Source: Pagrus major (lineage: Eukaryota > Chordata > Actinopteri > Spariformes > Sparidae). From it: a DNA stretch of 64,000 nucleotides. The stretch covers positions 11,480,197-11,544,196 of the forward strand of contig NC_133230.1 in NCBI RefSeq assembly GCF_040436345.1, read 5' to 3'. The notes under the pieces were generated by a model that was not told the DNA's origin, did no database searches, and was given only the letters and a program-made list of their open reading frames with translations. Made by a program: the position numbers and the translations under genes. Each line of letters opens with the position of its first letter. The stretch's first letter is position 1. Below are positions 1-64,000 of the stretch, piece by piece.

Positions 1-1171
1 CAGCTTGAACTTCTGTTTTTTGGCCACTTAAAGGGGAATTCCGGTATTGTCAAACCAGGGCTCCATGTTTAGATATTTTGGTGTCTAAATGACTAAAGAC
101 CATCCGTGAGTGTCTGTGGCCCTGGTTGTGGCTGTATGTCCTGCACCGTTGGCACAAGTTGGCCCTTGTCTGTGACTTTTCAGCTGACTGACTGTGTGGG
201 ATCAGTGAGTCAAATCCATCTGGCAGTTCAGCTAAGCCAATCACTACATGATTTCAACCATTTAGTGCAGTTTCTCCTTATTGTTCTCCTCCACCTCTTT
301 CCCAGTACCATTTGTAACTTTCCATCAGACATATTCTCGATTAGAGGTGGCTTCATTAGCAACAATGGTCTCCAAAAACCCTGTTTTATCATAAAAACAT
401 TTTTTTAAACCGCAGTCTTCCAGTTTTCTTTTTGTAAATGAGGAATACAGAATACCGCAACCTGGTGGTGTGGAGAGTTATTCCCAAAAACATCCTTTTT
501 GTTTAACCAGAAACAGTCGCTATTCTTCTCCCAGAAGCCACCAGATTCCATTTACAGAAACAGTCATTTTATCATCGTAAACACACACTTCATTAAAACT
601 CGATAGAAACAAAATAAAACTCACCAAAACCTTGGATCGTCTTTCTATCACTCCAAAAATAATGAACTCTGGTTTGGTTGAAATAAACCCTTAATTCGCA
701 GAGTAACATGTGAAAAGAGGATCTAACGTGAGAGTAGAAGCAGGGGAAAACAGCATTTAGAGCCAGAGCATTTTCACATATAACGTGCTAAATTAAGGGT
801 TTATTTCGAGGTGGTGATTACCGGAAAAACAAGCATGGTTTTGGCAAAAAAATTTAGTTCCTGTCGAGGTAAAATCCCGACAATCTCAGCCTGTCAGCGG
901 CAAAAACAAGCATGTTTAGTGAAGCGATCTACTGGACTGATTACAAAACTTTCTGTTCCTCTCAGTCATTACACACCAAATTAATTTTATAGGAGATTGC
1001 TAGGATTTAAGTAGGAAATTGAATTTTGAATTGGATCTAAACTGCCTCTATATTTATCTTTCACTTGTCAGTTAGTGTCATATGCATTGACTCCTGGATA
1101 TCTTTTGAACAAGATAAGATTATAAAACCAGGTCACATTTACATAACTTTCCCACAAGTGAGCCAATACTC

Positions 1172-1235
<64 letters not shown>

Positions 1236-1238
1236 CAC
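1172..1238. repeat. (CA)n / (CACG)n microsatellite
   Basis: An array of CA dinucleotides is interrupted by about five CACG units near 1,204-1,222. It produces meaningless Thr-His open frames. Confidence 0.95.
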
Positions 1239-2408
1239 GATATGTCCATTCTCAGCTATAAACGCTCCATTCACAGTTATACTGAAGAAATTCACACATA
1301 TTACTCTGTTTCTGTGGAAGCCACGTCCCCAGTGACAGACAGTCTGAAGCTGTAGCTGCCAGGTGTGTGTGTGTGTGTGTGGAGCTGTTTCTCTGGCCTG
1401 GACTGTTTGTGCTGAATAATAATATGGACTTAGTCAACTCGTCTGATTTACAGAGGTGGTGAGTCACCACTGGCGTCAGACAGAGGATCAACTCGGTAAA
1501 TATGTAGGTCAGCAACCGACCTCTCCTCTTATGATACTGCTGATGTAGACACACCGCTTTGGTTTTGGTTTGTTTTCATCTGAAAACTGTATTGACTTTA
1601 CTTAACCCTCTTAACTTTCATAATGTGCATGAATCACTGGAACTTTTACCCCAAAACTTATCCTCAATTCCAACCCTAACCATAAAATCCTTACTTTTTT
1701 CAGTGGGGGCTGGCTAGGCTGTACTCAGCTCGATCACACCGTCCACTCAATGCAGTAACATAAACACATGTAAACCTTCCTAAAACAATAGTTATAATAT
1801 TGATTATACACAGTATGCCTCTCGATGTTCATTGGGAGTAAAAAATCATCCCAACTCAAAGATTCAGATTCAGCTGAACTCTTACAAAAACAAGGAACTA
1901 TAAAAACAGGAATGGAAGCTCACATGGCTCTGACACAATACAGACAGTAAAGCACCAAACTTAAATTGAAAAAGGAAGACAGGAAAGTTCAGCATTCCTC
2001 TGAAAAAAAAACAAAAAAACAGATCAAATTCAGAGTTACTATAAAGTCAAAGTTTCTGTTTGACCAACACTTTGACGGCCAGATTTCTATTGAATCTGTG
2101 TCGGCTTTCTTGGTCCCGCAAGCTGAACCATGATGTTGTAGTAACTTCACGGCTGTTATGTTAATCATGAGGCCAAAATGTCGAAATGTCCATTTCTACA
2201 CAGGAAATATTTAAATCCAAGCCACTTTAAGCAGATTACAGTGAGACTTTGTACCATTTAAAGGGTTTATATGTGACTTTTGTAACAGTAATACACGTAG
2301 AGAAGAGTTATATTTAGTGAAATAACTCAATGTCAGTTTGTATAATAGATAATAGATCTCTACTCTCTCTCACTGAACAAAAATTAAGCTAAAGTAACCC
2401 TGATATAA

Positions 2409-3057
2409 CATGTGTATATATTGTTAATAGTTTACTATTCTGTGTTTTTGTACATAGTGTTTTTAACATTTTTGATCATTTAGATAATGTTACAGATTTA
2501 CACCAGTGGGACCCAAACACAGAGACACTGGCAGGCAGGCGATCTTGAACGAAAAGTGAGCTTCAATAGCAAAAAGCTGAAATACTAATCCAAAAATGGA
2601 GTAACAAAAGGCAGATGAGAAAACAAGATAATTCCAAGAAAGGACAGCAAAGCAAAGTGCAAACCAGAAATATCGAGAGGAATCAGGCACCAAAAGCCAG
2701 AAACACACGACGGGAAGATGACACTGGAACACAAGGACAAAACAGACAAAGAAAGAGGGGAAGACGGGAAAACAGACAAAGGGAGGAAATGAAAAGCTGT
2801 GCTCGTCATTTAAACCCCTTTTCCAGGAATGAGGTCAGAGCTTTAGTGCCTGCTTTCACAAGAACAGTGTACGTCAGTCACTTTCATTTTTGGCAAAACT
2901 CTTTCAAGCACCAAGTGTAGAAAAGAGCCATAGCGACCTAACGGTAGTGTGTGTCCAGCTAACATCGCTAACGGTTATCTATCTATCTAAAGGATCAAAA
3001 ATGTTAAAAAAACTATATACCACACAAACTATAAACTATTAACAATATATACAAAGT
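2409..3057. mobile_element. Possible MITE-like element with long imperfect terminal inverted repeats
   Basis: Bases 2,409-2,475 (GTGTATATATTGTTAATAGT, later TTTTAACATTTTTGATCA) are found again as an imperfect reverse complement at 2,993-3,057 (ATCAAAAATGTTAAAA, later ACTATTAACAATATATAC). The two arms are about 65 bases long and enclose some 520 bases of purine-rich, apparently non-coding sequence. I see no transposase frame inside. The arrangement fits a non-autonomous DNA element or an old inverted duplication; target-site duplications are not clear. Confidence 0.4.
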
Positions 3058-4837
3058 GAACTGTGAAAAGTGAAGTGTTTTAACTAAGTGAGCGTTAACA
3101 ATAGTCATATACTGTAGAGCTGGCACCGCAAGCAACAGGACGTGCAGTTTGTAAAGCAGATGTACGTCACACTTCGTTGTTGAAGTAGAGGATACCAGTC
3201 AATGGTGAGTATTTAACATTAGCCACTGTAAGCTATTGGTCATACCAGTCACACTTTGAGGCTCCCCATAAGCACATTTCACGGCCTACGACCTGTTGAA
3301 TGCCCCTCAGTGTATGTCAGAATTAGGAAAAAGTGTCTCCACCTCTGCCCCACTCAGAGACTGGGTGTAAAGTTACAGATCTCTCCGTTTTGCAGTGGCC
3401 AGCTGGGCAGTGCCTACTAACCTACATTACTCACAATGTTAGGTTTCATGATGAAGCACAGTGGGCGATCTTGTTGCTCGGAACCTGCGTGTTACCTCCT
3501 GAACCTTGTGGGTGACCTGTGTGTGACGTAGCGTCGGGGGTTTGTTGTGAGTGTTGCCGCAGCCACAGAGTGCATGCTGTTAGTGGTACTTTAGTCGGCC
3601 ATAAAGTGTCTGGATAGGCTCAGATGGCAGCTTAATAGTTGGCTACTGAACAGCTGTGTGTTGTGTTCGCTGCCACAGAGGAAAAATAAAAAGTCTGTGT
3701 TCCCTGCGCCCAAACACACACCATGACGTCATCTAACATAACCTACATTTCTTGCCCCCCCCCCCCAAGTTGGCACCAACAGGTATGACACACAGTCACG
3801 GAGAGAAAAATGGCATAAATTTACAGATATATGCAAAGATACCACAGGGACGCTCTGGCCTTCCCCTGTGACAATACCAGTATAACAAAACAAAACCACA
3901 GCAGAAAAATATCACCAAATATCTGCGTTCCTACTTCCCACACACACATAGAAACACACACACATAGAAACACAAACACAGTGAATCACTCCTGCTTTCT
4001 GACATGAAACTAACGCCTCTCATTTGTTCCAGAAACCTAACGAGAGCTGCTCTACCTCCAAAACCCATCTGACTCTCCCCCCCTCCGACCACAGGGCCAG
4101 CCTTTACAGACCGCTAACCCAGTTACAGTTTCACACTCAACTTCCCCAGCCCCTCTTTCTCTCTCTGACAGTCTTGTCTTCAATCCAGACAGAGCAATAC
4201 TGGCACACTCTGAAGCAATACTGTTTATGTGAAATCAAGGCAATTACGGTAGAAAGAATGAGGAAGTAATCCAACAGCAATTGAGCAAGTGATTTGATGC
4301 ATCAGAGAGAGAAAAGGGTTCATAGATGATGACTTCTTCAGTCACAACCAGATGTTTAAGCTTTCATTTTAATCCTAACAAACACAAACTTCATTTATTT
4401 TTTTTAGGCTTGAAAAACGGATCTTAATGACAATACGTTCCTCATCAGAAATTTAAAAAAACTTGAGCAACACTTCCTGAATTAAATCAAGCATCTATCA
4501 TAGATCATGATCACGGTTTTTTACCTCACACAATCTAGTTTAGTTTCTGTTTCTCGCAATTTCTTAATAGTTTATATTAATTGCACAAGATGAATTCCCT
4601 AAAGGGCAAAAGAGTTCATTACAGTTCTGGCACACTAAGTGCTCTGAGGCTCTCCGTGTGCTTAATCTCCCATCAGATAACTTGATAATCTCACACTCAC
4701 AGGAGGATGGAAGGCGGAAACTGGCACAGATGAGCCAAGACAAACACCTTAAATGCCAACTACAACCTCTATAACATTCACTATGTACGTAATGGACGGC
4801 AGTTCAACTCTGAAATTCCCCTCTGATCACTGAAAGA

Positions 4838-5000
4838 ATAAATTGATGAATCTATTAACCGACTGACATCTCAATCTGACAAGTCAAACATTTGCTGGTT
4901 CAAGCTCAGAAATGATAAAGATTTGTTGTTTTTCCCTGTTTTAAGATGACTGTAACTCTTTGGGTTTTGGATTGTTATAGTGTTGCAACAACCAATTTGA
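4838..5000 (+). repeat. Dispersed repeat family A, degenerate copy
   Basis: It shares the block GTCAAACATTTGCTGGTTC and the following 'TTTGGGTTTTGGATTGTTA' type segment with copies at about 12,885, 17,995, 19,125, 32,515, 35,858, 49,105 and 50,200. Better-preserved copies carry ATTAATCGA-type AT-rich ends and a GACGTCATCTTGGGCTTT block. Confidence 0.5.
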
Positions 5001-5558
5001 AGATGACTACAAATGAATTGATTGCAAAAATATCAGTTGTAGTCTGACAATGAAGACTGGGAGAAAATAAGTAGCAGCAGTCTAAATAAACTATTAGATA
5101 ATATCATACAAACAGAAATATGTAGACAAAGAAATCATGAAACGAGCACAGATGAGATCTTGAGGATTAAATCACAGACCGTGACTTTTAAGCGGACTGT
5201 AAGGAGCCTCTAGCTGGTTATGAAACAGTCTCAGACTCTATATGACCTACATGAGTAAATGAGACATCAGGAAGAAGATGTCTAGATAGTTATTATAGTT
5301 TTTCTTGATACCTGTCACTGGGTCAGATTCTGACTTATACAGGTTGGATAAATCATAAAATAAAACTATTTTTATGGCAGAGTGCTGAGGATGATTTGTG
5401 GAGTCAGCCTGAAGAAAGACGCTGCTCTGTAGTCTGGTGGTACGGCAAGAAAGTAAAGTCAACTTCAACAAGATCAAGAAAAACAGCAGCAGTAGAAGCT
5501 TTAAATAACAGAGAAAGCATTAAGGACAGAGCCGTAAACATCATTGATAGCTTCTTAC

Positions 5559-6220
5559 CCGCAGTCAGGCGCTGGGCACCATCGGCAGTCTGGATCGGAG
5601 GCGAGGCACCTCCGCAGCAGAAACTCCTCATACTTCTCCAGCAGGGCCGCGTCATCCAAGATGTCTGCCACCTGTTGCGGGGCCAGTCTCTCGGCACACT
5701 CGGGGCAGCTCAGCTGGACTCGACTCTCTGTGATTTCAATGCGGAGGTACTGCCGCAGGCAGCAGAGGCAGGAGCGGTGGCTGCACCCCAGCAGCTCAGG
5801 GAGCTGCTCAGCGGGCTGGCGCACCAGGCACAGGGGGCACTCCAGGAGGTTGCCCTCCCCGGAGGAGGGGGCTCCACCCAGGGACGGCTGGCTGGAGGAG
5901 AGTGGCTTTGAGGGGGTGCTGGAGGCAGCATCCTGGGGGGTCGTGGCGGCTGTGGTGGTGGTTGTTGTGGGCGTAGCAGAGGCAGCAGCGGGTGCTGAGC
6001 TCAAGGCAGATGGGAGAAGTTGTTGCTGTGTGTGGTGGAGATGAGATAAAGGGGTGGCCGCTCCAGCCTTGGGGCCTCTGGTGCTCCGAGAGCCCCGTTT
6101 GCTGTGGAAGAGGCTGTGGAAGGAGATGCGGCCCTGGCGTTTGCCCGCCGCACGGCACTTAGGGTTGGGAACGCCGCTCACTGAGGAGTGAGGTGACTCT
6201 GAGTCCTTTTCTGATCCCAT
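5559..6220 (-). CDS. rnf19b: RNF19B, first coding exon (N-terminus and RING1 of an RBR E3 ubiquitin ligase)
   Basis: RNF19B is a RING-between-RING E3 ubiquitin ligase, membrane-anchored in mammals and known there as NKLAM. Translation from the ATG at 6,220 begins MGSEKDSESP, the conserved start of RNF19B, so I prefer it to the in-frame ATG at 6,268. Residues 1-120 are a basic, low-complexity stretch rich in Ser, Ala, Thr and Pro. A C3HC4 RING1 follows at about residues 128-175, with Cys128, Cys131, Cys146, His148, Cys151, Cys154, Cys172 and Cys175. The exon ends in the conserved DCRWCPAPDCG segment at a good donor (GG|GTAAGA), leaving phase 2. The IBR, RING2 and transmembrane parts are not in this window. 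A likely acceptor TGTCAG|GGG places the exon's 5' edge near 6,259, giving about 39 bases of 5' UTR. Identity is secure to the RNF19 family; RNF19B rather than RNF19A rests on the N-terminus and on AK2 as neighbour. Confidence 0.93.
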
Positions 6221-7321
6221 TTTCCCAGAAGAGACAAACACAGGGCCAGTTATTGTCCCCTGACACAAGTTAATGTACCGCAGAGGGACACTCAGCTACA
6301 CAAACACACACTCTGTCGCACACACAAGGGAGGATCTGTCCCCTTGTGAAGCCAAACTGGAATGCAAATGCTATTGAAGTTCCTGTTACAGTACCTTGAG
6401 TCAGTCCTTTTCTTCCTTTTATGTGCAAAGAGCTATCAGGGGGAGATAACAGAGAGGCAAAAAACTGAAAATGAAAGAGATTGCGCAAGTTCAGAGTGAA
6501 AAAAAAATTCCCCTTCGGCTGCTGGAGTTTTCTGAAACTCGGTGGTCAAAAGGTTCACAGAGAAGAAAAACTACCTAGTCTTTCATGTAGCAGGCAGAGA
6601 TCGAGGTCAAACATTACTGAGATTCTGACTGTCATACACAAAGATTAATGTCACTTCCAATAAATGACTCTCCTTAAAAATAAAGGCGTGTAAAAAAAGA
6701 AGGAAACAGAAAAATCCTCCGGGTAGAGTTCAGTCTGAATGTTGTTGTAATTCCTCAGCTTGGCTCTGATTCTCTTCAGCTGCTTTCAGAGCGTCTCCTC
6801 AGCTCGTCTTCCTCTCGTTCTCGTTGAACGCCGGTGTCTCTGAACGGTCTTTTCTGTCAGGAAGAAGAGAGCAGGAAGTTAGCACAAAGAGCATGCTCAG
6901 TATGACACACACCTCTCTTCCTCCCTCTGCTCTCTCTCTGTGTCTCTCTCTGCTCTCCTTCAATTCGACCATTAACTCTTCTGACCCTGAACTGATCATC
7001 TCGCTGTGCTAATTACATTTAAATAGACAGATTCATACTCATATAAGTGTGTGTTAATTAACCGTAATCAAACGGTTAAAAATGTCATGAGGAGACACAC
7101 GTCAAACCCGACACTTAAACACGTGACATCATCAACCAGTCGGACCAATCATGTATTCATGTGAAACCAGTGTCTCTCTCTCTCCCTCTTTCTCTCCATC
7201 ACGCTGAGCACCGCAAGCTCTTCCTCCACTTCACACTGCGCTGCTAGTGCCGTTGCCATGGTGATGCTCACTGCGAGCGAGGCAAACAGCGACCCGCTCT
7301 GTGACTCTGGCACTTATGTAT

Positions 7322-7359
7322 ACACACACACACACACACGCACACACACACACACACAT
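7322..7359. repeat. (CA)n microsatellite
   Basis: A CA dinucleotide array with one CACG interruption. The region from 7,380 to 7,650 continues as loose CA-rich sequence with an AT dinucleotide tract near 7,428-7,441. Confidence 0.9.
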
Positions 7360-7705
7360 AGCAGGGCACATACTGATAAATGCACACACAAGTAAACACT
7401 CACACACACACGTACATGTTGTATTCTATATATATATATACATGTATACTCACACTCACACTTCTGCATCCAAAAATGGTCAAAATAAAAGCAGACATGA
7501 AAACACACACTCATTAAACGACATGTTCAAACCTGTGAAAGAACACACACACACATGCACAGATGTGAAAACACACACACATACGCGCTCATGAAAAGAC
7601 ACACACTCCAACTTGTAAATGCACACACGCAAGCTGAAAATCACCAGCTTCATACGCACATCCCTGCATGAACAAACACATGTGAAAAGTGATAATTATT
7701 TATGT

Positions 7706-7706
7706 C

Positions 7707-7752
<46 letters not shown>
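7706..7752. repeat. Compound (CT)n(CA)n microsatellite
   Basis: A pure CT run passes directly into a CA run, the same architecture seen at 11,345-11,425 and 11,523-11,610. Confidence 0.9.
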
Positions 7753-8417
7753 TGGAAAGTGATAGGTACACACTCACACGTACGCACAATAATTACATCC
7801 TGGTTCCCCGTTACAATTACAGGCTGTGTGAGCTCTGTTAAGGAGAGACACTTAACGCTCTTACGTGGTGTTAAGTTGCATTTTACGTTTTAATTCAACG
7901 TGTATTTTTGTTGTGTGTTTTAAATTCATCTGAAAGATTACAAAATGTAATGTATTACATATTACTAGTTACTACAATTTGAGAGTATCAAGTTACTTTA
8001 CAATATATCTGTCTGTGCAGAGTAATGCACTACTTTTGCGTTACTTTCAGTTATTAATAATTGTACTTTTGATTTTAATAATTGCAGATTGCGGCATAAT
8101 TCATGATGATTATGGATGATTACATTTTACATCACAATTTTTATTGTCATTGAAGAACTAGGAAAATCACGATGACGTGGCAGTTCTCCTGGTCTCTGCC
8201 AAACAAACACGTTTTATCACATCTGACCAAGCTTTGTAGGCTAGAGCGTCTCTGCAGCACTACTACGTTTCATTAAAACACTGTTTTGTGACACATTTTA
8301 CTTTTATAAAATAATTGCAGTTCTTGCATTTTGGATATTGCACTTTTTGCAATGAATTGTGCAGCCCTCATTCAAAGCTGATTGTTTATCATAACTTTTC
8401 TTCCGTTCTGCTTCCAG

Positions 8418-8522
8418 CTGTGTTTAGAAAACAGCTGAAAAAATGGCTATCTTTCTGAACCGTCAGAGCCGAGTGGATATCCCAACTGGGAGCGCTCGCA
8501 ACACTCCAGAGGCTATTCTGGG
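8418..8522 (+). other. Unassigned exon-like segment inside the RNF19B intron
   Basis: A pyrimidine-rich acceptor (CTGCTTCCAG|CTG) is followed by an ATG at 8,443. Twenty-six codons (MAIFLNRQSRVD...) lead to a donor-like GG|GTGAGA at about 8,523. Codon composition looks less biased than the surrounding intron, but I do not recognise the peptide and find no partner exon nearby. It sits just after a degenerate repeat whose end reads GAATTGTGCAGCCC, so it may instead be part of a mobile element. Confidence 0.25.
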
Positions 8523-10201
8523 GTGAGAACTATAAACAGAAAAAGGTGTCGACACTTTCATGTTCTGGCAGCAACACAATGAAAACAAACATACCCAACA
8601 ACACCGGCCAGGAAGAATAGAAAACATGCCTCCTGTCGGAAGAAGTTAAGTTTTGTTGTCAGACAGTGAGCGATGGACTTGACAGGACAATAGACACAAC
8701 TTGAATTAATTTAATGAAAAACCCTTTTTGGTTCTTTTGATCAGTGGACCATGGCGGATTAAAGGAATATAAATTGACAAGGAATGGACACAAATTGGGA
8801 TTTTATGACAACTTCAAAGGTCGGGAGTCACCACTTTTTCCCATCTTTTTTGCTGACCGTGCTGCAAATCTGAATGAATTATCCCTCGGGTCTTATGGGT
8901 TCTGTTAAATGAACTGAACAACTGAATTGTGGAGAATCTAAACATGTATAGCGTGTTCATATTGACAAAAGTTTAAACATTTATATCCTTCTGAACTAAC
9001 ATTATATTAAACAGGTTGCCAGCAACTCGGTGGTAACGGTAAAACTTTACTGGACATAGTAACTTTAATAATATGACCTCAAATCCTATGAAAAACACAT
9101 TATATTACTCTATTACTGCTTAAAGTAAGCTATTACTGTAACACAGACAAACCAACACTGAACATGCTTCTAAACTTAACTTAATTTAAAAAGACTAAAG
9201 CGGACCAGAACAGACTCTCACAACAGTGCAGATGTTTCCTGGTTTCCTCTCTCTGACCAGCAAATAACTGAGCAGCCTCTCTGACTGACTTAGTGTTCAC
9301 AAATCTGATTATGCTAGTCTAAAGGCCACGCGCACACAACACGCACACACACACACACTGGGTGGCGCTGACCCAGCAAACGTCAGACCATTCAGGAGAT
9401 TGTGACCCAAGTGTGTTCGGGTGATTGGCAGATTAGCTGACCAATCACTGCTGAGGAGCAGGCAGACAGAGAGACGTCTGCCAAGAGTTGGCCTCAGGCT
9501 GAGCTGAAGTCTGAGTCTGTTTGAATTTTCTAGGTCATAAAAAAGGCAGGAAAGCTTCTGTGGTCATTTCAGTGAGCTTTAATGTATATTCACGTGTTTC
9601 TTGGTGTTTTCAGAAACTATCATTAACTACTATTTAAACTACTTTAGTCACTTCTTGGTTGTAGTCATCTAAACAGCTCATTATAAAATACTAACTTTGA
9701 TGATTCACCCTGATTCCTCTGTAAGATAGAGAGGACATGTCTGACACTTCACCAGAAAGTAAAAACTAAAGTCAACCTGCTTGCATGTTTGATATCTAGC
9801 CTATCTAGCCTCATGTTTTATATCTAGCCATCCAGCAGATGTGAGATATTGATAACCTACATTACGACGTCAAGCGGCTGCAGGAAGAGGAAGGAAAAAC
9901 ACTTCAGAGCCGAGGTCTGAAGTCAATAAAAGAGGAGGATTTCCACTGTTACACAGAGGAACTGCTGAAGCCTTTTATGTGCATTTTTTTTTCACACACA
10001 ACTACACGCTGTACACAACACATACACATCCATTTACGGTTGCCATGGCAGCAATCACTCGCCATCTTCTCAGGGTCAAACTGGGTCTTTCGCTGAAATG
10101 TGTGTAAGAGTGTAAAAAGCCAGCAGTTCCTAAATATAAACTCCCACCGGCTGAGTTTGTAATAGCCCTCTCCTCTGCTGCACCCCGAGCATCACACACA
10201 T

Positions 10202-10213
10202 ACACACACACGT

Positions 10214-10243
<30 letters not shown>
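10202..10243. repeat. (CA)n microsatellite
   Basis: CA dinucleotide array, interrupted once by CGTG. Confidence 0.9.
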
Positions 10244-10245
<2 letters not shown>

Positions 10246-11154
10246 TTTCACAGATGGCAGCCTCTGTATGTGTATTTGTGATAAGGCCCTGAGCGCTTAC
10301 TGCTTTTTGATTTTGCCTCTATGTTACAAACCTGAACACACACACACGCACACACACACTCCTCCACAACCTGTTTGTTTTTAGGAATACAGTGGAGGCG
10401 AGGTTCTCGAGTGCTGATAAACATTTCCTGCTTCTCCAAGGAGGATGAAGCGAAAGATCAGAAAGACGAAGAGTTTCTTCATCTTATATCAGATCTTTAT
10501 CTGCTCACTTGTTTCTCATATTTCTCATTAAAGACTCGAGTCTGATCTGCTGTTCCAGTTTGATTAACATCTCCTAGAAGTCTGAGGGTAAGTAAACACA
10601 ACATATTCAGGTGTACGAATACCTGAGGGTGATGTACGGGAACATGAAGAACTGGAACAAGTTTTGGTTTTATCTCTGCGGTTGGATGTTGAACATGTTG
10701 ACGTGTCACAGCAGAAAGAGAACAAGAGTGTATTTCTTTTAATTAAGTCACTTCCCCAGCCTTGATGCTGTGCTTTCTGGTCACTGGAATTAACCATTTA
10801 ACTGAATTAAGCCGTTGGTAATGTTGTTACTTACACCCGTGCATTTCCTGCTTTGACAGGCCAAAATGTCTGCTGACATAGCAGCCTACAAAGTTTTGGT
10901 GTTGCCACCGCAAGAGTACGATCACCTCTGGATTTAAAATGTGAGAGGGGAACAGGGGGAACTTTGTAACTTTGGGTTAGTCATAAGCAAAAACAGGTGG
11001 AAAATTATTATTTTATATATTAAGGCAAACGATAAGTTAATAAACAAATCTTAATCAAATTTAGTCGACATCATTTATGGGAATTATATCAGCGTCCCAG
11101 TTGTTAGATAACAAGAGTCGGGAGATTTGATTGGTTCTCCAAAGAGATTCACAT

Positions 11155-11155
<1 letters not shown>

Positions 11156-11202
<47 letters not shown>

Positions 11203-11209
11203 CGTGCGC
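11156..11209. repeat. (TG)n microsatellite
   Basis: About 22 TG units passing into TGCG units. Confidence 0.95.
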
Positions 11210-11344
11210 TGTAATCATGCCGTCATTTGGCAGATCGGTCTGAACAGCCTGAGAACTTCACAATCTGGACTTGATGTATTATCAACATGCTCACACACAC
11301 TTTGTTCCACACTCGTCCTCCTACTCCACTGCTGCTCAATTCTG

Positions 11345-11417
<73 letters not shown>

Positions 11418-11425
11418 GCACACAC
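11345..11425. repeat. Compound (CT)n(CA)n microsatellite, first of a near-duplicate pair
   Basis: A CT run of about 50 bases is followed by CA units. Together with the array starting 180 bases downstream it makes the longest simple-sequence block of the window. Confidence 0.95.
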
Positions 11426-11519
11426 CAACTAACCTCCTCTAGTCTCACTGCACTGGCAAAGCATTTCTCTTTCTTCTGTCATTTAACTTGTTTCAGTGGC
11501 TCTCTTGTTCTTTTTTTCT

Positions 11520-11522
<3 letters not shown>

Positions 11523-11610
<88 letters not shown>
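11523..11610. repeat. Compound (CT)n(CA)n microsatellite, second copy
   Basis: CT units pass without a break into about 28 CA units. Open frames on both strands here are repeat artefacts. Confidence 0.95.
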
Positions 11611-11611
<1 letters not shown>

Positions 11612-12564
11612 CCAGCTGCTCTCATGCACTACCATCCAGACTCTCAGCCCTCCATCTCTGCTTAAATCTTTCCCTCCTCTCTGTTTTCTAGATATCAAAG
11701 ATTCTGTTGTCTGTTCTGACAAAATGTTCAAATAGATTGATGTTCATGAGCATGTTCATGTCTGTGTGTGTGTGTGTGTGTGTGTTGTGGTTTGTAAACA
11801 AGCATCTCAGTTAACAAAGATCAAGATTAAAATGTTGACTGAGGGCTTCACAGCAGCTACTGTCATACTGTGATTCCCATGATGCACGGATTATGTGGTT
11901 TTGTAGCAGCAGATCTCAGAACTGCCTCTCAGGACAAAGAAGGCTGCTGCTGTTTGATTCTTGCCATCTGTGCCAGGATTGTTCAATAATTAATGTTTTA
12001 TAAATCAAAACAATAATCAAAATTTACTATAATTGTTTCACTGATCCCAGTTCCTAAGCAGAGTATAAGCACAGCGTTGTGACGAGAGAGGAACTAAACG
12101 GACGTAAAGTTGCAACATAAAGACACATTCAGTTTAACTTGGTTTTGCAGAAATGTACTTTGCAGAAGTTTATTCTGGTGGTTGGGTTGAAAGATAACAC
12201 TTGCGTCGCATCATGATATACCAATGTCTAAAATTAAAGAGGACACATGGTCTCATATCATGATAACGATGTAATATAAATATATTGCCCAGTCTCTGTT
12301 TTTCCTCTAACCTTTACATCTTCAAGAGCAACTTTATATTTTGGTCTCACTTCTTTGAAGGTTCCCCAGAAAAGCAAAAATCATTAGTATGTTGCTTGTC
12401 CAATCCAACACTTTTGTATTTGGTGGTGTAATAAACGCTGCGACCTCTAAAGGCACCAGTGGAGCTTTTAATCTCGTGTCTTGATGGGACGTTAAAACTG
12501 TAACGCTCAGTGTTCCTAAAACGGCCATAATGAAACCTTACAGCCCAATTCTGGGTTCATAATG

Positions 12565-12576
12565 AGAGAGAGAGAC

Positions 12577-12607
<31 letters not shown>

Positions 12608-12662
12608 CAGAGACAGAGAGAAAGAGAGACAGACACTGAGAGCTGAGAGCTGAGAGCTGAGA
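12565..12662. repeat. (GAGACA)-type purine-rich tandem repeat with GAGAGCT triplication
   Basis: Irregular GAGA/CAGA units end in three to four copies of GAGAGCT at about 12,638-12,662. Confidence 0.85.
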
Positions 12663-12884
12663 GTGTCTGGAGGTAATCTGTTCTCAGACACACTGTTCTG
12701 TTTCAGACGGTGAATCTGTGCCTCAGCACTTTGGGATCCTCAAGTCTCTCCCTGCAGGGCCGACCAACATGCTGCGACTGGCAGCACACACACACACATG
12801 CAGTACAGTACATTACAGTATATTTAGACTGTACGAACCACAGATGAAATGATTATAACATTAACTGCATATCAAAATTAACTG

Positions 12885-13100
12885 TCTTTCTTTTTAGTCA
12901 TTTAATAGGTCAAAGTGTGATAAATTGATCTGCTGTCCTGGTTCCAGCTTCTTAAATGTGAGGATCTGTTGTTTTATATCCTTGTTAACTGAATATCTTT
13001 GCTTTTTAGAAAACAAAAAAAAAACAAAAACAAAAACAACCAATTTTGAGACATCATCTAGGGCTCTGTGACATTTTTAGACTACACAAATAATCAAAAG
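12885..13100 (+). repeat. Dispersed repeat family A, copy
   Basis: It carries the GGTTCCAGCTTCTTAAATGT block, the 'AACTGAATATCTTTG' block and the 'GACATCATCTAGGGCTCTGTGA' type segment of family A, interrupted by an A-rich run. Confidence 0.6.
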
Positions 13101-13331
13101 ATAAAACGAAACCAGCAAACAACTGGGCACCAGAAAACACCCTGAAAAATATCAATCAATAAACCTAAAATATATAAAAACATGATCCATTATCTAAAAG
13201 TGAGTGTCAAGTGTCAACTAAAACTATTTAACAAAGCAACGTCAGCAAATCTTAAAAACCAAGGAAGCCAATAAACTTAAATAACATAAACAAGACCTGA
13301 TTCAGCTTGTGAGAGCTTCTATTGGTAATAA

Positions 13332-13386
<55 letters not shown>
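13332..13386. repeat. (CA)n microsatellite
   Basis: About 27 uninterrupted CA units. A second CA array follows at 13,512-13,552. Confidence 0.95.
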
Positions 13387-13392
<6 letters not shown>

Positions 13393-13520
13393 CTGGGCTT
13401 CACAGTAATGACAGTGTGCTACAGGTGTGCTGCTCTCACGGCTGATTGCTGTTATGCAACAAGATGATTTACTGTCAGCCTCGACACGTCCGCACAGGAT
13501 TCACATTACAGCACACACAC

Positions 13521-13552
<32 letters not shown>

Positions 13553-14744
13553 TGTAAATCACATTGTAAAAGTATGCTACTGCAAGTAAAACTTGTTTAA
13601 ACTTCAAGTATTATCAGCAAAATATACTTAGGATTTCTTTTTTTCTTTACCATTTCAAGATTGGGCATTTTTCAATATGTTGGTTAATTTCTCAGGGAAT
13701 AATGATGGATCTTGGTGGAAAAACAGCCGTATTTAGATGGCTGGTATCTATGAGTGAGTACAATTTGATGCAGATCCTTGATCTGGTGGTTATGGGTGGT
13801 TTATAATTTATAGTGATATGGGGTTATCGATTGAATTAAAGGGGACTGTTGTGCCTTGGTGAAGGTAGCTACTGTATAGCAGCCAAATGACAGAAGAGGA
13901 ATGAAAAGAACAATATTTATTTAGTGAAATTAAGGGAAGGGGAAGTGCTGAACATAATTGCAGTACTTACACAACACATTATTTATTAAATGCCCTGACG
14001 TCTTTCCTCAGAACTACTCTGCTGATTATTGTATTTGCTGATTCTCTGGAAGACCGTCATGCTTCTCTGCCTCTGAACTTTCCACTTCTCACTGCTTCTC
14101 ATGCTTGTGACAACTGTAAACTTACTGGAAGCTAATGAGAACAGTATCCACTGAACCAAAAAAATGTGACTGTTACACCCATACTGACATCCAAACATGC
14201 AGCTGCACCCTAATGTACTGTAAACAAACAATTTAATACTGATAATTTCAAAACGAAACCATTGCATCAAACCAAGCATAGAAAAGAACACAAGCCTCGA
14301 CAAACAAGTTCATGAGCCTGTATTTGCTTTGCCAAATATTTTTTCACATCATTAACTCTCATATAACTTTACCAGAAGTACACATATAACATAAAAAACT
14401 TTATTTAAACATTAAAGTCACTCACTGCTGTCTCACAAAACAAAAACCAATACTCGAGGAACATTTCTCTTTCTTATGTTTCACTAAACTGATTATCCTG
14501 TTGTTGCGCTCAGTGTTCAAGAGCATCTTATCACTGTGGATAAGAGCATCAGCTACAAGCCTCTAGTCTAAACTGATGGATGACATTGTTTAAACGTGAA
14601 CAGACAGGTCCACAGAGAGCCGGGCTCCAGCAGGCGACTGTTTGTAGTGATACTGACTAAAACCTCGCTAATCTGAGAGCCGGGGGCCGACCGTCTCCGG
14701 ACAGAACAGGTGGTCCCCGACTCAACCAGGGGCTAATGATGCAT

Positions 14745-14746
<2 letters not shown>

Positions 14747-14797
<51 letters not shown>
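14747..14797. repeat. (TG)n microsatellite
   Basis: About 25 uninterrupted TG units. Confidence 0.95.
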
Positions 14798-14800
<3 letters not shown>

Positions 14801-17302
14801 GGGAAGAGCTAATTAGAGGCCATCAGCTAATAGGCAATGGGCAGTAAAATCCTCACTGGTTGACCGGCTGTAAAAATGTCTCAATCAATAAAATTGAAAT
14901 AAAGCAAAATAAAAGCTTATTGTGGTGATAGAAGAAGTATTCTTGTTGCTTAAGTTACTACAATTCGGTAAAAAGGTAAATACAGGAGTGTTATCGCTTC
15001 TTCTGCTTCTTTGTTTCAAGAAGTGCGTCAGAAATTGATTAAATATAACTAATGAGCTCTGCAAATGTACCTCTCTTTCCATTTTCTTTAGATTTGATCT
15101 TCTTCTGTTACTTTACCATCAATATTTAAAATGTTTCCCAAAGAAATACCAAATCTGCCTCAAGCTACGCCTTTTTAAAATATTTTTAAAAATCACTAAC
15201 ACATGGGATGAGAGCTTTTGAAAGATTTATTTACTTGGTTATTTATTTGTTTACATTAATGCATGATGTATTTCATTTTATGTAATGGCAAAGATTAGAG
15301 ATGACTGAAGTACAACCATAACATATCTAGTAAAGTATGGTCCAATTTGAGAGTAAAACACACAGTAAAGTAGGGTATGCTTTGGGGCGTAGGTACCTTG
15401 TACAACCTGTAACAAATCTGTTTCTGTTTTTTTATATCTTATAAAAGCAGAAACCCCAAACCTCATCCTCCCAGCCAAAAAAGAAAAATAGGCCAGAATA
15501 TGTGGGGTATCATTCAGCTATTTAGACACCCTGCCCCTTCACATGATCCAAAAAAGGACCCCCTAAATTGTTGCAAATTTGGAGCGACAGTTAGACATGG
15601 AGTACCTTATCTCTTACAAGTACGTACAGGAAGCCATTGAGTCATCGTCTATAACAAGGAGGGGATGAGGACTTCCATTCTGTTAAAATCACCCTCTTGG
15701 GTAGAGCCAGTTGATACACATATGGTAGTTAAAAGCTGTGTTCAGAACATCCCAGATTAGCCAAATTAGTCAGGACTGCAGCGTTATCCAGTTGTCAAAG
15801 TGTAAGTGCATTGAGCACTTCATAAAAATGTCTGAATATGCTCCTTCAGCTGATGCGTCAAAGCTCTGAGAAGGATGCCAACGTGACGTAGAAGCAGTGG
15901 ACATTAATTTATATTTCAGTAGAAAAGGGTAGAAAATGGTTCATGTTTAGGGACTATCAGGCTGTGGCTACAGAGGGCTCCACATCCTCATGGCAGGTGT
16001 GGCTAATGAAAACTAAAGTGCAAAGTTATGATGGGATTTTGTTGTTTCAGCTGCACTCACCCAACAGCAGTAAAGTAGCCGTTGCTCAGTTGTCAGGCAT
16101 CGTCCGTCCCTGAGGTAGTTTTTATGGTTCGCACACATCTCCGGCACCGACTGCACATCATCATTATTAGCGGCTAAACGTTCCATTTAAAGACGAGAGG
16201 TCAAGCAAAACGTCCTCACTATATCTTTATGGGAACATTTGGTCCTCGTAGAAGAAATACAGCGACGCACACACACACCAGTCAAGGCTACGTCCACTGA
16301 GCAGAGGGACCGGCTGAGTCACGTAGATTAGATATCACAACTGATTAACTGGGTTATAATGACACATGAGAGCAGCAAGAACCGTTTGCCAACCTCTGTC
16401 TTCAGAAATGATTCACGGTGCACTGCGTGACCTCACTGCAGCATCCTCCCACACAGCTGCTTTCATCAAATAACCATAAATGTGGGATATTTTTAAAATT
16501 AATTATTCAGAAAAGGCGGTGCCCTCCTTCAACAACCCACAAGCGTTTGCATGGACACCTGAGGCCTGCTCAGTCCAACTGCAGTCCTGTGATGTTGAAG
16601 GGAAGTTGGTGGAATTAAAGGAAGCAGTTTGAGATAAAACATCCCTGGTTCATGTCCAGCTGGACACTACAATGATCCTTTTTTGGTCTTTTCATCATTT
16701 TTAACTGTAACTGTCAGAAAAAAAAAACTGTTCTAAGAATAAAAGTTCTACTTCCACTTTCGATAGATATCACCAATAATTGTAGTGTCTTCAACCTCAC
16801 ATGTTGGAGCAATTAAATCTGTCTTTCAGGCATTAAATGCTGGTTTCTCTTGATCTGAAGTCAGTGTGTGCATGTCATGAGAAGCTGTTTCACTTTCATC
16901 AAAAGTCTTTGGTGATGAGAACATCAACATTTCCTATAAACTGCTTCAATGGCCTCAGACAACACAGCCGAGTGAAAACAGTAGCACTCTGTTCAGAGCT
17001 GAAGCTACTGTCACACAGAACACGCAGTACTTGATGTTTACTGTCAATATTTCACACATCTACAAGAAACACTTTCCCAACAGCAGGGCCGCCCACATAA
17101 AACTCTGTAGAAACTGTGTTATTTTGTAGGCAAATCGATTGGTTTTCGGTGTGAGCGGGCGAGGTTGATGGAGTGATATCACCGATAATGGAAGCAGTTC
17201 TTCTTTCTGTGGAAAAAAACACCCTGACAACCGGACATGTCGGCCTGCTCTTCCCTGGAATCCAGCTCACACACACACACACACAATCTGAACACTGTCT
17301 GT

Positions 17303-17306
<4 letters not shown>

Positions 17307-17338
<32 letters not shown>

Positions 17339-17342
17339 GCGT
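17307..17342. repeat. (GT)n microsatellite, close to an inverted (CA)n tract
   Basis: GT units lie about 20 bases after a CA tract at 17,268-17,285, so the two can pair as a hairpin. Confidence 0.85.
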
Positions 17343-17994
17343 CCTCTCCCCTAGAAAACCATCCGAACATCTGGTAAAATGCTTTACCGCAACATTTGTG
17401 CTTCTCTCAACTCCCTAAAGTGAGAGCCAAATAAATTTGAATGGAATGAAATATTTAAAGCATGTGTGCGTGGGAGATGATCTGATATCTGCTGATGTTT
17501 ACACACCCTTTTCAGTGGAAATGCACTTCACAGTTGGCTAATTTCCATATCAGTACTTTGATGACGCTGCAGCTACTGTTGCAGTGAAACTAGTGTATCC
17601 ATCAATCTTTCTATTAGGATTGTTATTCAACTCACAGTCAAGGATATCATTTAAGATAATTCAAGACAATCAGCCATTTTGCAAAAGACCGAATCATATT
17701 TGCGAATGCTCATGTGCTACTGTGAAACATATAAGTATTTATCTTATTTATTCCCCTTTTTGTGCCAGTGTAACAAAAAAAATCTTCATTCTACAATAAC
17801 TGTACTGTTTCACAGTCATTCATTTAACCCTGGATCCTCACCAGTATGCATTCAGAACCAACAGACCCACAGAGGACGCCACATCCACTGCCCTCCACTC
17901 AGTCTTCACACACCTTGAAATAACAACAACTACATCACAATGCTTTTTGTTTATTTCAGCTCAAACTTTAAACTTTATATTCCTATTATTTTAT

Positions 17995-18200
17995 CTATGA
18001 CTGATTAATTCATTAGTCGATTAATTGTTTGGTTGGTGTGTGAAAACAGTGAAAATCGTGCTCACAACTTTCCTTCTTCGTATTGCTCGTTTTGTCCCGA
18101 CGACAACCCGAAAACCCCAATATATTTTCAAAAAAGCAGAAAATATCACACATTTGCAAATTGTATCATTTAACTGACTCACAGTTTCAGCTCTAGTTTT
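17995..18200 (+). repeat. Dispersed repeat family A, copy
   Basis: It contains ATTAGTCGATTAATTGTTTGG, AAAATCGTGCTCACAACTT and the A-rich CAGAAAATATCACACATTTG segment characteristic of this family. Confidence 0.55.
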
Positions 18201-19124
18201 GGTCGATACTTAAAAAACTATTAAGGTTTGATACCCAACGACTCATGACGAGTAATAACAATGACTAGTTTCATAGTTAAACAAGACTATCTGTGTATTT
18301 TTGTATCTAGAGAAACTTGAACATCAGATTCTTTTAGAAAAAGATGCAGTGTGAGGCAGATGGATACAACCAAAAGGAGAGTTTGAGCATTTTCCTCTTT
18401 CCCACCGACTCTCATTAACACATCACTCTCTCCTACCCGCACACACACACACACACTTAAGCATGTAGTACATCCAGAGTCCAGAGCGATGCACTGGAAG
18501 GTGGAGGTAGAGAGAATCAGCTTCTATAATTAGAGAAGCGTTCAGGAGCCATACTGCTGAGTTGTTGAATGTTTAATGTCAGAACTGCAGGCGTTACAGT
18601 CGCAAAGAGCAAACCTCTGAGCCCCTTTACACCACCTCTTAACACACACACATAACACCCCCTCACACACAAACTGAGGCCTGCGCAGAGTGGAGGTGAG
18701 CAGCAGTAACACTAGTAAACTGGATGAGTGGACTCAGGTTTCAGAGAGGAAACAGCAGCACAAAGCACGGACACGGTACATGTGACAACTGAGCGTGTAA
18801 TTCCCATCTATTGTCTGTAACCTGAACTACATCATGACACGGGAACACAAACCTCCTCTGGATGAGGTAATGCTCCAACACATCTGAAGAGCCAGAGGAA
18901 ACTGCTGCTGCCGACATGGACTGAGAGCGTTTGATCTCACATCCCTTCTAAAATATGTTGTTTTCTCAATGAAGTCTGGTGCACACAATATATCCCTAAA
19001 ATGTGGTTATTAAACAGCTGTGAAATTTGTAATGGAAGTAGAATATGTTCTTATCTGCACATATTGGACAAAATATATGCAAATACCAACATATTTGTGA
19101 CAAATCAACACATATATCAGTCGG

Positions 19125-19410
19125 GGTATCAATTTTGATAATCTATTAATCGATTTGAGTAATTTTTTTAGGAAAAAAAAGTCAAAACTCTCTTAATTCC
19201 AGCTTCTTAAAAGTGAATATGTTCTGGTTTCTTTCCTCCTCTGTGACAGCAGAATGAATATCTTTGTGTGGTGAACAAAACAAGACATTTGACGACGTCA
19301 TCTTGGGCTTTAGGAGCCATTTTTCACCCCTTTCTAATATTTTATAGACCAAACAACTAATCGATTAATCGAGAAAATAATCCATAGATTAATCACAGCT
19401 GCGGTTCGAC
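19125..19410 (+). repeat. Dispersed repeat family A, best-preserved copy
   Basis: The copy runs from AATCTATTAATCGATTTGAG through CCAGCTTCTTAAAAGTGAAT, AATGAATATCTTTGTGTGG and GACGTCATCTTGGGCTTTAG to CTAATCGATTAATCGAGAAA. The two AT-rich ends are roughly inverted with respect to each other, as in a non-autonomous DNA element. Confidence 0.7.
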
Positions 19411-19446
19411 ATATACTGCCGTTATTTCCATTGTTTTAAAGATTTT

Positions 19447-19765
19447 TAAAGGGGCACTATGTAGTTTTGGGTGAAGAAATTTTAATTCAGATTTTTAATG
19501 TTTACACTATTAATGTGGTAATTATACAAATTCAGAAATATTTATTTTCTCCATAACTGAATAAACAAGCTGCTCTCAGAGGAAAATAAGACAGAAGCTT
19601 GAAAGGTGGCAGGGTCCACCACATATAAACAAAGTAAAACAGGATGAATTTGTGTTGTCCTTCAAGGTCAGCTTGTTTATTCAGTTTATTCAGTTAAGAA
19701 AACAAAGATAGTTTGTTTATTTAGTTTGTTTAGGCATCAAAATACAGTTAATGGAGAGACCTTTA
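19447..19765 (+). repeat. MITE-like dispersed repeat (GGGGCACTATGTAG type)
   Basis: It begins AAAGGGGCACTATGTAGTTT and contains repeated AGCTTGTTTATTCAGTTTATT and AGTTTGTTTATTTAGTTTGTT segments. No coding potential is seen. I recognise this only as a dispersed-repeat type, not a named family. Confidence 0.4.
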
Positions 19766-21248
19766 AATGTTATGCACAGACAGGCCACAACATTTTACAC
19801 TACACTACCTCAACTACCCTAATTTGGTTTCCTCATGTCAATACTAACTGCAGCTTAGGACAGAATTTGGCCAATATACAAACATTTTAAGGGAAACAAG
19901 GTGTCGGTAAAGATATTCACTGTTTAAGATTAGGGTGTTGCCTTTATTTTTAGGGATTTATGTCATCAATACTGACCTTACTTTCATTTTAAAACTATAA
20001 CAGAAAACAATTCATACTTCCGTGATTAATGTTGAGACAAAGCCTTCCTATAAATGACTTCATTCTTCACGCTGCCTCTCTCCCTGCAGCTCATTTCCAT
20101 CCAAAACAAATGTTAATAATCACTGTTTGCTGTAGCTGTTTGCCTCCAGTTCTGCCTTATAATGAAGTGACAACCTGAGGATAATTACACACCTGTCATC
20201 TGTTAAATCTGAGCAGATCCACCCCTTCAGACATGCTGCCAAATATCTACACAGAATATGAACGTGGACGCACTGACACAAAGATGATCTCATTTTAACC
20301 TCATTAAAATCGAGCCAATTACAAGTCTTTAACAGGTATTTAATCACAGTTTGAAAGACTAACTTCAACCTCACCAGGTTATGATGATGTTTATCTAAAG
20401 TTAGATTAAAATTCTAATTTTTTTAATGTTAAAAGTTACCAATATTACACATTTTAAGTATGTTTCAGCCTCAATATATCACACAAAAGCCATATTTTCT
20501 CGGATGTCTCTTCATAAAGGCAACCAAAGCATTACGAGGCTGGAAAATCTCACCACACCTTTTCCATCCGGTGAAAGTATGACCATAAAATCTGAGCTCA
20601 AGCACAATAAAACCACAAAATGTTCATATAATTTTCCTGCGAAGACGATTTATAACCTTTCCAACACCTCCTCTGACAGCACTCTTTATATACATCTTTA
20701 TATAAATCTCCTCTTTGCTCACATCTACTTGTCTAGCTGTCTTTACAGATTCACAATCATGTATATTTTCCCCCTACTTCACATGAGAATGCAGCACGTC
20801 CTCTGCCCCCAAACAGTGACCAGGGAGTGGCGGAGGAATGTTTTAAAGGGCAGGATTTTTTAACTCTCAGACATCCTGGATGACTTGGACAATGACTGTA
20901 CACAGGCTGAAGACATTTTGTTTTTGGGGAGTTTATGATCATGTCCAGACATGCAAGCAGCTCTGAGGCTGGACACTGACATGTACCCTCCCCTCCAGGT
21001 GCTGTAACAGCCTCCTAGCTTGTGTTTTATATAGATTTTTTTTTTTTTTTTGGCTGGTTTTTGGGGGCTGAGATGACCCTCCTCTTGCAGAAAATGTGAC
21101 TGCCATGAAAAACCACGCAGAGAAAGAGGAATTTAAGGGGTTTCTTGTTGGAAAGGCTACACTCCCTTTATACCTATGTTGTGTACAGGAGGAGCAGAGC
21201 CTATTAAACCCATGACACCTCAGTCAAACAGCTCATACAGCAACTCAC

Positions 21249-21540
21249 CCTGCTCAGGACTGGATTTCTTCGACAGGAGCGATGCGACGGCTCCTCTCCT
21301 GGCGTCCTCCTTTGCTTTTTTTTTAATCTATAAACAGTAGGTAGAAACAGTCCTTCCGTTCCTCGCCTCTGTCTTTTTCCTTTCGGAGGGGCTCCGGGCA
21401 GCTGACAGCGGCCTCTCGTCTTCCTGCGCCCCGGCAGTGCAGCTCTGAAACTCCGTGTAATCTCCGCAGCTCGCTCCGCTCCTCTGACCGCCGCTCCGCC
21501 GCCGCTGCCCTCTGACGTCAAGCAGGAAAGCCCCGGTCGG
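21249..21540 (-). other. rnf19b: Probable non-coding first exon of RNF19B
   Basis: On the minus strand a GC- and CpG-rich block (GGCGGCGGAGCGGCGG type) ends at a strong donor, GAGCAGG|GTGAGT, with the last exon base at 21,249. It is the only CpG-rich promoter-like block upstream of the RNF19B coding exon and is on the right strand, so I read it as a 5' UTR exon spliced about 15 kb downstream to near 6,259. The reading frames through it look incidental. The transcription start is unknown; the right edge given is approximate. It could instead start an unrelated non-coding transcript. Confidence 0.55.
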
Positions 21541-21548
21541 TGACGTCA
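21513..21548 (-). promoter_or_regulatory. Pair of palindromic CRE sites in the CpG-rich promoter
   Basis: Two perfect TGACGTCA palindromes occur at 21,513-21,520 and 21,541-21,548, 28 bases apart, at the upstream edge of the GC-rich exon. A third, imperfect GGCGTCAC lies near 21,580. TGACGTCA is the consensus for CREB/ATF factors; binding here is inferred. Confidence 0.6.
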
Positions 21549-21924
21549 CTCCGCACACAATACGGAAACCCCACCCCGTGGCGTCACCTCCCCCTCAGGA
21601 CGTTCATTTAGCGTTGACGGTAAAAGTCAGTGATATGAAGTGTTATCAACAAACATATTAATAACATTACATTAAACATATTCGTCTTTTAAAGGAATAA
21701 TACAACTGATCCTGGAGGAAACAGATCTAAACGGGCTTTTACCTCACAGAAACTATATTTCAAACAAGGCTGAGGAAGTACATTTCAAATTTTTACATAA
21801 AATATACCCTATTAACTGTCTTTTTATAGCTATTTTTATTGATTTCCATTTAAAATCATATATTAAAAAATGTTTTCTGTGATAAATTCAGTGCATCATT
21901 CTTTGTTGTCATTGATTTGTAAAC

Positions 21925-22330
21925 ACTGTCCATTTTTCCAAAGTCTCTCGTCACTGTTCCTCTTGAGATCTCATCCTGTGAGTTAACTGCTTCATATCAT
22001 ATATTTCAGTCACCATTTTCAGCCATTGTTTCTTGTGTTGGTGGTTCAGCATTACACCATCTCTTTGTAAAGGCCTTTCTGCAGGCCGCCAACAAGATTT
22101 TCAACAAATATCTGTCCTCTCTTAACACAGTATCTCCTATAAGATAACCAAAGTACAGTGCTACACATGATTTAGGAATATCATAGCCCACACTGTTAAC
22201 TGTCTTGTTGCATGTTGATGTGTCTTGTATCTTTTGTAAACGAAGTATAGGAAGAATCTCTCAGTCTTGTTTGTCTGGTTCAATCATCTCATCCAGATGT
22301 TGCCAAGATGTAAAATTGTTTATTCTCAGA
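21925..22330 (-). mobile_element. Decayed L1/Tx1-type LINE fragment (end of reverse-transcriptase ORF)
   Basis: Minus-strand translation gives LREDRYLLKILLAACRKAFT followed by KRWCNAEPPTQE. After a frameshift near 22,015 it continues as WLKMVTEIYDMKQLTHRMRS. This arrangement (KILL.A.RKA.TK.W..PPT followed by a hydrophobic .E.Y.M..LT..R segment) is typical of the C-terminus of fish L1-type ORF2 proteins. An in-frame stop lies further upstream near 22,260. It is a dead, 5'-truncated copy. Confidence 0.7.
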
Positions 22331-23118
22331 ACAGAAATTCAACAGATCACTCCCCAAATTTTCACTTTTTCTTTTAGAACTAAACTCACTACTTAATCAC
22401 TTTAGTTAATAGCAAAAAATGTAATACCTCTGTCTAATGATGTCTATATTGATCTATACACAGTATGTACCCATCTGTTTGTTTTGTACATATATTTATT
22501 TGCATTCTCCTAGTTTGTCCTCATGTAGCTTTTCTTTTTGCTTATTTTTGTCTGTGCTACTGTTGGTTTACCTGAATTCTTTGTAAAATGTTCTTTTCAA
22601 TAATAATAATAAAAAATGAATATATTGTAAAACCAAACGTGTGTGTGTGTGTTGGAAAGAGGAGACAGAAGGAAACTAATGTGGTGTTTTGTTTATGATG
22701 TCAAATAAACAACCCGCAGCTTGACAACAGATGATAGCATCTGTAACTTGGTGATCACTTACATCCTTTGACATCTCTCACATTAATTTCTATGTGGATA
22801 ATCTGAACTCATGTTTCATTATATTCATTGTCTAGGCCCTCCATTGACTGGTTTATAAATGATTTCAAACTGTTTTTCTCATCACAGAAAAAAAAAAAAA
22901 TTAGCAAAACTGTAATTAAGATAGATTTGGACATCATTTTGACTTAAGGTCCTGATTTTGGCTCTTTGATGACTTTGCTCCACTTTGTCATTTTATTTTC
23001 TGTGTGTTGTGAGTTAGATATTTGCTTTATAATTATGTATTTATTTTTATATAAACCCCCATATTACATTTTATTTTTCCTTATCCTCATCTAGGCTCTT
23101 TTTTGTACTATTTATATA

Positions 23119-23294
23119 CACTACTCAAAATTAGTAAGGGATATTGGGATATCGGTGCATATATGTCAAATTAAATGTGTCCCATTATTTTTGGGGACCA
23201 AAAATATTCACAAAACACAATAAAAATTCAGATGTGTTACAGAATAATCAAGTGAAACACTAAAATATCTAATGTCAACTAATTTTGAGAAGTG
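23119..23294. mobile_element. Small mariner-like MITE with TA target duplication
   Basis: The left end CACTACTCAAAATTAGTAAG and the right end, read in reverse complement as CACTTCTCAAAATTAGTTGA, form terminal inverted repeats of about 17 bases. The element is 176 bases long and is flanked on both sides by TA. No coding sequence. TA duplications and CACT..TCAAAA ends are usual for Tc1/mariner-type non-autonomous elements in fish. Confidence 0.75.
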
Positions 23295-23397
23295 TACATC
23301 CTCTAGGATATATCATGCGTTTTGTACGTTCCCAATTGTTCAATAACAAAAAGGTAAAAACGTAAAGTCTCTAATATTTAGCTAAGACTGCCAATTT

Positions 23398-23722
23398 AAA
23401 GAGGTGCAATATGGAAGAATCTTGTTGATATTATTAGCAGAATGTAAAGAAATACATGTTTTAAGTCCAAGAGACACAGTATCTACTGAAGTTAGCATGT
23501 TAACCAGCTAGCCCAGCTTATCCTGATCCAAAGCTCCCATGTAGCAGTGTAAACAACAACAACAACAAGACTTCCCCACTGCCCAGGCTAAATGAGCTAA
23601 CAAGCTAACGGCAACAACAGTTAGCATCAATTAGCGGTTACTCCGGTGATATGCTGACCCCCATTTGTTTGGAATAAAGATTCAACAAGTGGCTCATTCT
23701 TACATACAGCACCTTTAAACTT
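23398..23722. mobile_element. MITE-like dispersed repeat family B, copy 1
   Basis: The ends are near-inverted: AGGTGCAATATGGAAGAATC on the left and TTCTTACATACAGCACCTTT on the right. The interior contains GAAGTTAGCATGTTAACCAG and CAGTTAGCATCAATTAGCGG, shared with the copies at 38,990 and 39,920. It is non-coding. Confidence 0.7.
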
Positions 23723-23879
23723 CAGTCGGTGAATCAGGTAAAAAAAATAAAACAATATGCACAGAAAGTCATGACTGTAGGAAAGCATGAGGTTTATTGG
23801 GAGGGGAAAACATGAAGAATATGACAATAAGCTTTTCAACTACAATCCCCACAGCATTGCAAAATTAACCTAAACTTAG

Positions 23880-24006
23880 TTAGTCTAATTCCCCTCGATT
23901 TTCTGACCCCCCCTCCTCCTCCAGCCATCTGTCCACCCGCCCGAGATCTTTTGCCAACTCCAGTCCTTCGCCTCGGTGAAAATGGAGCAGCTCAGGATTC
24001 AACCAG
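23880..24006 (-). CDS. Candidate orphan 3' terminal exon with stop and poly(A) signal
   Basis: On the minus strand a strong polypyrimidine acceptor (CCCTTGTCTTCCAG|CTGG) precedes 41 open codons (WLNPELLHFHRGEGL..., ending SENRGELD) and a TAA at 23,880. An AATAAA on the same strand follows at 23,798-23,793, about 85 bases further on. These are the parts of a terminal exon. I do not recognise the peptide and see no matching upstream exon. It might be an alternative last exon reached from AK2, or a chance combination. Confidence 0.3.
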
Positions 24007-24029
24007 CTGGAAGACAAGGGAGAGAGAGG

Positions 24030-27000
24030 GGAAGGAAAGGTTTTTTTTTTAAAAAAAAAAACGCAACAAGCCATGACTAATAATACTTTTTTGGTCATTT
24101 AAATGTTGGAACTGTCCATCTCCGAGTGCAATTAGGGAGCCAGCGTTCACTTTAAAGTGCACATTCATAAGTCACATTCATTTATGGGCGAACAAAAGCC
24201 CAACATTTCATGTCATGATTAAATCTTTACATTCACAGCTTTCAAAAAGTGACAATTTAAAAAAAGAAAAGGGGAACTAGGGTATCATTGAGCACAGGAC
24301 AGAATATTAAAGGAAATTTAGCATGAAATCGTCTGGTTGAGTCGATTTAAGACTGAAATCTGCCTACTGGGACTGCTGAACATCTGCTATTGTTTTTCAT
24401 CACCACAGCCCCCTGAGAGAACAGAAACACATCAGTATTCGAGGGAAGGTGCGGGCGACACAGTCTGCATGCAAGATGTTTCCACTGAACACAAACACCA
24501 GGTGACTACAGAGCTGGAGAGGAAACTAATAGGTCAAGGAGGAATGGAAGGATTCAAGGACAAAAACACAGGAGTGTCCAGAGGCCGAGCCAGTTATTAC
24601 AGCTGGAAACATCACTTCTGTTGATAAATTTAGGCTGATTACTCTTTTTTTCCCACAACTTCCATTGTGCCAGTAAGTATCAAATCAAGAATATATAAAT
24701 GGAACAAATGGAGGTTATAAGACACCTTTGGGAGAAGCAGAAACAAAAGCCTGAAATCAAAACATTTCCGAAAGGGAATTTGTTTTTAGATTTGAATGTC
24801 CGATGTCCTTCGCTTTTTTTTCTCTTTGATCCAGTTCACTTCACACAAACTGTGACGTCAGTGCTGCTGTCAGCACACAAGACACAAACTACCATCTTTA
24901 ACTGTCAGTGCCACTGATACAAAAGTTAATTAACATGAGTGCAAGTGCATTTAACCAACTGGCCTCTTAACTCTGGACACTGATGTGAAAACACATTTAC
25001 CAAATTTACAACAAAAGAAACTTCACGACAGAAACAAGGGACTTCATAAAAAGTGCTTTACATTTCAGTACAAAGATCCTGTGATGACTTTTTTTGTAAG
25101 ACGCCATTTTATACGAGCAGGACTAAGATGACTAGTGATGCACCGATCCGATTCAAATAGCTGGATTTTGATTTGTTTGCACTAGTCTGACTCATACTGG
25201 ATTTATTTTGTCCTGAATGTGTTTATATTGTTTACATATTAATTTAAAGCAATGTTTAAGTCAAGCCAAATGTCATCAGTTGATAATTCTCAGTCATAGC
25301 GATAAATTTACTGACTCCTCTCACCTTCTCATTTGATACATATCCATTATAGGCACATTAACAATATTGGAAAAATATCAAGGCTACATGTTCACAGCTT
25401 GGTCTCAGTCATATTCAGCAACCGAAAACTAGATCACACCATCTAAACCAGGGATGACATGTCACATCCATTATCCAACATAACAATTAATAAAAGACTC
25501 GGGTGTGCCTCTTTACAGCTCGGCGTGCAAATATTCAATAATCAGCACTCCCACTGAAAAGATTCTGACTCCAGTGTGTCAGAAAAACTTCAGAAAAGTT
25601 TAAAACTAAAATTTGTAAACCTTCCAAAGCCAGTAATGGTGTTGAGCCACTCTGAGCTAACATTAGACCCTTTATGTCTACAGCTATAAAAACACTGAGC
25701 AGTCATTAAAGTGCATATTGATTTTGCAGTATCAATCAAATACTGACTTAATTTTCAACCAGTACAGACTCTCAAACGTTCAGGAGGTCATTCATGGAGT
25801 CAGAGAGTGAGAGCAGTATTGAGCCAATGAGGAGGAAGAGACAGCAGGTTATACTGAGGGATGAATGAATGAAGGGAAGTATAAACCTTTAACTGGACAC
25901 AGTAACTGACACGTCATCTGAACACACTGATTTGTCAGTTTCCATCTGCAGCAGAGAAGATTTTCTTATAAGTGACATAAAATCAGTCTCTTCTACAGCC
26001 TGCTATATATTGACCAAAGTCTGACTCTGCCCCCCCCCCCAGACAAAATCAAGATTATTGAAAGTATGCCGAATTAGCTATTAGCAGTTCCTGTTTGTAA
26101 TGTTCCCATGGATGTACACAAAACCATCACTGGATTGTGTTAATATGGCAGGAAACTTAAAAACGTGATGTTTCTAAGGCAAGTTCTGCCGTTATAAAGA
26201 ACATCTTTTTTCTATGATATCTGAACAGATTTATGGACTTTTAATGGCAAATTGCCTTATTTGTCAAACTAATTTCCTGTTTACAGAACACCTGCATGCA
26301 ACTGTCCCTTTCACCTCATGTGGTCTCTTTGGCTCTACTGCCCTCCTTTAACTCTCTTGCACACCTGGTGAGGCACTCTAACAGTTTGAAAAACTTTTAA
26401 ATAGACTATGATTAAAACTGTCATACATTTCATATATCTCGATAATTAAATGTGAGGCAAATTACACATTTTAGATGTCAGGTCCTATTAACTGCAGTTC
26501 CATCAGCCCTGTCTTAAGATTTTTTTCCTTCAAACTGTTACCAGTCATTGCAGTTTTATGACACCTTGTTAAAACCAACAGCTTTGCTTCTCTGTCAGTG
26601 CACTTAAAACCAATCTGACAAAATTTAAGGCCACTGAAAATGACTTGCAGATGGGAAATGTCAGATGCTTCTAATGTGTTTGTTTCTTTGAGGAAACAAA
26701 GGAGGAGGAAATACATCTGATAGGAAAAAACAGGGGATCTACTGTAAGTGCTAGAGAATCAGAGACTGAGAAAGAGAAAAGGGCAAAGTCATCGATTAAA
26801 CAAGAGCAAACCTGTCCAGCGAAGGCAAACAATATGCGACAAACGTCAATATTTTTAAGCACATCTGATGAAAAGCATCTCTAGAGTAGTGCATGGCATT
26901 CTGCTCTGCTAAATGTCAAAATCTTATATAGTTGACAGGCAGACGCAGCAGCATGGTGCTAAGCGTTGTGTTGTGGTTATTGATCAGTTCTCTTTCACGC

Positions 27001-27220
27001 TTGATTTTGTGATGAAGAGTAACAAAAATACATCTTTGAATCCTTTCTGTTTCTACAACAGGGATCAAACCAGCTGAAGTGCTGACGCCACACTGAGTCT
27101 CCATCTTCAAAGTTACATTTTGTTGCCGCTGTGACACTCGATCGACTCTTGTATAATCTCCACCGTTGGGGGAAGAAAGAACCCGTTGGAGGGGATACAG
27201 GAAGGATGGAAAAAGGGCTT
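24030..27220. other. Intergenic / AK2 3' flank without recognised genes
   Basis: I see no convincing coding exon here. A poly-T/poly-A junction lies near 24,040-24,062. The phrase GATGCACCGATCCGATTC at 25,138-25,155 resembles the start of hAT-type dispersed repeats and recurs in degraded form near 27,735-27,830. A C-run lies at about 26,030. The sequence just left of 27,221 must contain the AK2 3' UTR, but I could not pick a convincing AATAAA. Confidence 0.5.
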
Positions 27221-37646
<10,426 letters not shown>

Positions 37647-37803
37647 GTCTGGACCAGGAGAGCACCGGGACAGAAACTTTATTAAAGTCCGTCTGGGTCG
37701 CTCTGGTGACACTTCAGCCAAGTTGGCCAGGAGAGGAAGCGTCCCCGCCTCCTTTTTGCCATAAGGATTAAGCCCCGCCCTCTACCGGGAAATACGGCGT
37801 TTG

Positions 37804-37889
37804 ATTGGCTGACAAACTACTTCTTCAGTAATTACGTGCGTTTGATTGGCCACCAGGCTGATCTGTCAGTAATTGTAGAAGCTGATTGG
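37804..37889 (-). promoter_or_regulatory. Three evenly spaced CCAAT boxes upstream of AK2
   Basis: Three TGATTGG/TTGATTGG sequences (CCAATCA on the AK2 strand) occur at 37,804-37,808, 37,845-37,849 and 37,885-37,889, spaced 41 and 40 bases. They lie 150-250 bases upstream of the AK2 start codon. CCAAT is the NF-Y core site; regular spacing upstream of a housekeeping gene suggests a TATA-less NF-Y promoter. Function is inferred. Confidence 0.5.
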
Positions 37890-38448
37890 ATAAAATTCTT
37901 GCGACGCCTCGTTGTGTCACATCCGAGGAAGGGAATGTCCATTGTTTTATATTATATTTTATTATTTTGAACATTAACAATAAAAAACGAATTGTAATAT
38001 TATTAATTACCATTTATTTTATTTATTCATTCATTTTCAAATTACTTTTGTCTTGTTTTAGGCTCTAAAGGCTTTAAAAAATGGCCCATAAAAGTCACAT
38101 AATCAAATTACAGAAGTTATATTGACTTCACAGTTAAATAAATAACATTTTCTACTGAGCATCAGTCTACATCCTTGAGTCTGAAAATTATTTATGTTCT
38201 TTAAAATCAAATCATTCGTTATGTCAGCATGGGGAGATTTTGTAATATTATATTATACTATATTATATTATATTATTTTGAGATATTAAGAATAATTTTA
38301 GTGTTTTATATTCTGAACAAATGGGAAGTGAAATGTTGTGAAATGAGTGTGTATTTTCATTGGTAGGTCAGACAGGAAGGTTGCTTTTTTTTGCTGTAAC
38401 AGCTTAAACTTCTCCTGCAAACTCACTGGTGGTTAGTCAAGCGGTAAA

Positions 38449-38526
38449 ATGACTGAAGCCAATGTGGTGTACTCTGATATTAAGTTCACAAAATCAAAGG
38501 GAAATGCCACAGGTGAGTCTCTTTAC

Positions 38527-38592
<66 letters not shown>

Positions 38593-41500
38593 GAATAAGC
38601 GTTTATTTTTGTCATTTACTATCACAGCTTTCTAGGGTATGTTCTTTGTCAGAGTTTGAGTGAATCATGAAAGTTGTTTTTGCACTTTATCAGTGACTCC
38701 CTCACCGACTGAAAGCACTTACTCTGAAATCAGGATTTTGAAGACCGAGCCATCAGCAGGTAGGTAAAAATTATCATTAGATAAACTGGAACATGAACTC
38801 CCTTTTCTGACTTTTTCAAGAATAAAAACGTGTATTATTCAGTAGGCTAAAAACAGGAAACATAAGACTCTATTGAAACATTACAAGTTCAGAGCAGCAA
38901 CTTGATTCCTCAGATAGATTTTATTGTGTATAATTTAATTTTGTACAACAAACAGTATTACACTAAATAAATGAAATTGCTAAACTTTTAAAGGTGCAAT
39001 ATGTAAGAATCTTAGTTGAAAACATAAAAATATTATCAGCAGAATGTGAATAACAGTTCTGACATTATGATGCGTATGTATTGTGTTGCAAAGACATATA
39101 CTGAAGTTAGCATGCTAACCAACACCAGTGCTCCCGGTTCTCTGATCTCCCAGTTCGGACTGCTAGCTGCACAGCTAACTCTGCTAACAGCAGATACAGT
39201 TAGCAGCAGTTAGCTGTTACTCTGTTTGTTTTGAGCATGAATACGACAGGTGGTCAATTCTTAAATTACAGATTACCTTATTTATATAGCACCTTTCATG
39301 CAAAGAATTATATGATACACTTCTTAGAAATATTGTATCCTTTAACCACCTTCTGTATAAAAACTGCATATAGTACAAGTTAAAGAGAGTCAGAGTTAAA
39401 TATCATTTCAATGAAAAACCTTATACTGCAGCTTTAAGATATATTCACTGATATAGATATTGAAATGCAATAGAGTGAAAACTGGTATTTTGCATGTTTT
39501 TCATCTTACTAAATTTCGTAATTACAAATATATTACAAACATTAGGAGTGTGAACAAACTGACAGTCAGATGTTTTTTTAAGTGAACACACACCTTTACA
39601 GCAAATCAGACTCTTTAAAATGTTATTGCCTTTAGTGTTGAAATATCTTGTGCTTTTTATAGCTGCAGAGACAGAATAAAGGAACCTCATTCCAACACGT
39701 TGTGAAGCTGAGAGGGAGTTTACTGTAAATGAGGACAGGAAGTCTTGGACAGGAAAAAAAAAAAGAGGAACTGAACATGAAAAGGGCCAGAATAATCTGT
39801 AGTATTATGTTGCAAGTAAAAGCATCAAGCATCATGTTTCCATCTTTTCATCTGCATTCTTAAGAATCCAAATGTAAACATGCTACGAGGAACGATTAAC
39901 TGGCCATGAACATGCCTTAAATTATCTACAGAATGTGAAGAGATAACAGTTTTGATGTTAGCACCAAGCTCACCGTCCAGCATGGCTAACTGAGCTAACT
40001 AGCAAATGGCAGCTACAGTCAGCAGCAATTAGTGGTTACTTTGGTTATTTGCTGCCTCCTCTTTGTTTTGAGTATAATTATCGACAGGTGGCCAATTCTT
40101 ACATATTGCACGGTTAAGAAATGGTCTTAATGGAAATCTGAAGCCTCTTTCTGACCTACATGAGCAGATTCCAACTTTTTGGGGTTGGAAAAGCATGAAA
40201 TTGAGACTATTTTCATGGCAGAGTGCTGATGATGAGTCTAAGCCTGAGGAATGAATGAACAACATCTACCCGAGTATAAATTGAATTCCTCCCTCTGTTT
40301 CACATCCATTCACCCTCTCTTCATCCCCTCTCACCCAGTCCTCTGCATACTGTCGCATACGGGCCTAAATTATCAAATTCTCCATCACGTTCACCCACAA
40401 ACTCACATTAGGATTCAGCCAACACTTCCTCATTTCATTCAAGTGTTGCGTTCCCTGCTAGTGAAGCAGTTACACGTAGTTACATAGTTTTTGACACGTA
40501 CATGCAGACAAGTCCGGAAATCATGTAAACAGTTTTCAACTGCGAGAAAACTGAACAACTCCTTCCCCATTTACAAAAACTAACATCTAAACACACTATC
40601 TGCATCTTCTGCTGTTCAACAGGCTCCCAGCAACAAACTGGAGGGTCAAAGGTCACAGCAGAGAGAGTGGCCATAGTGGTTCTCAGTGCTCTCCTGGCTG
40701 CCGCTGTCATTGCTCTCGGCTTTACCTGTGAGTTTAACAGTTTGAGATTCGAGATCTTTTTGTTGGATGTTTCACTCAACTGTTAATTTAAAATCACCAA
40801 AAATCAATCTGGAAATGTCACGTTTGCAATCATTTCACGCAATTCAGTTTTTATCCAGAGTGCAACATATGATACACTCAAAACATGCTTAAAACAGTGA
40901 CTTTAAGTGATTTGATTACATGTAAATATCCAATCTAATTCTTTGACATAACTTCAATATAAAGGGTCAGATTTAATGCAGAGTCAAGTCAATGTGTACA
41001 ACTTAAATAACTAAATGTGCAATTTATTACAGGAGGAAGAATAACCAGCTTAAATGCTTTAAATAAGCTCTTGAATAAACACATTATGTGTACGTTGAAG
41101 TATCTTTAACTGTGTAATTTAGTAATTTGAGTGATCGGTGCTCTGTTAATTGTGGATTGATGCTCATCATCAGGTTCTGAATAATTTACCAAATGGGAGT
41201 TTCACACACTGACTTGACTTTCTGTTTTTAAATGAGGTTATAAACACCATCAAACCACAGAAGATCTCCAAAAGCTGACGGATGAGAATACAGCTTTGAG
41301 AAAAAATATCACAGGTAAGTCACATTTTGGGTCAAACTCCAATTTTCTCTGCCAAGAGTTGTGCTGTCTGTTCAGCTTCTCAAATAAAAGACGATCCTGG
41401 TGAAAGTGAAATCGTTTTATCCTCTTTCATAACAGAGAGACGCTGTGAGGTAAAAACATGCAACACGGTGCAGAAACCCTGTCCAAAACCTCCTAGTAAG

Positions 41501-42368
41501 TGACTGATGTTGCTTTTCTTACATGTTTGCATGTATGTTTGCATCTGATGATGATTAAAGAAACAGTGACAGATTAAACCTGTGAGGTATCGTCTCAGCT
41601 GCTCAAACTCTGTAAATATGAACAGTGTTTTGTTGCACTTGACTCAAGTCTTTGCTGTAATCTCTTCATAGCTGATCCATGTCATAAATGTGAAGATGGT
41701 TGGGAGCCGAAAGGAAGTCAGTGCTACTATTTCTCCACTGATGAATCAACCTGGGAACAGGCCAGACACGAATGCAGACGAAGAAGAGGAGATCTGGTGA
41801 AGATAGACAGCGAGGCCGAGCAGGTAGAACACACTGCTGCAGCCTCACTGAGCCGTCTGGCTTTTGTTTTATCACCTTGTGTTTTGCATTAGTTAACATG
41901 ATAAAAGTGGTGTTACATAGATATATTGTATTTTTCATTAACTTTCCCTGTCCAGTCATTCCTGGTGCAGAAAGTGAGCGACAAGATGGTCGAGCATGAG
42001 GACAAGTTCTGGATCGGACTGACAGACTCAGTGAAAGAGGGCACATGGTTGTGGGCAGACGGGACACCACTGAACGAGAGGTTTGACCACTGTAAACATG
42101 TTTTTGGTGTTTACACAATCAAAGTCACAAGTTTCACTGAACCAGTTCTTTCTACTCTCTGTCTCTCAGATTGACATTTTGGAGCGGCAAAGAGCCAGAC
42201 AACTGGACAGAGAAGGATGTGGATGGAGAGGACTGTGCGAGGATGGGAGAAAAAAATGGAACAGACCTGAGGTATTGGTTTGATCAATCCTGCAAAGTAT
42301 CTCAGAAAAGTATTTGTGAGAAATCAGCAGAAACTGGACGCCAGGAGGCCGTCTGTATTTTAGCTTAA
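38449..42368 (+). CDS. Type II C-type lectin receptor with two cytoplasmic ITIM-type motifs (complete, eight exons)
   Basis: Exons are 38,449-38,512, 38,694-38,759, 40,623-40,727, 41,237-41,314, 41,436-41,495, 41,672-41,823, 41,956-42,080 and 42,170-42,368, all GT-AG and in phase, giving 282 residues. The cytoplasmic tail has VVYSDI and STYSEI, both fitting the (S/I/V/L)xYxx(I/V/L) ITIM pattern that recruits SHP phosphatases. Exon 3 encodes a hydrophobic membrane span (VAIVVLSALLAAAVIALGF) with no signal peptide, so the protein is type II. A short Cys-containing stalk follows. The C-type lectin fold runs from CEDGWEPKG to KSICEKS, with WIGL, EPDNW and WFDQSC. The EPD and WFD positions correspond to the Ca/sugar-binding EPN/QPD and WND motifs, so sugar binding is possible but altered. 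Likely an innate immune inhibitory receptor of the CD209/CLEC-like fish group; no exact orthologue assigned. Confidence 0.93.
38527..38592. repeat. (CTAT)n microsatellite in lectin intron 1
   Basis: About 16 perfect tetranucleotide units begin 14 bases after the exon 1 donor, between exons 1 and 2 of the lectin gene. Confidence 0.97.
38990..39300. mobile_element. MITE-like dispersed repeat family B, copy 2
   Basis: It starts AAAGGTGCAATATGTAAGAA and ends in an ATAGCACCTTTCA-type segment. The interior has GAAGTTAGCATGCTAACCAA, ACAGTTAGCAGCAGTTAGCT and ACGACAGGTGGTCAATTCTT, in common with copies 1 and 3. Confidence 0.7.
39920..40112. mobile_element. MITE-like dispersed repeat family B, copy 3 (left end missing)
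   Basis: It shares CTACAGTCAGCAGCAATTAG, TATCGACAGGTGGCCAATTC and the right end TTCTTACATATTGCAC with the other copies. The recognisable left inverted repeat is absent. Confidence 0.6.
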
Positions 42369-43254
42369 GTCTCGTTCAGCCTGTTAAACAATCTCAGGAT
42401 CGTGTGGAGCTTTTTTTATGTTTATAAATGTATACGCTATAGAAGTGTTCTTTCTGACTCTCCAAATCTACAATCAGATTTGAATGTTTAAGTTTCTGTC
42501 GAAGGTTATTAAAATGTTTGACTGTTGAGCTCAGTGGTTTCATCCCCTGACAACTGTCGTTTACATTTTCAAACGCTTCTTTACAAAGATAAGCTACATG
42601 GTGCAGAGGTGATGTATTTTTGTAGGCTGGTGCCGTCGACAAAAAGCCTTTGGGATTTATGATACTTACATGTTTTGTTCAGCAAGATAAGTTTAACCAC
42701 TTGAGGATGGGGTGCACTCCATAGAGATGTGTGGCATTTGAGTTATGTGTGATGTAGCCAATGTTTTTAAATTATTTCATGTACTTTTAGTAGGTGTCAA
42801 CTCTGAAAGAATTCACATAAAAATGAAACCAAGGTGAAAGTTGTATTTTGCTCTTCATGGATTAGTGTTTAAACTCCTGAAAGGGTTAAAAGACGCCCGG
42901 TGGTCTCACATGTACGTTCAAAAATCATTCAAGTTGTCGCAGCAACTGGTGTCATTTTGAAACTGCTCAGCAAGGAAGAAAATTAGTCCACTTTTCTTCT
43001 AGACGTCACTGTACTACCCTTTTCTATTTTTACTGCTTTCATACTTACTTCTTTAAAACTGTGTTTTGCAACTCTTCTTCTGTGCAACTTGGAAAGGTCC
43101 ATGTCAAGAATAATTAAGCTAACTGTTCTTTAATGCCTTAATGAATGTGTATCCTGTTAAAAATTTTATACAACACATCCCAGATTTTGCTTAAAATATT
43201 ACCATATTGCTCCTGTTTGAATTGTGCCATGAAGTAAACACATGATGTTGGTGA

Positions 43255-43260
43255 AATAAA
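43255..43260 (+). terminator. Candidate poly(A) signal of the lectin gene
   Basis: AATAAA occurs about 890 bases after the lectin stop codon, the first canonical signal on the plus strand after it that I can see. Confidence 0.45.
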
Positions 43261-43465
43261 AAGATTATTTTTTAAGTCAATGAAGACTGCTGGAAGTTTG
43301 TCGAAAAAGTATCATCTATTTAAGTGTGAAACGACATCATGTTGCTCAACACACGTCACCAACACCAACATGGCCGCCAACTCGACACAGAACAAGATTT
43401 AACGAAGGTAAAAATCTGCAGTTATGTGACAAAGTAAGGTAAAGCCAAGATCGCTATTCAGTATT

Positions 43466-43471
43466 TTTATT
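43466..43471 (-). terminator. Candidate poly(A) signal of the ZMYM4-like gene
   Basis: TTTATT on the plus strand reads AATAAA on the minus strand, roughly 800 bases after the TGA at 44,265. Confidence 0.4.
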
Positions 43472-44264
43472 ATTCAAAAATAAAAACAAATCTCAAGTCA
43501 CAACTTAAAGCATCAACATTCACTGATTCAAGGAACAAAACAAAATAAAGGCAAACTGTAAACCAGCAGTTGACATAAACTGTTTTCTCTTCGATGGTCC
43601 TCTTCTGCAGTGTTAGATTTGCTCTAAAATCAGTCTGATACAAGTTAGACAGCTTCAGAGAAATATACATTAACATATTTAAGGCCTTAAAACGAAGCCA
43701 CCATTTCCCAAGGCAAACTCTGCACCAAAATACACAAAAAGAGGAAAATGTGCTTCAGAATTTGCGGTTTGTTAATGTTGCGGAACAAATAAAGACAAAG
43801 GAAAGCAGAAACATTGAGTCCTGCCTAATTAACAAGCCACAGCAGCTCGGCTCGGCTACACGTCTGCACTGCACAGAGATTTTTTGCTGCTGGACGTTAT
43901 CTAGATTGCTACACTCTTCGCTCTTCTAACCGCTGAATTCTTATAGAAAGCTTCTGGAGTGAACGGAGCTGAGCGGTTTGATGCAGCAGCTCAGTCAGCC
44001 AGGTTTTACAGTTTAAAAAAAGGCTCCATTTACCCATGATTGAAGGAAAACTAGTCGATGAACTCTGATGTCCATCTGAACTCTGACTGTTTGTTTGAGT
44101 CCAAAACAGTTTGATATGAAGGTTAGCCGTTTACTCGTCATAAGTCCTGGCTTGTATTTCTCTGACTCTGTCATACACTTTACAGAATTTTTAAATGCGA
44201 CCTGATTCCCAAATTTAAACACAATTGTCTAAAAACAATAAAAAACGTCTCTAGCTGCTCCTCA

Positions 44265-46146
44265 TCACTCTGACGCCTCCTTATCCAGTATAAATGCTGT
44301 GTCATCTGACGTCTGCTGGTGAACACCTCTTGTATCTTCCTTCTGCACCTCTCGGACGGCGAGGACTCGTACAAGCATGGCCTCCACCGTGCTGTTGTCC
44401 AGAGGGGTGGACGAGAACCACAGAGGGCTGCTGGGAATGCAAGAATGATCCGGGTGAAGGTAGAACAAGTCGGCACGCTGCCTCACCGACTCTGGGCTGG
44501 ATGGAAAGAGAGAAAACAAAGATTGTCAATAAGTTTAGACCGACAGATCCACAGAGAGACGGTCCAGTGTCCAAATGTTTACAGGCATCAAACCCTTAAT
44601 ACAGCAGATAAAGAATTTATAACACGACTCAACCAAAAAATAATAAATAATGAAGCTACAAACCACTTGGAGAGGTAGAACTCGTAGAGTCTGAGTGGAC
44701 AGCGGAGAGGGTTCTCTGTGTTCTCCATCATCTCCACGATGTCTTCTTTACTCTTATTTCTCTTACGCCTCTTCGCTGGGACGCCGTCTGCATCTGACAA
44801 AAACACACAGAAATTCTGTAAGTGAAATACAACACAAACGTACACAAACGTACAGATGTTCACACACTGTAAGAAGACGTTTTTAGATCTTAATTCAATA
44901 TTATTACAGTACAATCACTTCAGTTTGACCCTCAGCCATATCATTACCTGACTCTGCCTCATTAAAGGATTTCGGGGGGTAGAAGCGCAGGAAGCTGGTC
45001 TTGGCGTTGTTCTGGTTGGTTTTGGTGCGGCGCCTGAAGTGGGCGAAGGACAGCTGGCGGTGCTGCTCCACCGTGGTGAAGCGGAAGTACTTGCAGCTGA
45101 AGAAGAGCAGAGTGTTGAGGAGGACGATGGGGGAGTACGCCCCCAACTGTTTACAGTCCCACAGGAACTCCTCCTCCACACGGGAATAGATGAAACCTGC
45201 AGAGGAGAAGAGAGGGACGTATTTAAATCTGGTCAATCTGAGTTGATCCAACGCAGAAAACAAGTCCTGATGACTCACCGCTGGCTGTGACTGAGGGTTT
45301 GAAACCTTTCAGGATCTTGGTGATACCAACGGAGAACTTTTTGAAGATCAGGTCACTGAATATGTTCTCCAGACGACCGTTCTCCAACAGGTGCTACAGA
45401 GAAACAACAACAGTGAGACAAAACAAAAGGAAGTGTGTGATTTTAATCAGTGTTGTCCCAAATAATATAACATCATAATATCCATGAAAAGTCAGAATTT
45501 TGGAATGGGAGAGAAGAAAGTCATAGACAGTGTTGCTCATCTTGCCTGTTGTATGCCGAGACAGAGGTAAAACAGGCTGTCGGGGGAGTACGGCGCTCCG
45601 TCGGGTCGTTTGACCTCAGTGATGAAACAACAGAGGCCGTCACTGAGCTCGGCCGCGGAGCAGTGATGAACATCCTTGCTGAACGTCAAAGAAGGAGCTG
45701 ATAGAAGAGTCAGGAGAAGGATGTGTCAGCCATGTTTCATCTGTTTCAGACAGCAGTGAAACCCTTGTGCCATCTTATTCCTGGTATGTTTAATGAGTTG
45801 ACATTTGGGAATGAGACTGACTTATAATATTTTATTATTTTTCTCTTTATTGGACAGTGAAAAGGCAGAATAAAGGCAAAGGTTGCAGGTATGCGGCATA
45901 CACTTTAAACATTTGGCTACCAGAGCTCCCTATCTGGAATCAAAGGGTAAGACTACTAAATGTTGAATTATAAAAAAAAAAGGAAGAAAGACAGAAAAAC
46001 ATACAAGAAACGAGGTCCAGGTTGGTTTGTGACTTCCTCCACTGTATCCATCTCCTCCAGGCGTCAACTCCACGACGACTCTTCAGTTTGCGGTGCTTCC
46101 TCGACGAGGCCTTAGTTGCCTTGGACGACTGCTGCAGCTTACGACC
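44265..46146 (-). CDS. zmym4-like: ZMYM4-like gene, C-terminal DUF3504 exons (six)
   Basis: Exons are 46,146-46,005, 45,697-45,546, 45,393-45,279, 45,196-44,948, 44,793-44,664 and 44,496-44,265. Recognisable family blocks are GVDAWRRWIQWRK, YLCLGIQQ followed by HLLENGRLENIF, FLWDCKQLGAYSPIVLLNTL, ENTENPLRCPLRLYEFYLSK and VEAMLVRVLAVREV. This is the DUF3504 domain shared by ZMYM2, ZMYM3, ZMYM4 and QRICH1, which has been described as a domesticated Crypton tyrosine recombinase lacking catalytic function. A basic KRRKRNKSK between the last blocks could be a nuclear localisation signal. The intron after 45,546 uses a GC donor (CAG|GCAAGA). Confidence 0.92.
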
Positions 46147-49100
46147 CTTGGAAAGAGTGGAGAGACAAGATTACACCACAGAGAGATAAAACGACAGCTT
46201 CTTAACTCATTCCCCAGGTGGTTGGTTACCTTATTCTTGTTGTGGACTTTCCCCACAGTTTGTTGTAATAGTGGAGGGGCTGTAGCAGAGCTCGGTGAGC
46301 TGCAGGGATCCTCTCTCATCTCCAGAGCAGGAAGAGGAGCTGGAAGAGGAGCTGGAGCAGGAGCTGGAAGAGGAGCTGGAGCAGGAGCTGGAGCAGGAGC
46401 TGGAGCAGGAGCTGGAAGAGGAACTGGAGTTTGGAGCTCAGGATGAGGCTCACTGGGCACGCACACTTGTGGTGTTTTTTTGTGGGTGTCAGAGAATGAG
46501 TCCTCTTGGTCTTTGAAAGCGGTGTGATGATCTGTATGCAGGTCATCACTACAGTTACTCTTGTGCTCTGAAAATAATGATGAAAAGTTGAGGATAAACC
46601 AGTGTTGAGATGGAGATTTTGCATGTTTGCAAGACCAAACAAAAATAATAAATTCAATGTTTTTTGGATAATCTTATGCTTTGATGCGAGGTTTGCTCTG
46701 GTGCTGTGCTTTGTGACAGAATGATTCTGACAATGTTTTATTTTCATCTTTTTCTGTGTACTTTGGTTGAATAAACTTGGTAAATAAAGAGCTGAAACTG
46801 TCTCCTCATTAGGTTACTACGTCTATTTCCTTCCTTCCTCAAATCTAGTTTTAGTTTAACAGCATCATCACTTCACTTCCTTTTCATCAAACGTCTTACC
46901 TTTTGAAGTATGAATTTCTTGTCTTTGTCCCTCTTTGGACACCGCTCTGTCCTTCTGCCCGTCTTCTCTCTCTGGGTTGTTCGTGATCACAGGAAGAAAC
47001 ACAGGAACAGGCAGCTGCAGAGGAGACAGTTTGGGAAAGACTTCAAGGTCTTTTTCAAGCTACTTTTTAACCAAATACAAGATAGATTTTTTGGACAAAT
47101 CATCTTTTTTCTTATTCAGGTAAGGTATAATGATATGCAGTATATGTAATCTCATTCAGAGGTACCTTTATGTAGGAATACGGTTATTAGAGTAACTTTT
47201 ATATCTTTTAAATTATACTGAAGACATTGTAAGATGGACCTGTAGACACCCTGATTTATTGAATCGTTTGATGGCACAGATTGACAGGAACCTAAGGGAG
47301 GGCGGAGAGACTTTGGTACGGGTTACTGGCTGGACTCAAACTGAGGATGTTGCTGTTATGTGTGTTAAATGGCTGGATCACAAGGACGCCTCATGCTGGC
47401 CCCAAACAAGAGGATAATTGGGCAGATTTTGGGTCTGATTCACCCCTCCAAACAATCGCAGGGGTGTTTCTCTATTTGAGGCTGGTCTGAGCGGATTATC
47501 TGCCCAAATGATGCTGTAGTGTGAGGGGTTTATATACATAATGTTAATGTTACGGATCCTTAAATTGAAAGAATGCAGTGTAAAGCCCTGATATTTGATG
47601 TTTGTCTGTGATAAAAGTAAAAAATAAAAAGGTTTGCAAGAGGTCTCAGAAGTGTTTTATGTACCGGTATGGGCAGGCCCACAGGCTTTGGTGTGTACTG
47701 GCTGTACATGTTCATAGGCACAGGAACGAACACTGGCACCGGGATAGGCAGGACTGTTGGTCCAGAGTTGTCTGCATACAACAGACAAAACAAACAAACA
47801 AACCAACATAACATCAAAACTCTCAATTCTGAAAAAACGGTGTGTGTAGATCAATCCTGGAAGTGAAGTTTACCTGTCTGTGCTTCCGTATCGACGGTCT
47901 GTGTTGTACAGGAGACTCCTTTGTTATGAACCAACGGTGTGCAGAGCATGGACTTGTTCTTCAGCTCCTTGGGGACGGTTTGAACACTGGCCTGGCAGCA
48001 GACAATAAAGGCAACATCTTCAACAACAACAACAGCTTCAAACTTCAAAAGGACCACAAATGTTCCGCATATACTGCAGGTTTGCACAGATCATTTTGTT
48101 TTTGGAGAAAACTTACATGTCCAACAACCTTTGTCTGAATGTCCGAGACAGGGACTGTGGACAGATGGCAGAGTTTGAATCAGAAAAACAAACAACTGAA
48201 CCAAAGCATATGAAGCACCAAAATGTCTTATGATTAATAGCATTTCTACAGTGCATACATAAAGTGTGTGTGTCTGAGAATGCACCATGTTGTGCAGAGC
48301 TGGCAGAGGCACTGTGCCGCCTCGACAAAGCGCCAGCAAGCGAGATGACGTTAGCAATGACCGGGGAGGACTCCACTGTGCCCGCAGGTCTAGAGGGTGA
48401 AGAGACTGTCGGTGGGAGACAAAGAGGAGTGAGCAGAGGCTGTAACTCATTTATCTCATAACATTTTATAGATCATATTTAATATTAACTTCAACAGGTA
48501 TCATATCTGTGTGAAATGACTGACCCAAGAAAATGTCAGCATGCAGCAGTCAGGCAATAAAAACACAACTAATTAACTAGAACGTGACCCTGTTGTGTTA
48601 GAGATTATGCCTGTTATAATCCCTGACGCAATCGATTTAGTACTTTAACGTACTTCGGATTACAACTTAGCACCATCAAATATTTACAAAAATTAATGCT
48701 GATGATGTTAAACATTAAATACATCATCTTTAAACTGTTTTCAGTTCAGTAAATGTCTAAAAGAATTACCAAATTACCACTTTCTGTTTCATTTATGTTT
48801 TACACAGTGTCCCAGCTGTTTAGGCTTCTGGTTTATACAACAGTAAAACACACCTGTGTTGACCATCTGGACCTTTTTATTGCAGAAATGCAGGAGACAT
48901 TTCAGGTCACAGAAGTGTTTGACCTCTCCCAGGATGGGAAGACTCTGCCTCAGTTTCCCTTCATGACCACAGGTGTCACACTTGGCAACCTGAGAGAAAG
49001 CAGAGTGTAAAGGTTAGTCTGTTCAGAGCTCTTTGTCACCGTCATCACTAGTATTTTAATGAGGGATTTAACAACTTCCCCATTCTGGTTTGCTTATACA

Positions 49101-52100
49101 TAGGTAGGGCTGCAACTAATTTTTTTTTTTTTTTATTGGTTTATTTTCTGATTACTGTCTAAATTAATTATTTGGTCTACATGATGTAAGAACATTTGGA
49201 AATGCCTATTATAATTTCCCAGAGCCCCTGGGCCACCTGTACTTACATGGCAGAAGAGCATGTTGTAATTTGCGTTGCAGTCTTCAGAGCAGAACTTCTC
49301 TTCAGTGCCTTTATACTGGGCAGTCACCACTGTCTTAGAGATGGAGAAGCAGTAAGCACAAGAGTGACAATACTCCCCCCACTTCTCTTCCAGCTCATGG
49401 TGATAGAGCATCCTGCAGCCTGGGAGGAAAAAAAGGAGAGGATCAGTGATTTACATGATTTTTTTTACCCTGAATTTCACTTGATCAATCTGTCTGTCTA
49501 TCCATTCATCTTCCTCTTACCGTCACTGCAGAAGTAGCAGTCTTTGTTGTCGACCCTCTTGATGTCTCTGATGATCCTTTCATTCTTACAATACTCGCAT
49601 TTACCCATGATGTTGTTGACCCTCTTAAACTCTTCAGAACAGGCCAGGCTACACACAAAATTCATTTTGCCCTGCGCACAAACACACAAATATATTCACA
49701 CCGATGTCAAAGTGTATGTTAACATTTTCTGCGTTAGACTAGTCGATTTACAAATAGTGGTTGAAGAAAGGGGAATCTAAAGATCACATACAGCCCTTCC
49801 AAGCTGATTCACAGACCTGCTTCTTTAAGTGTTATACTGTCACAGAATGACAGCTTTATGCTGCCTAGTCTATCTTAAAACGACAGATCCAACAAACCTT
49901 TTTCTGGACTACTCTGGGTGTAGTTTTTAAAATGCGCCGACACTGAGCACATAGCATTTTCTCTGGTGGTTTGTGGAAATCACACTGGGTTTGGTTGGAG
50001 GCTGTTGGTGGGTTAGTATCAGCATTCTGCGTCTCCTGTGACAAAAAGAGCAAAAAAATGCACAAAGGTCAAACTGACCGATTTGGTATCTAGTATGAAA
50101 GCGTAAACAGACCATCTATGAAAAAGGAACATGTCACTGGCAGCAGTAGTCTCTCTGAGAAGTCCAAACTGACCTGAATATCTTGGAGGTCAACAACTAT
50201 TTTTAATTTTAAAAAATATATATTTTATGACATTTTATAGACCAAACAACTAATTGATTAATCAAGAAAATAATCAGCAGATTGGTGACGACAACGACAA
50301 TCAATATTTGCTGCAGGGTAACGTTCATCCATTAGCTATATTCACTTATCCTTTAAATGGTCGCATGACGAATGGAGCCGATCCCAGCTTATAAATCTAT
50401 TGTTGGTCTTGGTGGCTTGAAGGGCATTGTTGACAATGTGCTTCAATTTAATGGAAGCAGTAGTGATTTGATAAAAACAACAGCATGTTCATCATCTATT
50501 CCCATTCTTTCTCTATAAGTACTTATCCCTTACACCACAAAATCCTTTATTTTGCTTTATCATACCGGGTGATTTCCACAGATGGGTAACATGAAAACAT
50601 GAAACTGAAACCAATTAAAAGAAAGACAATATTCTATACAAACTAGTCTGTCTCTTACTTTCCATTTGTGCCTTTCAGCCACAAGCTCATTGTTTAATTA
50701 TGATGATATATTTTAATTTTAAAGGTTGGTGATTTCCAGCAGAGCACTGTGGTTTCTGGCAAATGTTACTCAACCTGGAGTTCTTCTACTATTCAGCTAC
50801 TTCTTACACTACTCCTGGTTCCTTAATCAAAGAAATAAGAGTTTTGAACACTATATAATCTGTAGGTTGTATTACCTTGAAAGTCATGGCACAGGTTAGA
50901 GTGCAGAAGTTTCTGATGGAGGCGTCTGACATGGCGAGGTGGCAGGCTGGTACTGTGGTCTTACCACAGTGGTCACAATCCAATGGAAGACCTGTAGAGA
51001 AAAAGAGATTGACAAATGAATGAGGAAATTACTAATATCACACGTACTGTGTGTAAAACTGCATCAACTTTAGTCTCAAAGGTGCATTACCTAAAATGAG
51101 CTGGAACCTTTATTATAGACAGAGAGAGAAAAATAATTACAGTCTAGTACCTGACGCACTGACAGCCTGGATCTTGGACGCCATCACACAACTGGTGGTA
51201 CAGAAAAGCTCCACCTCGTTCTCACTGTTTTTGTTTTCAACCATGTCTGTCATTAAACGAGGGGTGCAGCACATGGCACACGGCTGCTGTGTTTGGATTT
51301 TCTGCAGAGTAATAAAACAGTACAGAGAGAATATTAAGCCCAGGCATGGATATTATATCACCAGACCAGAAGTAGTGCACAACATAATAACAATGATTTT
51401 TTACAAAGATAAAGGACTTTTTTTTCTTTTTGTTATATTCTCACAGTATTTTTTTTATTTTGTTATTTTATCTTACTTTATCACAGCCTTTTACTTAAAC
51501 AAATCTGTTTCATTACCATACAAAGGGTTAAAAAAAACTTGACTAAACATTGTTTCCAGCCTTTAAAACAATTTCCGTATTTTTGCGAAAAGATCTTTTT
51601 TTAATTAATCTTTGACATTAGACAGATATTTTAAGATTTCTTTACCTTTCTGAATTGTGCCAGACACTCTACACTGCAGAGTTTTCTGCTGCCATCTTTC
51701 ATCTTGAGCACCACAGGTGTGTTGCAGTGGGAGCAACAGTTCACACAAACAGACAGGTTGTTCATGTTGCAGAAGCGCAGAAAACAGGGGTCACTGCAGA
51801 GCTCGTGGGCGACGCCCTGCTGTGTGATCTCATGTCTGCTCTGCAAGAAGTTAAACAAAAGACAGTTTGTGGTTCATTATTCATATAAACCTGGGGGCTC
51901 ATTGTAGAAACTTCCCAGAATCATGTTTCCTAACCACATGTATTATTACAATAAAGAAAAACTTATGATTTAATCTTTTTAAATGTGTTCCCTTGTCTCT
52001 TACAATGCAATATCTGCTGCACATGCTGCATTGTGACTGCGATGCGACTGGCTTGATGGGTATTTTGGCAGACATTATTCTCTTGTAGGTGAACGAAGAC

Positions 52101-55100
52101 AGGCAGGCCTGGCTGCAGAAATCCTTCATCGTCTCCTCAGTATCCACTGGGGCCTGGAGGACATCCTGAGGATTTGTTATCGCCCTGAGAGAACGAGGAG
52201 GGATGAGATCAGCTCAATGAAAAAAATATGTACATTCAGCCGAAATTCATTTAAAATTCATTGAATTAAATGACTGTATGACTCACTGAAGGCAGAAGTG
52301 GCAGGTCTTCTTAGCTTGTTTCATTTGGTAAAATTTCAAAAGGCAGGGAGATGAGCAGAAGATATCTGGGTGACTCTTCCTCTGATAAACGGTCTCTCCG
52401 TCCACCAGTGCATTTTTGCAGTTGGAGCAAGACGCAGGCAAATCCATTTTGGTCTCAGTGGACACTGTGGATGTGTCTTGTTCCGTGAAAGAGAAGACTG
52501 AACCAATCTTCAAGTCCTCCTGTCAAAACCAGAACCAGTGTGTTGATGCAGTCAGGGGACTTTGATGTACAGTTACAGCATTTAGATATGTCCACTATTG
52601 TGTGTCTGCTCCTGTTTTACTCATCAATATCAGTGACGACAACATCATCTACCATCCTATGAGCTGTATCATGTGTCCTACCTTTGCCACTTTAGGCTCG
52701 TCCTTGATGTCCTCTGCTGATATGGAGAATGAGAGATATTGTTTGTACTCTTCATCAATGGGCTCTTCTTTTATCTTGAGGAGTGAACAGTGACCGAGTT
52801 AGTTGTATAACATTTACAACGGAGAAGTCTGTGCAGATCATTGTGATCATTTACTTTCTAATATGCACACACTACTACTCACCTTGAGAAAAATAATCTT
52901 CTAGTGATATTACTTCTCAGCCAGTAAATCGGTCACATTGTTATACAGAAATGTGGTTTCACGTCAGACCTTGAATCTGTGTATTACAATTATTGCACAT
53001 AATACTCACAAAGCCCAGATTTGGTAGTGATGGCTTCACTTCTTTAATGTCTTCTTCACTCAGTGGTGGGCTGTTCCTTTCTATAAAGATGTGGTAAAAA
53101 TTAGTCAACTTCTGATTTGAAGAGAATGTTTTTCTTTAGTATCCAGACAGTATCCAGTCTAGAGTATATGGGATAAACTATCTATGCATGAAAATTATGA
53201 CTGAGCAAGGTAAGCAGCCAAATGCAACCAATTCTCTCTTTTGATTGTAAACTGCTGTCAAAGCTCAAACGTTATTCTATATTTCAGTTAAAAGTACCTG
53301 AGCGATATAAAATATAAAGTAGTGGAGAGAGAGAAAGTGGTAGAGGAGGGAAGAGATATGATTGTAGTACCTGAAACAGTGAAAGACTGAGCCTTGTGCA
53401 CCATCATACATCTGTTGCTACAGAAGAAGTCCAAACTGCCCTCGTCATTTCTATTTTCAATCATGTCCGACATCTGATGGGACGTTTGGCACATGGGGCA
53501 CAGCTGAGGGGTCTCAATCTTCTGTAAAGTCATAAAAAAAGAAAAGAAGGATGATGTGCAATTTAATATTCAAACATCTTAAAAATACCAGCACGTATCT
53601 CAAGACTGCTGATTGCATTTTTTTTTTTAAATCAAAACATCTTTAATGACAAAGTGATCCAGAATGGAAAAAAGGGAGTAAATAATCATTGCTCTATTTA
53701 TAATATAACTGAATATATCAATAAATAATACCATTAAACCACCACATAAAAAGCTACCTTAAACCACCAATCATGATAGTTGAACTATGAAGTTTATTTA
53801 TTTTCTGTTCTATTACTAGCTCATTTGATTTATTTTGCTCCTTGGTTTTCCAAATTCTTGCTTGAACATATTTAATTCTTAATTTATTTCTTATTGTCTC
53901 AAGAAACAAACATTTTCCTCACGTTAATATGATCATGAGATGAGTGCACGATAGGACACAGTTATAAAACCATGAACTGTGTAAAATGCAAGTAAATAAA
54001 CAATTACGTGATATTTGATTAGCTGATGCTGCCTATTTCTAACTTAGTAATATGCAGGGTATTTAATGTTTCATAATAATGTGTTAGTTTCTTCAGTGTT
54101 AATTTGGAAGTTATGCCAACTGCAGCTCCTTAACGTTTTCTGTCCTGGACGAAAGACGTAACCATGAACAAAACGTCTGATTTCCACACCTCTTTGACCT
54201 TGACCAGACATTCTTCACTGCAGATGGTTTTACTGCCGTCCTCCCTCTTCAGCATGAGAGGTTTGTTGATAAAGACGGAGCTGCAGATGTCACAGGTGAA
54301 CACAGGGAGGTTGTTGACTTTGTAGTAGTTGATGAAGCAGGCGTCGCTGCACATTCTAAGCATTAAGCCATCCAGGCTCTGCCTGACTTTGCACTGAGGA
54401 AGAGGACAAAAGAGGATGTGCATGTTACTGCAGGCTAATCTTTGTAAACAGAGAAAACATTATGTAATTTTCATATGTGTCCTTAATGTCATATATTTAA
54501 AATCATTGTGCATTGAAATAAAGGTTTAAAATAAAAGTTTAAAGCATTTATTTTCCTTACAAAGGCAAGTCTGGCGCACATGCTACACTTAGCAGTGTTC
54601 CTCTTGGAGTTGACAGAGGTGAGGCAAGTGTTGCTGCACAATTCCCTTATAGTTCCTGAATCATCCACCGGAGCCAGGATCATGTTGTGAGGTCGCATTA
54701 TCACCCTGAGGGAGAGAGATCAAGATGTGATTCTGTTCTGACAAAGACCTTGTTTTTTAAAAGAATAGGTTTGCCTGCAATACCTCAGCCTCCTAAATCT
54801 AAGCTAGTGTGTGCTAGCTGATCACCAGGGATGAGCAAGTAAACCATTATCTGTAAGTGTATCCATAATCGGACAGTGCAGGATTTCAACCAGAAGTGTG
54901 TGGGACAAACTGGAAGTTATTAATTTAAGCCTGAAATTGATATGGGATGACCAGAAGTTGATATATTTAGTATTTATCAGAAAACTATATACAGAAAAAC
55001 CTCAGATCAAAGTTATTGACCACAAGAGTAAGAAAACTATTAAAAGAAAAAGCATTTTATAAATTTGAATGATCAAACTTCAGTCAGCTCCCCAATGAGG

Positions 55101-58100
55101 ATTTCCTTCATCAAGAGTACGAACAGTCACACATTTTACTCAGATCAAACTCGTAACTACGTGATCTGTAACAGATACTCATTTCCTCCCAGTACTTGCT
55201 CAATCCTACTACTCACAGTACTGGTTTTGGACTTACTGAAGGCAGTTGTAGCAACTTTTGGCACCTAATTTGTTGTTGGGATGCCTTTTAGAGAGGCAAG
55301 AGGCTGAGCAATAAACCTCTGGTGAGCTCTTCGTCTGGTAAAGCGTCTGTCCTTTTGGCAGTTCTTTTCCACAGAGGCAACAAACAACGGATGAGTCTGC
55401 AATGATGATTGTTGGTGTGTCCCATTCAGCAGCTGGAGATGCAACATTTCTGTTTACAGTGGAGTCCTCCTGTGGGACAATTACAGTACAGTGGTTAGAA
55501 GCTGTCCCTGGACTGACATGTAAACCTGCTTAAATAGGACTGAATCAGACAAACTTTCGTCGGCTTTTCTGCTGAATGTATTGAAATATACTCACAGTAG
55601 TCAATTTTTCTTTCAGTTGTATGTTTCTCTTCCTCTTTTTTAACCAAGCTGAGCATTCCTTGCCTGAAAGGACAAAACAGAAACATGGAAGATAAAGTAA
55701 CTGTTACCATTGCAACTTTAAGTTGACTTTAAAATATAGTATAATAGTTTTTAACCACTGTGCAGTGTTTGAGAGTCTGATAAGCCTTAAAATCCACGGA
55801 TGTATGGCTCAATCTGTACCCGTATCATCCCAAATAAAAAAGTCCCAGGTGTCTTTTAATGCTGTGTTATCGTTGATCTTGATGCCTGCTAAAGAGGCCA
55901 AAGACAGTGAAAAGAGGAGGACGTGTATCAAGAAAAAAAACCTTATTCTTATAACTTATAACTTATTCTCTTACCGTGAAGCTTGTATTCTATTGCGAGT
56001 CTGTATGACGTCACACAGGCGCGAGTGCAGAACAGCTCCACCATGTTCTCACTGTTTTTGGAATGAACCATGTCTGACAACGGTAGAGAAAGGTGGCATG
56101 TGGTGCACCGGTAGGGCGTCTTGTTATTCTGCATATCAATAGAAAAAGAAAGGCAGAAAAAGTAATTATTTTATTCACAAAAATGTAAAAGAATTGAGTT
56201 TATTCTTTCAGGATTAGACTGTTGGTAATGCTTTTGCTTATTTTTAACACGGATGGATGAGGCTATAGTTAGTTTTGATATTTCTGCACCTCCATGAACT
56301 CATCCAGACACGTGCCACTGCAGATGGTTTTGGTCTCCTCCTCCAGCTTCACCATTAGTGGTTTTTTGGTGCAGGTGGTGCTGCAGTTCTCACAGATGTC
56401 CGTGTTGTCCCTACGGAAATCGTCAAAGCAGGAGCCGCTGCAAAACTTGTGGACAACCTCATACAGTGTGAACTCACATGTTGTCTGCAGAGGATAATGA
56501 TAAAAGCTCAGTGAGTACAACAAAGACTTTACAGTTAAAATCAGCAGTTTTGTTGACAATGATTTCAAGTTGGAGGAAAAATTGTTTTTGCTTACAGTGC
56601 AGGATTTGGAGCACATGCTGCAGACTGATGGTGGCGTTTGGCTGGATTCAGGTTCGGACTTAAAAGAGCACAGACAGGTCACACTGCAGAAGTCCTTCAT
56701 AGTTCCCTTAGTGTCCACTGCAGCCATGATGAGGTCCTGTGGCTGCGATATCGTCCTGACAGAACAAGCAGGTGAGATGATAAACAGTTTGTTACAATAT
56801 CAGCTTTTGATGTGGTGAATAAACTTTGACACAAAGATAATGTTTATGGATATGATGAAATAATCAGGATGTTTTTCACAGACTCACTTTTTACAGTAAT
56901 GGCAGGTCTTGGTTGCTGGTTTGTTGATGGGAAACATTTCAAACAGGCAGTTTTTGGAGCAGAAGACATCTGTGAATCCTTTCTTCTGGAACGCCGTTTG
57001 ACCCTTCATCATGCTTTTCTTACAGCGCGAGCAGGTCATCTGAACTGTCTGATATGCAATAGAAATAAAGAACAAGTAATATTTGATTTAAACTAAACTG
57101 TGTAAATTCTGTGGTTATTATGTTCGTTTTTTTTATTTTGGCACATAAATAATTGAAGATGGAGTATTCTTGGAGGCTGAATAACTAAGAATAATAAATA
57201 TTTAAAGTACTTAAATATGTGAGAAATATGAAATTGCAGATAAATCTTTTATCGTTTTTCTGCAGTGTGCAGAAGAAATAATGCAACAATCGACCAGCTC
57301 ATACCAGCTCTCAATGAAAAACACGTAATCTTTCAGATTTGAGATGGTACGTACTCACAAAATGACTTCATAGTGATTCAATTTTAAATTATCTTTCACA
57401 GTTACAGTGACTAAATACTCGTATAATGCTATGTCCACCTCATGAACAGTCTATCATTTCAACTTAGAAGTGTGTGCCCCTACCTTTGCATCGCTCGGCT
57501 TCGTCTTGTCGTCTGTTGTTGGACTCTGGTTGTTTGCATCATGCACAGTCTGATCTTTCAGTGGTTGCTTGACAGAATTACACGCAGATGATAACCTGGA
57601 AATGTGGGCTGGATCCAGCAACTTCGCCTGGAACACGACAAACAATGTTTGTTCAGCAAATGATTAATTTCATGTTAAAATGGAAAATCAAGTTTTGTTG
57701 AGACTTTTTATATTAATGGTCACATCAGCCATTACACCACAGAAGAGTATACTATACTATCAAGTATTGAAAAATGTCTTGTCGTTTGATACCAAATTTC
57801 AGAACAATAGGAGTTAATCTCATCAGCATCATTGAGCTAATAAGCATGCAGCCTGCTTGTCTCAGACATGGAGGGAAAACGTTGTGTGTAATGTAATTAA
57901 TCCTTTGTTAAAACAGATTTCATAAAATTGGTATTCAACAAAGTATCGTTCAGGAAATGGTATCAAAGTCAAGGTATCGGTATCGTAAATTTCTTAACAA
58001 TACCCAGCCCTATCTATAAAGAAGGTTTTAATTCATACTTTGAACCAGTTTTTATTATAATATGAAAAAGTGGAGAGAAATTAGATACTCACAATGTCCA

Positions 58101-61100
58101 GTTTTGGGATCAATATCTTCACCTCTTTCATGCCAGCCATTGCAGCTAGTAATTTGTTCTTTTCTATAAATAATAAAATCAAATATGGGTGTAAAACAAA
58201 GTTCTTATTATACTTCTAAAATTCAATTAATATACTAATGGGTGGATTGCTATGGAAGTTTGTGCAGATTTTAATGATCCACAGAGGTTGAAGTCTACCG
58301 ACTTCCACTCTAACACCATCAAGATGTAAACACTTTTGTTTTTGAGTGAAATATCTCAACAACTATTGGATGGATTGCCATGAACGTTACTTCAGACGCT
58401 CAAGATCCCATGAGGAGAAAATTCTAATGACTTTGGTGATACTGAAATAGCTTAATATCTATTGGATTGGAGCATACTTTTGTATAGACATTCATGGATG
58501 TGTCCTATTGATTTTTTGAGACACCAAAATGATTTTACCTGTATTTAAAGTGGCAGAGGAACTTCTGCTCCAGCTATTTTGTTCCGCTCCTTTCTTCGGA
58601 TCATCTTTCTCCACATGGTTAGCTGCATCTATGTCCATGCTCTCTACCAGGTCTGCAACAGTGCTGTGATTCTCAGGTGAGCTGTCGGTCTTCTTCGCAC
58701 CACTGCTGTCTTTGTCCTGCTTGGTCTTATCTAGTACATCTGAGTCATTTGTGTCGCCATCTCCAACATTTTCCTCATTTCTGATGTCCTCATCAGTGTC
58801 AAAGTCCATGTCAAAGTCTACATTCATGTCCTCATCGTCATCACTGAAGGACATCTTTGTTGCATTCGCATTGCTACGAGACAATGTTTTCTCAGGCTTT
58901 TCCTCTGACCGGTCAGTCTTCTCAGTGCTCACATCCTTCAGCTCAGATGCCGCATTTTCCCTCTCCTGCTTCCTGGGCCTGCCTCTGCCACGCTTCTTCA
59001 AGGGACCACTGGAAATGGGACTGGAAAAAAATCTCGAACATTTGCTGGGTTCTTTAGTTGTTGAAAGGGACCCTTTTGAGGAGGAGAGACCTGACAGAGA
59101 CAAAGAGCTGCAGCTATTTTCACTCTCCTGCTTCCTGGGCCTGCCTCGGCCGCGTTTCTTCAGAGAACAACCGGAGATGGGACTGGGAGAGTATCTGGAA
59201 CATTTGCTGGGTTTTTCAGTTGTCGAAAAGGAGTCAAAGACCATGTCAAAGTCTACATTCATGTCCTCATCGTCATCACTGAAAGACATGTTGGTTGCAT
59301 TATCATTGCTATGAGACAATGTTTTCTCAGGTGTGTTCACATCATAGCTCTCAGGCGTTTCCTCTGGCCAGTCAGTCTTCTCAGTGCTCACATCCTTGAA
59401 CTCAGATGCCGCATTTTCACTCTCCTGCTTCCTGGGCCTGCCTCTGCCACGCTTCTTCAGAGAACCGGAAAAGGGAATGGGAAAATATTTGGAGCTTTTG
59501 CTGTTTTTTTTAGTTGTTGAACAGGAGGCTATTGAGGAGGAAAGACCTGGAGGAGACACAGAGGTACAGCTATGTGAGAAGATGATCTACAACTTTCTCC
59601 TTCACTCCTTATTTGATTTACATTCAACCAGAGAAGTCAAACATTTCCTCTCTATTCGTTTTATAGGGTTTCTTTTATCTGAGTCACCTGACTCCAATAA
59701 TTTTCTAGCTTCCTAACCGACTCTTATTACGGTTTTACAGCAGCTCTGACCAGGACTGTGACTCCTGCACCCTTAAAAGAATACAAAATACAGCTCACTG
59801 GATATTTGGAGTCTGTGCATTACATACCGCTCGGCTGTAAAGAACTTTCTGATTCTTCATTGTCGTCCCCAGCATCACAGTTGTCCTTCTCAACATCAGA
59901 TTTGTCCTCCTCAGCATCACAGTTGTCCTTCTCAACATCAGATTTGTCCTCCTCAGCATCACAGTTGTCGTTTTCGACATCAGATTCATCCTTTTCAGCG
60001 TCACATTTCTCAGGAATGTCCTGCTCCAGTTCATCTTCAAAGGAAAGCAAGATATGTATACATCTGTAGTACCAACATTATTGGGTGATAGGATTTCAAC
60101 TAATAACCAGAATTAACAAAAAAAAAATCAAAGTTCCTTGTAGTAGCTTTAAAAGAAAACTCCACAGAGCACCTTTAAGTACTGAACTGGACACATACCT
60201 GCAATCTCAATTTCCTCGAGAGATTTTCCTTCAAATCTTTCAAGACATCCACTCTCCATTGCTGACAGTAGCTCTGAGATTTTTGCAATGATGACTGCGG
60301 CCTCAGGCGTCTGATAATAGTCCCTGTCGGTCTGGATGTCACGGCCCAGCAGTTTGGCTAGCTGATCAAGCTCTTCATTTGTGAGGCTGAGAATCTGGAA
60401 AAATCTTGCAACGTGCTTACGAAAACACACAGACCTGAGGTCCACTTGGTTCTTTGCACCACACCGAGCTACAAACGTCTTGAAGCACAGGTGTCCTTGG
60501 TAGAAGCTCATCCACGTGGCACTAGGTTTTGCAAACAGGAAGAGATTGTTTGGATGTACACCACATGCGTCTCTCTTGCTCACAAGCAGTGTTAAAGCAT
60601 CGAGCAGTTTGGTGGTCAATGTAACGGCAACTTTTTTGCCCTTGTTGTTCCTGACATTGATCTTCACAGAGTGCTTGGAGAGAATCTGATCTAACTGTGA
60701 CTGGCAAACAGCAGCGTCCTCACGAGGCTCAGTCTTGTCCCTCTCATTGAATGACTTTAGTGTTACTTTTGAAACTTCCATCATGTTTTTGTTCAAGACT
60801 GACACTTGAGCAACTGTCACTCTGAGAAGTGCATTGTAGACTGGAGGACATTCGTACAATGTCAGACTCTCAATTCCAGATGCTGCCGTCTCTTCCAAGC
60901 ACTGAAAGAGAAGCTGCACATCATGAATGAACGGGATGGTTGGTGTGTTGTTCGCTGTTTTTGATTGGGGGACATAGGCCCATTCTTTATCACACAACTT
61001 CATAAATGTCTCCACTTCATTCATCTTCTGTTTATCGGCATCCTCTTTCAAAGCCCTGGCAAAGTTAATGCCGGCAATTTTCTTAAGTAAATATCCCAAA

Positions 61101-63588
61101 TGCATCCAGACACTTGGTTTGTCACTGGTCTTCGTTTCTTCATTGAAACCAGCAACTTCTCTGGCCGCTTCGACAACTTTGCTGAAGTTTTGAGGTTTGA
61201 CAGCATCCTCAACGCTATTTATTGACTTTTCTCTTAATTTCAACAGGAGTCTTCCCATTAGCCTCAGCCTATGTGTAAAGCTGCCATGTCTATTTTTACC
61301 TTTATTCATGTGGTAAAAACACTGTGCGAGCTGCAGTATATGGGGATCATTCAAAACTACAGATGCAACCTCATCATTCTTCAGTTTCTCTAATAACTTC
61401 TTCACATCTGATGAGATCTCCTTGGGGTCTGTTGACAGTGCAGCATCAACCAAACTTAAGATTTTCCTCTGGCCAGGGGTTTGATATTTTGAGGACCTCT
61501 TTGCCGCACACCTTCGCGAATGTCGCCACATGTCCTTACGACTACGCATGACTTTACAATATAGACAGAGAGCAAATGCTTTTGCATCGGTTCGCTTGTC
61601 TGGTCTTTTTCTGTTCACTTTCAGTTTTCCACGGCAAGTCCTCAAAACCTCTTCATTATGTTGGAAATTTCCTCTGTTTCGTAACTCATTCAATATCATA
61701 GCTCTGTCCTTGGAGTCTACCGGCAGGCCAAACACTGCAGCTATTTCAGGCTCTTCATTTCTATGGGTGAAAAGGTGACGAGGAAGTTTCAATACACCTT
61801 TCCCGCAAATGTAACAATAATTCTTGCTGCGGGTAGCACCTTCAGGCTCATCATCAGAGGTAAAACTGTCAGGGTTGTATTTAGCCTCGTCCTCCACCTG
61901 CTGGATGCCTGAAGCTTTGGTGGGTTGTTGCACAAGGCGCTGCTGTTTAGAAGAATCTGGATCTGGACCGTTCTTGAATTTGGGACTCTTCCGGTTGTTG
62001 TTGCTGGTGAAACTGTCATCGCTACTTGGTTCATCATCAGGTACGTAGTCGTCATCAAAGCATGATTCATCAGAACTGGTGGCTCCTGCCGAGTCCTCAA
62101 CCTGGAATTATGAACACGTAATTTTATTTAACACAAAACAAAAACAAAACAACAAGAATCTCATATTTGTCAGTCTGTAGAATCTACTATGTTCTGTTTT
62201 AGCTCCTGTCTATTTATGGACCGCTTCCTGAAGACCCAGTCTGCTCTGATTGGTCAGCTCACACACGCCTGAGCAAACTCTGCTTTAAGTGAATTATGAC
62301 CATTATTTTCCCATTTTATACATTGTAAAGAAAAAAAAATGGCTGTATAAACAATCTAGAGAATAATCGCAAGTTGTAACCTGAAAAATAATTTGAAAGA
62401 ATATATCTTAAAAATTCAAAACATTTGCTGTAGACGGCAGTGACATCATAAGGAGTACACATCTTACATAACATCCATGCTTAACTCTTCAACCACACAT
62501 CTACATGGTGCTTAATAAGGGAGATACATTCAACACTTACACGTTCATCCTCTGATGAAGATGCAGCAGCACTTAGGTCCATCTGTGATGTTTTCAGGTC
62601 CTCACTGGATTTCTGTAGATAGAAGAGGACGGAAAAGTCATGATGAAATGACCCAGTTGTACACGTATACAATCTAAACAATTTAAATCCAATACATTAC
62701 ATCTGTGTCAGTACTTCTTTTATACATCGTACTATGACAAAACTTATAATGGGTAGTTATTTTTGATAACATGTCCAATTAAATGAATTAATGAATTTTT
62801 AAATATTTTTTAGAGGGTAGCAGATGAGTCACAACTCTTGTAGACATATCTGCAATAGATATCAACAGATATACTTTAATTATTTATGACATAATGGACA
62901 AAAACAAGGCACATAGCAGAAAATACACCAACCGTTGACCGCCATGGGTAGGAGGAGTCCCCGTAGTTATAAGTTATCTCCTCGCCTTGAGTTATTTCCT
63001 TCACTGCAAACAGGCACAAGTGTGGCTTTCCCTCGTAAACAACTTTCTTCATTTTGCAGTTGGGACTTATGTCATCGTCGTTCACAAGTCTTCCGAGGGA
63101 CCCATCTTCTTCTGAAGCATCAATGCTGCAAGAAAAAAACATAGTCTTCATGAAACTTCAACCACTTTTTAGATTACTATTTTATCACACTGACTGATGG
63201 TAGCAACAGAGTGTTGAATATTTAGCAATTTTATCAATCAAGGCACCTTTTGTATCTGATACAATTCATTTAACATTTTCTAAATTCACACTCATGAAGG
63301 AGAAACATCACAAGAAACCTATGCAGCATGAATAGAGGAGGGTGTAGTGGTGAAAGTGAGTTTGATCTTTTCTCTTAAACATAAGCCAATATAGAAAATT
63401 TAAAAACAACAAATATTCAAAGTAAACTCACCGCCAGTTTGTTCCATTCCACGAGAAGTCAAACATATAATTGTTCAGAGCATCACCACAATTCTTTGTT
63501 CTGATTTCTTTTTGAGAGATGATTTTCCCACGATACTCGACAACGAAGGCGGACGGTTTGATTGCTTCATGGGTGAAGACACCTCTCC
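44265..63588 (-). CDS. Giant ZMYM4-like gene: SET + recombinase-like + AT-hooks + about 20 MYM fingers + DUF3504 (5' end outside window)
   Basis: Forty coding exons join on the minus strand without a stop. At every junction I can place splice sites that keep phase, giving at least 2,895 codons ending at TGA 44,265. Domains in order are SET (63,588-62,933), two short zinc-finger-like motifs plus a tyrosine-recombinase-like domain (62,101-60,199), acidic repeat (60,034-59,828), three AT-hooks (59,546-58,539), three MYM cassettes (58,163-51,151), distal MYM fingers (50,991-48,854), linker (48,375-46,230) and DUF3504 (46,146-44,265). Human ZMYM4, a nuclear MYM-finger protein of the ZMYM2/3/4 group, has 1,548 residues. 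From exon 52,774 onward the order matches ZMYM4 (IKEEP, IKDEP, SVFSF, finger order, PVPVFVPVP, DUF3504). The fusion to SET and recombinase parts is deduced from phase alone; two adjacent genes remain possible. The sub-parts are described separately. Confidence 0.8.
46230..48375 (-). CDS. zmym4-like: ZMYM4-like gene, linker exons with Pro-rich and Pro-Ala segments (six)
   Basis: Exons are 48,375-48,286, 48,154-48,117, 47,991-47,874, 47,771-47,665, 47,014-46,900 and 46,567-46,230. The peptide SSPVIANVISLAGAL, then TKVVGHASVQTV, then TVLPIPVPVFVPVPMNMYSQ corresponds to the conserved region between fingers and DUF3504 in ZMYM2/4. The last exon holds a Pro-Ala/Pro-Leu run of about 40 residues encoded by hexanucleotide units at about 46,330-46,430. 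The first exon's acceptor (GGCACAG|TGGAG, 48,375) is weak; a better-looking upstream site would shift the frame, so I followed the conserved frame. Confidence 0.82.
46330..46430. repeat. Coding hexanucleotide repeat (Pro-Ala codons)
   Basis: On the plus strand GGAGCT/GGAGCA units with GGAAGA variants are repeated about 16 times. On the coding minus strand they read CCAGCT/CCTGCT (Pro-Ala) with CCTCTT (Pro-Leu). Length polymorphism in units of two residues is expected. Confidence 0.9.
48854..50991 (-). CDS. zmym4-like: ZMYM4-like gene, distal MYM fingers (five exons)
   Basis: Exons are 50,991-50,876, 50,035-49,898, 49,671-49,521, 49,419-49,247 and 48,989-48,854. They encode fingers equivalent to the later MYM fingers of ZMYM2/4. 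Finger one is CDHCGKT...CHLAMSDASIRNFC. Others are CAQCRRILKTT continuing into FVCSLACSEEFKRVNN, CEYCKNERI with FCSDG, YCHSCAYC...KFCSEDCNANY, and CDTCGHEG...HFCDLKC. Each is a CxxC...FCS/CxxxC treble-clef type zinc site. These fingers occur once, unlike the upstream cassette. MYM fingers mostly mediate protein contacts and SUMO-linked interactions in nuclear corepressor complexes. Confidence 0.9.
49105..49190 (+). repeat. Dispersed repeat family A fragment in the ZMYM4-like gene
   Basis: It begins GTAGGGCTGCAACTAATTTT, the usual terminal sequence of this family, followed by a T-run and TTATTTTCTGATTACTGTC. A further fragment lies in the intron at about 50,200-50,300 (CCAAACAACTAATTGATTAA). 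Confidence 0.55.
51151..53080 (-). CDS. zmym4-like: ZMYM4-like gene, MYM cassette 3 with SUMO-type motifs (six exons)
   Basis: Exons are 53,080-53,010, 52,774-52,682, 52,519-52,287, 52,184-52,004, 51,840-51,646 and 51,301-51,151. The second exon reads IKEEPIDEEY and AEDIKDEPKVAK, two psi-Lys-x-Glu SUMO consensus motifs, followed by the segment KIGSVFSF. Both are present at the equivalent place in human ZMYM4, so this cassette is the likely ancestral one. Fingers follow: CSNCKNALVDGETVYQRK...FCSSPC, CHFC...DFCSQAC, CSMCSRYC...ELCSDPC, CVNCCSHC...KLCSVEC and CAMCCTPR...LFCTTSC. Confidence 0.9.
53371..55663 (-). CDS. zmym4-like: ZMYM4-like gene, MYM cassette 2 (five exons)
   Basis: Exons are 55,663-55,596, 55,469-55,237, 54,705-54,561, 54,393-54,190 and 53,521-53,371. 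The order is a 68-base linker exon, then CCLCGKELPKGQTLYQTK...YCSASC, CYNC...ELCSNTC, CSMCAR...RMCSDACF, CDICSSVF...TICSEEC and CPMCQTSHQ...FFCSNRC. Exon phases (1-0, 0-2, 2-0, 0-0, 0-1) repeat those of cassettes 1 and 3. The SUMO-type exon is missing. The fourth exon leaves through a weak donor, GAG|GTGTGG. Confidence 0.87.
55975..58163 (-). CDS. zmym4-like: ZMYM4-like gene, MYM cassette 1 (six exons)
   Basis: Exons are 58,163-58,093, 57,627-57,484, 57,048-56,888, 56,755-56,596, 56,484-56,290 and 56,128-55,975. A linker exon (AGMKEVKILIPKLDI) and a low-complexity exon precede the fingers CSRCKKSMMKGQTAFQKK...FCSKNC, CHYCKK...DFCSVTC, CSMCSKSC...KFCSGSC, CENCSTTC...TICSGTC and CTTCHLSL...LFCTRAC. 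The finger order and intron phases mirror cassettes 2 and 3. The fifth exon leaves through a weak donor, GAG|GTGCAG; reading on meets a stop within six codons, so splicing there is needed. Confidence 0.87.
58539..59546 (-). CDS. Triple AT-hook exon of the fusion gene
   Basis: A single 1,008-base exon starts and ends in phase 1. It contains three copies of KKRGRGRPRKQE, a canonical AT-hook core (GRPRK) that binds the minor groove of AT-rich DNA, at about 59,422-59,460, 59,126-59,163 and 58,962-59,001. Each AT-hook follows a Ser-rich segment (TTKxxSKxSR..SPIS). An acidic NATxMSFSDDDEDMNVDFDM block occurs twice. The exon therefore grew by internal duplication. Its acceptor was chosen because the earlier AG at the CACATAG site would lead to a stop. 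Confidence 0.88.
59828..60034 (-). CDS. Acidic repeat exon of the fusion gene
   Basis: A 207-base exon in phase 1-1. After DELEQDIPEKC it contains 3.5 tandem copies of a 14-residue unit, DAEEDKSDVEKDNC and variants, encoded by 42-base repeats on the minus strand. The peptide is highly acidic and disordered-looking. It joins the recombinase-like exon to the AT-hook exon. Confidence 0.82.
60199..62101 (-). CDS. Large exon: two zinc-finger-like motifs and a degenerate tyrosine-recombinase-like domain
   Basis: A single 1,903-base exon (phase 0 to 1) encodes 634 residues. An acidic start is followed by CYICGKGVLKLPRHLFTH at about residue 96-113 (CxxC...HxxxH) and CLYCKVMRSRKDMWRHSRRC (CxxC...HxxxC). 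A long helical region leads to a C-terminal block: FRKHVARFFQ, then LTNEELDQLAKLLGRDIQTD and RDYYQTPEAA. The order R..H.A followed by LG(H) and a tyrosine is the signature of tyrosine recombinases of Crypton-like elements. Here LGH is LGR, and the Arg-rich box I is replaced by LNKNMMEV, so catalysis is probably lost. The long uninterrupted exon among tiny exons fits an element-derived origin. The recombinase assignment is by motif only. Confidence 0.72.
62541..63588 (-). CDS. KMT5A-like SET domain exons and short linker exon
   Basis: Exons are 63,588-63,432, 63,125-62,933 and 62,612-62,541. Translation gives GRGVFTHEAIKPSAFVVEY then RGKIISQKEI, NNYMFDFSW, a GSLGRLVNDDD segment with SPNC, KPHLCLFAVKEITQGEEI and TYNYGDSSYPW. 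This is the core of a SET lysine methyltransferase domain closest to KMT5A (SETD8): GxG, the EY.G strand, the (R)LVN...PNC motif and the Y.YGD end. The His of the usual NH(S/C) motif is Asp here. The pre-SET start lies beyond the window. The last exon (KSSEDLKTSQMDLS...) links in phase 0 to the large exon at 62,101. The donor at 62,933 (ACG|GTTGGT) is only moderate. Confidence 0.85.
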
Positions 63589-64000
63589 CTTAAAAGCAGC
63601 AATAAAAAAAACAATCCAAGTTATCCAATTATGTCCAATCATTGACAGCTTGCAATAAACACTTAACATCTGTGAACAAAAACATTTTCACATATCTGTG
63701 GATATGAGCTTCAAGCTCGTCGTAAAATAATGAATAAATTAACCTTTACCTTTATCTACAGTATGATTATTAAAAATATATACATTCCAAGTTTTTAATC
63801 AAGTTTTGTGACAGTCCATCCGTCAGGACCCCAGTTATTAAAATACATTTCCTTTGAATATGTTAAACATAAACCTCTGAATGATACAAGTATTTGTTTT
63901 ATTTTGTAGGGTTACCGTATTGTATACATAAATTATGTCTTGTTGTCAATTTCTGTGTTTGTCCATGATTTCACTGCATATGTTTATGCTTGTGCACAGG
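63589..64000 (-). other. Intron upstream of the SET exon; no feature recognised
   Basis: AT-rich sequence with no exon-like segment. The first exons and promoter of the SET-containing gene must lie to the right of the window. Confidence 0.5.

Follow-up and report, generated by a model that had tools for sequence, protein, structure and literature searches.

A predicted percomorph gene that joins SET and recombinase-like domains to a ZMYM4-type protein, seen in Pagrus major

Results

The locus and its gene model

The window, by which we mean the whole 64,000-nt stretch of Pagrus major DNA that was analysed, carries on its minus strand a gene model that runs from 63,588 to 44,265. An earlier sequence-only reading had proposed that 40 exons could be joined here in consistent phase and without a stop. 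Our exon build bears this out and gives a predicted protein of 2,905 aa; the junctions named earlier (62,101/60,199, 60,034/59,828, 59,546/58,539 and 58,163) are those located in the build. An alternative chain of 41 exons encodes 2,928 aa with a terminal stop only, and its additional exon (55,888-55,820) was dropped for want of a counterpart in the nearest orthologue, P0046. The introns of the 41-exon chain are GT-AG in 39 of 40 cases and GC-AG in one (after exon 37). Several donors are weak, including those after exons 2, 11, 17 and 30. The weak donors GTGCAG and GTGTGG, at 56290 and 54190 (minus strand), lie behind the third exon of MYM module 1 and behind its counterpart in module 2. The features of the locus are listed below.

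63432..63588, minus strand: first SET-domain exon in the window; it is similar to the full gene's second SET, with an upstream exon outside the window; KMT5A is the nearest solved structure
62933..63125, minus strand: second SET-domain exon (exon build, Pfam)
62541..62612, minus strand: linker exon from the SET domain to the recombinase-like exon (exon build; similar stretch in P0046 by eye)
60199..62101, minus strand: single large exon with zinc-finger-like motifs and a tyrosine-recombinase-like domain with degenerate catalytic residues
59828..60034, minus strand: exon 5, acidic repeat (42-base tandem repeat), closing the SET-recombinase half
58539..59546, minus strand: exon 6, internally repetitive, with three AT-hooks and, in its 3' part, a weak resemblance to ordinary ZMYM4 (N-terminal region)
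59426..59457 (approximate, by eye), minus strand: AT-hook 1
59128..59160 (approximate, by eye), minus strand: AT-hook 2
58967..58998 (approximate, by eye), minus strand: AT-hook 3
57484..58163, minus strand: exons 7 and 8 (58163-58093 and 57627-57484), linker into the MYM part
55975..57048, minus strand: MYM module 1, four exons (exon build, Pfam)
53371..55663, minus strand: MYM module 2 and its linker exon, five exons (exon build, Pfam)
52682..53080, minus strand: linker exons 19 and 20, with an IKEEP motif
51151..52519, minus strand: MYM module 3, counterpart of the first MYM block in ordinary ZMYM4
48854..50991, minus strand: MYM block 4
46005..48405, minus strand: ZMYM4-type proline-rich linker exons
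44265..45697, minus strand: QRICH1 and DUF3504 domains, with the stop codon at the end
43466..43471, minus strand: candidate poly(A) signal AATAAA, about 790 bases past the stop

Exons 7 and 19 have 71 bases each and are similar in look. The SET domain of the window is closer to the second SET of Siniperca P0047 (84%) than to the first (74%), and therefore the gene probably runs on upstream past base 64,000, the window starting inside a second SET-recombinase unit and holding only the 3' part. Three open stretches in the rest of the window are taken to be RNF19B-like (5555-6295, minus strand), adenylate-kinase-2-like (37497-37781, minus strand) and C-type-lectin-like (41578-41892, plus strand).

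Domain content of the predicted protein

The SET region matches its Pfam family at 5.6e-17 (62.5 bits against a cut-off of 22.4), and KMT5A (SET8), to which it had been likened earlier, is the closest solved structure (9.4e-15). Of the KMT5A catalytic and cofactor residues Y245, Y271, R295, N298, H299, Y334, Y336 and D338, the window keeps all except H299, which is D, leaving the full set incomplete. The window SET differs from KMT5A by this altered NHS motif and by its fusion into a giant protein. The fetched proteins gave 112 SET segments with a length of 95 aa or more, isoforms and stand-alone relatives included, of which 67 are first and 36 second in the chain. The R295 equivalent is kept in 67/67 first and 36/36 second segments, and the N298 equivalent in 66/67 and 36/36. 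The H of the NHS motif has become D in 63/67 first and 32/36 second segments, and an H two residues further on, absent from the window, is found in 55/67 and 32/36. Because D replaces the NHS histidine in most segments, methyltransferase activity of these SET domains appears doubtful. A comparison of seven sequences with NCBIfam gave one match, between the SET region of the stand-alone protein P0034 and a bacterial SET-bearing effector family, at 30.1 bits and thus far below the cut-off of 550.

For the recombinase-like part proposed earlier, homology to tyrosine recombinases has weak support. The recombinase-like exon of the window has no Pfam match, and among the 41 aligned sequences a single one, P0038, reaches PF00589 at 0.0013 (19.0 bits, below the cut-off of 27.1). 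Profile comparison with Escherichia coli XerD, FimB and FimE was not significant for either group (E 0.062 and 0.22), a search of solved structures with the recombinase-like alignment gave nothing meaningful up to E 10, and no recombinase family of PHROGs or NCBIfam was matched by the seven sequences. At the positions of the tyrosine-recombinase motif (R-H-R-H/W-Y) the first R is replaced in the window, GH has become GR and the Y is kept, so that the complete set is absent. The NRR-type motif of the first arginine is kept in 14 of the 41 aligned sequences and lost in 27, including the window. Going by these motif positions, the recombinase-like domain has lost expected catalytic residues.

For the MYM and C-terminal parts, Pfam reports zf-FCS, TRASH_ZMYM4 (64.5 bits), QRICH1 (PF25561, 3.9e-31) and DUF3504 (PF12012, 7.2e-64); the last is described in a passage of PMC3212892 as a Crypton-derived recombinase domain without most of the catalytic residues. 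The proposed number of about 20 MYM fingers is a fair reading of the 23 hydrophobic-C-x3-C motifs that we counted, but Pfam passes fewer stretches and not all of the motifs are finger signatures. Three MYM modules have many residues in common when taken in pairs (75/217, 89/220 and 96/238) and their phase-1 ends match; on these grounds, the related modules of the predicted protein are an internal triplication. As for the AT-hooks, they are present in exon 6 of the window (Pfam 4.3e-07, with two stretches passing and the third hook found by eye), but they do not define the protein. Of the 92 proteins retrieved with the model (see below), 6 have a GRP[RK] motif anywhere and 5 have it in the exon-6 region, and the AT-hooks were rejected as a core module. 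Some other orthologues have an RGRGR-like basic patch, as judged by eye.

Recurrence in other fishes

A protein search with the joined model, suggested earlier as a way to see if the same order recurs, did find it in many predicted proteins of percomorphs. The search scored the 8,000 candidates sharing most words, with lengths 0.55-1.75 times that of the model and clustered at 90% identity. It returned 92 matches from 82 species (species read from names); several isoforms per species are present in places, and the counts describe this search list rather than all fishes. The best match, a predicted protein of 3,518 aa from Acanthopagrus latus, covers 97% of the model at 79% identity. SET, recombinase-like, MYM and DUF3504 parts follow one another in this order in 49 of the 92 proteins (46 species), four of which carry submitters' locus tags instead of RefSeq LOC names (P0073, P0090, P0092 and P0093). 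The recombinase-like part is joined to the MYM part in 66 of the 92 proteins and 63 of the 82 species, 17 of the 66 lacking SET or DUF3504. The SET-recombinase unit occurs twice in a row in 36 proteins (34 species), 32 of them within the 66 joined proteins, the others being P0120, P0123, P0127 and P0134. Among the 26 proteins without this joining are ordinary ZMYM4 (for example P0124, P0125 and P0128-P0132) and split models (Anabas P0117 and P0120, Anableps P0123, Micropterus P0098), together with P0102, in which SET is joined to MYM and DUF3504 and the recombinase-like piece lies below the score cut-off. Medaka (P0094), fugu (P0074) and killifish (P0088) have predicted orthologues, and the junction search added two further joined predictions (P0139 and P0140). 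The seadragon Phyllopteryx has proteins of more than 4,000 aa (P0127, P0133 and P0134), each with five SET-type stretches and recombinase-like copies, and without the MYM part; these SET-recombinase arrays likewise belong to the 26.

The layout had been thought to be unknown from any described protein. This is so in that a literature search of open-licence papers gave no description of the fusion among the matches listed, and the passages concerned of a zebrafish SET survey (PMC2200798) do not mention it. The proteins are already in databases, but only under names such as uncharacterized, hypothetical or ZMYM4-like.

The boundary between exons 5 and 6

By eye, 17 of 20 proteins are alike in the stretch that leaves the last recombinase-like domain, crosses exon 5 and enters exon 6. 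The 86 residues of window exon 6 upstream of the first methionine have matches in 50 of the 66 joined proteins at 1e-3 when the search is unfiltered, and in 32 of the 66 when low complexity is filtered out and composition is corrected for. With a fragment that straddles exons 5 and 6, the numbers are 63/66 unfiltered and 23/66 with the low-complexity filter. The filtered counts deserve more trust, this region being acidic and repetitive. In the unfiltered search, the matches of 52 of the 66 joined proteins extend 15 residues or more to either side of the boundary itself.

On one side of the boundary, the C-terminal tail common to P0028, P0035 and P0036 recurs elsewhere among the fetched proteins only in P0135 and P0122, and it gave one chance-level match in the window (E 0.42). 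On the other side, residues 1-190 of eight ordinary ZMYM4 proteins matched nothing in the window at E up to 1; these residues often match each other between ordinary ZMYM4 proteins. When compared with the 66 joined proteins at 1e-2, they matched only Caranx P0116 (E 0.002-0.003), between its MYM pieces. Several fused proteins have, in their exon 6-7 region, matches to residues of about 265-476 of ordinary ZMYM4 (up to three matches being listed per protein), and exon 6 of the window matches these later N-terminal residues weakly (E 0.035 and 0.11). Such a pattern would be expected of a fusion near exon 5/6 in which the end of one gene and the start of the other were lost; since the paralogue has diverged, an absent match counts for less than one that is present. 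Because the ordinary start region is not matched, we filed the gene as a putative ZMYM4-derived fusion and not as an ordinary ZMYM4. Among its 15 matches, the junction search gave no spliced transcript across the two halves; those from raw contigs are confined to the recombinase-like exon or exon 6 with intron read-through.

Position of the probable fused genes among ZMYM4 proteins

Trees were built from DUF3504 (27 sequences) and from MYM modules 3-4 (28 sequences); both are unrooted, have long branches and comprise sequences other than ZMYM2 and ZMYM3. In both unrooted trees the window groups with Acanthopagrus at a support of 1.000, and the fused genes are split from the rest at 0.999 and 1.000. 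The nearest neighbours of the fused group in these unrooted trees, built without ZMYM2 and ZMYM3, are percomorph ZMYM4 proteins, and beyond these, as seen from the fused group, lie Polymixia, Lampris, Astyanax and Synaphobranchus (0.935 and 0.970, again unrooted). Thalassophryne, a batrachoidiform percomorph, has the fused form with a partial SET (P0109), and Lampris, which lies outside Percomorphaceae, has in the search list only forms without the SET or recombinase-like part. In Mugil (P0112 and P0126) and Halichoeres (P0091 and P0128) the longest contig has an identical length for the fused-type and the ordinary copy, suggesting that both are present on one chromosome. A duplication of ZMYM4 of percomorph age, followed by the fusion, would be the simplest reading.

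Discussion

A probable single gene with a composite origin

We consider it likely that the window holds the 3' part of a single percomorph gene, about 3,500 codons long, that is a ZMYM4 duplicate with one or two SET-recombinase-like units as its N-terminus and whose product would work as a chromatin co-repressor scaffold. The one-gene part of this proposal is drawn from sequence comparison: the exons are in phase, the order and the boundary sequence recur, there is no clear separate end or start, and three MYM modules are related. A chance fit of the phases was considered and is thought unlikely, since the order and the boundary sequence recur in other species.

A single gene is compatible with several products. 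One transcription unit with alternative ends could give SET-recombinase-only, MYM-only and full-length forms, which we regard as a serious possibility without expecting it. It would fit the Perca isoforms, which have two or one SET-recombinase units (P0049 and P0070), and the ATTAAA at 58,275 or the AATAAA at 58,056 could end a short form. In pikeperch, LOC116047099 (46,954 nt, 48 exons) is differentially spliced in brain RNA-seq and is called a putative lncRNA in a passage of PMC11788885. This gene is our orthologue P0048, for which the database lists a protein of 3,641 aa. Against alternative ends, neither starts nor ends of transcripts were seen, and no 400-base window between about 57,600 and 63,400 has a CpG observed/expected ratio above 0.65.

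It seems improbable that two adjacent genes, a SET-recombinase gene and a ZMYM4 copy, were joined by annotation because their phases fit, with occasional read-through at most. In favour of two genes, the phase of a single junction fits by chance one time in three, and most full-length entries bear RefSeq LOC names and so presumably come from one shared pipeline. Moreover, some annotations end after the SET-recombinase part (Anabas P0120, Anableps P0123) and the start of others lies at the MYM part or close to it (Micropterus P0098, Dicentrarchus P0100 and Collichthys P0105 among them), and in Takifugu P0141 an adenylate-kinase start is joined to the MYM part, an apparent mis-merge that is probably an annotation error. 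Errors in the prediction of domain architectures have been warned of (PMC3927609). However, two separate genes would leave the recurrence of the pre-methionine stretch of exon 6 and of the exon 5/6 sequence in most joined orthologues to be accounted for, as well as the joining of the parts in 66 of the 92 proteins, and neither a clear C-terminal tail on one side nor an ordinary ZMYM4 start on the other is seen. The minus strand is free of AATAAA starts from 61,222 to 58,057. Finally, we give still less credence to the fused gene being real with its SET and recombinase-like parts as inactive passengers, kept only through being in frame: the expected recombinase catalytic positions are lost, the NHS motif is altered and donors are weak, but the frame is open over 40 exons and recurs in many percomorph species, and the R295 and N298 equivalents are kept almost throughout the first and second SET segments.

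A possible function in chromatin

We come back to the probable single fused gene and to what its protein might do if it is such a co-repressor scaffold. By analogy with ZMYM2, LSD1-CoREST-HDAC and SUMO-bearing partners may be held by its MYM fingers and DUF3504 part. The recombinase-like domains, without the expected catalytic residues, could serve as DNA- or protein-binding parts, and the SET domains, in which most KMT5A-type residues are kept, could either add a methyl mark or only bind. The likeliest target would be the chromatin of repeats or transposons, again by analogy. ZMYM2 (ZNF198) is described as stabilising LSD1-CoREST-HDAC1 via its MYM fingers, with binding to HDAC1-SUMO (PMC2532748), and as controlling the transcription of retrotransposons (PMC10629813).

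A bolder proposal, which we put forward tentatively and hold to be rather unlikely as a whole, is that of a percomorph chromatin regulator of about 3,500 residues that represses mobile elements, with two SET and two recombinase-like domains placed on a ZMYM4 scaffold that has a second, independently domesticated recombinase (DUF3504). According to this proposal, copies of ZMYM4 would have captured the recombinase-like family more than once, at the N-terminus in percomorphs and in the interior in Astyanax. The fusion across many percomorphs would be a large natural experiment, in which histone-methyltransferase-like and dead recombinase-like domains are combined with a co-repressor scaffold.

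Relation to known systems

The ZMYM4/WOC family, with its Crypton-derived DUF3504, has the MYM block, linker, QRICH1 and DUF3504 in the same order as the fused gene; the fused gene differs by its two extra MYM modules and its SET and recombinase-like N-terminus, and has no match to the ordinary residues 1-190. The stand-alone SET-recombinase-like proteins of fishes (about 1,000 aa; P0034, P0035 and P0036) have the order SET, zinc-finger-like and recombinase-like, as in the window, but are devoid of the MYM part, and two of them (P0035 and P0036) have the C-terminal tail. P0036 has in addition a C1-like finger, below the Pfam cut-off. Whereas the stand-alone proteins keep an RR-x-x-GEVSKM-type motif, the window and P0046 have NK-x-x-x-EVSK.

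SETMAR, with a SET of a type different from that of the window, is a further case for comparison. In SETMAR, SET is joined to a mariner transposase, so that a methyltransferase domain is likewise linked to a transposon-derived one (PMC8704517). The gene of the window, in contrast, has a recombinase-like part and not a transposase, belongs to another host lineage and is far larger. In Astyanax, the ZMYM4-type protein si:ch211-266o15.1 (P0135) has members of the window's recombinase-like family, both complete and partial copies, together with the tail. These copies are not N-terminal: the proline-rich linker precedes them and QRICH1/DUF3504 follows. Pfam detects no SET in this protein. Labrus P0122 has one recombinase-like copy, with the tail, at its C-terminus.
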